This document shows, in pieces, positions 1 through 64,000 of a stretch of 64,000 bases of DNA (position 1 is the stretch's first letter; each line of letters begins with the position of its first letter). The translations under genes and the position numbers were made by a program. The stretch is from positions 13,768,360-13,832,359 of the forward strand of contig NC_039368.1 in the NCBI RefSeq assembly GCF_003573695.1, written 5' to 3'. A model generated the notes under the pieces. That model worked only from the letters and a program-made list of their open reading frames with translations, was not told where the DNA came from and did not search any database. This stretch comes from Papaver somniferum. Lineage: Eukaryota; Streptophyta; Magnoliopsida; Ranunculales; Papaveraceae.

Positions 1-771
1 CACTCTTGTTTTGTTGAGGATGATAATAATTGTGATGTTATATTAGAAGAACATGTCTATGATGATGATGTTATGGAACCCTTGGGTTCAAATACATTAG
101 GCTTCTCTGCCCCGACCTTAATGAATGATATTTCTTCTAGTATTCCATGTTATGTTTCCACTGATTTGCCGATGCATGAGGATAAATCTGTTGATGATGT
201 TGATGATTCTGATTGTGAACTTGCTAATTTGATTGATTATTGTGAGCATGATGTGACATGTGTAGATGATTTAGGAGATTTTGATTTGATTGATAATGAT
301 GTGCCTATTCCTCTACATAAGTCACAATCTGATGGCCTTCCACCCAACCTAGATTTGGTTTGTACCAATATTGTAAAACCAATTTTTCTGAGAATGCCTA
401 ATCTAGGTTTGGAACTGTGTGCTTCTCAAGTCCTCTTGGACCATTTTGCATCTAAATATAATATCTTTGAGGAGTCACAGTTGGAATTAGCATGTTTGCC
501 CGTCCCTAGCACAGTTCATTTCGAGCTAGACCTTGTGCATGATGAACCCCCAAAACTGCGAGATTTTGTTTCCAAAATTTTATCCGTTGAAAAATCCAGG
601 TTTGGGGGTAGCTCATTTTGTTTCACAGTTTCACTTGCGTTTCTTTCCTGTTATATTTGTGTGAAGCTGTTGAAACCTCTACACTTTGTCTTTTGGGTTG
701 ATCCTCAACTCTTTAGATTGTTAGTGTATGGTGAATTTTTTGTATATAATCCAGTAGATAAAATTTCTTAA
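1..771 (+). CDS. C-terminal part of retroelement polyprotein, partial at 5' end
   Basis: The frame is open from base 1 to a stop ending at 771; the ATG at 73 is internal. The protein is rich in Asp and Glu (residues about 35-80 counted from that Met) and ends in a hydrophobic stretch followed by DPQLFRLLVY. The same motif ends the minus-strand polyprotein at 9867, so this is the tail of a related non-autonomous element and not a host gene. No reverse transcriptase, RNase H or integrase motif is visible. In the relative, this acidic region follows directly after an aspartic protease domain. Its function is unknown. Confidence 0.6.
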   Translation, partial: HSCFVEDDNNCDVILEEHVYDDDVMEPLGSNTLGFSAPTLMNDISSSIPCYVSTDLPMHEDKSVDDVDDSDCELANLIDYCEHDVTCVDDLGDFDLIDNDVPIPLHKSQSDGLPPNLDLVCTNIVKPIFLRMPNLGLELCASQVLLDHFASKYNIFEESQLELACLPVPSTVHFELDLVHDEPPKLRDFVSKILSVEKSRFGGSSFCFTVSLAFLSCYICVKLLKPLHFVFWVDPQLFRLLVYGEFFVYNPVDKIS

Positions 772-2149
772 AACCCTTTTGTTCCTTTTGTATATATTTT
801 GCTAATCCAATACGATCTCGGCTGACATATGTTGGATTCTTGCCTTGAATAACGGAGTTCTAATATTGCTTTCGCCGAAATCGGGTATTCTCTTTCCTTT
901 TTCTCTACTCAACATGATCCTCTTCATATGTTGTATTATAATTTTGTTCATATTTTGAAACATTGAGGACAATGTTTAGTTTAGGTTTGGGGGTGAAAAG
1001 TAGATACTTTGATAATATGCCATAATTGAAAACAAGAACTCCTTCTTTTTGAAAAAAAATGAAAAATGAAAAAAAAAAATTAAAAATTGAAAAAAAAAAC
1101 ATAAAAATGGAGCTCATTTACCTTGAAATGTTGACTCTTGTGCAAATATGTAATTATTAGGAGTCTTAGTCTAGATATTTAGGCACCCTGATTCTAGCAC
1201 AATTCACATAGTGATAAGAAATTTGCACACGCACGATCTACCAATACATGGATAGCCTCGATCTTCAAGGTGTTTGATAGGAAGTCACGATTGCCAATCA
1301 CTTTAGAATACTGAACGAAACTTGACTAGCTTGTTCTTTGGTTGGTTGGGATAGAAGGTGGAGGTTACATTAAGAAAGACAACCATCGAATTTAACTGGG
1401 TGCATCAAAAAGGGCTACCTCTTGCAAAGTGTCATGTAATCTTTTGTTTCCTTTTGTATATGTATCAAAAGTGTTTCTTTATCAAAAAAAAAAAAAAAAA
1501 AAAACGATGTATATATTCAGAAAAAATCAAAAAAAATCAAAAAAAAAATCAAGTATTTATCAATTCCATCCTCTCTTGTTCCAAAAATAAAAGAGAGTAG
1601 TCAATGTAAAGAGTCATGTAAAGAGTCATTTTGTTGTTTCATTGTAATAAGCAAGGAGGGTGTATGCCATTGATGTACAACGCGAGTAATTGTGAAATAC
1701 CTCCAACTCATTCACAATTCTCGTAAAGTCCGGACAGCTAGCTAGATTTCGACCTTGGTTCTTAGCCTGAGAAACTATCTCTTGGTGATTAGTAGTCATA
1801 ACATCCGATCTTTCTTTACACATGTGTAGATACACTTTACACTCTTATCACATGTCTTTATTTGTTATCAGTGCTAGGATTGTGCCTTTGATAGCTAGAT
1901 TGACATCTCCATTTTGCTGTGAGCTTAAACTGACTTGCACATGTCACATTTGATGGAATCTGAGCTTATATTTTGACCTAGAACTTTGTAGGTACGTTCT
2001 AAGCAAACCTTCACGAGACTTCAACTCGTCCACTAGGGACACTTAGTGGTTTAAAAGGCTTAGTGCATACGCTAAATGCATTCGAGAGACCAGCGACAGT
2101 GGTATAGGTAGGATTTCCTTAGTTTTGTTTTACTTGAGGACAAGTAAAA
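772..2149 (+). other. Non-coding 3' internal region of the retroelement
   Basis: No credible gene. It contains the block ACATTGAGGACAATG and a first polypurine-like GTTTGGGGGT tract (about 960-995), A-rich runs near 1060-1100 and 1485-1505, and sequence up to the true polypurine tract. Short frames on both strands here are low-complexity or antisense and were not called. Confidence 0.5.
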
Positions 2150-2167
2150 TTTAGGTTTGGGGGTATT
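2150..2167 (+). other. Polypurine tract before 3' LTR
   Basis: The sequence TTTAGGTTTGGGGGTATT lies directly before the LTR start TGACGAG. The complete minus-strand element has the matching tract (AAGTTTGGGGGTATT on the minus strand) beside its 3' LTR at 8545-8560. Plus-strand DNA priming site by family knowledge. Confidence 0.7.
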
Positions 2168-4630
2168 TGACGAGTGCTAAAAAGTGCATATTTCTATATA
2201 TTTTTCTTGGCATTTAACTCATCTTTTGTGCATTAATTCTACATTTTATCCCATATTCTGTGTTTTCGTTGTTTTCAAGAATAAATACTTTTCTTAATTA
2301 ATTTTGCATTTTTAGGTACTAAATAAAGCCTGGTTAACTCAGGGAGCAAAAAGAGCAAAGGAACGGCAAAGACTCTCGATAGGAGGAAGCGAAGAATGAT
2401 GTTTGCAAGAGCCGGATCAACGAGAAGTGGGATTGAAGAGGAAGAATTGTTCTTAAAGAAGATATGGGCTTGGCATACCCAAGTCCCAAAACCCTCACCC
2501 AAATCCATTTCCTATATCCATACCCGTTTCCCTTTCTAGCCGTCAGATTGGATCATCTCAGCATCCTACGGTCGCAGCATCGTCGTACATCAAAGTCTGA
2601 AACTCCTGTCTAAAACTACATCACCTAACTCCATCTGGAGCCGTCAGCTTCGTTGTATTACTTAATCCAACGGTCGCTCAGAGCCTTCTTCTATCTTGCC
2701 GTTAGATTCAATCTGAAGTTGATGATCCAACGCCTTCCACTCGTTGTTCATCAAACTCCGCTGAACCTGCTCAACACCTAAGCATCAAACCCATCGACCC
2801 AAAACAAACACCCACTCTCTTCTTCCCCAAATACACTTCCCCCAAATTTCTCCTCTTCCCCCGACCATGGCAGACACTGCCATGTCTGCTCCGCCGTCTC
2901 CGTCTCCACCACGACCACAAGGACACCACCACCATCACCTACCTCTTCCCTAGTCGTGTCTGTCTTGTTCTTAGCATTGATTTTTGATGCTACCAAGAAG
3001 ACAAACATAACCAGGGTTTCACCACAGTGAAGAGAAGACAAAATTTGGGAGAAATTCGAGTAGAGGATTAGCAGAGGAGGAGAAGTACAAGCATGGGTTG
3101 GCGTCAATTTGCAGAGGGGACAACAAATTCAGAGGGTATGGTGAGTTTTTCCCAAATTCCTATAAACCCTAATTTTGTTAAATTTGGGGGTTTGGTGTAA
3201 AAACCCTAAATGGGTGTTCTGATTATAAATAGGAAGTGAGGGTGTAATGATTTTGGGGTATGCTGGAATAGCCAGTGTCATTTGGTCTGATTTTGGGAGA
3301 GCTGGATTAGCCAGTCTCTCCAATCTTTGTGTTGTTCATATTTTGCTCTTGTTTTATCCACTGTTAACTGTTACTGTGAGGTTATTGTTGTTGTTTTCTT
3401 TTAATTTCAGTTTTACCATGTTTTAGTTTGTCACCTTGCTGAGGAAAAAGATGAAGCTTCATGTGAATGCTAGTTAACTGATATGTAGAGAAGAGTTTTG
3501 TGGTCTGAAATTGTGCAGGATAATCATAATTTAAGCACTTAGTTAGGCTAGCCTTGTGACTAATGGTGCTGCAGCTCATGCACAGTTGTTGCTAAGCCCT
3601 TTGACTAGTTGTACTTTAATCAGACAATTAGTACTTTGGTAAGTATTTTAGCTGTAATTAGGATATCCCATAGGAAGAACAAGAGGCAGAAATTTGAGTC
3701 ACATTGAAGATTGATTAGCATAAGTTTGAGGTGAAATCAAAAACCTCAGTGCCACTGCCTTATTACCATTTTGTCTCACTGTTTCTACTTCACTATTAAC
3801 TTAATTTCTCATCTCCACTGCCCTTGGCTTAGGCCTTGGTTTATCTCTTTGTCATTCTTTGTGTCACTGTCACTTTTCCAGTCACTGTCATCACCTAGTA
3901 GTTTCTTTGCTGTTTTAGTTTATTTGTTCATTGTTTCACATTTTATCACTTTCATTGTCACCTTCTCACTTTCATTTTGTTCCATTTTGTTTTGCTTTTG
4001 TTCTTTGTTTAGTTTCATTGTTCTGTCACCTTCTCATAATACTTTTGTGCTGTTTGCTTTTGCCATTGTAAATATCCATGTTTTACCTTGGCCTAGTGCT
4101 CTGCTGCCTTGTTTAGCTCCAGCTGCACTAGGTCTTTTTGGCTTTTCTGCTCTTTTCCTTCACTGGCCTTGCTGTCAGTTCTCCCCCAGCTGCTACTACT
4201 TGCTGTTGCTGTTGCTGCTGCTGTGCACTGCTTCTGCTGCTGCTGAAGCCACCACTGCTGCTGCTCCAGGTCCAGTGCAATTCTGGGCTACAAGTCCAGT
4301 CATTACAAAAGCCCACTGTATCTGTTTAGAAACCTAAGGCCCAACGGCCCAGTTCACATCAAAAGACATTGAGCCCAATTCACAGTCACTGTTAGCCCAA
4401 GGCCCAGTGCAATTCAAAAGACCAAAAGCCCATAAGTTCACAGTCAATCCAAAAACCCACTAAGCCCAAAGCACAATTAGAAGCCCAATAGCAATTTAGA
4501 GCCCAAATAGCTAGAAACTCCAAACACCCCCAGTCTCTGTGGATCGACCCGTACTTGCACGAGCTACAACCGACGACCGTGCACTTGCGGTATTACTGTA
4601 GGCCCGTTTTTATCGCTTAATTTTCACACA
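2168..4630 (+). repeat. 3' LTR of the retroelement
   Basis: About 2.46 kb, beginning TGACGAGTGC directly after the polypurine tract. The last part has the style of Tat/Athila-type LTR ends: GGATCGACCCGTACTTGCAC, then a CTTGCGGTATTAC block, then a terminal CACACA. It contains CTG/CTT-rich simple sequence at about 4195-4265, which produces several false open frames. Without the 5' LTR the right boundary is good to only a few bases. Confidence 0.65.
4195..4265. repeat. Imperfect CTG/CTT trinucleotide repeat in the LTR
   Basis: Repeated CTG, CTT and GCTGCTGCT units within the LTR. Both strands read through as Leu/Cys- or Gln/Ser-rich peptides, which are artefacts of the repeat. Confidence 0.7.
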
Positions 4631-4739
4631 CCTTCGGGCCCACCACTAATTATAAGTAAAAACAATTATATATTTTAGTTTTCTTGACATAAAATTGACA
4701 ATTACAAAATGGTAACTTTTAAGTCTTTTTAAGAGGATA

Positions 4740-4965
4740 TTAAATGATTAATGGCACATAGAAGGCTTTCAGTCGGGCACTAGGCCGGGTATCAGGCCAG
4801 GCATCATAATTAATTGCAAAGCCCGAGACCGCCCAATAAATTAATCCAGGCCAGGCCGGGTGGTCCATGACGGGCCATAACAGGCTTTGGGATACTTCGG
4901 GTACAGGTGGGCTCGGGGGGATACAGGCAGGCCGAGTATTTTCGGGTATTATTTACACCCCTAGT
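4740..4965. mobile_element. Possible hAT-type transposon end
   Basis: GC-rich sequence with repeated GGCCGGG/CGGGC-like words ends in TATTTACACCCCTAG at about 4951-4965, a terminus style typical of plant hAT elements (the mate would read CTAGGGGTGTAAA). The mate is not visible in the window, perhaps because the LTR element at 1-4630 split the hAT. No transposase is seen. Recognised by motif style only. Confidence 0.35.
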
Positions 4966-5248
4966 CTCAATAAGAAAAAAAGAACGATTCTTTGGGGACT
5001 ACTCAAAAATGGAGGGGGACTACTTTGTGATAGGAATATCTACCCTATACTTATAAGGGGTATCCTAAAGTGTGGAAATAACTAATCTACCCTTAACCTA
5101 ATTAAAAAATCAAAACTAATCTAATAAATATATATATATATATATACCTAATCTAAATCATTAACAAAACAAAATCAAAATCAAAATTATAACAAATCCA
5201 TTACTTTTAATTTTTCACAAATCTGTTACTATTAGAGGGTTTATTTTG
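4966..5248. other. Gene-free AT-rich stretch left of the MULE
   Basis: No gene. It contains a (AT)n run at about 5129-5147 and starts with a GGGGACTACT / GGGGGACTACTT doublet (about 4996-5025) that could be the end of an older MULE-like element into which the 17.8-kb element inserted. The last nine bases (5240-5248, TTTATTTTG) are the left target duplication of that element. Confidence 0.4.
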
Positions 5249-5295
5249 AACACACGATTGGGGGATATCAAAACTAATTGGGGGATATAGCTACA
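5249..5295 (+). repeat. Left terminal inverted repeat of the MULE
   Basis: AACACACGATTGGGGGATAT followed by CAAAACTAATTGGGGGATAT. The reversed right end (23028 to about 22985) reads TAACGCGCAATGGGGGGATA and then an AAACTAATTGG block. A GGGGGATAT word occurs twice in each arm. Diverged but clearly homologous to each other and to both ends of the element at 44513-45716. Confidence 0.8.
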
Positions 5296-5804
5296 TGACA
5301 AAATAGGGATCCAAATATCAAATCTGGGTTACCCCTTATGTAATTATTTTTTAAATTTCTAATCTAGCCCTCACTAATCAGGTTTAGTGGTTAATAATAA
5401 TTAGTAAAATCTTAAGTATTTGGAGGATAGATTAGTGTGTATTTTTATTTGAATTTATGTGAGGGAGGTGAGAGTAGAAGGAAGGAAAAATATTTTTGGG
5501 TGAAATTCTTTTTGTGAAAACGGAAGATGATTGTGAGGAGAGAATTGCAGCTGCTGAATCTTTAGCTCAACTACAACAACAATCATATATTCAATATTCG
5601 ATTAATGATAACAACTCACAATTGGAATTATATGATGAACCAACACCCTTGGATCATGATTTTCGTGAGCATCAAGTGTTTTTTGAAGAACCAACCCAAC
5701 AAAGTAAACATGTTCAACATACAAGCAACCCCAACACACAGGTAATGCTGCTAAGGGTCGAAAATTTGTTGTTGTTTTTTTAAACCGCCATTTTTTCTCT
5801 GAAA

Positions 5805-6490
5805 AAGCTTGGTACCGGCATACCCGTAGTATGAATACCACGCCGACACCACCAGAACCGGCACAGTATTCATACTATTTCCATGCCAGCAATAGATTTC
5901 CCCAATTCTGAAACAATTTCCGGCGTGGTCTTCAACCAAAAAAACCATGCCGGCACGAAGTTAACTTTTTACCTACCACCGAATATTCCATGGAATATCC
6001 AAATCGGCATGGTTCCATCCTAACTTTCCATGCCGGTACCACCAATAAAACATCCAGGAGTTAGAGAGTTTTGAACTTAAATACCGGCGTCTTATACAAA
6101 TTATCAAGCACGCCGGAACCTATTACCGGCATGGTAAAAAAATTACGGACCAAGCCGGCACGAGATACCGGCTTGGAATCTTTCATATCTATAATGCCGG
6201 TACCACTAGAAAAACATCCAAAAGTTAGTCACTTTGGTACCGGCGTTGTTTTAGAAGTATCTGGAATGCCGGCTCCGGTTTCCGGCGTCGGACCTTATGT
6301 AAAGAGAATGCCGGTATTACCAATTACGGCATCGATGTTCAAGAAAATACAATGCCGGTACTGTTTAAAATTAGGTGCTCTTTTTCAAGTGCATTTCCAG
6401 AAAGCCAGAACATTTTTCGAGATTGCCGGCACTAATTTCCGGCTTAGGTCGTTTTTGCTGAACTGCCGTCGAGCATGCCGGAAATAGTAC
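5805..6490. repeat. CCGG-centred motif array, left (transposase intron 1)
   Basis: More than a dozen copies of a loose unit such as ATGCCGGTA, TACCGGCAT or ATGCCGGC, in both orientations, irregularly spaced by about 15-60 bases. The array fills most of the inferred first intron (5742-6552) of the transposase gene. The same words recur in arrays at 18110-18265, 19140-19370 and 21838-22410, and in the derivative at 44870-45405, so the motif belongs to this MULE family. It may bind transposase or an accessory protein, or be a methylation target; neither is shown. Confidence 0.75.
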
Positions 6491-7048
6491 CCGACATAGT
6501 ACTTTAATATTTTTTTTGAACTAATTCAATTTTCTTTTCATTCATTCCTTAGATTGTGACATACATTGATCCAACAAATTCTAAACCGCTTGGTCCGAAT
6601 ACATCCGAATACTATAAAAAGCCTCCGGTATGTTACCAAACAATAATTTTCACCTAGTTTTTAGAACTTTATATGGGGATTTCTTGTAATGAACCTTATA
6701 ATATTCCATTGTTGTCCTTATGTAGGGAATTAAATCTCCACAGGAAGCGATTGCTTGGGCAAAAGAGACGGCTCTTAAGAATATGTGTGTGTTGGTGAGG
6801 AATACCCAACGTTCAGATAATCGTTTTGAGATGGTTTGCGAGAGAAGTGGGAAATACAAGGAGAAGAATATTCATAATAGAAAGGGTTATGTATATCCAA
6901 AGAAGACCAATAGGGTATACAAGACTCATACGAGGAAGGATAATTGCCCCTTCAAGCTTGTATTCTATTTAAGAGACAAAGAAAAGGAATGGGATTGTGC
7001 GGTGTGGTTTGTCCGTCATAACCATCGGGATCCGAAAGATTTTGTTGG

Positions 7049-8544
7049 TGATGTTTTTTCAAAAGTTGTTGTAGATAGTGGTAAAAGGAGTTCTTTTCGA
7101 ACTTGTGAAGGGAATAATTTTTTTTAGATTTAAATAATTTAGAAATGTAGAAAATTCAATTAACAAGTGATATAAATTTTATGGAGAAAATAGGGGTGAT
7201 GATTCCACCATTCAACAATATTTATGTAGTTTTATTTATTTTTTATTATGCAAATTTAATAATTGTTTTGATTCTAACTATTGCCAAAAGCAGATTCTCA
7301 AAATATCAAAGATTAATCGCAAGCATAATACATCAAGAGTATAAAACTAAGCATGTATTATCAAGAGAAAATATATTTGATTAATAAAAATCATTTAAAT
7401 CATTTATTTTCAGTGCAATTAATCATATATAAATACTGCAAAAATTAATCAAATAAAAATTACCACATAAATATTGCGAGAAAGGCTTCCTCCGTCACCC
7501 CTGGGATTGGGTTTAGCTACTCATGATGAAAAACCTCTCAAAATATTTCATTGATGCTCAAAAGTTGATTACAATGAAGAGAAATGTCAAAAAAATCAAT
7601 ATTCGACCGTACTTTGCAACACACAGGAAGCGTCAGGGAAGAACGATACAAATGAAGTGCTGTAAGCACTGTTTCTAAGTCGCGGGAAAGGAATTGGAAA
7701 TTGTCGCAGTTAAGCGACACCTTTCAACGACTTTCCTGGAGCGTATTTTGTTCTTCGTCTTCAACTACACCAGCAGAACTCTTCTCTTCTCTGCGTGATT
7801 TTCTTTTAATTCTCTCGACTCCTAAACTTTCCCCAAAGACTCTCCAAACTTGCTAAACTCTTTATCCTTGTATTTATAGTGTTTTAGAACAAAAATATCC
7901 GACCATAACACCGTATAATCTCCCATTAATCCCGTCATTGCTCGCTGCCCATATTTAACAATAATTTCAATTTTTGGCTTCTACACACGTTAGATTTGAT
8001 CCTGCACGCTCTAGTTAGCCTTCTCCACGTCTCAGCACTCTTTCAACGCTAGTAGAACTTCTCCATGCACACAAGAACTTCAATTTTGCTCGTGTTACAG
8101 TACACGTGCTCTGTTTTGGGTGTGTGAATCATCACGCGTTTTCCAGCCAATTCCGATCGAAGCCACTGCCCAAAATGTGTTCCTTAATCTATATCACATC
8201 TCTCTATGAAATTTCAGCCATTGAATCGACCCGTAACCCCTTCATTTTTGTGATCAAACTTCTGCCAGTTGAGAATTTCATTTCCTGCCAAAAAACAGTT
8301 TTCAAACGAAGAAGAAAGGGTGTCCCCCTATCCTGAACTGGGGTGAGAATAGCAGGTGTCCACTGAAGTGCCCCTTAACCGATAGTGAGATTCCGAATAA
8401 CAATTGTCCTTCAAGGGTGCCCCGGGCAACTTTTCGAGCCGAATTTTCCAAAAATGTTTATTTCCTAAAAATACAAACACAATATTAGTACAAAAATAGA
8501 GTTCCAACAATACGGACAAATTAGACACAAAAATGCGTCTATCA
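7049..8544 (-). repeat. 3' LTR of the nested element
   Basis: 1496 bp, minus orientation, ending TGATAGACGC at its outer polypurine side (8544) and paired with 14166-15673. A TTTATAGTG box near 7873 in CTTGTATTTATAGTG is the complement strand of nothing obvious, so no promoter is claimed. Differences from the partner are scattered substitutions and small indels. Confidence 0.9.
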
Positions 8545-8560
8545 AATACCCCCAAACTTA
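8545..8560 (-). other. Polypurine tract of the nested element
   Basis: Read on the minus strand as AAGTTTGGGGGTATT directly before the 3' LTR start TGATAGACGC. The same tract style occurs at 2150-2167. Confidence 0.7.
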
Positions 8561-9866
8561 TTATTTGCTAGTCCTCGAGCAAATTTATTCTAGAAAGGAA
8601 AATCATTTGAACCCTTAGGTGGACCTAGTTGCGGAGTGTTGTCTCCGGAGGGTTTACCAGAGGTGTACCCACAAAACCTTTACTCCAGACCCTAACTATC
8701 TACGCAAAATCTTGGAAAGCACTAAAGAACCTCCTTGGTTGGCATACTTATTAATTATATGAGGAAGTACCCTGATGCGAAATTCCAATTACTGTACACG
8801 AGTTTTCACTCAAGCATACTAAAATTCATATAAGTGACAGAGCTCTACTAAGATAGTTTCAGGATGGACATCATACTCGGAGTCAGACTAATCACATGAA
8901 AATATTAAGAAGATGGAAAAAGAAAAATGTAGATGGTTGAAAAGTGAACGGTGTTTCCCATATCTGTCTGAAGGCCTCTGCCAAGGTGAACCTAACCTAA
9001 ATGACTGAGGTACCGGTCTGACTAATATTAACACACTGGCATATACAAGGGAACTAGTGGTCAATAATCCTAACTCTAGGTCAACACAACTGGCATATAC
9101 AAGGGTACCAGTGGTCGACTTTATTAAACACACATTTATTTAAGAAATAACAACATGATTGGACCTGTGGACCCAAGCGCATGTTTCTTGTCAGCAGATT
9201 ACAAGGTAATTCCCGTGGATCCTGCATTCCACGCTTGTTTAGGCGACGGAGACAGGGAGAACACACACATATTTATATCCAAGTGTTAGTATTTATTCCA
9301 ATTGATCTACTGGTCTGGTCTTTTTTTTTTTTTTTTTGTTGAAAAGGTAACTCAGTCACTCTATTTCACCCTAGCAAAGGTAACAACTTGAATCGTGTGC
9401 CCCACCAAATCACTTGAAATAAAAGAAAACTGAAAATAGAAAGTGAAAAGGACTCGACGAGATATGGCGAAACTATCATGTTATTTATAACACCTGAGCT
9501 CTGTGCTTTTATGAATAGACTCTATAGATGTTTCCATCTAGTCAGATTGGTTCCTCAACTCCTAAAACAAAAATATTTCCATCCACTTAGATTAGTTAGT
9601 GTTATCCTTAATACGCATAAATTTCTAGGCTCTGGAGTTTATTTATTGCAACTAAAAGATTTTCCCATACCCCCAAACTTAAATCTAACATTGTCCTCAA
9701 TGTTTCCAATGATAAAATTAACAGCATGAACGAGGAGAAATTGTTACCACTTGAAGCAAAAAGGGTTGAGGAAAGATATTACCGTGTTGCGTGAGATTAG
9801 GTTACCTCCCAAGAAGTGCTAAGTTTAAAGTCTTCATCCAGACATCAAATACCTCAAAAAGGATCT
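8561..9866 (-). other. Non-coding 3' internal region of the nested element
   Basis: No gene. It contains a short direct duplication around CTGGCATATACAAGGG (about 9036 and 9090), a T17 run near 9320 and a second purine tract next to the ACATTGAGGACAATG block (reversed, about 9670-9710). Confidence 0.5.
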
Positions 9867-11660
9867 TCACCTTCTAAAATCATATACCAATAGCCGAAAA
9901 AGTTGTGGGTCCATAATACCAAATAGAGCTAACACGAATATGAGACAACTGCACTGGCTCAGAAAAATGAACAGAAGGAGCACATCCTCATCTAAGGTTT
10001 CTTGCAAGACAACCGGATCTATCCAGAGCCTCCAGTTGGGCTTCATAAGAGCGTCTTGAAAAATAGATTCATCCGAAAAACGGGTTTCTAATATATGGAT
10101 TTCCTCCTGAACAGTATCAGGCGGATCAGGTTGTGGAGTCTGAATAGACTCAAGCGATACCTCAGATGCACTAGGCTTGAGTCCCAAGTTAGGGACTTCT
10201 ACTGGGGATAATTGACAATCTCTACCCCCAAATTTAGGGTTTTGGGTGTCCCTATATAAACTAGTCACAATATTCCTAATTTCTAGACCATCCGGTTCCT
10301 GAAAAAGTTCAATTGCTTTCTCTGAGTTATAATCAGGTGGTTCATCCTCTAAATTATTTTGAGGTATACTAGCTATAGGACTTATATGTTTCATATCCTC
10401 TATGGTCATCCCTAGAGTTTCCTTATTGTGTTGAAGCACGGTTACTGGCCTAATCTCATGATCACCATCCAAATCGGAAGTTATAGGCAAAATCTCAGAT
10501 GAGCCTACAAATGCATAATTGGGGTCCAAGTTAGGAGAATCTATAGGCTCTTCGAAATAAGGGCTTAAGGTAGATTCGGTAGCTAGTAATGGTTCAAACC
10601 TAGATTTCCATCTATCGGTATCTAACATAGGAATAGAATCCAACAGAGCATTTACTTGTTCAATGTTGCTATCATCGTCGAAATCCATGCTAAAACGGGC
10701 TAGACAACTCTCTAATGGATCTTCCGATTCGGTGTTTGGTACAGACTTCGGAACTAAGGTTCCTATCATGTTGACCTCTTCAATGCACGTGTCATCTAGC
10801 TCAGAGGGTAGCTTACTAATATTAAAAATGTTCAGCTCAATAGTCATATTACCAAAAGACAAATTCATAATACCATTTCGACAGTTAATGATCGCATTGG
10901 ATGTAGCTAAAAACGGGCGACCTAAAATCACTGGTATTTGGTTCTCTGGGTCAGGGATAGGTTGGGTATCTAGGATAACAAAATCCACCGGATATATAAA
11001 CTTGTCGACCTCTATGAGAACATCCTCGATCACACCACGAGGAATTTTAACGGACCTATCAGCTAACTGAAGTGTCATCTGTGTAGGTTTCATCTCACCA
11101 AGTCCTAGCTTAAGGTACACATGGTATGGCAGTAAGTTCACACTGGCTCCTAAGTCAAGCAACGCTTTCTCATCACGGTACTTACCTATTGTACAAGAAA
11201 TGGTAGGGGACCCTGGGTCTTTATACTTAGGAGTAGTGGTATTCTGAATAATATAACTCACATGACTAGCTATGAAGGCTTTCTTCTGGACACTGAGCTT
11301 ACGCTTTCGCGTACACAAGTCCTTAAGGAACTTGGGATAAGAGGTAATCTGCCTAATTGCATCTAATAATGGAAGGTTGATATTAACCTGCTTAAAAACC
11401 TCCAATATATCGTTAAAGTTGGACTCCCTCTTAGTCGGAACTAGCAACTGGTGGAACGGGGCTCTGGGAACAAAGCCGGGCTCATCAGGACCCTCATTGG
11501 TCTCTTTGGAGACTCTATCAGTCTCCTCATTTTCTGGCTCATAAGGGTGAACTACAGCATGTTCACTATTAGGCATGGCAACCTTATTGTCAACTTTCTT
11601 TCCACTCCTAAGGGTTGTAATAGAGTTCACATGATTGTACGATTTCTCTGCTTTAGGATT
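9867..11660 (-). CDS. Retroelement aspartic protease plus acidic tail (pol remnant)
   Basis: The frame is open from above 11630 (the first codon of the longest frame is GTG, so it is not an independent start) to a stop at 9867. Near the N terminus is ITTLRSGKKVD, a hallmark of Tat/Athila-type Gag-Pol junctions. The retropepsin motif ALLDLGASVNLLP lies at about residues 155-170 and the C-terminal ILGRPFLATSNAII block about 80 residues later. DLGA replaces the usual DSGA/DTGA, as is common in this clade. The frame then runs into an Asp/Glu/Pro-rich tail and ends near DPQLFRLLVY. It should mature Gag. Polymerase domains are missing, and the tail follows the protease directly. Confidence 0.8.
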   Translation of the reverse strand, partial: NPKAEKSYNHVNSITTLRSGKKVDNKVAMPNSEHAVVHPYEPENEETDRVSKETNEGPDEPGFVPRAPFHQLLVPTKRESNFNDILEVFKQVNINLPLLDAIRQITSYPKFLKDLCTRKRKLSVQKKAFIASHVSYIIQNTTTPKYKDPGSPTISCTIGKYRDEKALLDLGASVNLLPYHVYLKLGLGEMKPTQMTLQLADRSVKIPRGVIEDVLIEVDKFIYPVDFVILDTQPIPDPENQIPVILGRPFLATSNAIINCRNGIMNLSFGNMTIELNIFNISKLPSELDDTCIEEVNMIGTLVPKSVPNTESEDPLESCLARFSMDFDDDSNIEQVNALLDSIPMLDTDRWKSRFEPLLATESTLSPYFEEPIDSPNLDPNYAFVGSSEILPITSDLDGDHEIRPVTVLQHNKETLGMTIEDMKHISPIASIPQNNLEDEPPDYNSEKAIELFQEPDGLEIRNIVTSLYRDTQNPKFGGRDCQLSPVEVPNLGLKPSASEVSLESIQTPQPDPPDTVQEEIHILETRFSDESIFQDALMKPNWRLWIDPVVLQETLDEDVLLLFIFLSQCSCLIFVLALFGIMDPQLFRLLVYDFRR

Positions 11661-13078
11661 GGGTTGGTTTGACTAGGAAACTTACCTTTTTCCCTCAAAG
11701 ACTCATTTATATGACTAACCAGGGTTTTCAACTCGGAAATAGCCTGAGAGTTAGCCTGACCTATTCTCTTATTTTCTTCTATACCTTGAGCAACAGATTT
11801 CTGAAACTCCATAGTGTGACGAGTTAACAAAGCAAGAGACTCTTCTAAAATCATAATCTTCTTATCCGAAGGGTTCTGAAACTGTGTCGGGGCTGAAGGA
11901 TTCTTAGGATAGCCAAAACCTGGGGGAGCTTGAGAGTTACTAGACTGACCTTGATTCTGGCCCTTAGACCAAGAAAGGTTGGGATGGTTTCTCCATCCAG
12001 GGTTATAGGTTTCTGAATAAGGGTCAAACTTCTGACGGTTATCGAATCTAGTGTTGTTATAAAGAGCATTGGCTTGCTCTTCAACAATATGGTCTTCCAA
12101 AAAAGCCCCAATTCTACCACTAGTACCACTAGAATGACCTAATTCCAACGCTTCTAACCTTTTGTCTATGGCTGCTATTTTAGCATCTGACTCATAGGAT
12201 CCTTCTACCCTATTGACATTTCCTCTACTTAGAAGAATTGTTTTCAGGGGTTCCCTATTATTTTCCCATTGTTGGGTCTTATTGGCGATTTCATTCAAAA
12301 ATGTCATCGCCTCATCAACAGTTTTATTCTCAAACCCACCTGTGCATAAGGACTCAACCATGGTCGTTGTTGAATAGTCTAAACCCTCGTAGAGGATCTG
12401 AACTAACCTAACCTTCTCTAAACCATGATGAGGACATTGAGAAATTAAGTCATTGAACCTTTCTAAATACCTATATAAAGATTCTCCCTCTTGTTGAGCA
12501 AAAGTACAAATTTGTGTCCTAATAGACGATGTTTTGTGCCTTGGGAACAACTTATGTATAAGGGCAGATGTAAGTTGTTCATAGGTTTCAATTGACTCAG
12601 AATCCAAACTATACAGCCAAGATTTGGCTTTATCTTTTAAGGAAAAGGGGAATAACCTAAGTTTTAGTGCATCATCACTAAGGTTTTTAATTTTCAGAGT
12701 ACTACATACTTCCTCAAATTCCCTAACATGAAAATAGGGGTTCTCATTCTCTTTTCCTAAAAAGGTTGGGAGCATCTGTAAAGTCTCAGGTTTGAGTTCA
12801 TAATTTGCCTCGATTTCAGCTAACTTGATACAAGACGGACGAGAGGTCCTAGTTGGGTTCAATAAAGCTTTTAAAGTTGCCATTTCTGGCACTACCAAAG
12901 GACTAGGAGAAATTTCTTCACAAAGACGCAGATTCTCAAAACTGAAGTTTCCAAAAACAGGGCTCTCAAAAGAACAATCTTCGAGCTCCCTGCTTATATC
13001 AGAAGAACTACTAGGTTTTTCGCTAATCAATCGACCTAGAGTATCTCTTTTCCAACCCCTATTAACAAAATCGGGCAT
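11627..13078 (-). CDS. Gag polyprotein of the nested LTR element
   Basis: 483 aa from a real ATG at 13078. A retrotransposon Gag domain covers about residues 95-270, including LPTFLGKENENPYFHVREFE, then FPFSLKDKAKSWLYSL and FFPRHKT-like residues as LFPRHKTSS; this domain forms the particle capsid. A Gln/Asn/Pro-rich region near residues 340-400 follows. No CCHC zinc knuckle is seen. The stop at 11627 overlaps the next frame. Near 11650 the Tat/Athila-style junction continues in another frame, so either a frameshift (programmed or mutational) joins Gag to protease or the copy is damaged there. Confidence 0.88.
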   Translation of the reverse strand: MPDFVNRGWKRDTLGRLISEKPSSSSDISRELEDCSFESPVFGNFSFENLRLCEEISPSPLVVPEMATLKALLNPTRTSRPSCIKLAEIEANYELKPETLQMLPTFLGKENENPYFHVREFEEVCSTLKIKNLSDDALKLRLFPFSLKDKAKSWLYSLDSESIETYEQLTSALIHKLFPRHKTSSIRTQICTFAQQEGESLYRYLERFNDLISQCPHHGLEKVRLVQILYEGLDYSTTTMVESLCTGGFENKTVDEAMTFLNEIANKTQQWENNREPLKTILLSRGNVNRVEGSYESDAKIAAIDKRLEALELGHSSGTSGRIGAFLEDHIVEEQANALYNNTRFDNRQKFDPYSETYNPGWRNHPNLSWSKGQNQGQSSNSQAPPGFGYPKNPSAPTQFQNPSDKKIMILEESLALLTRHTMEFQKSVAQGIEENKRIGQANSQAISELKTLVSHINESLREKGKFPSQTNPILKQRNRTIM

Positions 13079-14141
13079 ACACTAAAAAAAATCAAAAATA
13101 AATAAAAATCCTAACAGGAAGGTTCTAGCAATCACACAGCAGGCTCACTCGACTTTACCACAGCAAACCTAGAGATTTCTAGCAAACAACAAGCATGATG
13201 GATCACTTAGATTGTTTCTAGACTAGCTTTTATATCTCGAAAGGGAATTCATTACAATTTAAGAAAACCCCTCTGGAATCAATCCGAGTCAAAGTAAGTT
13301 GAATCGAGGCGAGGGAAGCTCAGTGGAGCTTTGATACCCAAGGCCTCACTGCATTACAAGGCGGCGCAGTCACGCATTCAACTCACAGAAACTGTCATGA
13401 ACTTTGAAGTATGCTAAACGAATAACCAATATCCTTCGAAATTTTTTCCTAACAAGCTCGATACCCTATAAGTCTCTTTCTAATCAGATTTTAAAGCTTG
13501 GGTTCGCGTTAGGTTTTGTTCTTCTAAAGCGGGCAAGAAGGGAGCGGTGATGAAATCCGTACCCTTATCTTGTTTAGGCCAGTCCTTGCCCTTTACTAGG
13601 AAAATAAAGACAGTACAAATTCGTCCTCAATCAATGATCACCTTAAGGAATACAGTAACTCGCTTACAGGAGATTCGCGAGTGTTTCGATTGGACTTACC
13701 TCCCGTACCAGACGGGGGATGAACCGTTGTCGTCGACTCGGGCCACGACTCCTATGCCGTGTGCGAACCCGAGGGGCCGAGGTGATATTGTAATCACCGT
13801 CCTTCCCTGCACACAGTTTGTATTTAACTACCCTTCCGTATGGTTTAAAAAAAATAATAATAAAGTCCAAGAGTCCAGTCCAAAGTCCAAATAAAGTAAA
13901 GTGCAAAAGAAAAAGAAAAATAACCTAAAAAAAATATATAAAAATCTCTCTTCTTTTTTTTCTCTCTTTTCTATATATAAAACAAAAAAAAAATATTCCT
14001 CTTTCGCTCCTTTCGCTTTAAGCTTTTCCTTCCAAGGTCCTTAGTACTCCACTTCGAACCTGCAAATCAAAGACAAAAAGAAACGTAAAAAGGAAAAAAA
14101 ATAATAAACCTAAAAAAAAAAAAAATCTACCTAAGCACAGG
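13079..14141 (-). other. 5' untranslated internal region of the nested element
   Basis: Sequence between primer site and gag start. It is A/T-run rich near 13900-14130. No gene is recognised; short frames here lack any family similarity. Confidence 0.5.
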
Positions 14142-14159
14142 TCCGCATCGGCGGCGCCA
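14142..14159 (-). other. Primer binding site of the nested element
   Basis: On the minus strand TGGCGCCGCCGATGCGGA, six bases inside the 5' LTR. The first eight bases match the TGGCGCCG primer site used by Athila/Tat-type elements (tRNA-Asp class in published families); the rest diverges. Confidence 0.75.
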
Positions 14160-14165
14160 AAAATT

Positions 14166-15673
14166 TGTTGTATTTTCAAAAGTTGTTGTAGATAGTGGTA
14201 AAAGGGGTTCTTTTCGAACTTGTGAAGGGAATAATTTTTTTTAGATTTAAATAATTTAGAAATGTAGAAAATTCAATTAACAAGTGATATAAATTTTATG
14301 GAGAAAATAGGGGTGATGATTCCACCATTCAACAATATTTATGTAGTTTTATTTATTTTTCATTATGCAAATTTAATAATTGTTTTGATTCTAACTATTG
14401 CCAAAAGCAGATTCTCAAAATATCAAAGATTAATCGCAAGCATAACACATCAAGAGTATAAAACTAAGCATGTATTATCAAAAGAAAATATATTTGATTA
14501 ATAAAAATCATTTAAATCATTTATTTTCAATGCAATTAATCATATATAAATACTGCAAAAATTAATCAAATAAAAATTACCACATAAATATTGCGATAAA
14601 GGATTCCTCCGTCACCCCTGGGATTGGGTTTAGCTACTCATGATGAAAAACCTCTCAAAATATTTCATTGATGCTCAAAAGTTGATTACAATGAAGAGAA
14701 ATGTCAAAAAAATCAATATTCTTCCGTACTTTGCAACACACAGGAAGCGTCAGGGAAGAACGATACAAATGAAGTGCTGTAAGCACTGTTTCTAAGTCGC
14801 GGGAAAGGAATTGGAAATTGTCGCAGTTAAGCGACACCTTTCAACGACTTTCCTGGATCGTATTTTGTTCTTCGTCTTCAACTACACCAGCAGAACTCTT
14901 CTCTTCTCTGCGTGATTTTCTTTTAATTCTCTCGACTCCTAAACTTTCCCCAAAGACTCTCCAAACTTGCTAAACTCTTTAGCCTTGTATTTATAGTGTT
15001 TTAGAACAAAAATATCCGACCATAACACCGTATAATCTCCCATTAATCACGTCATTGCTCGCTGCCCATATTTAACAATAATTTCCATTTTTGGCTTCTA
15101 CACACGTTAGATTTGATCCTGCACGCTCTAGTTAGCCTTCTCCATGTCTCAGCACTCTTTCAATGCTAGTAGAACTTCTCCATGCACACAAGAACTTCAA
15201 TTTTGCTCGTGTTAAGGTACACGTGCTCTGTTTTGGGTGTGTGAATCATCACGCGTTTTCCAGCCAATTCCGATCGAACCCACTGCCCAAAATGTGTTCC
15301 TTAACCTATATCACATCTCTTTATCAAATTTCAGCCATTGAATCGACCCGTAACCCCTTCATTTTTGTGATCAAACTTCTGCCAGTTGAGAATTTCATTT
15401 CCCGCCAAAAAACAGTTTTCAAACGAAGAAGAAAGGGTGTCCCCCTATCCTGAAATGGGGTGCGAATATCAGGTGTCCACTGAGGTGCCCCTTAACCGAT
15501 AGTGAGAGTCCGAATAACAATTGTCCTTTAAGGGTGCCCCGGGCAACTTTTCGAGCCGAATTTTCCAAAAATGTTTATTTCCTAAAAATACATAAAAACA
15601 CAATATTAGTAAAAAATAGAGTTCCAACAATACGGACATTGAGGACAAATTAGACACAAAAATGCGTCTATCC
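14166..15673 (-). repeat. 5' LTR of the nested element
   Basis: 1508 bp. The inner edge is TGTTGTATTTTC on the plus strand; the outer edge is GCGTCTATCC, against GCGTCTATCA in the other LTR, so the terminal base pair is mutated. GTTGG (15674-15678) follows immediately as the target duplication. Confidence 0.9.
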
Positions 15674-17414
15674 GTTGGTCACTCCCTAATTGCGAAGCTA
15701 AAACCTCATGAATTCGAGGATGTAAAGATAATGACCAAAGCATGTATCAAACCAAGAGTGATTCTCAGAGGCTTCAAGGAAAAGGATGATCAGAACGTTC
15801 CTTATCTAAGTACAATCTATAGCGCACAAGCAACCATTAGAAGGGTGGAATGGTAAGGGAGGACCGTTATGCAAGAATTTGAGAAGATAGTTTGGGATCA
15901 CAACTACACGCGTATCATTAAAAGAGGACCGGACAACAAACCCCTTCAAATATTCATTGCGCATCCTTTGCTTTCACAATTGGCTCATACATGTGGTGGT
16001 GTTCTTATGATGGATTGCACCTACAAGACAAACAAATACAACATGTTGTTTTTCAACATCGTGGGGAAAACATCGGACAAGGTGTCATTTACATTGGCTT
16101 GGTGTTTAATGGAAAACGAGAGGGATTACAATTATCATTGGGCATTACGAAAATTGAAATTATTGTTCCGGAAAATTAATTTCTGAGGGTCATCATAACC
16201 GATCAAGATGACGCACTAATGAGTGCTATATCCGATGTATTTCCGGATGCACAAAATTTCCTATGTACGTATACGTCAAAATGTGACAAAACATTGTCAT
16301 GCTTTGTTTGTACCCTCTAAGGCGGATATTAAGAAGGGAATGGTTGCTCAACTAGAGGAAGATGTTCGCAAGAAGAAACTATCACCCAAAGAAGAAGAAG
16401 ATGAAAGAGGAAAGATTAAAGAGCGAGTGGACAAAGAATACGATGAAAATCATAAAAAGTGATTGGAATTTCTAAAGGATTGGGAGAAAGTTTATTGGTC
16501 TCTTACCGAGGATATATATGAAAATAGATTGAACATGTTTATTGCAAAATATAACGAAGTGTATCCAAGTGCCGTCTCATATTGTCGGGATAAATTGTTG
16601 GATAAGTACAAGGAAAAATTTGTGCGTGCATGGACAAATCGGTATAGACACCACGGGAATGAAGCAACTAGTATAGAGGAGTCATCTCATGGGAGATTTA
16701 AAGATCTTATCCAGTCCGGCCAAGGAAACGTGGTTACGGTCACCGAGGCATTTGGACAATACTTTAAGGCTAATATCGATAGGATCAAGAAGGCTTTTGA
16801 GAAAATCTCAATCGAAAGGATGACATCACATTTTCGATATGGTAAATTGCTCCAAGGAATAGAATTCAACGTCTCGCAATGGGCAATAAAACATATGATT
16901 AAACAAATGGAAAAAGAGATAAACTGCGGGAAACGGGTGATGTGTGTATTTGTCCCGACATGTCTTCGTTGGGACTTCCGTGTCGTCATATGCTTGTGAA
17001 GTATGAAGAAGTGATACCTATTGAGGTTATAGATCCGTTTTGGAAGCAACTATCTTTCGACCCTCCCCCTACGGAAGCTCCCGGACAATCACTATGGGAT
17101 ACAAATGAAGCAAATGAATTCTATGAAGCTTACTCACGTGGCAACTCGACATTAAATAATATACAGTTTCTATGCCGGAGATATAACAGTATTGAATTAT
17201 ACGATGTAAGCCGGAACTATAATTTATTTCATATGTAATCCTTGTCGCAGGAAGCACGAATGCACTTAGCACGTGCATCAAGCCTTTAAACCAATTGGTG
17301 ACCCAAGTGGACGAGTTATAGTCTCGTGAGGGTTTACATAGAGATGTACCCACAAAACCTTACAAAAAACTACCCTAAAAACCTAACCAAGTACCACTAA
17401 ACCTATCAATCTTC

Positions 17415-17901
17415 TTAAGAAGAATTCGTCTCCGATTCACCTAGTTGGTGGTACTCCGTGACTTTGCTTACAATGTGGTTCATGTTGGCATCAAACATGA
17501 ATGCTTCTCCCTTTTCCTATAAGTAACGCGTTTTCACGGCTTCATGCTACAAAAACAACACAAAACCTTAGTTTGTTACATAAAATTTGAAAAAAAATGG
17601 TTTGTGTCGAATTAATCATAAAGATACTTACAAGTTGTTGAGGAGACAATCTATTGCGGGTAGCATGCTCGATCCGGTGTTTCATTTTTAGATACTCAAC
17701 CACCACATTTAAGATGATGTCGTGTCGTTGCTCGATTTGTTGAGCAGTTCTCCCTTTCGGGTTACCGTAATCGTGAATAAATTTGTTAAAAATCTTCAAC
17801 CACATGGAATCCCGCGTGCTGTTATCTACAGTTGAAGGACGAGTTTCGGCGTACCATGCTTGGGTGATTGCTAAATCTTCCTCGGAATCGAACGATGCCA
17901 T
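17415..17901 (-). pseudogene. Trihelix/SANT-like DNA-binding protein encoded by the MULE
   Basis: Exon 1, 17901-17632, is 90 codons starting with a real ATG and closing on a GTAAGT donor. Exon 2, 17546-17415, ends in TAA. The intron is phase 0. Exon 1 shows SEEDLAITQAWYAETRP, then MWLKIFNKFIHDYG and TAQQIEQRHDIIL: the spacing of the three conserved aromatic/hydrophobic helices in the MYB/SANT-like proteins encoded beside plant PIF/Harbinger and other transposases. It probably binds DNA and may target the transposase; that role is inferred. Exon 2 has one in-frame TAG after KTRYL, so the copy is damaged. It converges on the transposase gene and diverges from the zinc-finger gene. Confidence 0.7.
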
Positions 17902-18109
17902 TTGTTGTATGTGGGATTAGCTACTATATATACTAATCTATTTATAGATGATTATTCTAGGGTTTAGGGTTTCTAAGTTAAGAGGCTCAAGGAGATATAT
18001 AAGAACACACGAGTTTTGGGCTTTTGGGTCCAAGTATTAGCTCTCCTTATATAGAGAAAAACCTCAACGACTAGTTTTTTTGAAATCACCCAAACACCGT
18101 CATACAAAT

Positions 18110-18265
18110 AAATGTGACATAGAATGTCGGCACCCAGTTCCGGTAAAGTTTATCGTTATATGTCCATGCCGGTACAAAGGAATTTCTTCACAGTGAAATA
18201 TGCAACTATCACCGGAATGGTTTAACAACAAGGTTCAACGCCGGTACTAGATGCCGGCATTAAAT
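18110..18265. repeat. CCGG motif array in the divergent promoter region
   Basis: Copies of ATGCCGGTA-like units between the start of the trihelix-like gene (17901) and the start of the GRF gene (18478). The position suits a shared regulatory or transposase-binding region; this is inferred from position only. Confidence 0.65.
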
Positions 18266-18477
18266 ATATAATTGCGACCATGTCGTTATTTGTGAATTTC
18301 AAAAAAAACGGCTAGTTTTTTTTAAAAATAAGACCGTTGGAGATTCATTTCTATATAATACCCCCCATATCTTTGGAAAAATCTACACAAAACACCCACC
18401 AAATAACAAAAAACCTTCTCTCAAGAAAGCAAGCACCAAAAAATAGATCAATCAAGCACGGTTAAAGTTCACAAGCG

Positions 18478-19008
18478 ATGGGAGATTCATCATCAAGCTC
18501 TATTTGCAAAGTAAGTAGATTGAACATTACTAACAATTTACGGATAGTTAAAATCTTCACTACTATGACGCATAACTGATACAATGTTCTCTTACAGAAT
18601 CATGATTGTCGGTGTCAAATTTGCAAGTCACCTTCTCATCTAGCCATGGAATGTCCTTTTATTTATTCAAAGTGTAGAAGCTGTGATGGGACACGCCGGT
18701 TTTGGATTGCAAAAACTGATGATGCTGAAAATGGAAGAATGTTTCTAAGGTGTTTGAATTACCCAAAGTGCGATGAGTTTCAATGGTTTGACAAAGCTGT
18801 TGAACTAGCAGAATCAAGAGAAAACCACAAGGGCCAAGGCACGCCTATTGATGGGTGTGATGGGTGTTATATGAAGGGAAAGGAATATGTTGAAAGGTAA
18901 GATGAACCAATGAAGATTGTCCTTGACACCCCCATTCCAGACGATGTCTTCGAAGATATTTGCGAAAGGCTCAAAGGATCCGCAATTGTTGAAAAAGGAT
19001 GGAAATAG
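18478..19008 (+). pseudogene. CCHC zinc knuckle plus GRF zinc-finger protein encoded by the MULE
   Basis: Exon 1, 18478-18510, starts with a true ATG (11 codons); after a GTAAGT donor, exon 2 runs from 18598, phase 0. Exon 2 begins with a perfect CX2CX4HX4C knuckle (CQICKSPSHLAMEC) and then a GRF-type finger: CRSC, the GRMFLRC element, and C near DEFQWFD. GRF fingers bind single-stranded or structured nucleic acid in TOP3, APE2 and NEIL3. A TAA at 18898-18900 interrupts the frame, which continues for 35 more codons to a TAG at 19006-19008; I read the TAA as a nonsense mutation, although it could be the natural end. Probable nucleic-acid-binding accessory factor. Confidence 0.75.
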
Positions 19009-19139
19009 ATTATGAGATCATCTTTAACCAAAGTTACTCCATTACCATGTTTTAGTATGTTTTAATTTAAAGTTTGAAATCTAATGTAATAGATTATCTA
19101 GGAATGAAATAAATAGAGAATTCGTAACCTATTTATAAC

Positions 19140-19370
19140 AAATACCGGCATACTATATTTATCAAAATCCAATGCCGGAATTATGCAAAACTATGCAAGA
19201 GTAAGAAAATAAGGTTTCCGGTGTAGATCCAATACTTTTTCTGATGCTAGAACTACCTGTAATCTACACAGAAACTTGTTCATTTTTATCCATTGTGCCC
19301 GGAATGGTTTTGGAGTAAACAGTTCCATGTCGGCATTGAAATTAAATTGCTTTGAATGCCGGAACCAAAC
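19140..19370. repeat. CCGG motif array between the zinc-finger and PMD genes
   Basis: ACCGGCAT, ATGCCGGAA and related words between the 3' ends of two convergent genes, so this is not a promoter position. The motif is therefore spread through the element's non-coding DNA. Confidence 0.6.
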
Positions 19371-19431
19371 ATTTTACAGAGATCTAAACATGTTTAACAT
19401 AAACCAAACAACTGAATCGTGCTTAGAATCA

Positions 19432-22400
19432 TCACTTGGTCTTTTGCTTCTTGGAAACGGGCACCTTCCTTGTTTCCCCAAACAAAGTTCTTTCTCTTGG
19501 GTCTTCAATTTTATCAAGCTTTTCCATGACTTCCTTCATATCTTCAAGGGATAGCACCTCTCCTTCCTCGTACTTGCAACCTAACATCTTCTTCAACTTG
19601 CCAAGACGACGCCGCTAGTTTCATACATACAACACATAATTAGTATATATATGCTAATATAAAATTATATGTACATTAAACGAGTAAGCAATTAACAATA
19701 CTTACTAGCAATCCGACGGTCTTATTAAGTTGGGTCATCGTAGGTGGTGCCTCTATAGGAATTAGAACGGGAGGGTTTTTCTGGGGTGGAACTTCGACGT
19801 CTTCCGGGCGCACGACAAAAGGATGTGACCGTTCCAAGTAATTAGCAATGTAAGTTGGGTTGGCTTCATCACCGTTGTTCACAAGCTCCCAATTAGTAGC
19901 ATCTACCAAACGACGTGGTTCCCTACCCCTCCAATGTGTTGGTTATGGAGTTGGATCATACTCTACCCTCAACCTTGTGGAACTTTCCATGGACACAGAA
20001 AGGTCAAGCTGATACCTTTCAGTAGAGGATGTCATGTAGCAGGGTAATTGCTTGTATCCAAGTTGCCGCATCACACGTCGAGGATCAGCCATAACGTATC
20101 CCTTTGGGTGGAACAAAGGCCCGTTGTAAAATGCAACGTTATGAGACCTCAAATATTGGCGGTTTTCTCTAGACTCCTTGTAAGGGTCGAACACAACATC
20201 TTTGGTAGTCATCGCGTCCAGATACAATCTCATGTTTGTCAGTCGATGATCGTTACCGGGCTTCGGATGACTGTTGAACTGGTATCTCTTGGCTCTAGGC
20301 TCCTCGGGGTCATCAACGGGAATAATCTTCACGAAGGGGTTGTATTTGAACAATGTTGGGAAATGTTCATAATCCCACACCTATACCAATGTGAAATGAT
20401 ACATATAAAAATCAGTAAATTTTGTGAAAAGGGTACACGTGAACAATATCAATAAGAACATAAGTTTAAAAACAAAATTACCTGGAGTAGAGTGAAATTC
20501 CCGACAAATTAGTTTGTAACCGCCAAAGAGGCCCTTCTCATCTCCGTCATCAAATGTGCCATTACCACGATGCCCCAAGAATAACTAAAGACATCTTCCA
20601 ACGGATCCAAGTATTGAAGGTAGTTTGCACTAACCCTGTTTCCACTAGTGTCAGAGAATATCCTAGTGCCCAAGATGAATAACAGGTACGCATCAGCTGT
20701 ATAACGAATCTGTGCGGGGTAACATCCATCCTTCAAACTTATTTCCTTTGAGTTTTGAAACTTCTCCTTAAGCAGAGTCAGCTTGATGATATTTGTCCTA
20801 CTAAGCTTAGATACGTAGAAGCTTTCCACAGAAGTTTTGTAGTCCCAACTAAGCAACTTTTTGGTAAGCTCGTGCAACTTCGTCCATTATATCTTAAAAG
20901 AATGATTATCTCCTTCTGCAATTGATTTGCCGGTAACACTCAAGCCTAGGATGTTCTGAGCATCATCAAGGATCAAGGCCATCTCGTCAAACGGGATGTG
21001 CATGGTATCTGATTCACCATGATACCTTTCGACGAAGCAATTGACTGTCACAATATATGGTTTCACATAATTTTCAACCAAATGATATAGACCAGAATCC
21101 TTAACTATTGCTTGAACATCTTCATGCTCCTTAGACAAATCCCAATGAGCCGCGACTTGGTTTCGGCAAACACGCACAGCCTTCGTATGATCCTACAATT
21201 AAGAGATAATATGATTAAGAGATTATGCATAAATACAAAACAATACATATGCGCGATATAGAAATTCTTACATAGGTTTGATATATAGTACGATCCCACG
21301 AGTGCTTGTATCCAAATAGATACCCCGGATCATAAGAAGTTGCGCCCCAAATTCTACCACGATCAAGGTCGGGCATCATGTCATCAACATGAGGAAGGTG
21401 CGAACCTTTAACTTTTACTTTTCCTTTGCCTTTGCCTTTCCCCTTGCCTTCTGTGGGTTGTTGACTTGGACCACCTTGTTCCTCTACTCCTTAGCATTGG
21501 ATTGCTAATTGAGTTGGTTCAATCTCATTATCTTCCTTTTCACTCTCCTCTTGCTCATCTCGCTCATCTTTCTCATCTTCCTCCTCAACATCTCCGGTTT
21601 TACTACGATCACGACCACTCTCCCAAATTTCCCCTCTTGTATTAGCACCCAAATGTTTTTTGTTTTTCCTTCGAGGAGGTAGAGATTGAGGAGTATCAAG
21701 ACCATCCTTCCTTCTTTTCTTAGTGACAACATCTTTAGACATTCCTTTGTTAGCCTCCTTTGTTTTAGCTTACTTTGCTTTAGATCTATTTCAAAAGAAG
21801 CACGAAATAAATATAAGACAACTAACTTTAATTTCTAATACCGGAATAGATAAACCACATTACGGCATAGAATCATAAATACCGGCATACTGAAAAAAAG
21901 TATCGAACATGCCGGGATACAATACCGACATAGTATATCAAAACGATTACATGCCGGGAGAAGCTGCCGGCATTGATAAATAAGTTTCTAGGATGTCGGT
22001 TTACTATAGGAAATTCCTGGATAAGAAAACTCAAGTACCGACAGCTACGTAAAATAAAAATAAATTGAAATAAAATTGTTCAGGATGCCGGTAGTAGTTC
22101 TAAAGTTTCTGGATACAAAAACTCCAGTACCGGCATGGAATCTAACATACAATGTACGCCGGAACAACTAACAAAATCATAGGGTTTTATGTTGATTAGA
22201 AGCTTGCTACCGGAGTACTCATAAAAGTTCAAGTAAACTCCGGTACTAGGTTCAAAAATGGTGTTCATCCTAAATTCAATGCTGAAACTAAGTTCTGGTG
22301 CTGTCTTCAACCTAAATTGAATGCCGGAACGGGATACCGGTGTGGTCTTCATCCTAGATTGATTGACGGTACTAGTTTCCGGTGTGGTCTTCATACTAAA

Positions 22401-22673
22401 ATGAGTGCCGGAATTTCTGAAACTCAACTGTTTCACTTAGGATTTCGCGATTTCGACCTAAACCCATTGCTACAAATCGATTGAAACACTAATTAAACAG
22501 TTTTAAATGACTTACCTTCTCACAGAAGCCATATTTCTGAGTAGTTGATCGTTCGATAACTCTTGTTCTTCGTTTTCTTGCTCTTGAGCAATCAAAGCAA
22601 GCCTTTTCTTTAATTTCTGTTGAGCAATCGATTTTGATTTCGATTGGGCATCTGATTTGTTTCGTGGAGGCAT
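19432..22673 (-). pseudogene. Plant mobile domain (PMD, MAIL1-like) protein encoded by the MULE
   Basis: Five exons with phase-0 introns: 22673-22524 (ATG; GTGAGA donor), 21757-21272, 21192-20482, 20380-19706 and 19614-19432, together about 734 codons. The N-terminal exons are Lys/Glu-rich with a GKGKGKGKGK tract. Exon 3 has the PMD signature: AAHWDLSKEH, SGLYHLVENY, CFVERYHGESDTMHIPFDEM and LGLSVTGK, then a Y-SWG block; exon 4 continues with VWDYEHFPTLF. PMD proteins MAIN and MAIL1 act in gene and transposon silencing, and PMD domains are known in transposons. Four in-frame TAA codons (21491, 20887, 20509, 19943) inactivate this copy, with no frameshift seen. Confidence 0.82.
21838..22412. 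repeat. CCGG motif array, right (PMD intron 1)
   Basis: Many ATGCCGG, ACCGGCAT and related units in both orientations inside the inferred PMD first intron (21758-22523). It mirrors the left array, which is also in a first intron. Confidence 0.75.
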
Positions 22674-22984
22674 TCTTATGGGTTGGTTTTAATCGACGAA
22701 GAAATTTTTGGTTCAACGATTAATCGTAGAGTATATGAAGAACGATGAAGAAGAGGAGAGGAAGATGGAAGAAAAAAAAGATTCAAAACCTAACCCTAAG
22801 TATCGAGTATGCCGGCACAAATCAAATGGGGGATAGCTGATTTGGTTTTTTGATTTTTAAGTTTTTAATTTAGTGGGAGGGTATAACAGTCTTTTCATAA
22901 TGTTTTTTAATTAATATAAGGGTGTTTCAGTATTTTCGCCCCAAAAAACACCCCTTAGCAAACACCTTTGGTTGGGGGAAGTAA

Positions 22985-23028
22985 TTCATATCCACCAATT
23001 AGTTTCCATATCCCCCCATTGCGCGTTA
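22985..23028 (-). repeat. Right terminal inverted repeat of the MULE
   Basis: Reverse complement partner of 5249-5295. The next nine bases (23029-23037) are the right target duplication TTTATTTTC, one mismatch from the left copy. Confidence 0.8.
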
Positions 23029-23139
23029 TTTATTTTCTTCTCTTCTTTCCGCTTCATCGTCTCGATTAAAAAAAAAATTCCACAAACTCATTACTCAGAA
23101 AAAATGAGTAGTAATCATCAAAATGTGTTGAAAATGAAA

Positions 23140-23610
23140 GTTGCAGAGAGAAGTTCGGCTAGGAATTATGTGAAACAGTTTGTCGAACTAGACGAACTCA
23201 GCTTTAATGAATTTATTTTTTTTCAAAGAAAAGTTCGGTTACCTCGCAAAAAAAAAATCCTAGCCGAACTTTTAGTTCGGTTACGTCGCAACTTTTTTTC
23301 CTTTTTTTTCCCTAGTCGAACTTTTAGTTTGGTTATGTACTTACAACGCAATTTTTTTCTCCTAACCGAACTTTTCTCTGAAAACCTATGTATTGAGTTC
23401 GGTTACGTCGAATATTTTTTTTCGCGGCCGAACTTTTAGTTCGGTTACGTGGCAACTTTTTTTTCCTAGCCGAACTTTTCTCTGAAAGCAATAACTTCAT
23501 TAGAGCTGAGTTCGGCTACTTGTGTCTTCAGAACCATTAGCCGAACTACACTTGCAGATGAGTTCGGCTACCTGTTCTTCAGATGTCGTAGCCGAACTTT
23601 ATTTCCATGG
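23140..23610. repeat. TTCGG hairpin array
   Basis: A series of TAGCCGAACT and AGTTCGGTTA words, several arranged as CCGAACTTTTAGTTCGG, i.e. short perfect hairpins with 7-8 bp stems and small loops, at irregular spacing. It starts about 110 bases right of the MULE. The motif differs from the CCGG array. It may be the subterminal part of another, older DNA transposon that the MULE entered; termini for that element were not proven. Confidence 0.7.
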
Positions 23611-23902
23611 TCGAAATCAGTTTATAAATTCTTCATTTTTCGAAAGTTTTTGTCAATTCAAGCAACATTAACTAAATTTGAAGTATACCTAAGTACCCAA
23701 AACCCTCATTTCGAAATTAACCATTTTAAAAAAAAAAAAAGAAAAAAAAAAACCCTTCTTCTCAGAAACTATTCTTTTAAAAATACTGAACTAATTAATC
23801 TAACCTCACTAATTAATCAGTACATTAACCTCACTAATTAATCATTACACTACCTAATTTAATTATCAAGGGCAAATTTAGGTCGCAAAAGCTTTTGTTT
23901 TG

Positions 23903-24540
23903 TATTAGAATATATAGCAGATACAAACAAGTAGCTTGGGTGCATAAAAGGACCGAGGCAACTTTATGGTGAAGTGAAGACTAAATCAAGTAACCGTGTA
24001 GTCAGGCACGTGAAGGTTAAGTCAAGTGATCAATGTTCAAACTGAAGTCAAAGTCAAGATGAAGTGATCAAGACTCAAGTTATCATAAGATCGACGGAGA
24101 TCAAACAACACAAAAGATCGACGGAGATCAGTTAAGTTTCCAAAAATAAAAAGATCTTGTGTAATTTAGGTAGTTTTCTAGACAAGTCAAATATCTAGCT
24201 AATTCTTATTATTCATATTCTAGTTAATTAGGATATATATTATAGAGAATAATATAATATCATATATTAATTATATATACTTTATAAATAGAGAGTCTCA
24301 ATGTAATTGTTAATCATCTCAGAATGTTCTGATGATCAATATTATTATTCACCCTATGGGGTTGCTTGTGGATGTAGGTTGAGTTGACCGAACCACGTTA
24401 ACATTTCCATTACTATTTCAGTATGTGGATCGTTTTATTTCTTCTTGATTATTTATTTTGTTATTGATGATTTAATTTTATTCATTTTCTAATATCAATG
24501 ATATTCATCTTGAATTTGATCTACATATCAAAATTTAAGA
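23903..24540 (+). repeat. 5' LTR of the copia-like element
   Basis: 638 bp. It contains TTATAAATAGAGAG near 24282, a plausible TATA region for the element's transcript. It is followed directly by the primer site. Confidence 0.85.
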
Positions 24541-24552
24541 TGGTATCAGAGC
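24541..24552 (+). other. Primer binding site (initiator Met type)
   Basis: TGGTATCAGAGC, exactly adjacent to the 5' LTR. Confidence 0.85.
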
Positions 24553-25980
24553 AGCAATGCTCCCGATCCAGTCGCTTCCGCAACATATTTTAATGTTCAA
24601 TAATAATTTCATTTTAAACTGAACATCAAAAAAAATTGATCAATTATATGTAACAAAGTTCTTTTCAGAATTTGTTACTTTTTTTTTATCGTCCAAACAA
24701 AATTGCTTGTTTCTGATTTGTTTGAGTATGATCATCAACTTAATGAAAATTTCATTAATGTTATAATATGTGTTCTTGGAAGATTATTAATGTCTTCAAC
24801 ATCAAAGATCACTGTTATCATTTATTATCTCACATGATAATAGAAATTGATTTATAGTAAAATATGCTTCAGTATATCCAATATATTCTTAGCTTGGATT
24901 ATTATGAGCAAATATACTCTTCAAATTTCTTTTCAAAGATAATGATGTATTTACATCACTTTCGTTCTAACGTCCACATTGATTTAGTTGACCGATAATT
25001 CATTCAGACCCAACAAGAGTCTTTGTACATGTTGGGTGTATGTATTTACGTCTCGTATCAGAGATCGTCTATGTCATTTCAGTTTTGATTTCCATCCAAA
25101 AGGTCTAAACTGAACTAACTGTTGCTCCAACAGAAAATTTTAATTTTCGTATTTCTTATTTTGGTAATTGATTTACTTTCCAAAGAATCTTTATATCCAA
25201 AGATATTCATTTATAACATATCCAATAATATATCTTTCCCGAAATATTTTGGGTGGATATTATGTGAAAATATGTTTCTTTCACTAAAAGTATTTCCGCA
25301 TTGATGGTATATTTTTAGGATTACTGCACACCACACCATATTTTTCATGGAATAAAAAAATATCTCCTTACATTTAAGGACGAAAATCTCTCGTTCTTGG
25401 GTTAACTTGAAAATATTTTCAGTATTTTCGAAAATCAATACAAAATAATTCCATCTTTATTTTGGATTATTTTTTATATCTTTACCACGTAAAATATCTT
25501 TTTATATTTAAGGACGCTAAAAGTGGTGAAATTCTTTAATTGTCATTCTTGGTGAGATCATTATATCATTAAATGATATTCAGTAAAATATTTCATCCTT
25601 TATTTAGAAAAATATTTCTTATTTTCGATCATATTTTCTACTAATAATAATATTTTCCTAGACGTCTACCAATATTTTTCCATGTTGACGAAACATGAAG
25701 TTTTTCGTATGGTTAGTATTAAACTAACCAAATCCATTGGCCAAGCAAGTTGATTCTCAAAAAATTAAGTGTATGGACCGTGGACCCTCACCAAACTTAG
25801 TCAAGTCAAGACAATTTTCAACAGAAGTCAAAACGTATATTCTGCAGTGTTCTGAGTTTGTTTCAACTTTCAAACGCCGCAACCGAAGATCAAGTATCGT
25901 GCTCGAAGGTGAAGTACAAATTTTTTTCACAAGGTTTCTTCAACTGCCCAAGTTGCACACTACGTTTTTCTACGTGTCCA
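24553..25980 (+). other. Non-coding interior of the copia-like element
   Basis: AT-rich, with no long frame on either strand. The short frames at 25122 and 25737 show no recognisable domain. Confidence 0.6.
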
Positions 25981-25993
25981 ACTTGAGGGAGGG

Positions 25994-26637
25994 TATTAGA
26001 ATATATAGCAGATACAAACAAGTAACTGAGGTGCAGAAAAGGACCGAGGCAACTTTATGGTGAAGTGAGGACTAAATCAAGTAACCGTGTAGTCAGGCAC
26101 GTGAAGGTTAAGTCAAGTGATCAATGTTCAAACTGAAGTCAAAGTCAAGATGAAGTGATCAAGACTCAAGTTATCAGAAGATCGGCGGAGATCAAACAAC
26201 ACAAAAGATCGACGGAGATCAGTTAAGTTTCCAAAAATAAAAAGATCTTGTGTAATTTAGGTAGTTTTCTAGACAAGTCAAATATCTAGCTAATTTCCTA
26301 TTATTCATATTCTAGTTAATTAGGATATATATTATAGAGAATAATATAATATCATATATTAATTATACATACTCAATAAATAGAGAGTCTCAATGTAATT
26401 GTTAATCATCTCAGAATGTTTGGATGATCAATATAATTATTCACCCTACGGGGTTGGTTGTGGATTGTAGGTTGAGTTGACCGAACCACGTTAAATATTG
26501 TCTCCATTACTATTTGGATATGTAGATCATTTTATTTATTCTTGATTATTTATCTTGTCATTGATGATTTGATTTTATTCATTTTCTAATATCAATGATA
26601 TCCATCTTGAATTTGATCTACATATTAAAATTTAAGA
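25994..26637 (+). repeat. 3' LTR of the copia-like element
   Basis: 644 bp, pairs with 23903-24540; preceded by the purine tract and followed by the TTTTG duplication. Confidence 0.85.
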
Positions 26638-26642
26638 TTTTG

Positions 26643-27224
26643 TTTGGGTGAGGTTTATGTTTCTGTTTTAAACACAGTCATTAGCAAAAATCAAACATAT
26701 CATTTCCACCAATCTTGCCATTAAATTGCGTGTACCCAAGTAATTTAGAACTAGACTGATGGACCTACTGGATCAAGCCGTCAAGCCATGACAAAATTGA
26801 CAAAGCCATCAGAAAATGATGCCGACAGCGGTGATGCTCAACATCGTTGTTGAGAAAAATCAAAGTTTAACAGCGCTGATATTGCCATCGGAAAGTTCCT
26901 ATTCAAGTTTTAGATAACATAGCGTAACGATCAGTCATTTCATCTTGTATATCATTGAATGCTGATTAGTCTTTTGTTTACGTGAACTCATACATCTAAA
27001 CTAAAAAACCGCATATGGATATAGAAAACCGAATTTTATCCACTCAAGTTTGATTAAAATAGTTAGTCTCCTTTTTCCTTCGATCGTTATCATTAAATAT
27101 ATATAAGTCCCATTTGTTATTCCCTCTATCCATCCACTCGAGGAAACATTCTTATCCAAACGGAAGAGTATAATTGTGAAGGGGAATTTAAATTATCGAA
27201 CAAACACGGCTTTCTTCGTAAAAC
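26643..27224. other. Gene-free stretch
   Basis: No gene, repeat or recognisable motif seen. It separates the copia-like element from the next DNA-transposon-like unit. Confidence 0.4.
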
Positions 27225-27551
27225 CTGTTTAAATCCGGGTCTATGATGATTAATTGGGACCTATGCATTTCTTCATCCACCCCATAGAGAATGATAAGGG
27301 GCGTCTAAATTTAATGAAATTACCATTTTATCCTCTATGAAATTTTAATACTACCAATTTATCCTCATTTAATCCTAATAACAACAAAAAAAAAAAACTA
27401 AATCAAATCAAAACCATTTTCATTTCCATCAAAATTAAGAATTCAAAATCAAACGAAAACATTGTCGATAATCACCAAATTCACTAAAATAGGTAATTTT
27501 TTGTTTTATCTTGAATTAGCTATTTTTCTATTAACCCAATCCCCTAGAGTA

Positions 27552-28443
27552 AATTATCGAACTGATTTTCATGAATGGCTTAATGATTACTTGGAAATCA
27601 ATAATAGAGATGATTATGTTGTAGAATGGAATGTTTTGTGTAGTATCACCATATGGCATATTTGAAAGATACGATGTGACGTAGTCTTCAAAAATAAAAG
27701 TCAGGACAGTGTAACCACGGCTGATGAGATAATGAAATTCATAAACAATTATAAAATGGCAACAATACCTGGCTACAATGTGCTACAATCCCTGTACTAT
27801 AACCCAACAAACGATGAAAATCTTACAGTGACAAACATGGATTCTGCTAACTATTCAGAACCGGAAAAGATGACAGGCTACATGAATCTAAAGATAAACA
27901 TAGCCCTGACAATGATGAATGTTGCCATCGCACTAACTCTATGTGATTATTCGGGTAATATTAGAGAAGCTCGAGGTATCAGCACAGACTGCACTACCAC
28001 AGAACAACTAGAGCTTCAAGGAGCAGAAGTGGCTTTCCGATGGGCAACAGATTGGAGTGGGTACACAATTACTTTCCGAAGCGATTCTTGCCAGACTTTC
28101 GTGCTGCTGATAGGAATGTATGCAAAAGCCAGAGAGAGAAGATACAAAATTAGCAAGGACTTTGAAAATACCACTAAGTTTGATATAAACTTTAGAGTGA
28201 GTGCTTTTGTTTTGGTAAAGAGAATAGACATTATATGGGCAGCTAAATTAGTTGTTTTTTGTAACATGTATGATATAAAAAATACTTGGTAGGGAAATAG
28301 CCTATGGGCAATCTTAACTTATCTAAATATCCAATCTTGGAACTATGATGTAATGATTCACAAGAACTCTCCTTAAGGAGTTGTTGGTAACTCGATGTTT
28401 AATGAATGAGGTTATCCTCTTTTTGCAAAAAAAAAAAAAAGAA
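27552..28443 (+). mobile_element. 5'-truncated LINE with 14-bp target duplication
   Basis: The duplication AATCCCCTAGAGTA is exact at 27538-27551 and 28444-28457, and the insert ends in an A-run (about 28428-28440). The coding remnant carries part of the zinc-binding RT-associated region (CSITIWHI) and an RNase H-like end (VAIALTLCDYSG, LELQGAEVAFRWATDWSG). The same layout, including QSLYYNP/QSLYYDP, recurs in the fragment at 51555-52223, so they belong to one LINE family. One stop (27664) and other decay show it is inactive. Confidence 0.88.
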
Positions 28444-28534
28444 AATCCCCTAGAGTAGGTTTCAATAACACGTAATCACTCAAACAATCCAATTTTTTTA
28501 AATCAAAGTTTTTTGGGTTTATAACAATCGGTCT

Positions 28535-29235
28535 ACATCAATGCACTTGTAAACCGATTTCATTTAGAAATGGTTGTTGTTTATGCCCACAAAGACTGAT
28601 TTTCCTGGATGGGCATTCTGATTGGAGGAAATTGAACCAGAATCGGTTTACGTTAATGCCCACATAGCCCGATTCTAGTATGAAATTTTTCTGTGTTTTT
28701 TTTTTTAGAATCGGATTACAAGATCATTTTTATAAACCGATTCCTGTTATGTAATGTCAGGAATTGGTTTTTATACATGTATCGTGTAAACCGATTATAG
28801 TTAACCCATACACGATTTCATTTCGATTACAAATGAAAAATAAAATAGTTCCGTATGATTTTACCCAATTTGAAAACGAGTATAACTTTATACTCGGATT
28901 GAAAGCGAGTATAATTTCATACGCGAATTGAAAGCGAGTATAACATCTTAAATGATCTGAGATTGAGTATGAAGTCATACTCATTCTTAACTCGGGTATA
29001 AAATGAATTTTGATTTTATTTGATGTTTAACAACACATAATTCACAGATTAAAAAAAAAAAGTTTACCCACAATCGGTTTATGTTCATGCCAATATAAAC
29101 CGATTTTGGATAATCGGTTGATTTTCATGTCCATATGAACCGATTCTGGGTAGAAGCAAGTTTCGAAAAATCTATGTATGTTTTTGAGGTTACAATCGGT
29201 TGATACCAATGAAAACATATACCGATTCTGAGTTG
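28535..29235. repeat. AATCGGTTTA / TAAACCGATT array
   Basis: Repeated AATCGGTTTA-like words and their reverse complements (TAAACCGATT), paired across short spacers often containing CATGCC or ATGCCCA. The array lies between the LINE insertion and the right terminus, i.e. subterminal. Confidence 0.7.
28868..28998. repeat. GAGTATAA...ATACTC palindrome cluster
   Basis: Four imperfect units such as GAGTATAACTTTATACTC and GAGTATGAAGTCATACTC in tandem, each able to form a short hairpin. Embedded in the AATCGG array but of different sequence. Confidence 0.65.
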
Positions 29236-29483
29236 GTGTTCTTCAAAAAATTTCAAATTTTCAAATTTTTTCATGCTCAGATGATTCATTAACACACGTT
29301 AATTTCACATCTAATACTATATTTTATCACTAATCACCCGAATTAACACTAATTAATAAGGAGTAAATTTGTTATTAAAAAAATATTTGGTTAAGAGGCT
29401 TTTCATTTTACTTCAAAATATCTCTATTTTGTCACGTAGTGATATAGGCCCAAATTAATTCTTATAGATCCCAATTTAACCAG

Positions 29484-31110
29484 ATAACAATACTCTCGAG
29501 AATGCTGCTAGATATTTTTTGATCCAGCAGTGCGAGATCAAATTTTTTCCCCAAGTTGTTTAGTTTCCGCACGTGTTTTGACAAGAATTTCGACGGGACT
29601 GGGTACAGCTTCTGCATACTTTTAATACGCTACTTGCAACCTTAAGTCCGGTATTATTCTAATCGGCTAGGGTTTAACTGCCAATGACTCGGATCATCCT
29701 GACCATCTAACATGTGTTTTTGGACGGTAGGTAGCCGCTAATACACTATTGGACATCCTAGCTATGTGGAGAGACCTACAAGGCCACACCCACACACCAC
29801 AATCAAAGCAGACCAGTGAGTGAGATCTAACGCTCCATATAGCGAGGAATGAATTATTTGAATACCTCATCCATTTCATCACTTAGGTATGCCAATCAAT
29901 CGAGACAGTTCAAACAAAAATCAGAAAAATTATATAGATTCCCGTGTCATCTCCTACCTAAAATAATCTTCTCAAAGATTCATAAATAGCTGGCTTTTTA
30001 TTTTCCGGTCGCAAATCATTCGTGTGAGCTGATTTTGTTAATTCTATTTTAATTAGTTGATAACTAACACTAATAATCGTGTAAACAACTACTATGTGCA
30101 AAGAGCTGTTGGTGGCTCATTATTTACTTTATTAAAGCGTGTTTTCGGAAATGGGACAATCACCTGATGCCTTATTCTAGAGAAATCTTGTCCTAGTACA
30201 TGGACTCACCATGTCTTCTGGGATTTTCGAAACCAACAAAAATAATGCCAAGCCACCCACCTAAATAATATAAAATCTGTAGGACCCGAGTGATTTAGGC
30301 ATTGCGATTTGTTGTGAGGCTCTAGGCAGCTTGTCTTCTATGGTGGTGGAGTCGACTAGACGAACAATAGCCGAAAGAGAGAAACCACAATAACTCCAAA
30401 CTCCGAATCATCTTGATCATCTTGTATCCGAGCAAATACAGAACCGAAAATGACAAGTGAACTGCGTGGCAAATTCCAGCTGGCAATCAAGCCACACTCC
30501 AGGTCACAGTGTTCTGACCAAAACAATCTTTAATTTCGAGTTTCGACTCCTTTGTCATCATCTGTCTTTAGAGATTTGTGGTACTTCTTAAAGTTTGTAG
30601 CTTCACTGCAAGCCGATTTAAAAATTGTGATCAGGACTATAGCTGGTACATTTGGCCGATAAACATGATTTGTAACCACTCATTCGCAAGAGGTCTTTCT
30701 AGAACTGTAAATAACTGTGTCTGAAAGCAACCACTGTGAGGATGTGGGTCTAGACTCTAGAGCTTGGACTCTGCTCGCCATAATTTTAGCCATTTTCCGA
30801 CCATTTCAGGTGTGGTTATGTCATGGTTCTACATCAATACAAATTATTATGGACAAACGTGAGTTACATTTTTCCATGCCATACGTTCTTTTCATGGCTA
30901 GTATATATTTTTGGATCTACACGCAACGCCAACCATATCAGCCCCAATTACAGTTGACAAGTCGGACGAGTAGACAAAATCCGGAGAATCCGGCAGCCGG
31001 ACGGTGGCTTCCGGATAATCGGATACATTTGGTGGAATTGGGACAAAGCATTCATTGTGGATCCGGGATCTTGGGATTTGAATGGTGTTCATTTAGCTAA
31101 TACAAAATCA
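29484..31110. other. Gene-free stretch downstream of the WUN1-like gene
   Basis: No gene I can support. The frames at 29694 (minus) and 30717 (plus) have no domain and unremarkable composition. Confidence 0.4.
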
Positions 31111-31152
31111 GAGTATAAAAGAGAACGTTTAAAACAAACTAGTAGACGAGTT

Positions 31153-31158
31153 TTTATT
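31153..31158 (-). terminator. Possible poly(A) signal of the WUN1-like gene
   Basis: AATAAA on the minus strand, about 235 bases after the stop codon. A second, closer A/T-rich candidate lies at about 31358. Choice not resolved. Confidence 0.35.
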
Positions 31159-31390
31159 ATAGAACTGAAACACCATAACATAGAAATATCAAAAGGCGGA
31201 AAGGACAACAAACGGCTTGTCATCTTTCCACCCAAATCACACGCACAGAACAAACAAAGGGAAAGGAAACAAAATACTAAACACACCCACAAACGAGTAA
31301 TAATCTGGCACTACAGCACATAGAAATCTAAGGCTGCACCTACAGCAGATCTACTCTTTTATTGCTAAAAATACTAAAACACCCGGGAAC

Positions 31391-31933
31391 TTAAATGGCC
31401 AGAACGAAACCAGGCATGGACTTTCCAGCACTATTGGAAAGCGTACTCTGCCAAAGAGGCAAACAGTGAAATGACGATGATGGGGATGATGATCGAGAAG
31501 TGGACGGTGATGATGATGGTGAAGTGGACGGTGTAGATTGATTTGAGTTACCGAAACGAGTTACGGTAAGGGATGTATTAAAGTACTCCCTAACCTGAGT
31601 AATTATCCCATGATCAGAAACCGTCCAAGCATGAACCCAGAAGATTTGACGATTCTGATCACAACCTTCAACTAAGACTGTGGAACCAAGAGAAGCAATC
31701 GAAAGAGGAACGAATTGGAATTTAACGTTTTGATCAACACCAGTTAACAATCGCATCATATACTGGTGAGAAGGCGGGCCATGAAACCACCATTCAATGT
31801 CTGAATCAAGCAATCGCTGAACAGTTTCAACGTCTCGAATACTCAGGGCTTCATATAGGGCGCGTACGACCCTTATGTTAAAATCTGTTTCTGACTCCAG
31901 ACTAGATTCTTGGGAGTTAGCCAGTTCTGTCAG
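31391..31933 (-). CDS. WUN1/SAG20-like NTF2-fold protein, apparent CTG start
   Basis: About 180 aa. It closely follows the wound-induced protein 1 / senescence-associated family: VVRALYEALSIRDVETVQRL, EWWFHGPPSHQYMMRLLTG, EGCDQNRQIFWVHAWTV, ITQVREYFNTSLTVTR, a Ser/Pro/Thr-rich linker, and the conserved tail LPLWQSTLSN...GKS.PGFVLAI. The fold is SnoaL/NTF2-like; the biochemical role is unknown, and relatives are induced by wounding or senescence. No ATG occurs in any frame between the TATA box and the conserved domain. The frame reads CTG ACA GAA CTG GCT at 31933, where relatives would be expected to have Met, so translation may start at CTG or the start was lost. Single exon; no frameshift or stop. 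Confidence 0.85.
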   Translation of the reverse strand: MTELANSQESSLESETDFNIRVVRALYEALSIRDVETVQRLLDSDIEWWFHGPPSHQYMMRLLTGVDQNVKFQFVPLSIASLGSTVLVEGCDQNRQIFWVHAWTVSDHGIITQVREYFNTSLTVTRFGNSNQSTPSTSPSSSPSTSRSSSPSSSFHCLPLWQSTLSNSAGKSMPGFVLAI

Positions 31934-32049
31934 ACCACACAAGTGGAAGGAGAGATTGAAATGAATAGAAGAGAAACTGAGAAAATGGAGATTGAGGGAG
32001 GGAGGATTAGAATGGAGCAAGCAGGTTTGATGTGAAGATGTGGTGTTGC

Positions 32050-32057
32050 TTTATATA
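32050..32057 (-). promoter_or_regulatory. TATA box of the WUN1-like gene
   Basis: TATATAAA on the minus strand. A transcript start about 30 bases downstream (near 32025) would give a C/T-rich leader of about 90 bases before the CTG at 31933. Confidence 0.6.
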
Positions 32058-33453
32058 GAGGGGATGGGGAGAGAGATAAGGTTAAAAAGGTGTGGTAGGG
32101 TTGGCTTCAAGGAAAGAACTGGTCAAGCTACCTTATATTGACTATGCGTTCGGTCAAGATTGGTACTGTAGTGTTATCAAAACAGATTTGGTTGTTTGAC
32201 AACAATATACTGTTCCCCTTTTCCTAGATAACCCTTGTTTATTCTCACGGACACGGTATATTGCAACTTTGGTAAGAGGATCTGCTTTCTGTTTCTTTAA
32301 GTTCCGTCAGGAATTGATTTTTTTTTTTAAAAGAGTCAGGAATTGATTTGAAAATACTAGAACCCCTATAATATGGGTTCAATATAGAGAAGCCCCATTA
32401 AATGGATCATTCATTGTCCACTCCGTTCTTTCACATTTTAATATTTCTAGGTCCAAAACTTTAGAATTCCGGGTCTGTTAATAAAAGTTTTATTTAAAAT
32501 AATTTTTATAATACCAAGAATACCCTTTAGTATATAAATGCAATAAAACTAGGCATATGTTTTATTTTCGGTTTCATTTTCTAATTTATTTTCTCTCTCC
32601 ACTGCTCTCTCCAGTGCTCTGCAAATAACAAAGAATGGAGATTCACTTGATGAAACTCGAAGAAAACTTGAGGATTCAGCATCTTATCGAAAGAAAAAGA
32701 TAAGTTTCTCATCTATATTTGCAGTTATGTTGAATTCTCATTATGTTTTAACCAAAATCAAGTTCTGGAAAGTTCAGTGACAACTTCCGATACCTAATAA
32801 GTTCGATTTTACTTCGAATTTTGATCTGATTTTAGAATTGTTGCTTCGATCTATAATCCTTGTATCATTTTCTTTGATTTGAACTGTTTAGTTTCGATTT
32901 TTGTTTACGAAATATTTTTAGGGTTTGTAATCAACCCTGATTTATAATTGCTTATGATTTCAACTAAATTTTCACGATGAAACCAATATTAGATTTCATA
33001 TTTGTTATAATCTAATCTTTATCTTGCTTTTAAGATGAAACATTTGAAAGATTTTGAAAGAAAATTACAAAAAATTCTAGGTTTCTTTATTGAAAATCAA
33101 TCAATTTATCTATCTTAAATCTCGATTGAAAATCGGTTATCATATTTGAAATCTGCGAATCATCATCTCTATTACCCATCTATCTGTTACGAATTTCATC
33201 TATTTTGATTTTGCAACTGGCTGCTTGTATCAGATATTGAATGTTTTATTATAATGCAATCAAAATTGGAATTAGTTGTTTGAGATACAACATCAGATGT
33301 CAAAAGTCAGTGTGAATGAATTTCTCATGTTGATGATCTCTTTTTAGGTGCTCTTGTACTTGTTGGTTTTATGTCCATTTAATAAGGTAATTATGCATCT
33401 AGTTTATGTTCATTTTTGGCTGATTATACTGGTTTTCATGTTGTTTTGTGCAG

Positions 33454-34091
33454 GGCAAAGGAATTCACAGAAGACTTCTGATAAAGAAGATATTACTAGC
33501 ATCCAAAAGTTTGTTGCAGATCTCAAGGAGATGGCTAAACTAAAATATGAGAAACAACGTATTGATGACCAGGTGAGACTGTGCTACGTAATTAACTGCA
33601 TCACAACGAACACTGTAAAAAAGATTTTTTTAGAATAGCGTAATTATCTAGTATTTTCTGTTGTATATATTTGTTTGAAGCATCCTTCGCTCACACTCAT
33701 CATCACTCTTTATAAGCTAACAAGGATCACTCCATTAACTTGGCTGGCTCATTCTTTTGTAGGCCAAGGAGGAAGAAGTAAAGGCTTATGAATCTATTAA
33801 GTCTGTAAAAGATGTAGGCATTGATCCAATACAAGATTCTCCAGAATCTCCTTCACAATGACCCTTGGAGTTCGAGAGGAAACAACGATAGATTATTGAA
33901 CTTTGGCACTTCTATTGCATCTCATTGGTCCACAGAACCTACTTCTTTTTGCTCTTTAAAGGTGATTCTTCAGATTCCATTTACTTAGAGGTGGAGCTGA
34001 GAAGGTTATCATTTCTTAAAGACAATTTTTCTCGAGGAAATTTCCACAAAGTGTCTGCAGGCGCTGATCAGGATCTATCACTAGCTTCAAG
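33454..34091 (+). pseudogene. Captured NACK-type kinesin fragment (C-terminal DUF3490 region)
   Basis: Exon 33454-33572 reads DKEDITSIQKFVADLKEMAK up to a GT donor. After a 190-bp intron, exon 33763-34091 reads through KDVGIDPIQDSPESPSQ and on to [28 protein letters not shown] and [20 protein letters not shown]. These are the signature blocks of the C-terminal region of NACK1/HINKEL and TETRASPORE kinesins, which drive cell-plate expansion in plant cytokinesis. A TGA at 33859 stands where the family has Trp, and a TAG follows QR. Motor domain and upstream exons are absent. A possible further exon (35569-35642) is too diverged to assign. Confidence 0.85.
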
Positions 34092-34721
34092 GTACCATTT
34101 TTTTTTATTTTGTTTTTACTAATATGCCTTGCATTGTCTATTTATTTGTTCTTTTCCGTCAAACTGCTATGTATTTGTATACGCAACCTTGACATGTAAT
34201 GTTGCAAAGGGTATATGATATGCAAGTTCAAATTCTTGTTCTGGCCCTAAATGACGATGTTATTATCATTATCTAATGACTGGCTCTATCCTAGAATTAG
34301 TTCATTTGTTCCACACTACTTCAGTTAACAGAATAGAAACTGTAACATGTTTATGTTCACATTCATAGCAAGAAGGACCTTACTCATACAGATAATACTT
34401 TGTGTGATACTCATTAACTTAAAGTCAATCTAAACTTTTGTATCTCCTAGAATGGATACCTGAAAGCACAATAAGAATGCGCAGCTGAGGAAAACTTTTA
34501 ATATGTAGTATGCACATCTATAATTTATTCCAATATTATTCTGTATAGTTTATGAATGCAAGTTTCTGAGTTTCAATTGCTAAGACATGATGCAATTTGT
34601 ATTTTAAGCTTGAGCTTGGTTTCTATGAACTGGTAGTGTCATTTAATCCCATTCGTCAAGTAGACCTCACAGATTGGATGAGCTGAGAAAAACCTTCTTT
34701 TGCAGTTGCACAAACCATACG

Positions 34722-35250
34722 GGTGTGTAACTGCCGATTACACAATCCATATGTATGTGTATTTTCCTATTACACAAGCCATATGGATGTGTAACTGCTG
34801 ATTACACATGCATTTTGTATGTGTACAAGCTGATTACACAAGCATTTCACACACTCGATCAGAATTCATGCATATTGTATTGTCTGTGTTTTTTTGTGTG
34901 CTTTGTAATAGAGTTCTCCTGTATTTGAAATTCTATGTAGTTAACACAGTGTATGTGCCAGGTAAATGCTGATGTGTAACTGCGTCTTACACATGCCATA
35001 TGCATGTGTAACTGCCGATTACACATGCCTATAACACTACTAGGTTAATGATTTATACAGATGCCATATGATGTGTAACTGCTAGTTACACATGCCATAT
35101 GATGTGTAACTGCCAATTACACATACAACTAGTTGTAACTGCTAGTCACACATGCTAGCAGTTACACATGCCATATGATGTGTAACTGCTAGTTACACAT
35201 GCTAGTTGTATGTGTAACTGCCAATTACACATGCTATTTGAATGTGTAAA
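34722..35250. repeat. TGTGTAACTGC...TTACACA palindrome array, main block
   Basis: At least ten units of the form TGTGTAACTGCTAGTTACAC or close variants, each a near-perfect inverted repeat, separated by short CATATG/ATGCCATATG-like spacers. Confidence 0.85.
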
Positions 35251-35811
35251 AGTTGGAAATATATTTATGTCGTTTTTCTTCTGTAAGATAAAGAGAAACT
35301 CTTTCTTTCTGATAGTGGTTTTTATAACTACGTCCTGAACCCTAATGTGTGCCCTTTAGAATCCTAACAGGCTCAAACAGTCATCCCACTGGCACTGGAC
35401 TGGATCATAAAGTGGCTTAGCCCCAAAATATTACTTATTCAAGTATCAAGTAAAACTGGTCTTTATGACAGTCAACCTTTAGTCCAGGTTCATTAATTTT
35501 CGAAAACTAGATACAAAAATGGCCAGTTCTTTTGTTGCTAACTCATACTTTGCATTATGTTACCAGGTCAGCTCATCATGAACAATGCAACTCAACTAAA
35601 GCAAGAGAACTTAATGAAAATTGCGATTGATACTACTACAAGGTTAGTCCAGCATGCCTCAGTTTATATTTTGTCTCCTATTCTTTGTTTGCACGGAAAT
35701 GTTGAACCTTTAACTCGTAGATTCACTGCAGAAATCAGTGGTTTGAACATTATATACTTGGTAATCATGCTTATGTTCTTTCCTTTATCAATTATGGTGC
35801 TGAATTCCAAT

Positions 35812-36310
35812 ATGGATGTGTAACTCCTAGTTACACTAGTCAGTTGCGTCGGTAACTGCTAGTTTCACTACTCAGATGTTGTGAAATTGAATATACATTG
35901 TTTTTCACTTAATCTTATAAAAACTAATTGCTTGTTGTTATATTTTAGGTCTCATTGGAACTGAAATTGACGCTGAATACACAAGTCAGACGCATGTGGA
36001 ACCCTCAATCACACTAGATAGACGCATGTGTAACCCTCAATTACACTAGATAGACGCATGTGTAACTCTCAATTACACTAGATAGATGCATTTGTAACTC
36101 TCAATTACACTAGACAGATGCGTGTGTAACTTCTAGTTACACATGCTAAGAAATTATTGTAAATGAATATTAAAGTAATACATGTATTTTTGTATGCGCT
36201 CTTTTTGATGTCTATTTTTTTGATGTGTAACTTTGCATTACACATGGCATAAGGATGTGTAACTTCTAGATACACATGCCATATGCATGTGTAACTTATA
36301 TTTACACATT
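35812..36310. repeat. TGTGTAAC palindrome array, second block
   Basis: Further units, first at 35812-35870 and then from about 35985, where three copies of a GACGCATGTGTAACTCTC-like unit run nearly in tandem at roughly 53-bp steps. The motif is the same as in the main block. Confidence 0.75.
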
Positions 36311-36520
36311 CACACTGTATTTTAATAATTTTGGGCCTAGATTTAATAATTTTGGGCTTAAATTTAAATTTTATTTAATTTGGGGTTTGACAATATATAA
36401 AAGGGCATGAATGTCTTTTAATAACTCGGGGCCTAGATTTAAACTTCTTTTAATTAAGGGTCTCATATTATGAGTTATCTATGGGTTGGGCCTTAGCCTA
36501 ATTTTCCCTTTGGGATATCT

Positions 36521-36600
36521 ATTTTATTTTATTGATATTGATTTATGATATATATTGTATTTTATTTTATTGATATTGATTTATGATATCTATTTTTTTT
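36521..36600. repeat. Tandem AT-rich repeat
   Basis: The word TATTTTATTTTATTGATATT followed by GATTTATGATAT occurs twice in succession, followed by a T-run. Confidence 0.6.
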
Positions 36601-36799
36601 TTTTTTTGATTTATGATATTTTAGATTAGGGATTGTCATTCTGAACGGCGTCCGTGCCCAGCTGGTGACAAGGATCCCTACCGATTATTTGTAATTTTAT
36701 AATTTTTTTCTTTTTTATTTTATTTTATTTTGAAGCAAGGATATCTCTATTTTGCACAAGGGTCTGATGTCATCTTTTTGAGTATATATAATTATTTAC

Positions 36800-38585
36800 A
36801 ATCAAATTCAATCAGTACTCAACTCAATGGCACTATACCAAATGTTATCTTTTCCTCTTCCAGTTAAGCTTATTGATGAAATGGAAACAGTCCAGAGAAA
36901 GTATTGGTGGGGAATTAAGAATAACAAAAGAGGTTTTCAACCAAAGCCTTGGATATCAATCTGTGTACCAAAAAGGTTTGGGGGATTAGGTTTCAAAAAT
37001 ATCAGAATTTTCAACGAAGCTATGTTAACCAAGTTAGCATGGAGGATGGTTACTCATCCAAATGATTTATATGCTAAAATATTGAAATCCAAATACTTTA
37101 TCAGAAAGCATCCTCTTCATCTCATAAAAAAACGTCAAGGAACTTGGATTTGGAATGGAATACAAAGAGGCTTACCCAATGTCAAGAAACACTGCTTCTG
37201 GATATTAGGAAAAGAAGATCACATAAGTATTACACAAGATCGTTGAATTCCGGAAAGAGAGCAGCCAATACAATTGAGATCAACAAATTACAATGTCCGA
37301 AAAATATCAGATTTAATAGATCACAATAATCACAGGTGGAATACCCAAATTCTGGAAAGATGCATGGACTCAGAAACGAGGCGACAAGTACTTGATATAA
37401 GAATTCCACTATAAGGAGAAGACCAACTCAAATGGAAATTGACAAAATCTAGAAACTTCGTTGTTAGTTCAATGTATCAGCAACTTCTGAAAGAAAATGG
37501 GGTTCGTTCTTAACTTCTGATGGAGAAGCAATAGCTACTTTTCTGGCACATGAACATACCCAAGAAAATTCTACTATTCTTATGGAAAGTAATACAAGAC
37601 ATTCTTCCACTAAGAACAAATATGAAGAGATTTATCCAAACGACTGAACACTTGTTTAAATTCTGCCCATTATGTATGATTACAGAAGAAACAGCTGAAC
37701 ACTTGTTTAAATTCTTCCCATTCGCAAGAGAAATTTGGTTTGAAGTTGATTCTCTGTCTCGTTTTTCAATGCAGTGGTACCCAACAATCAGACAATGGAT
37801 AGTAGCATGGTTTGACAAAGAATATAAGCATCCAAAAGATGTGGAGATAGATTATAAGAAGGCGGAAGTTATCCTTTGGAACATATGGAAAAGTAGATGC
37901 CAATGCGTATTTAATAAGCGCCGCCAGAATCCTTATGACACTCTGCATCACATAAACATAATGCATGATAAACTAAGGACATAAATAAATACAAACTCAA
38001 ATAAGATGCATGTTCACATAACTTCCTTAAATCACATTAATACCTACATGCCTGATAAAAACAACTATCATATTTATATTCATGCTGCGAAAACTGACGT
38101 ATTACAAAATGCTGGTATTGGGATAATCATTTTTGATAATGCATGTACTTTCTACGCTGCCAAGTCCTTTAACATCACAACCCGGAATATTGAGTGCGCA
38201 AAAGCAGTAGCTTTGTTGGAAGCTATCAAATGGAGCAAAGACTTGAAGTTTCCCATCATCAATGTTTTTGGAGATAATTGAAATGTTATAAATGCAGTTA
38301 ATGGAACTTTTAATTATGTGATATAAAGTAATCACAACATCATTTTGGACTATAAATACTTACTCCAGTTTTTTGATAGGTGGCAATGTATTCATATAAA
38401 AAGAAATTCAAACAGAATAGCACATGCTTTAGCTATAGCTGCCACCTCTGTACCTATATCAAGAATGTGGTATCTAACCCCTCTTGAGTGCATATGTAAA
38501 TATCTAAGATGATGTAAAAGTCCTATTGTAACATATGTAACCTTATATATATATATAAAGAAGTTCGTTTTATAATAAAAAAAAA
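36800..38585 (+). mobile_element. 5'-truncated LINE 1 (RT end, zinc-binding region, RNase H)
   Basis: Starts inside the region after the reverse transcriptase core (LPVKLIDEMETVQRKYWWG, FGGLGFKNIRIFNEAMLTKL at 36827-37246), then a zinc-binding region (37550-37984, NIPKKILLFLWKV and CPLCMITEETAEHLF) and an RNase H domain (38006-38281, AGIGIIIFDNA, ECAKAVALLEAIKWSK). Frames are broken by several stops and shifts. The 3' end is A-rich near 38575. A 10-bp ATATTTTAGA occurs at 36616-36625 and 38586-38595 and could be its target duplication, but it is AT-rich and weak evidence. Inactive. Confidence 0.85.
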
Positions 38586-38599
38586 ATATTTTAGAAAAA

Positions 38600-39829
38600 G
38601 ATACTTCAATCCATAATTAGATTTTTTTTTTCTTTAAGTTCATCATTAAAAACCTCAAGTAGGTGAATTGTTTGGAAACTAGAGGTGCACATGGTTCGGT
38701 TTAGTATGGTTGTTTGCCAGAAAAAATCGAAATCGAAGCACTCGGTTTTTAAATTTTGTAAACCAATGAAAACCATTAGATAATATGGTTCGATTCGGTT
38801 ACAAGCCTTCTCGGTTCGGTACAAAACCAGTCAGTTTTGGTTAACCGAAACTTTTAACTATAATATTTTATCTCTTTTAACTTTTAACTATAATATGATT
38901 TTGTGTAAGAGATTGAAATGGAGAACAACTGCAGGAACAAGTGGGTTATGCCCAGATTATGAAGCTATGTTATTTTGTGTTTATATTCTATGGGTAAATC
39001 AGCTCACTATTGAATATGTATCATTTGAGAGGAGTTCTTGTATTTATTTCAGATAGGGGAAATATTTGGGTTAACTTTTGTTTAGAACTTCTTCCTTAGT
39101 GTTTTATTAGAGGTTTTAGATCCTTAGTGCCTCATGTTATAGTTAATCTCTCGGATTAGTAAGCTTCTAGCTTGTGGGGAGCTACAGTAGTATCGATATT
39201 TTTGTTATCCGAAGGCTATCTAACGAAATTGACTTTAATGACCAATCCAAGAGTACGAGTTTGGAACTAAACTTGACAACCAAACTTCGCATACCAACGC
39301 TTGGTAGACTCAACCAGTAGTGCTTTAACATCATTATATCTCTAGCACATTTCCATAAAAATAATTTAATTTTTGGTATTAGGTCCAGAGACCAAATTTT
39401 TTACCTGATATTATTAGAAGTTACCTGCCTATCAACATCCCCATGGAGCTTGAGATTACAAAGAATCTGGTAAGCAGACTTGACACTGAGGCAATCTTTT
39501 TTGTTTCTGGTCTACACCAACTTATTGTACCCAATATATTTTACTGAGACGTAAATCAGTCAAAAAAAGAAGATTGTTTATTGTATCTTATTCCCACACA
39601 TGGTTCACAAACCAATAAGGAGCAGTAGCACTTGCTGCAAAAATGAGGATTTTCTAAACCTTGTACCTACTTACCCTACAAAATTAGGATTTTCTTGCCA
39701 CCCCAAATTCCAACAACTAAATCACTTAATGAAGTTGGATTCTCTGCTATTGTTTTTTCAGTTCCATGTAGTATTCTTCTTACTTTCAGCATGAAAAAAG
39801 ATAGGAATTTCTGAAGTACGTTTCCTTCA
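38600..39829. other. Gene-free stretch with a possible hAT end
   Basis: No gene. At about 38680-38850, ACTAGAGGTGCACATGGTTC begins a segment rich in GGTTCGGTT words, a style typical of plant hAT-type non-autonomous elements. A matching right terminus was not found, so no element is claimed. The rest holds nothing I can name. Confidence 0.3.
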
Positions 39830-42800
39830 GATGGATATCATGTCACTGAGGAGGTTGACAGTCATTTTGAGAAGGGTGAAGGTTCTAATCAGAGAAGAGG
39901 AAAAAGAGTTCGAGAAAATGTACACAACGTATTTTATACATTGGTCACATTCATCTATTGGTTTTTCTGGTGGCATTGCTCTTCTTTGGAAAGATGGTAT
40001 GGGAATTCAGTTAATAAATGAACATAGAAATCAGATAGAAGTTATGGTAATTGCTGATCCTCAAAATTCTCAATGGATGCTAACATGCCTGTATGGAAGT
40101 CCAAGATATCAAGAAAAAAAGGATCTATGGGAGTCAATTGCAGCAAGAAACCAGAACATGCAGATTCCATGGATGTTAATAGGGGATCTAAGCATCACAA
40201 TAAATTCTCAAGAGAAGAACTTAAAGGCAAATAATGGGCAATCAAGCATCAACAAACAAATCCAAGACTAGCTTCTTCAGACTGACCTATTGGAAGTAAA
40301 ATTCTCAGGGTATCCATATACTTGGAGCAATCATAGACATAATGACAAATTGGTGGAGGCAAAGTTAGACAAAGCAATGGCAAATACAAGATGGCATGAT
40401 ACTTTTCCTGCAACAACAACCTACAATATCACCGCATTTGGCTCAGATCATACTCCCATATCAATGAGCACAAACCCATCAGAAAAAAAAACTTCAAAAA
40501 ACCATTTAGGGTCTATGAAAACTGGATCCACCAAGATTCATGTAAAGAAGTTATTGAAAAAGCTTGGAGCCAAACACAACAAGGCTCTGCTGCTTACCAA
40601 ACTGTCACAAAGTTGAAAGTCACTAAGTAGGAAATCAAAAGATGGAATTTTGAAGTCTTTGGCAATGTTCATCAGCACATCAAGGAGGTGGTAAAGAAAA
40701 TTCAAGAAGCTCAAGCTATATAGGGTCTTAGCAACAACAACACTATGGAGAATCTAAAACAAGAACTCAGACATTGGTACAAAATGGACTCTGACATGAA
40801 GTACCAAAATTCAAGGGAGAATTTGTTGAAAAAAAAACAGAAATACCAAGTACTTGCACTCAAGAGCCAGCTACAGGAGAAGAAGAAACCATATTGATTC
40901 TCTCAAAGATGACATGGGTCTGTGGCACTCAAATAGAAAAGAAATCGAGCAACTCCTCAACATACATTTCAGTTCCATTACTACTTCATCAAATCCACAA
41001 AGAGATGAGGAAATTCTAAACCTCATTATCCCATGTATAAATGAAAAAGATAATGCAAGATTAACAAAACTACCAGACATGGAGGAAATAAAAAATACTG
41101 TCTTTCAAATCAAACCTTGGGCTGCACCAGGTCCAGATGGCTTTCAGGCAGGATTTTATCAACAATGCTGGAACATAGTAGGTAATAACATTATCCTTAT
41201 GACATTAAGTTTTTTCAGAAATGGCTACCTCCTAAAAGAGCTAAATTATACCTTTCAGACACTTATACCAAAAGTTGAATGCCCTCAAACCCCATCATAT
41301 CACAGACCCATTAGCATATGCAACATAAACTACAAAATAATCTCAAAAATGCTTGCCAACAGACTCAAACCTATCCTAGAAAAAATGGTATCCCCATTTC
41401 AAGCAGCATATATCCCAAATAGATACATCATAGATAACACAATAATTGCACATGAAATTGTGGATCACATAAGGAAGAGTAGAAATAAATTTGGAGAAGT
41501 TGGTATAAAGTTGGAAATGTCGAAAGCCTTCGACAGAATTGAATGGAAATTCTTAATAGATATAATGAAGCAACTGGGTTTCTACAACAAATGGTGCCAA
41601 ATGATCAACCAATGTATTGGAACAACTTCAGTGTCTGTTCTTCTCAATGGCTCTTCTTGTCAACCTTTCACTCCAACAAGAGGATTACGTCAGGGTGATC
41701 TAATATCTCCATACTTATTCATTCTCTGCATGGAAGGATTCTTCAGAATGTTATGCAAAGCTGAAAGCACAAAGAAAATTCAAGGCATTAAACCAAGCAA
41801 ATACAGTCCAAGCATTAATAGTCTGCTCTTTGCATATGATTGCCTTCTATTTTGCAAAGGCAAATATCAAGAATAAGGAACCTGCTGTACATCATCAAAC
41901 AAATTCAGTGCTGCAACCTCAGAGAGATCATCATCTTACAAATTTACTTCAAATGAAGACAATGGGGTTGAATGAAAAATATCTTGGGCTACCCATCTTC
42001 CTAGGTAAAAACAAAAGGGAGAGCTTTAATCCAATAGAAGAAAAAGTGCAAAGCAGGTTAAGTACTTGGCATGGAAAAATCATTGATCAAGCTGGAAGAT
42101 CAACTCAAGTGTAGTCTGTGCTAGGTACCATGGCTAATTACCAAATGGGTTGCTTTAAAATGCCAAAACATGTAACTGAGTCCATTGATAGAATTCAGAG
42201 AAGATACTGGTGGAGAGATGACAACAAGAAAGGAATGTGTCCAATCTCACGGGGTTCTATGTGCAAACCAAAAAGATTGGGTGGTATGGGATTCAAAAAT
42301 ACCACAAAATTTAATGATGCCATACTTGCAAAGCTGGCCTGGATGATGATTACAGCTGAAAACTCTCTTTGTGCTAGAATTCTGAAGGTTAAATACTTCC
42401 ACAACAAAGACCCTTTGTGTGATGAAATTACAACTCAAGGCTCATGGATCTAGAAGAGCATTTACAAGGACTGCAGATTGTTAAGAAGTATTATGTGTGG
42501 TCTGTTGGAGATGGAGCCAAGATAAAAATTTAGAAACATAACTGGATTGCAAACATACCTCATACACATCTCACAAATGCTGCTCAACACTATGTAGAGA
42601 ATGATATTGTTCAGAGTTTAATCAAGCGAGAATGCAAACAGTGGGATATTCAAAGTATAAATCATACATTCAGTCACACTGAAAGCAAGAAAATTCAAGA
42701 AATAAGAATCCCAACAAATGCCAGGGACACCATAAACTGGAGCTTAACAAGAAATGGCACTTTCACTGTCAAATTTACTTATAAAGCTTTGACACAAGAA

Positions 42801-43870
42801 GTCAAAGAAGACGGCATAAGCAGTGAAGCACAAAAACTCTGGCTGAAAATATGGCACCTAAAGCTTCCATATAAGCTCAATTTTTTTTCTGTGGAGGTGC
42901 TTGAAAGACATATTGCAAACAAGAACCAAAGTGGGCAGATACATCCTAATGGAAGATTATTCTTGTCCATTCTGCAAACAAGTTCCAGAAACTAATGCTC
43001 ATATCTTCCTACACTGTGACATGGCTCAAGTCATCTGGTTTACCATTCTCCCAGAAGCAATGCACTCTTTTCAACACTTCAAGTCCCTGCAAGATTGGAT
43101 CAAAAGCTAGAGCCAAGAACATAACAACATCTCTTTTAAAAACAAAGAAAGTATCCTTTAAGCTACAGTGATTATGTGGCAAATATGGAAGTTTAGATGT
43201 CTAACTGTTTTTGAGGGGAAAAATTCTCATCGCAACAACATTATCATGAGAATTAGAAATTTCTGCACTAAACATAACATTTTAGGTGGAGAGAATAATC
43301 ATACTAGCAGACATTAGGCCAGCATAACTAAGAAAAAATGGGAAAAACCTCCTTAAAACTGGTTGAAATTAAACTTTGATGCAGCTTTTGACAAGCATTC
43401 TAAAACTTGTGGTATTGGTCTAATTCTAAGAGACTGTGCAGGACGATTTCTGAAGGCCATGATGAAAGTGACAACTGCTAGAGATGCTGAACAAGGGGAA
43501 GGACTAGCACTTCTAGAAGCAGTGGAGTGGATAAAGAGTAAAAGTTGGAGTAAAGTTATCATTGAAGGTGATTGTAAAACTGTCATTTAAGCTGTGACTT
43601 CAAATTTTGGTAACTCAAATTGGCATGACCATAATCTCCTTTCGGATATTAGTAGGATAGTAGAATCTATCAACAGTATTAGATGTGTTTTCTTTCCTAG
43701 GACAGGTAATGAAGCGGCTGATGGCCTAGCCAAATATGCCAAGAAGTATCAATGTAACCAAGTTTGGGCCGAGAACCCACCAAGATGCATCCACTCAATC
43801 ATTGAGTTGGATAAATCTGTGTAACTTTCTTTTCTAATAATGAATTTGCTTTTATGATTAAAAGAAAAAT
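39830..43870 (+). mobile_element. Degenerate LINE 2 (endonuclease, RT, zinc-binding, RNase H)
   Basis: Reads in order: endonuclease C-terminal part (39831-40616, GGIALLWKDGMGIQ, GSDHTPIS), reverse transcriptase (40854-41876, GPDGFQAGFYQQCW, HRPISICNINYKIISK, FTPTRGLRQGDLISPYLF), post-RT region (41880-42453), zinc-binding region (about 42789-43110) and RNase H (43363-43824, LNFDAAFDKHS, GNEAADGLAKYAKK). The endonuclease N terminus is missing. In the RT core, LDMSKAFD reads LEMSKAFD and the FADD box reads FAYD, so both metal-binding Asp sites are altered. Several stops and frameshifts occur. It ends in an A-rich tail near 43860. Confidence 0.9.
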
Positions 43871-44503
43871 AGAACTACATATTGTTATTGGCAGTACTTA
43901 GCCTGGAATTATGTTGTTTTTTTACAAACAAGACATAGTTGTGGTTTAATACAATTATTTTTCAACGAAAATGTGAGCTAATATCGATTCGACCTGAGGT
44001 TACATTGGGGCTAGTATTAGCTGTCCTGGTACAAGTACAACTATGTAAAAATATTGATTTGGACTGACCAGTAAATAAAAAACTGTTGCAATAAATAAAA
44101 GCAAATGACCACACACATGTCAATTACTTGTTTTATGCTCTAAAAAAATTTAATCAATTACCTGATTCAAATAGACTATAAAAAACTAATGAACTTGCAT
44201 GAGCATTCAATTTGATTAAAAGATCAGTCACTCTCAAACTTGGACAAAATGTAGTGGACAATCTTTTTTTTTTTTTGTTTTTCCATTATATATAGTCACT
44301 AGTCAGTTCACCACATATCAACAAACTCACAAAGGTACAAAACTAGTGTCTACTTTCTAAAAGTTGACTAGCTTAATTAAGCTTAACTTAGCTTTTCCTT
44401 TTTAAAAAAGCAACTTAATTTGGCATACAAAACAAAATACAGTTGTCCCACCAAAGGGTATGCTCATGGAAATAGGACCTAATCACCGGGGTATTGGCCG
44501 GTA
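43871..44503. other. Gene-free stretch
   Basis: AT-rich, with no gene or repeat recognised. It ends in a hairpin at the edge of the next element. Confidence 0.4.
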
Positions 44504-44769
44504 GGTTTTGATGAACCGGCCAATGGGGATGTCAAAATTAACTAGGGAATAGAGGTGGATCCAAAAATCCAATCAGGGTCATCCCTTATCTAAATATTTT
44601 TTCAAATCCTAATCTACTCTTTACTAATCAGGTTTAGTGATTAATTAAAATTAGTAAAAATCAAAGTATTTATTAAATGATTAGTGTGTATTTTTATTTG
44701 AATTTGGGTGAGTGAGGTGAGAGTAGAGGGAGGGAAAAAATATTTAAGAGAGAACCTTTTTTGGTGTAA

Positions 44770-44817
44770 ATGAAGGATGATTGTGAAGAGAGAATTGTTG
44801 CTAAGAGGTTGAAAATT
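44770..44817 (+). pseudogene. Remnant of the transposase first exon, with its ATG
   Basis: The frame MKDDCEERIVA aligns with TEDDCEERIAA at 5520 in the large element. Here the first codon is ATG; there it is ACG. It indicates the likely original start of the transposase. The reading frame ends soon after in T-rich sequence. Confidence 0.7.
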
Positions 44818-44869
44818 TGTTTTTTTTTTTCTTTCAATCCACCATTTTTACAACTGAAAAAGCTCGGTG

Positions 44870-45405
44870 CCGGCATAGTATTCAACCAAAACACCATGCC
44901 GGCAATTGTTGGAAATTTTCATAAATGTTTGCCACTACGCAGAGTTTTCGGTAGAAAAAAAATTCTACTAGAAAATTGAATTTCAGTTCGTTTTGAATTT
45001 TTTTTTCCTGGTTTTTAGTCCACTTCCGGCACAGTCTGTTACTTCTCGAGCATGCCGGTACAGCTGCTGGCATGGTATGTTGCTTGAATTTCTTTGCCGA
45101 CACATGATGTAAAGTATCCAGAAACTTGATTTTTTTTTCACTTGAGTACCGGCATTGATAGATTTCTATCGAGCATGCCGTCACTTAGTTACGGCATTGA
45201 ATGATAGTTACCAAGCATGCCGGCACCATTTTCCGGCATGGTCTTCATCACTTCCGGCATGATCTTCATCTTTTCCGGTATGATATTCATCACTTCCGGC
45301 GTGGTCTTCATCACTTCCGGGATGGTCTTCATCATTTTTGGTATGATATTCATTAATTCCGGCATGATATTCATCACTTCCGGCATGATAATCAATCACT
45401 TCCGA
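44870..45405. repeat. CCGG motif array of the derivative
   Basis: Includes at least eight consecutive ATTTCCGGCATGATCTTCATC-like units (about 45190-45390) spaced about 20-24 bases apart, more regular than in the large MULE. Read in frame they give false Met/Pro/Glu-repeat peptides. Confidence 0.75.
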
Positions 45406-45725
45406 ATGTAAAAAAAGAAAAATCGATTTCAAAGAGAGGAGTCGGCAGAGAAGGAGAAGACAATTTGAAAGGGAGTAGGGAAACTTTAAAATTTGAAAAG
45501 GAATGGAGAAATTTTTAGGTTTCTAAGCCCTAACCCTAAAAGAGATTAATAAGAGGAGAAGATGGAAATGGGGGATATAATTTTGTTTTTTGATTTCTAT
45601 TTTGAGAGAAGAGTATTTTAATATTTTTATCCCCAAAACACTCCTTAGCAAACATTATTGATTGCGGGAAGCAATTCATATCCCCCAATTAGTTTTCATA
45701 TCCCCAATTGTGGGTGTGTTTTGAT

Positions 45726-48201
45726 TCTACAAATTTTAGCTTCCTCCAACTTCATTTTTTTTTCTTTTTGAAGCATAACTTACCAGTTCTTATCCAGAAC
45801 CTGTATAAATCTGTAATAAAAATCCAGAAAACAAACTACGCAGGCTGCAAGCAACATGAAGCAAATACCATTTTTTTAAGATTTAATGAAGACGAGAAAT
45901 AATAGAGAATTAGAAATAATTCATTCCATGGTGGCAATATATATTCAATTGCTAAGATATCTGAATCTGTAATTAAACTAATCGGATTGAACATACAAAC
46001 ACGTTCGAATGTCAAGGCAACTACATACGTTTTGTTTAAGGTCGGTAATAATTTTCCTCTCTAGTCAAAAGAAAAAAGAAAGGTCGGTAAACTACTTTTG
46101 ATTTTTTTAATGGAAGGTAATTAATTATAGTTAGTAGAAAGTAATACTATACGAAATGAGAATATCATCATCTAGTGTTGTATACGTCAATGGAAAAAGT
46201 CGAGGCAGGGACGAGCATCTGATTCTAGATCATATGAGTCACATCACATTCATCTAAACTTCAATAACCTCATTCCCTTATCAGGATTATATCCAACTTT
46301 TTAAAGTTACTTAATACGACGAACTTCTTAAACCACTCTTAATTAAAGAAATTAATAACGTGTTTCATACAAAATGCGAGAGACAATTCGCGTGTTAATA
46401 CAAGAGACCTAATATGATTATGGTTAACACAAGTATTAAACGGGACTAATACGTCAATGTCGGTGGTATTCTTGTTAATACGTACGTCAGTTCAGGTATC
46501 ATCCAAAGATGTGGGATCGGCTGAGTTTATTAGGAGCAGTATGGCAGGCAATATGGGCACAATACCATTACCTCAAACTTTGTCCGTGGTGCAGATATTC
46601 CAAAGTGGTATCCTAGTTAACTGCCACGTACGCCTTACAGATTCCACGTGTTGGCGTTGCCGAGCAAGTCAGCATGGCACTCATATCCAATTATCCAGAC
46701 GTGTCTTGTACTTAAGCATGGAGAGTGGAATATCCACACATTATTCCATTCTGAATTTGTAACAAAAATATCTTTGGACTCTCCATTTGTCTCCTGTTGT
46801 TTAGTGGTAATAAATTCGGCATTCACAGCACAATACTTATTGGAGATCATTTTCAGAAACGACTCGCTTATAGCTGCTGTTCAATAAAATAATTTGATTT
46901 ATTTAATGATCTCCAATAAATTATATTGGAGATCATTTTCAGGATCCAGCTAAAAAACTTGGCAACATCCTCGATTAGTTTGGTGCAAGAACAAACATAC
47001 CACTTGTAGAACATGACATTATTCACTCACTACTCAGCCGACGATTCGAATAAATAATTTGATTCATTTGCACGTTTGTTGATTCATTGGAGCAAATGAA
47101 TCTTTAGGGTACAATGCTCACCAGCAATGCCCTACACTCTCATGTTTTCAGAACAAAACAAACAGTCCTAGTTTATCAGATTCATGGGGGCATGCATGGT
47201 CAATAGGATGTTTTTGAGACCCATACGCAGCATCCTACATAACTAGTTCGTAAAGCATCTCAGAAGAAAATATAATTTCTGAATCATATGAGAGATCACC
47301 AAACATTCAGATGCTCGGTATGTCTCAACATAAGTATGGCCAGAAGTTATATATTTTCCATACTTGCAAGTGGACAGAAATGTAGATTCGTGGGACAAAT
47401 GTGCGTAGACCCATGACCTAAAAATCACCACAAGCATGTACTCATTATTCACACTGGATAGACCTTGTAATCCAATAAGCAGAAATTTTCCTAATTCAAA
47501 AAGCCACCATAGCAAATAAGCTAATAAGATTTGTACATCATCTTCGGAAACAACTTATTCACAACAGCTCAAGGATTAGGAGTTCATTTCAAGCATCTCA
47601 ATCTTGATGCTTTGAATTTATCGAAACAAAAAGGCCAGGGCAGTTTTACATTGTAGGATCTACTCCAGAGATCATCCTACCTTGGATATTTACTCTCATT
47701 GTTCGGCAGTATGTACAAACCTTTGTTATTCATTCTAACTACTCACCTACAAGCGTTATCTCTATAAGAGTTGCATCCTCATCAGTGCTGCAGCATGCTT
47801 TCTTCACAAACTGTGAACAGACATCATCACCAAAATTCTAAGAGTAAATCTAACAATTAACTGAATAAATCTTAAACTAAAAATCACAATGGAAATGGTA
47901 ATAAATTTCTATACAACTTCATAAATATGTTTAAGCGGACGCAGTCTTTCTATAACATTATTTTTTGCCTACCTAGAACTGAGGGAATGGGTACTGATAC
48001 TACCTTCGCCATCTGCAGGCATGATAAGGGAAACAAATATTCTGTGGATAAAGGACTGACTGATTGGTATAGAATCTTACAATCATAAGAACCGAAAAAT
48101 CTGCATCTGAAATGCCATAGGAAAAATCACAAAAATATACTTACATTACAAAGAACTTTAGGCATAGTCCTTCGATGCAGAAAGCAAGTGCTGAAAATTA
48201 A
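45726..48201. other. Gene-free stretch downstream of the PLAC8 gene
   Basis: No gene recognised; part of it must be the 3' UTR of the PLAC8 gene. A perfect 13-bp inverted repeat lies at 46905-46937. Confidence 0.4.
46905..46937. repeat. Perfect 13-bp inverted repeat
   Basis: AATGATCTCCAAT (46905-46917) and ATTGGAGATCATT (46925-46937) with a 7-base loop. A third copy of the second arm sits at 46839-46851. Confidence 0.8.
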
Positions 48202-49911
48202 TTAGATATCTTCTCTCTTTATCGACGAGTGCACAGGTGGTGCTACAATAGTTGTACCATTGTATGCTTCAGAAGAGGACTCTTCCCTCACTACAGAAGA
48301 TGATGTATCTGGATTATGGTACCCTTTCATAAATGGATTCTGAGGACTCAAAGCATCTGGTATGTGATTCTGAGAAGTACTTGGAATTCCATAGAGTGGA
48401 GAACTTGGGAATGACCTAAACTGAACTGATCCATCTTCTCTCCGCAAAGGAGACAACATAGGCATATCATTCTCGACCATTGATCTACCGTAATATTTAT
48501 CTTCCACAATTTCATAGAAATCCACAGTTCTCACCTCCTGAGCAAGAGAACATGAACAGCAGCAAAGCCACTGTAAACAGTCAGTCACTTCAGGGTTACC
48601 ACAGCAGAAATAACTAGCTGGCAAGTTATACCTTTTTCTCATTTGAATCCTCCAAAAACCTCCATAGAGCAAACCAAATATACAAAGAATGATGCCCGTC
48701 ACACCCAATGCACCTCTAACAGTTTCGTTATCAATATTGATCGCAGCAAGGTTAAATATCCAAAATGGAGCGAGGCAGAAAAGAAGAAAAGTAGCAATGT
48801 GAACATACATGTTCCCAAATCCAAGTCTTTCCATGTTCCATCCGAAAACGCAGAAACTGCAGAAAAATGAGAGATAAGCCAGAGATATATCATCCCACAA
48901 ATCAAGTAACCCGCCACTCCATCTGGGCGTGCTTTCAATGATCCTTGCATCATCTTTTGATGCAAATAAATACTTTTTCGCAAATCTATTCGCCCGTAAA
49001 GGACTCGGTGTATTACTAACAATTTGAATCTGAGCCTCCTGATCCGTGTCAGAGTCATCATACTCCTTTCCTAAAGGACTAAGCATGGTGTACACACCAG
49101 CAACTGCAGGTGCTCCAATTGCAACTGAGATGCAGATGGCGACTCCTATTGGTGGTCGTTCAGCTCTCTTGTAACCTAAGTTTAGACCACATAATGCATA
49201 CTGAGCAAAACAGTTTATGTGAAGCAGAAAAACAACTACCATCATGTGTCCCCACTCATGAGGCTTACGAGCTCCATCTTTGCAGTAAGCCTTTCTCAGG
49301 GTAGCGACATCCTTCGGTGTCCATCTAAGTAAAAGTATGAGGTGATACATTCGTTTGGGATGTTGGTACAAGCACATAAGGGTAAAAAGAGCATTGAGAA
49401 TTTGGTTATTAACTTCAAACCATGTGTCTCTCTGATATTTTTTAGTTATGACATGGTTTAACATACCTGTCATGACCATGAACAAGATGGCACCTGATAC
49501 AGCAACGACAACAATCCATACAAAAAGTGCCATGTTCAACGGATCTTTGATCCATTCAATAAACACTTTCTTTAGAGAGTGCCAATTTATCTTTCGAACA
49601 AATGGGACTGTGAAACGTTCTTGGATACCTTGGTTTGGAGACGAAGGAACTGAACGCGAAATGTCATCTCTCCCCTCAGCAAAACCCTGGAATTTAGTTG
49701 ATGGGGAACCTAAACCAGACAAAGCTGACGTAAGTTTCTGAAATCCCATGCTAGGAAATACTTTACGACTTTTTTCCTGAGCCAGCAACCTTTTTTGAGA
49801 TGTAAAAATGCGAAGAGGACTTCTACTCTTGCCTTTAGAGGTCGACCCTGACTCTAATTCTATTTCCTCTCCCTCTTCCTCTATACCTTTTCCATTACTA
49901 GCTGAAGCCAT
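48202..49911 (-). CDS. PLAC8-domain membrane protein
   Basis: The start is the ATG at 49911 (MASASNGKG), in good context with G at -3 and +4; the frame extends upstream only through a TTG. 569 aa, single coding exon, no damage. Numbering from that Met: acidic, Ser-rich cytosolic N terminus (1-105), a hydrophobic segment MALFVWIVVVAVSGAILFMV (about 127-147), two more hydrophobic stretches near 224-242 and 255-277, then the PLAC8 region (about 334-462) with SLAYLSFFCSFCVFGWNMER, two further membrane segments and the Cys cluster FCCGNPEVTDCLQWLCCCSC. The C-terminal 100 residues are Ser/Pro-rich. It resembles the large plant PLAC8 proteins of unknown function; relatives in other subfamilies act in metal transport or organ size. 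Confidence 0.9.
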   Translation of the reverse strand: MASASNGKGIEEEGEEIELESGSTSKGKSRSPLRIFTSQKRLLAQEKSRKVFPSMGFQKLTSALSGLGSPSTKFQGFAEGRDDISRSVPSSPNQGIQERFTVPFVRKINWHSLKKVFIEWIKDPLNMALFVWIVVVAVSGAILFMVMTGMLNHVITKKYQRDTWFEVNNQILNALFTLMCLYQHPKRMYHLILLLRWTPKDVATLRKAYCKDGARKPHEWGHMMVVVFLLHINCFAQYALCGLNLGYKRAERPPIGVAICISVAIGAPAVAGVYTMLSPLGKEYDDSDTDQEAQIQIVSNTPSPLRANRFAKKYLFASKDDARIIESTPRWSGGLLDLWDDISLAYLSFFCSFCVFGWNMERLGFGNMYVHIATFLLFCLAPFWIFNLAAINIDNETVRGALGVTGIILCIFGLLYGGFWRIQMRKRYNLPASYFCCGNPEVTDCLQWLCCCSCSLAQEVRTVDFYEIVEDKYYGRSMVENDMPMLSPLRREDGSVQFRSFPSSPLYGIPSTSQNHIPDALSPQNPFMKGYHNPDTSSSVVREESSSEAYNGTTIVAPPVHSSIKREDI

Positions 49912-50004
49912 CTCCGACCCAACTAAAATCTTTCCCAGAGTATACAAGCTTCACATACAGTACAAAGATACCCTAATTTCTTCTTCTTAATCTAGGTTTC
50001 GGCC

Positions 50005-50268
50005 GCTACAGCAGCAAATTGTTCCAGTTCTACAATACAACGAAAATGAAACCGTAAATAACAAAAATTTTACCATTTTCCTACTAGTATACAGCGTATC
50101 GTGCCTTGAAGCTTATCAATTGCCTGATATCCCAAAATTAGAAGAATTTACATCAATCAAATGATCAAATACTACTTCGAAAAACCCAACAAAGTTGAAG
50201 GCATGTGATAGACCAGAGCCAGAAACCAAAAATTAAACCATAGAAAAGTAATCAGATAGTAAACATAC
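50005..50268 (-). other. Probable 5'-UTR intron of the PLAC8 gene
   Basis: On the minus strand the donor AGGTATGTTT begins at 50268 and an acceptor ending TTTGCTGCTGTAG closes at 50005, about 95 bases before the ATG. Inferred from consensus only. Confidence 0.5.
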
Positions 50269-50269
50269 C

Positions 50270-51237
50270 TCTTTTGTTAAGGAGATGCTATGAATTTACA
50301 CACACATGAAAAACCAAAAAGAAAAGTCTCTGCTCTTTCTGAAATTTTTACTCAAAGACTCTTTCCAAAATCAGAAATGAATCAATAATCTATGGCGTTT
50401 CAATCTCTAGAATCGAAATTCTAAAGCATAATACTGTAAATGATGATCATTGATGAGGATATTTTGATAGTTGTGACGACTGGCAGATGAGAAGGTGCTT
50501 TTTCGGAAGGCTCTGGTTAAAAGTGTGACGGTTTGAACTTTGAACTTTGAGAAACAGAAGTTTTTAACATTTTGTACTTTTTCCGTTACAAATAATAGAA
50601 AGAGAAAGTCAAAGGTGCATAACATTGTGAGTCAAAAGAGTCAAGAAACGAATAGAAAACAAACGCGCGTCGCTTCTGTTTGGGTCAGTTAACGTGGCAA
50701 CTGTCATCTTATCTACCAGTTATGAGTACTTTTGGCGGGTTTTTATTAGTTTTTTTATCTTCTGGCCGTTCATAAGACATGGATTTTTCTTTCTTTCTTT
50801 TTTTTTTTTTGGATCACATGATGGACATGGTTTTGATTACCTAATTTGTTGTTGGTCTACGAGCGTCACGCTGGTTACGGTTATTGTCACGCATAACCAG
50901 ATCCATCTCTACCAGTGCAAAATTAGTGCAATGCGTTCTCCGTGTAAACTTTTTACGAGTTTTGAAGCCCGTATTTGGTGCCGTAATACAATGATTGATA
51001 TCGGTCATATGTGTAATTATAAACATTGTGCACGATTCTGTATACAAGAGGTGGATCAAAGAGGTTTAAGATTCGAATCAAGAGATCTTAAATATCTCCA
51101 ACTAACAATTTATTCGTTTCGTGTCTATTGAGCAGTGAGATATGATGTTTTACCAACATTCCGTATCCAACTCTAAAACAAAATAAAAAATGCACAGTCA
51201 AGTTGTTTTCCATTACACGCTAAACATATACAGATGC
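50270..51237. other. Upstream region of the PLAC8 gene, no other gene seen
   Basis: Must hold the PLAC8 first exon and promoter; I could not fix a TATA box. The frame at 50694 (plus) has no domain and is T-run rich. Confidence 0.4.
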
Positions 51238-52285
51238 TTTTTTTTTTATAAGAAAAATAGGAACAATCCTAAACAAAAGACCAGATGAAGTTTAGATTTC
51301 TGTCCGAATCATTTCTAATATTGAGTTGGTTCATCAAATGTCTAAGCTCATCATTTTTCTATCTATCCAACGTGATAGATTTGTTACAATAAACAGCTAA
51401 ATTTGCAGCCAAAGTATTGTTTTGTCTGTTAATTAAAATAAAAGAAGTAGCTTTAAAGCTAAGAGGTTTGTTGTACTGGCTTCCAAAAAAAAAAAAGAAC
51501 TGCCTTTGAATCTGTTTGCTTTTACATTCCAATCAGCAGCAACAATATTGGTTCCTAGTCGCATTGAAATTCAATGTTGTGTCCACTTAATTCTGTAGCC
51601 CAATGGAAAGCAGCTTCAGCTCCATTTAGTTCAAGAAGTTCTTTGGACTTCCATCCCGATGATTCTCCTCTTGCTTCTTTGCAATGACATGTATCATCAA
51701 CTAGAGTTAGTGCCATTGCAGAATCACAGATATCAGTCATCATTGATGTTGCTATGTTTATTCTATATCTCATGAAACCAGGGTAGTGCCAAGTAGTCAA
51801 TTTGGTTATATGTAGGTTCTGGTCTTTGAGTGGATCATAGTACAAACTTTGTATGATATTGTAATCCTTATTGTTGATTGACATATAGGAGTTTATGTAC
51901 TTGACAATTGTTATGACAGTCTGCCAACTATTTTGGTCCTTCTTATTTAGAACTTTATTACATCTGACCTTCCAAATATGCCAAGATATAGTGCTGCAAA
52001 GCTCTTCCCAACTCATATCAGTGCCATCTTTTTCGGTATTGATAAACCAATTTTTCATCCAATCATGACAGTCAATTGCATTACCTCTAACATATGGAAT
52101 ACTGAAATTTAAATGGTTCCAAACTTGAGTGACAAAATTACATTCAAGAAACATATGTGTCATTGTTTCGTTGTGTTCACTGCATAACTGACAAGATTTA
52201 TTTGTTTGGTAAGATAGCAGCAACTCGCATACTATTTGGAAGTATGGAGTTTGCTAATTTCCACACAAACATCTTAATTGATGGT
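51238..52285 (-). mobile_element. 5'-truncated LINE B fragment
   Basis: A T10 run at 51238-51247 is its poly(A) tail on the minus strand. The frame 52223-51555 has the zinc-binding region (CQLCSEHNETMTHMFLECNF) followed by an RNase H-like start (DSAMALTLVDDT, LELNGAEAAFHWATELSG). It is the same family as the LINE at 27552-28443. It starts abruptly next to LINE A; the exact junction (about 52260-52290) is not fixed. Confidence 0.8.
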
Positions 52286-55029
52286 GATGCCCCATTAGAT
52301 CATTTGTTACAATTACATTGAGGAAGTGCGGGGTTACATTTTCCCAGATACACGAGTGTAGATTCTCTCCTACCTGTATTTGTTGTTTCACTCCGTTGTT
52401 CGCTAGTTCATCTGCCGCCTGATTTGTTTCTCTAAATGAGTTGTTTATAGAGAATTCCGCGATTCGGTGTAGGTGGTCTTGGATTTCTCCTATCATATTT
52501 CGAATGATCCATGGTGCTTGTTCCTTGTCTTTGTAAAACAAGGCTGCCAAAGTTTCCGAGTCAGTCTCAAAAATTATCCTTGGCCATCATTTGGTTGTTG
52601 CCATCCTGGTGGCCAGCAGGAAGGCCCAAGTCTCCGCTAACATTGCTGTTGTTAACCCAAATTGGAGCTAACATTGCCATTATAACAGTTCCTTTTGAGT
52701 CTCTACATATCCAGCCTGCTCCAGCTATACCTGTTGTACCTCCTGGTTGTAGAAAGCAAGCCCCATCTGTATTAATTATGAACCAGTCTTGAGGTGGCGG
52801 ATTCTATTTAACCCAAATTATCCGCCTATTTCGCCTTACTGTTCTGTTATGTCATGGCTGATATGCTTTCGTCATCAAATTCTGTTTGGTTGCCCATTTG
52901 AATTCTTGGCTTAGGAGTATGGCAATATGACAGGTTTGTTGAAGAGACTGGATGTTGTTCTTGTGGACTCTCTCATTTGTTGCCAGCAAGATATTCTATA
53001 TCGTGTAGCAGCATGTCGTAAATGTCTCTGTTCCGTCCGCCATCCCTAGAAGATCTTTGAGATTTCTTGGTGCATTGAACCGGTTTGGAATTTGGCCTCT
53101 TTTTCTGCCTAGGTTCTAGGTATGAAAGGTTGTATTTGGGTGGTATATGGTTGATGGTAATGGGTGTGGTGGGAGTAGTAACCTTTCATATGGATTTTCT
53201 AAGACAAGTTCTTCATTCAGAGAGGAGCAGAGCAGAGTCCATACCTGTCTGGCCTTAATGCATTCAAAGAGACAGTGGTTTGTAGTTTCCGGTTGTTGGA
53301 GACAATTTGGGAACGCGTCGCTGTTTGTTACCTTTCTATTGTGCAGAAGATTCATAGTTGGTAATCCATCATGAGCGACTTTCCATAGGAAAAGTCAAAT
53401 TTTTTAAGGGCACTTCGCTTTCCAGATTTTTTTGAAGTCCTGTTCAGTGTAGCTAGTAGCATTGGAGTCATGTGTGTCGTTATTGGTAGACGATGGCTGA
53501 TAAGCTAATATCTGATAGCCACTTTTGACTGAGTATGTTCCATTATTCGAATGCGGCCAAATTGGTTTGTCAGGGATGGAAGGATTTGAGATGTGAATTC
53601 CAAAGATTGCATTTACTGCATCCCGTGTGAATAGCTTGCGTAGCATAGGTATGTTCCAATTGAAAGAGTGAGGTTCGAAAAGAGTACTTACCCAATTCTC
53701 CTCCTCGCATGTTACTGAGTTGATTGGTTCATGCATGTGGTACCAATTCTCCTTAATTCTTGTTGTGAGCCCATTTCCGATCTGTATTGCATAATTATGT
53801 TGAACAAATAATCTACTTTGTATATATTCTTCCATGCAGCACTTGCCGAGTACGGTAGTTTGGGAGGGTCTCTCAGTATATATTTTTCCTGCAAGTACTT
53901 TGCGTGATAAAGAGAGTTGCAAATCGTGTTTGGCTTTTCATAGAGTTGCTATATTATTTTACCCAGCAAAGCAAAATTTTGTTTCCTGGCGTTCTGAATT
54001 GCCAAACTTCCGTTTCGAATAGGCAAATTTAATTTGTCTTTCCCAATTGTATGCATCTTCTTTGTATTGAGGTCACGCCCCCAAAAGAAATTCCTCGATA
54101 TCCTATCCATTTTTTTGTGTACATAGACCGGTAACAGCTGGGTTTGCATAATGTGGTTAGCAGTAGGCATCAATGAAGAATTGATAAGAGTCCATCTACC
54201 TGCCTGATTGAGAAATTTCGCCATCCATCCCTTCGTCTTCCTCTCCATTCTTTGCAACAACTGTGCAAACATGGGAGCCGAGTTCCTTCCCTCTTTAAAC
54301 TGTACTCCCAGATATTTCGTGGGGTTGTGGGTTGTAGGGGTATTGAAGGTGTTGGCTAGCCAAAGGACCTGGTTTTGGTTTAGATTTGGGTGATGAATCA
54401 GCATTGATTTTTGGGTATTTATCAATTGGCACGCTCAAGAGGCATAAGAGTGCAACACATTTTTAGGGAAAGGAAAGCATCCTGGTTTGCTTTCCATGTG
54501 ATTAGCAGGTCATCTGCATACATCAGGTGAAGAATAGGTCTTGCGAAAGATGAGATTTTCAGGCCTTGTACTTCTCCTTTGTGCTCCATTCTTGCCAGGT
54601 TCGTTGAGAGAATTTCTGCATAGAGGATGAAAATGTAGGGTGATAGGGGGTCTCCTTTTCGGAGTCCACGCCTAGGTTTGATGTTCCTTTGTGGAGAGCC
54701 TTTAACATTCACCGAGTATGTAACTGAAGTTATGCAGAGCATCAGGTATGCAATGAACTTCTCATGGAATCCGAGAGATGTTAGCGTTTGTTTCACAAAA
54801 CCCCAGTCCAGGCTATCGTAAGCTTTTTGAACATCTAATTTAAGAGAAATTTTCGGATCCTTGGTAGGTGGAGATATTCATATGTGGTGAAAAAGTTCAG
54901 TTGCAATAGCGATGTTGTCATGGATAGCTTTATTGGGTAGGAAAGCACTCTGAAACGGGCTGATTATGAATTGAAGTAATGGTCTAATTCTATCTACCAG
55001 CAATTTGAAGATGACTTTGTAAGCTACAT
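52286..55029 (-). mobile_element. LINE A fragment, cut by the LARD-like element
   Basis: Minus order from 55029 down: reverse transcriptase (LLQFIISPFQSAFLPNKAI, SLKLDVQKAYDSLDW, KPRRGLRKGDPLSPYIF, and an intact LMYADDLL box at about 54510), post-RT region (54425-53404, with YLGVQFKEGR and NGTYSVKSGYQ), zinc-binding region (53355-53116, ETTNHCLFECIKARQVW) and RNase H (52800-52254, INTDGACFLQPGG, FRETNQAADELANNG). Frames are broken by shifts and stops. The N-terminal half lies beyond the inserted LTR element at 55030, outside the window. Confidence 0.85.
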
Positions 55030-58000
55030 TGTAGCACCCCCTAAGCTAGCAGCTGACCAATCCAAGAGATTAACTAAATAAAGAGGGTATACAGATCTAA
55101 TTCAAACACTTAAACATTCAATTAAGAAATCTGCTACAAAACTTATCCCAAAACTAACCCTGCTCAGAATATATATACATAAACTTCTCTCAAATGATAC
55201 ATATACAATACTCAATTGGTTTACAGATACAATAAACAACATAGTAAACATAGCAGAAGTTAACAAATTAACGGAGTCAACACTTGTGGCTTTCGCTGCG
55301 CAACTCTGATCTGTCTCTGAAAACTGAAAATGGGAATAATTATTATTTCACTTCTAAGTAATCATAAACAAGATTAAGAAAAACAATAATGTTTTCCAGA
55401 CATTAAATATTGACCAAGTCACTGAGATACACAAACACGAATATGGACAAGCTCTTTCTTCAAACAATGTATACTATGGTTGTGCAATTCCGAACTCGCA
55501 AATCCACACCTAATCGTAAATATGGATGTCTACAATTCCGAACTCGCAAACTGTCGACCGATATAAGCATAAAAGATGAATTCATGTAGATATAAATGTG
55601 AAAGAGCATATCCTCACAGAAGTAAACAAACATGTATATGGGCAAAATCCTTCTTCAAACAATGTATACTATGGTTGTGCAATTCCGAACTCGCAAATCC
55701 GCACCTAATCGTAAATATTGATGTCGAAAATTCCGAACTCGTAAACTGTCGACCGATATAAGCATAAAAGCTGAATTCATGTAGATATAAATGTGAAGGA
55801 GCGTATCCTATGTACCATAAGTGGAAATTCGTATTTCCCATAACAATTCATATGACAAACAAACATCACAAGTCCTTTCCAAACCATGGAAAGATTAACA
55901 AAATCAACAGAAATATAGTAATGCAATTTAAACAAAACATGGAATGCACACTAGACAATGCATGAGTTTGTTAAGCATAAACTTTGTAAAAGAAACAACA
56001 ATGGTTACAAAAGAGTCAAATGTATCGCCACCTCTTTTGATGACAAACCACGCCTACCTCGAGATCTACGATCCACTGGTTCATCCTTTGAATCGCTCGT
56101 TGTTAATACAGACTAATTGTTAATCACACAAGAAGTCTAAGAATCTAGCCAAAATGGCTCACACAAGAGACATACAAATCTATCTAATGGTTGTAAGCCC
56201 ATTTATGGTTCTACCCTTTGTATTCTCTAAATTTAATATAGTTAAGGTTTACTAATTGAATTAAGGTTGTTCGTCCATTAGCTAAGTCTTATGAATATCT
56301 ACAACTTTTTAGAAGGAATCAAAGGTCAATTCAGATCATAAGGGGTCCAAAATATCAATCTATGAATACATGATACTAAGCCCAAGTTATCTAAATAGGC
56401 CCATTAACTAAGGTCCAATCCAACTAAGTTAACTAACGGTCAAAGTGATGGTCAGACAGAGTCAGCTAACAGTCAACGTCTAAGTCTAAGCCTAGTCAAC
56501 GGTCAAAGGTCAAACCTAGTCAATGTCAGGTCAAGGTCAACTGAGTTAAGGTCTGGTCAACTGAGTCAACATTGAGTTAACTCAGTCCTAAGACTGATCC
56601 AGGTAAATCAGATTCTCAAATAACTCAGTCAGATAGACTGAGTCAGAAGCACTAGATCGAGTTCTGTAAAAATTACCACCATCAAGTTCAGTCTCAATTC
56701 AGCACTACCATTACAACTTGAAATCTCTATTCCTCTCTAAATATAGTTTCATCTGTAATACCAAATCACTACAAGACAGTTAACAATTCAGATCAATAGC
56801 ACCAACCATTGCCACCTCATCTAACTAGCCATGACATCTCTACCAGCTATTTCAGTTCCACTTCCATAGCAACTCTTAACTGCAACAACATCAACATATA
56901 GCACATTCATATAAACTTATCCATTTTACACTTAAAGCATCGTCAATGCAATGCTCAATTCATCTCTTATTCATTCTTGCACAAACACTTGGCCTTATTC
57001 TATAATTGAATCTTAGACACTTCCATTACACATTTCCTGCAATTATTCATAATAACAACACCATCACTTACAGTTTCCAAACCCCCACCAGTCACCCATA
57101 TCCCTTGTAACTCGAACATCACTAGCACAACTTGTAACTTAGTTCAATGCTATACAAATCTGCAACACCAGTTCCATTAACTTTCAAATTACCAATTCTT
57201 TGAATCGCAACACCATAACCATCACCTTGCAATTCAATCATACCGTCATTTAAAATTTATAACTAATTCATGTCTTCAAGAACTCTCTCTTCTACATCAT
57301 GCATCCACAATAATTCAAATTGAATCTCAAGAACAGAAATAACAACTTTTCTAAGTTAACATAGAAACGCAATTAACTCAAACCAACTCTGATCACCAAC
57401 AATCATAATGATTTCACCATCTTCTTAACACGAGAATCGAACCCAGTTCTTCATCAGCTTCAAGTCAACACCCTAACTTCAACAACATCTTCAGTTTACA
57501 AAATCCAGAACCCTAATTATCACTCTCAAGAAATTCTTTAGCCTTAACCTTGATTCAATTCAAACCCATATCATATCAACATCCTAAACATCAATTTCAT
57601 CTTCAAGCTAATCTCTGAGTCCTTCTTACAAACGCTAACTCTTCGATTCTCTACTGCAGTTTGAGAAACACTTAGTAAATCCTCCTATTTGCAAATAACA
57701 ATGAAAACCCATCCTCAATTGACTGATTTCACAATCAAATCAACATAATTCCTCAACCGACTCAAAGAACCTAATTCAGTTCATCTTGAGAAACCCTAAT
57801 TCAAATATCTTCAATGATTCGCCACTGAATCAACTTCAAACTCCAATTCAATTACAACCCTTTTGTTCTTCATCTTAGAACAACCTATCAACTTCATATG
57901 AATCCAGAATCCATCTCAAAACTCTAAATCTGCTTCATAACACATCATCACAATTTTCGAATCTTTATCAACACCAGAAACAACTTCTATTGCATAACAT

Positions 58001-58467
58001 CTTCATCAAGATTGATTCTCTCAATCGAGTTCTCTCGTTTTACTCTCAAACAATCGCAGAAGAAAAGAACATGGGAAGAAGAAAGAGAATAGAAGTAGAA
58101 AGAAGAAGAATGGAAAATAAGAAAGAAAGAAGGAAAGAAGGGAGAGTTTATCTGCTCGTCTTGGTTGGATAAGACCAGCAAATGACAAGTTTAGCTGGAT
58201 AAGGGTAGCCACCTGGCTAACAGCGAAAAGACTATTTTTCCCTTCAGTCAAAGCTGATATCTTCTTCGTCTGATATCCGAATGACACATTCGAGTAGTCC
58301 ATTCCGCATAACTTCTCGAGTTTTATCTAACGGTACTAGTTTCGTAACTAGGTCGTTGTTAAATTAATTTCTAATATTTAACGTTCGAGATACACTAATC
58401 GAGTAATTGGCGGCTTAATCGTCTCTTGACTAGTCTAATAGCGTTGACGAGCTTGAGGATCCTTACA
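55030..58467 (-). repeat. 3' LTR of the LARD-like element
   Basis: 3438 bp, TGTAGCACCC at 55030 to CCTTACA at 58467. It includes a 195-bp tandem duplication (about 55446-55810) and GTCAA-rich simple sequence near 56440-56580. Compared with the other LTR it lacks a 300-bp block (junction near 56662). Confidence 0.85.
55446..55810. repeat. Tandem duplication of about 195 bp in the LTR
   Basis: Two units starting near CTTCAAACAATGTATACTAT, offset 195 bases, each with GTCGACCGATATAAGCAT. The right LTR has the same duplication, but its second unit has lost about 65 bases between two CCGAACTCG copies. Confidence 0.8.
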
Positions 58468-60424
58468 TTCTCCCCACCTTATATCATTTTCGTCCTCGAA
58501 ATCGAACCATCCTTCTAGTCTTCAAAAACTCCCCACCTTATAGAGAACTACTATCTCTTATCTAAGCGCAAACAACACGAAACTAAGTACAAACCTGTAT
58601 GGCTTTCTACAACTAAAATTTGTGGCGCTAGGTTCAACTACGTTGATTTAATTTCTAACAAATAGGGAAGTCTAAGTCTCTTACATCAACTTCTATAATG
58701 GAGAACCATAAACTACAATATTTAAGCTCTCTACTCTAATTTCTATCTATAAGATGTTTGTCCCTAATTACAAGGGAGATTCCTACAAATTTATTTCTAA
58801 GTGAATTTATATTTATCGGTTTCCAAAATAATTGCATCAAACTTCTATGATCAGTCATTTCTGAATGCAGTTGTCCTGTCAAGGTTGGCCAATCCCTCCG
58901 ATGCCTTCCTACGAACAAAGAAAACACAACCTTCACTATTCCCCAGTGCTGGATTAACTAAGTATAAATTTATTAAGATTAATTAATCTCTAAACTATTA
59001 TCGAAGTTGGTTTAAGTCTTATTAATTTACTTCGTAAAGTATACAAATAGTTTACATCATTTTAAACAATTTTGTCATCTGATTTATTATTAATACTAGA
59101 TTTGTTTTAATCTAATTTTATTTCCTTAAATTTTTATGATTGCTAAATACTATTAATAAAAATTACACTTTGTTATTCCTATCTTATAGTTATTATCCAA
59201 AAGATATTTACAATAACTCTAAATTGTGTAGTATTATTATTTAAATATCTTATCAAGAATTATTGTCTTAGTTATATTATTATTTTCATTATTCTTAAGT
59301 CAATAGTCCAGTTGGTGCGTTAAGCCTTAATCTTCTAAATATAATTCTACATTCACGTAAAGATTGATATAATAGATCTTATTTATTCATATTGAATCAT
59401 ACTCTATATTTTGTCAAATCTTGGCGTTGGTAATTTAATATGATTTAGATTTGAGTCTACAAAAAATTATAATATATCCTAATAATTTTTAGATTTTTCT
59501 ATTAATGAAAAGTATCCTATTAAAATATAAATTTATTTTCTTTTAATTATAATCTTACACTATACATCCGAATACTATTATTACTACTTCATATCTATTT
59601 GTTTCATTTTAAAAATTTACAAGATCATCTATTAGACTAAAAATAATTTCGATACAAAATTACTAACAAGTTAAGTCTTTTTATTTTATATATTATGTCC
59701 TCACCTTCTTACGTCTAATGCCTAATCAATATTTTGTTAACTATTTAGTTTAAACGCAAAATATGTATTTCTAATTTGACATCAGTTTAATTTTACATAA
59801 TTTATCCGTACACAAGTGTTGATAATTTTTCCCTAGATATTTAATCATAATCGTTATTTCTTTCGTCATATAATCTTATCGAAATTATTGTTAAGTTAAG
59901 TATAATATGATACTAATTGAGAAATGCCAACATTACTTTACTAAAATTATTATCATTATTATTATCATCTTTAATTGCTAGTATAATATTTTATTATTGA
60001 TATTGATGGTTTCTAACTACTCTTACAAAATTACTGAATCCCGAAAATATTATTAGAATTTATGTGATTATAAACTGTTGATTCTACATATAAGTCAAGG
60101 TACTCAATAAATTTCTATGCTATTCTCAAGATTTATCAATTGAGTTAATCTCACTGTTTTCTAATATTGGATTGTGTATGTGTTCATACTTTTTAGGTTA
60201 ATTCTTCTCAAATTCTTATTAGCTAAGGTTATTGGTGTATCCTACAATTTTTATTTCAATACATAAACAAACAATCACACAAACAAATCAAGCAACCAAA
60301 TAATTCTTTTAATTATTGATAGCTTTTAGTTCCCAACCCAGTTCTATACTAATCTAGTTCACTAACTGGCACTGGCTATTTCTATTCCCATATAAGATCT
60401 AATAGTGATCTCTGATACCAACAT
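58468..60424 (-). other. Non-coding interior of the LARD-like element
   Basis: 1957 bp, strongly AT-rich, with no long frame. The end next to the left LTR reads, on the minus strand, as a TTCGAGGACGAAAATGATAT lead-in to the purine tract, the usual end of a gypsy polyprotein region. Confidence 0.7.
60404..60420 (-). other. Primer binding site of the LARD-like element
   Basis: Minus-strand TGGTATCAGAGATCACT, four bases inside the right LTR; the first ten bases match the initiator-Met type. Confidence 0.8.
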
Positions 60425-63400
60425 TGTACCGCCCCCTAAGCTAGCAGCTGACCAATCCAAGAGATTAACTAAATAAAGAGGGTATACGAATCTAATTCAA
60501 ATACTTAAACATTCAATTAAGAAATCTGCTACAAAACTTATCCCAAAACTAACCCTGCTAAGAATATATATACATAAACTTCTCTCAAATGATACATATA
60601 CAATACTCAATTGGTTTACAGATACAATAAACAACATAGTAAACATAGCAGAAGTTAACAAATTAACGGAGTCAACACTTGTGGCTTTCGCTGCGCAACT
60701 CTGATCTGTCTCTGAAAACTGAAAATGGGAATAATTAACATTTCACTTCTAAGTAATCATAAACAAGATTAAGAAAAAAAAAATGTTTTCCAGACATTAA
60801 ATATTGACCAAGTCACTGAGATACACAAACACGAATATGGACAAGCTCTTTCTTCAAACAATGTATACTATGGTTGTGCAATTCCGAACTCGCAAATCCA
60901 CACCTAATCGTAAATATGGATGTCTACAATTCCGAACTCGCAAACTGTCGACCGATATAAGCATAAAATCTGAATTCATGTAGATATAAATGTGAAAGAG
61001 CATATCCTCACAGAAGTAAACAAAAATGTATATGGACAAACTCCTTCTTCAAACAATGTATACTATGGTTGTGCAATTCCGAACTCGCAAACTGTCGACC
61101 GATATAAGCATAAAAGCTGAATTCATGTAGATATAAATGTGAAGGAGCGTATCCTATATACCACAAGTGGAAATTCGTATTTCCCATAAAATTCATATGA
61201 CAAACAAACATCACAAATCCTTTCCAAACCATGGAAAGATTAACAAAATCAACAGAAGTATAATAATGCAATTTAAACAAAACATGGAATGCACACTAGA
61301 CAATGCATGAGTTTATTAAGCATAAACTTTTTTAAAAGAAACAACAATGGTTACAAAAGAGTCAAATGTATCCCCACCTCTTTTGATGACAAGCCATGCC
61401 TACCTCGAGATCTACGATCCACTGGTTCATCCTTTGAATCGATCGTTGTTAATACAGACTAACTGGTAATCACACAAGAAGTATAAGAATCTAGCCAAAA
61501 TGGCTCACACAAGAGACATACAAATCTATCTAATGGTTGTAAGCCCATGTATGGTTCTACCCTTTGTATAATTAAGGTTTACTAATTGAATTAAGGTTGT
61601 TCTATAGTCCATTATCTAATATTATGAATATCTACAACTTCGTAGAAAGAATCAAAGGTCAATTCAGACCATAAGGGGTCCAAAATATCAATCTATGAAT
61701 ACATGATACTAAGCCCAAGTTATCTAAATAGGCCCATTAACTAAGGTCCAGTCTAACTAAGTTAACTAACGATAACTAACAGTCAAAGTGACGGTCAGAC
61801 AGAGTCAACTAACAGTCAACGGTCAAACCTAGTCAAGGTCAAGGTCAACTGAGTTAAGGTCTGGTCAACTGAGTCAACACTGAGTTAACTCAGTCCTAAG
61901 ACTGATCCAAGTAAATCAGATTCTCAAATAACTCAGTCAGATAGACTGAGTCAGAAGCACTAGATCGAGTCAGCTAAGCTGGAAAGAACTCAAATTAAGA
62001 TTCTTGTACACAACATAAATCAAATACAACTTCATTTACACAACCAACCTGATTTCAGGCTTTAACCAAACTTCAATTCCATGACACTTCAACAACATCA
62101 CAGGTAAAACACTCAACAATACATTCATCTCAAATAAAAACCTATAATTCAATATACAATTGTAACTTAAGCATTACCTGCAATTGCAGTAGCAGCAGGC
62201 TCTCAAAGAGACAATCCAACTTTGATTCTTCACATCATTCCTATACAGTTTCTACTCTCCCAACTCAAGTTCTGTAAAAATTACCACCATCAAGTTCAGT
62301 CTCAATTCAGCACTACCATTACAACTTGAAATCTCCATTCCTCTCTAAATATAGTTTCATCTGTAATACCAAATCACTACAAGACAGTTAACAATTCAAA
62401 TCAATAGCACCAACCATTGCCACCTCATCTAACTAGCCATAACATCTCTACCAGCAATTTCAGTTCCACTTCCATAGCAACTCTTAACTGCAACAACATC
62501 AACATATAACAAATTCATATAAACTTATCCATTTTACAGTTAAAGCATCGTCAGTGCAATACTCAATTCATCTCTTGGTCATTCTTGCACAAACACTTGG
62601 CCTTATTCTATAATTGCATCTTAGACACTTTCATTACACATTTCCTGCAATTATTCATAATAACAACACCATCACTTACAGTTTCCAAACCCCCACCAGT
62701 CACTCATATCCCTTGTAACTTGAACATCACTAACACAACTTGTAACTTAGTTCAATTCTATACAAATATGAAACACCAGTTCCATTAACTTTCAAATTAA
62801 CAATTATTTGAATCGCAACACTATAACTATCACCCTGCAATTCAATCATACTGTCATTTAAACTTTATAACTAGTTCATGTCTTCAAGAACTCTCTCTTC
62901 TACATCATGCATCCACAATAATTCAAATTGAATCTCAGGAACAGAAATAACAACTTTTCTAAGTTAACATAGAAAAGCAATTACCTCAAACCATATTTGA
63001 TCACCAACAATCATAATGATTTCATCATCTTCTTAACACGATAACCGAACCCAGTTCTTCATCAGCTTCAAGTCAATACCCTAACTTCAGCAGCATCTTC
63101 AGTTTACAAAATCCAGAACCTTAATTATCACTTCAAGAAATTCTTTAGCCTTAACCTTGATTCAATTCAAACCCATCTCATATCAACATCCTAAACATCA
63201 ATTTCATCTTCAATCTAATCTCTGAGTCCTTCTTACAAACCCTAACTCTTCGATTCTCTACTGCAGTTTGAGAAACACTTAGTAAATCCTCCTATTTGCA
63301 AATAACAATGAAAACCCATCCTCAATTGACTGATTTCACAATCAAATCAACATAATTCCTCAACCGACTCAAAAACCCTAATTCAGTTCATCTTGAGAAA

Positions 63401-64000
63401 CCCTAATTCAAATATCTTCAATGATTCGCCACTGAATCAACTTCAAACTCCAATTCAATTACAACCCTTTTGTTCTTCATCTTAGAACAACCCATCAACT
63501 TCATATGAATCCAGAATCCATCTCAAAACTCTAAATCTGCTTCATAATATATCAGCACAACTTTCGAATCTTTATCAACAACAGTAACAACTTCTATTTC
63601 ATAACATCTTCATCAAGATTAATCTCTCAATCGAATTCTCTCGTTTTACTCTCAAACAATCGCAGAAAAAAGAACAGGGGAAGAAGAAAGAGAATAGAAG
63701 CAGAAAGAAGAAGAATGGAGAATAATAAATAAAGAAGGAAAGAAGGGCGAGTTTATCTGCTCGTCTTGGTTGGATAAGACCAGTGAATGACACGTTCAGC
63801 TGGATAAGGGTAGCCACCTGGCTAACAACGAAAAGACTATTTTGCTCTTCAGTCAAAGCTGATACCTTCTTCGTCCGATATCCGAATGACACATTCGAGT
63901 AGTCCATTCCGCATAACTTCTCGAGTTCTATCTAACGGTACTAGTTTCGTAACTAGGTCGTTGTTAAATTAATTTCTAATATTTAACGTTCGAGATACAC
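60425..64000 (-). repeat. 5' LTR of the LARD-like element, cut by window end
   Basis: Aligns with 55030-58394 by eye. The window ends about 73 bases before the expected LTR terminus. It contains the 300-bp block (61971-62270) missing from the left LTR. Confidence 0.85.

Follow-up and report, generated by a model that had tools for sequence, protein, structure and literature searches.

Positions 5248-23028 of the window (the whole 64,000-nucleotide stretch of DNA analysed here) hold an internally deleted, pseudogenised and degenerate member, copy A, of an abundant opium poppy Mutator-like element (MULE) family. All four genes of this copy are disrupted by stops, frameshifts or retrotransposon insertion. 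The original prediction, which described four spliced genes within one shared set of termini, was partly confirmed in its observations and partly supported in its interpretation. The genes are real, lie between common ends as parts of the element, and have the orientations it gave (transposase and GRF on the + strand, PMD1 and trihelix-like on the - strand); the flanking duplication is 8 bp and was wrongly given as 9 bp, and four genes are not the complete set. The features of the element and of a second copy are as follows.

5240..5247, target-site duplication, left, TTTATTTT, 8 bp, same letters as 23029-23036
5248..5288, + strand, left terminal inverted repeat, starts GAACACACGATTGGGGGATAT...
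5510..5740, + strand, transposase exon 1, start approximate
5741..6552, + strand, transposase intron 1, 9 ATGCCGG/CCGGCAT motifs, CpG observed/expected 1.21
6553..6627, + strand, transposase exon 2, 93% identity in copy e15
6726..7048, + strand, transposase exon 3, first part, ends with one GTTGG copy of the retrotransposon duplication
7049..15673, - strand, LTR retrotransposon with gag and aspartic protease, in the transposase exon and foreign to the MULE
15679..17148, + strand, transposase exon 3, second part, MULE domain and SWIM-like, with stops and frameshifts, stops at the deletion junction
17147..17148, no strand, internal deletion junction, where full-length copies have ~6.6 kb
17440..17546, - strand, trihelix-like gene exon 2, one stop
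17632..17901, - strand, trihelix-like gene exon 1
17902..18477, no strand, divergent promoter region common to trihelix-like and GRF genes, 3 motifs
18478..18510, + strand, CCHC-GRF gene exon 1
18598..19008, + strand, CCHC-GRF gene exon 2, one stop
19009..19431, no strand, 3' region, GRF to PMD1, 3 motifs
19432..19614, - strand, PMD1 exon 5
19706..20380, - strand, PMD1 exon 4
20482..21192, - strand, PMD1 exon 3
21272..21785, - strand, PMD1 exon 2, splicing consistent with database protein P0006
21786..22515, - strand, PMD1 intron 1, 7 motifs, tandem array of 42-bp units at 22259-22413
22516..22673, - strand, PMD1 exon 1
22988..23028, - strand, right terminal inverted repeat
23029..23036, target-site duplication, right, TTTATTTT, 8 bp
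44513..45717, + strand, copy B, same family, without accessory genes, 9 motifs

Structure of the element

The termini of copy A form inverted repeats of 40 nt (5249-5288 and 22988-23027, 83% complementary) with ends of the GAAC...GTTC type, and perfect 8-bp duplications flank both copy A and copy B (GTTTTGAT for the latter, 44505-44512 and 45718-45725). Together with a MULE-type DDE transposase domain (PF10551, E 6e-12, above cut-off), these are the hallmarks of MULEs, whose duplications span 8-11 bp (PMC6446971). Across 10 other copies, to which an identical boundary rule was applied, the 8-bp duplication was perfect in five, had one mismatch in two, and did not match in three, two of which have an uncertain left boundary. 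The terminal-repeat pattern had no match in viral contigs.

Besides the MULE domain, the transposase includes a SWIM match under its Pfam cut-off (E 0.014), and the first part of exon 3 a weak, below-cut-off match to an AFT / WRKY-GCM1-type zinc finger (PF08731, E 0.0085). The retrotransposon that splits exon 3 is 8.6 kb long, with LTRs 97.9% identical and a 5-bp duplication (GTTGG). The deletion at 17147/17148 removed the transposase C-terminus, PMD2, ORF-X and arrays from copy A. Judging by eye, we took the transposase C-terminus to carry an OTU-like protease signature, as a lead only; no OTU match was obtained in Pfam (E ≤ 1) or the PDB (E ≤ 1). The retrotransposon, copy B and the motif arrays had all been overlooked in the original prediction.

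Accessory genes are part of the family

The accessory genes are part of the element. At other sites in the genome, six copies of full length (15.3-16.2 kb) contain six genes: a transposase with a long C-terminal extension, PMD2, ORF-X, the trihelix-like gene, the CCHC-GRF gene, and PMD1. The choice of these six was non-random, based on the presence of PMD2 and of more element sequence in the first 10 kb, and two other copies in which PMD2 is also present (L012 and L020) were left out of the extension to full length. According to the original prediction, other copies devoid of accessory genes would point to chance insertions; transposase, PMD1, GRF and trihelix-like genes were instead found in all six, with trihelix exon 1 lost from one. 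The accessory genes are missing from shorter copies that have their own ends, but these are internal deletion derivatives. In addition, of 12 loci selected solely for their similarity to GRF, 9 have trihelix exon 1 next to it in divergent orientation.

Between copies, dN/dS was estimated at 0.48 for GRF (0.32-0.71, 20 copies) and 0.59 for the trihelix-like gene (0.42-0.91, 16 copies), compared to 0.78-1.27 for the corresponding controls. The gene-by-gene selection check proposed in the original prediction indicated constraint on GRF and trihelix-like genes, while transposase, PMD2, ORF-X, and PMD1 exons 2 and 4 were indistinguishable from 1. PMD1 exon 3 (0.72) was no lower than some of its controls, among which intervals entirely below 1 were obtained for three frames that are wrong (0.49-0.65) and for three out of six frames in introns (0.68-0.73). 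Retention in full-length copies, the GRF-trihelix neighbourhood and dN/dS below 1 make these genes part of the element. Chance cargo is disfavoured by GRF and trihelix values below their controls, and we reject it on these values and the six full-length copies together. Since MULEs capture genes, and capture of a host PMD-C was inferred by Ikeda 2017 (PMC5418596), trihelix, GRF, ORF-X and the PMDs could also be viewed as captured host gene fragments travelling as passengers. This is highly improbable given the set retained in the six (non-randomly chosen) copies, GRF and trihelix dN/dS below 1, and the preserved intron structure of GRF and PMD1.

Individually, both small genes are poorly annotated. 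The trihelix-like ORF had zero Pfam matches, and three helices were predicted for it with low confidence (pLDDT 64); the name comes from the original prediction and from a by-eye resemblance to SANT-like proteins. Its one homologue (P0014, 83%) is on a 1.2-kb contig, its sole PDB match by sequence was a ribosomal protein (E 0.65), and no match was found by fold at E ≤ 0.001 or in viral contigs. CCHC and GRF signatures each occur once across the six frames of the window. The Pfam GRF match reached only E 0.026, and the predicted structure model was useless (pLDDT 38). No GRF homologues were found in the protein database, yet this silence is uninformative, as each of the 40 genomic loci that were scored, including the one in the window, was at least 95% identical.

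Arrays of a CCGG-core motif

Copy A contains 24 occurrences of the motif ATGCCGG/CCGGCAT and copy B nine, against none in the remaining 53,641 bases of the window. The motif ranks first of the 4,451 7-mers present in copy A (nominal p 8e-21), and copy B, which was kept out of motif discovery, contains its nine motifs against 0.06 in shuffles. Full-length copies (n = 6) carry 40-53 motifs each, with 272 of 275 located outside of coding segments, which as delimited here cover 57-59% of each copy. We regard these arrays as the most telling feature of the element.

Array units differ among copies (42-bp x 3.7 in copy A, 21-bp x 8.2 at 45231-45404 in copy B), and such tandem repeats, non-coding as they are, might be selfish minisatellites, rich in CpG and functionless, that reside in introns of the family. 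We consider this unlikely, because the motif is found in both orientations and in about seven separate non-coding clusters instead of one expanded unit, and because two array introns hold a CpG observed/expected ratio of 1.16-1.21, while flanks and LTR retrotransposon have 0.56-0.67, despite the decay with age expected of methylated CpG.

Another role for the arrays would be in transposition itself. CACTA elements such as En/Spm, a separate superfamily from the poppy MULE and one not known to carry PMD, have subterminal repeats bound by TnpA, and the poppy arrays could similarly bind the transposase or a helper needed for pairing and cutting the ends, without any anti-silencing role. A transposition role fits the location of 17 of the 24 copy A motifs within 1.3 kb of an end, and motifs are kept by five internal-deletion derivatives (11-21 each) as well as copy B. 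However, end-proximal DNA stays in deletion derivatives anyway, and full-length copies also have arrays in their interior (promoters, introns, 3' regions), kilobases away from either end; we consider this explanation rather unlikely. The two roles are also compatible: TnpA, an element-encoded protein whose action is correlated with demethylation, also activates Spm with DNA demethylation (PMC10398659).

Resemblance to VANDAL and a putative anti-silencing role

The VANDAL MULEs of Arabidopsis (VANA/VANB/VANC; VANDAL21 'Hi') likewise combine a MULE transposase and accessory genes with short degenerate ends, and have a ~9-base motif arrayed in introns, promoters and intergenic DNA with turnover among copies (PMC5735166, PMC10398659). 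VANC21 is reported to bind a 9-base motif in non-coding tandem repeats (introns, upstream regions) which are gained or lost among copies (Hosaka 2017, PMC5735166). In the poppy family too, one short motif is arrayed in non-coding DNA and its arrays turn over among copies. In contrast, the poppy motif is ATGCCGG-like with a CCGG core whereas that of VANDAL is YAGTATTAY or AGTTGTCC, so that it coincides with no VANC motif, and the poppy duplication is 8 bp, not 9 bp (PMC6446971 lists '9 bp and not indicated' for VANDAL). The poppy family also encodes PMD in place of a full VANC, a protein type carrying DUF1985 and DUF287 (PMC5735166), and its trihelix, GRF and ORF-X genes are unmentioned for VANDAL in the available excerpts of PMC5735166 and PMC10398659. 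We do not file the poppy family as VANDAL, which it resembles in anatomy.

We judge the chances about evenly balanced that this anatomy reflects a PMD-bearing MULE that activates itself in the manner of VANDAL, a mechanism which we infer by analogy. One or more proteins encoded by the element would dock at the arrays of the ATGCCGGNA-like motif in and beside genes and would keep the element's own promoters from being silenced by the host, the role that VANC has in VANDAL. PMD proteins are the foremost candidate binders, with trihelix and GRF as putative DNA or nucleic-acid binding partners. Because of the CCGG core, the sites may themselves be targets for CG and CHG methylation. Gene-less copies, e.g., copy B, might be served in trans, since deletion derivatives keep their ends and arrays. 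The earlier suggestion that accessory genes may counter host silencing is reasonable.

Sequence-specific transposon anti-silencing is best known from Arabidopsis VANDAL, with Spm and MuDR as further cases (PMC5735166, PMC10398659). The poppy family is abundant, resides in another plant, and has a VANDAL-similar anatomy (arrays and conserved accessory genes) with another motif and other proteins, including PMD, for which anti-silencing in transposons was suggested without a named target (Ikeda et al., PMC5418596). The question of the PMD role in transposons is directly testable here, with a motif that is defined, six proteins as candidates, and derivatives lacking genes for them to act on.

PMD proteins and the DUF1985 match

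PMD1 comprises five exons with GT-AG introns and compatible phases, and three of these exons match PF10536 (2e-9, 2.3e-8 and 6.5e-4). It shares its termini with the transposase and lies antisense to it, an arrangement known from PMD-bearing plant MULEs and tabled for the MUDR, MUDRAVI2 and MULE-Solanaceae_1 groups (Dupeyron et al. 2019, PMC6446971), so that a pairing of transposase and PMD is not in itself unusual. The SWIM finger is likewise common to both, while the poppy family adds a second PMD, trihelix, CCHC-GRF, ORF-X and motif arrays. The word GRF is absent from the main text of PMC6446971, and no description of a MULE with trihelix and GRF was found in the open-licence PMC literature with searches not worded on trihelix/SANT.

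DUF1985 was matched sub-threshold by 11 of 14 PMD proteins (PMD1 of the window and 10 of 13 poppy relatives; best 2.9e-4), on one identical profile stretch for the eight proteins with listed coordinates. A PMD2 exon also yielded a sub-threshold match (3.6e-4); none was obtained with 10 shuffled versions of a PMD1 exon. These matches reach ~15-21 bits vs. a Pfam cut-off of 35, and three single PMD proteins match unrelated families at similar E (CDC45 0.0012, Rpc31 0.0057, BUD22 0.027). DUF287 was not among the families matched by PMD proteins at E ≤ 0.05, and the PMD profile matched no PDB sequence at E ≤ 0.1. Tentatively, and with more doubt than confidence, PMD and the DUF1985 of VANC may be branches of one transposon-borne anti-silencing family, in which the two PMDs, trihelix and GRF of the poppy MULE would form a de-silencing machine addressed by the CCGG-core motif spread through its non-coding DNA, and MAIN/MAIL1 would be the domesticated host side.

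MAIN/MAIL1 of Arabidopsis have a PMD domain as in the poppy element, and genes that carry a particular promoter motif (CATGCAGTTT in MORC1) require them for expression (PMC7156037, PMC9899485). Unlike the poppy proteins, they are host proteins. The poppy motif CATGCCGG has only CATGC.G in common with CATGCAGTTT, which by itself is no evidence, and this MAIN/MAIL1 'DOWN' motif is absent from both strands of the window. Pieces of the array intron are contained in three poppy PMD gene models.

Full-length relatives of a damaged Mutator-like element

The 64,000-nt window holds two members of one Mutator-like (MULE) family, together with other elements and host-type genes:

5248-23028: copy A, MULE
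7049-15673, minus strand: gag-protease LTR retrotransposon inside copy A
31394-32050, minus strand: wound-induced WI12 protein, host-type gene
40830-41873: LINE-type reverse transcriptase ORF (7.5e-29)
44513-45717: copy B, 1.2-kb derivative
48205-49950, minus strand: DUF2985/PLAC8 protein, host-type gene
51558-52253: zf-RVT ORF (1.5e-7)

Copy A is flanked by an 8-bp target-site duplication, TTTATTTT, and its ends are of the GAAC...GTTC type, with A as the final base here. The four genes named in the original prediction (transposase, trihelix-like, CCHC-GRF and PMD, here PMD1) are present as described, and every one is disrupted. The transposase is additionally interrupted by the retrotransposon (duplication GTTGG; LTRs 97.9% identical across 1,495 aligned bases), in which two scanned long ORFs gave gag (6e-18) and aspartic protease (1.2e-5) and its ORF list, read by eye, showed no reverse transcriptase ORF of at least 90 aa. 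In the flank immediately adjoining the right end of copy A lies a cluster of AGTTCGG(C/T)TA-like repeats (23141-23500).

Searching the genome (2.7 Gb in 34,283 contigs) with the left 352 bases of copy A gave 2,400 first-look candidates, the best 40 of which were scored; all 40, the window's own place among them, had at least 93% identity. We sampled the first 20 of the 39 non-window places, 10 kb each, and extended six (L011, L014, L015, L016, L018 and L024), a non-random choice in which PMD2, a second PMD gene, and further element sequence had already been seen. Each of the six is 15.3-16.2 kb long, with transposase, PMD2, ORF-X, trihelix, GRF and PMD1; of the 18 coding segments sought per copy, one copy lacked trihelix exon 1, and in a second PMD2 exon 1 was not detected. 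Five of the 20 (L017, L019, L025, L026 and L028) are deletion derivatives retaining both element sides around an internal gap, and the remainder, viewed over 10 kb, contained:

L012: PMD2, trihelix exon 2, GRF, part of PMD1 (not extended)
L020: PMD2, part of GRF, part of PMD1 (not extended)
L013: trihelix and PMD1, without GRF
L010: transposase, part of PMD1
L009, L021, L022, L023, L027: left part alone

Because the sequences on either side of 17147/17148 in copy A lie ~6.6 kb apart in full-length copies, copy A is itself a deletion derivative. By eye, the full-length transposase runs on into about five KKRGRPRK-like, AT-hook-like repeats (L018 3303-5168, L015, L014); its C-terminal part has an OTU-protease-like D-G-N-C ... 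N-H-F pattern, for which Pfam and PDB searches gave no support. ORF-X (L018 9274-9921), a gene for a ~216-aa protein, occurs in all six full-length copies and matched nothing above cut-off in Pfam.

GRF and trihelix as genes of the family

The GRF exon gave 640 candidates, and the best 40, scored with the window's own included, all had at least 95% identity. At nine of the 12 best-scoring places outside the first sample, chosen by GRF similarity alone, trihelix exon 1 lies upstream of GRF in divergent orientation. Taking dN/dS as pN/pS across all pairs with a 95% codon bootstrap, in copies that are related to one another and mostly decayed, we obtained 0.48 for GRF (0.32-0.71, n=20) and 0.59 for trihelix (0.42-0.91, n=16), against 0.87-1.27 in their wrong frames and 0.78-1.03 in six frames of the GRF-trihelix intergenic stretch. 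A smaller first set gave 0.55 (0.34-0.93, n=8) and 0.43 (0.23-0.76, n=7), respectively. In that set the intervals included 1 for the transposase segments and C-terminus, PMD2, ORF-X and PMD1 exons 2 and 4. Intervals lying wholly below 1 were also obtained for three of its wrong frames (0.49, 0.52 and 0.65; two transposase, one PMD2) and for half of the six intron frames (0.68-0.73), so that modestly low values can arise from the method alone, and PMD1 exon 3 (0.72, 0.55-0.98) is not distinguishable from these controls.

Non-coding motif arrays

ATGCCGG/CCGGCAT was the most enriched of 4,451 7-mers in copy A relative to the rest of the window, with 24 occurrences in copy A versus none in 53,641 other bases (nominal p 8e-21); the GCCGG sites align as ATGCCGGNA. 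Copy B, left out of motif discovery, holds nine, an incompletely independent test given its common ancestry with copy A. A 21-bp x 8.2 array accounts for some of these; in its place copy A has one of 42-bp x 3.7. In copy A, 23 of 24 motifs lie outside exons, and the remaining one (17172) is beyond the deletion junction, in DNA corresponding to the ORF-X-trihelix interval of full-length copies. Across the six full-length copies, in which coding sequence makes up 57-59% of each, 272 of 275 motifs fall outside delimited coding segments, although relatedness among the copies means that the 275 do not count as independent cases, and PMD2 segment limits are approximate. Transposase and PMD1 have clusters in their first introns, as does PMD2 to the extent that its exons could be placed; further clusters occupy the intervals transposase/PMD2, trihelix/GRF and GRF/PMD1 and the region upstream of ORF-X. 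CpG observed/expected is 1.16-1.21 in copy A's two array introns and 1.03 in the copy B arrays, whereas the LTR retrotransposon and the flanks give 0.56-0.67.

When the PMD1 array intron alone was searched, three annotated poppy PMD proteins (P0001, P0004 and P0005) proved to include translated pieces of it (E 6e-7, 6e-5 and 4e-9), and the exon-array-exon layout therefore exists at more diverged loci too. These published gene models are probably wrong over the intron, likely annotation errors in transposon genes.

Comparison with VANDAL anti-silencing

Passages of Hosaka 2017 (PMC5735166) show VANC21 binding a motif of nine bases in the non-coding DNA of VANDAL21, with loss of methylation as the result; the motif often forms tandem repeats, within introns and upstream regions, that come and go between copies, and VANC proteins bear DUF1985. 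VANDAL anti-silencing competes with RNA-directed methylation, and the ends are degenerate, according to parts of Sasaki 2023 (PMC10398659). The chief anatomical features of VANDAL have counterparts in this MULE family. The observed anatomy, conservation and motif placement would fit an element-encoded protein that binds the arrays and thereby counters silencing, where we infer both the binder's identity and the effect. The main rival reading is that the arrays serve transposition only.

For the anti-silencing proposal, the PMD proteins are plausible candidate effectors, since MULE-captured PMDs were speculated to act in this way in a passage of Ikeda 2017 (PMC5418596), VANC proteins carry DUF1985, and PMDs match that domain sub-threshold. 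Such matches came from the window's PMD protein and from 10 of 13 poppy relatives, making 11 of the 14 scanned, and covered one profile stretch in all eight with coordinates displayed; a PMD2 exon matches likewise, and none of ten shuffles of one PMD1 exon did. Against this link, the unrelated CDC45, Rpc31 and BUD22 were matched by single PMD proteins in the same scan (E 0.001-0.03). Genes with a promoter motif need the Arabidopsis PMD proteins MAIN/MAIL1 for expression, as stated in portions of PMC7156037 and PMC9899485.

We do not file the family as VANDAL, because its duplication is 8 rather than 9 bp and DUF287 was not found in the poppy PMD scan. Antisense-PMD MULEs are already tabled in a section of PMC6446971; in open-licence PMC literature we found no earlier description of the set of two PMDs, trihelix, GRF and ORF-X, or of these motif arrays.

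Copy B and related fragments

Copy B shares its ends with copy A, as well as a 5' leader (82% identical over 239 bases), an exon 1 scrap and motif arrays; a separate 8-bp duplication, GTTTTGAT, flanks it, and no accessory genes were found in it. Its left junction (44493-44524) falls in a perfect inverted repeat of 10 bp, ATTGGCCGGT ... ACCGGCCAAT, of which one arm belongs to the flank and the other to the element end; this may reflect aberrant insertion or later rearrangement.

Elsewhere, 56 bases at 29420-29475 (minus strand) are 75% similar to the left end of copy A (E 0.002) and may be left over from a related element, with surroundings inspected by eye over 28700-30100. Three places (17243-17356, 1985-2098 and 8606-8680), one of them inside the LTR retrotransposon, share a short repeat segment of ~75-115 bases with 77-78% identity.
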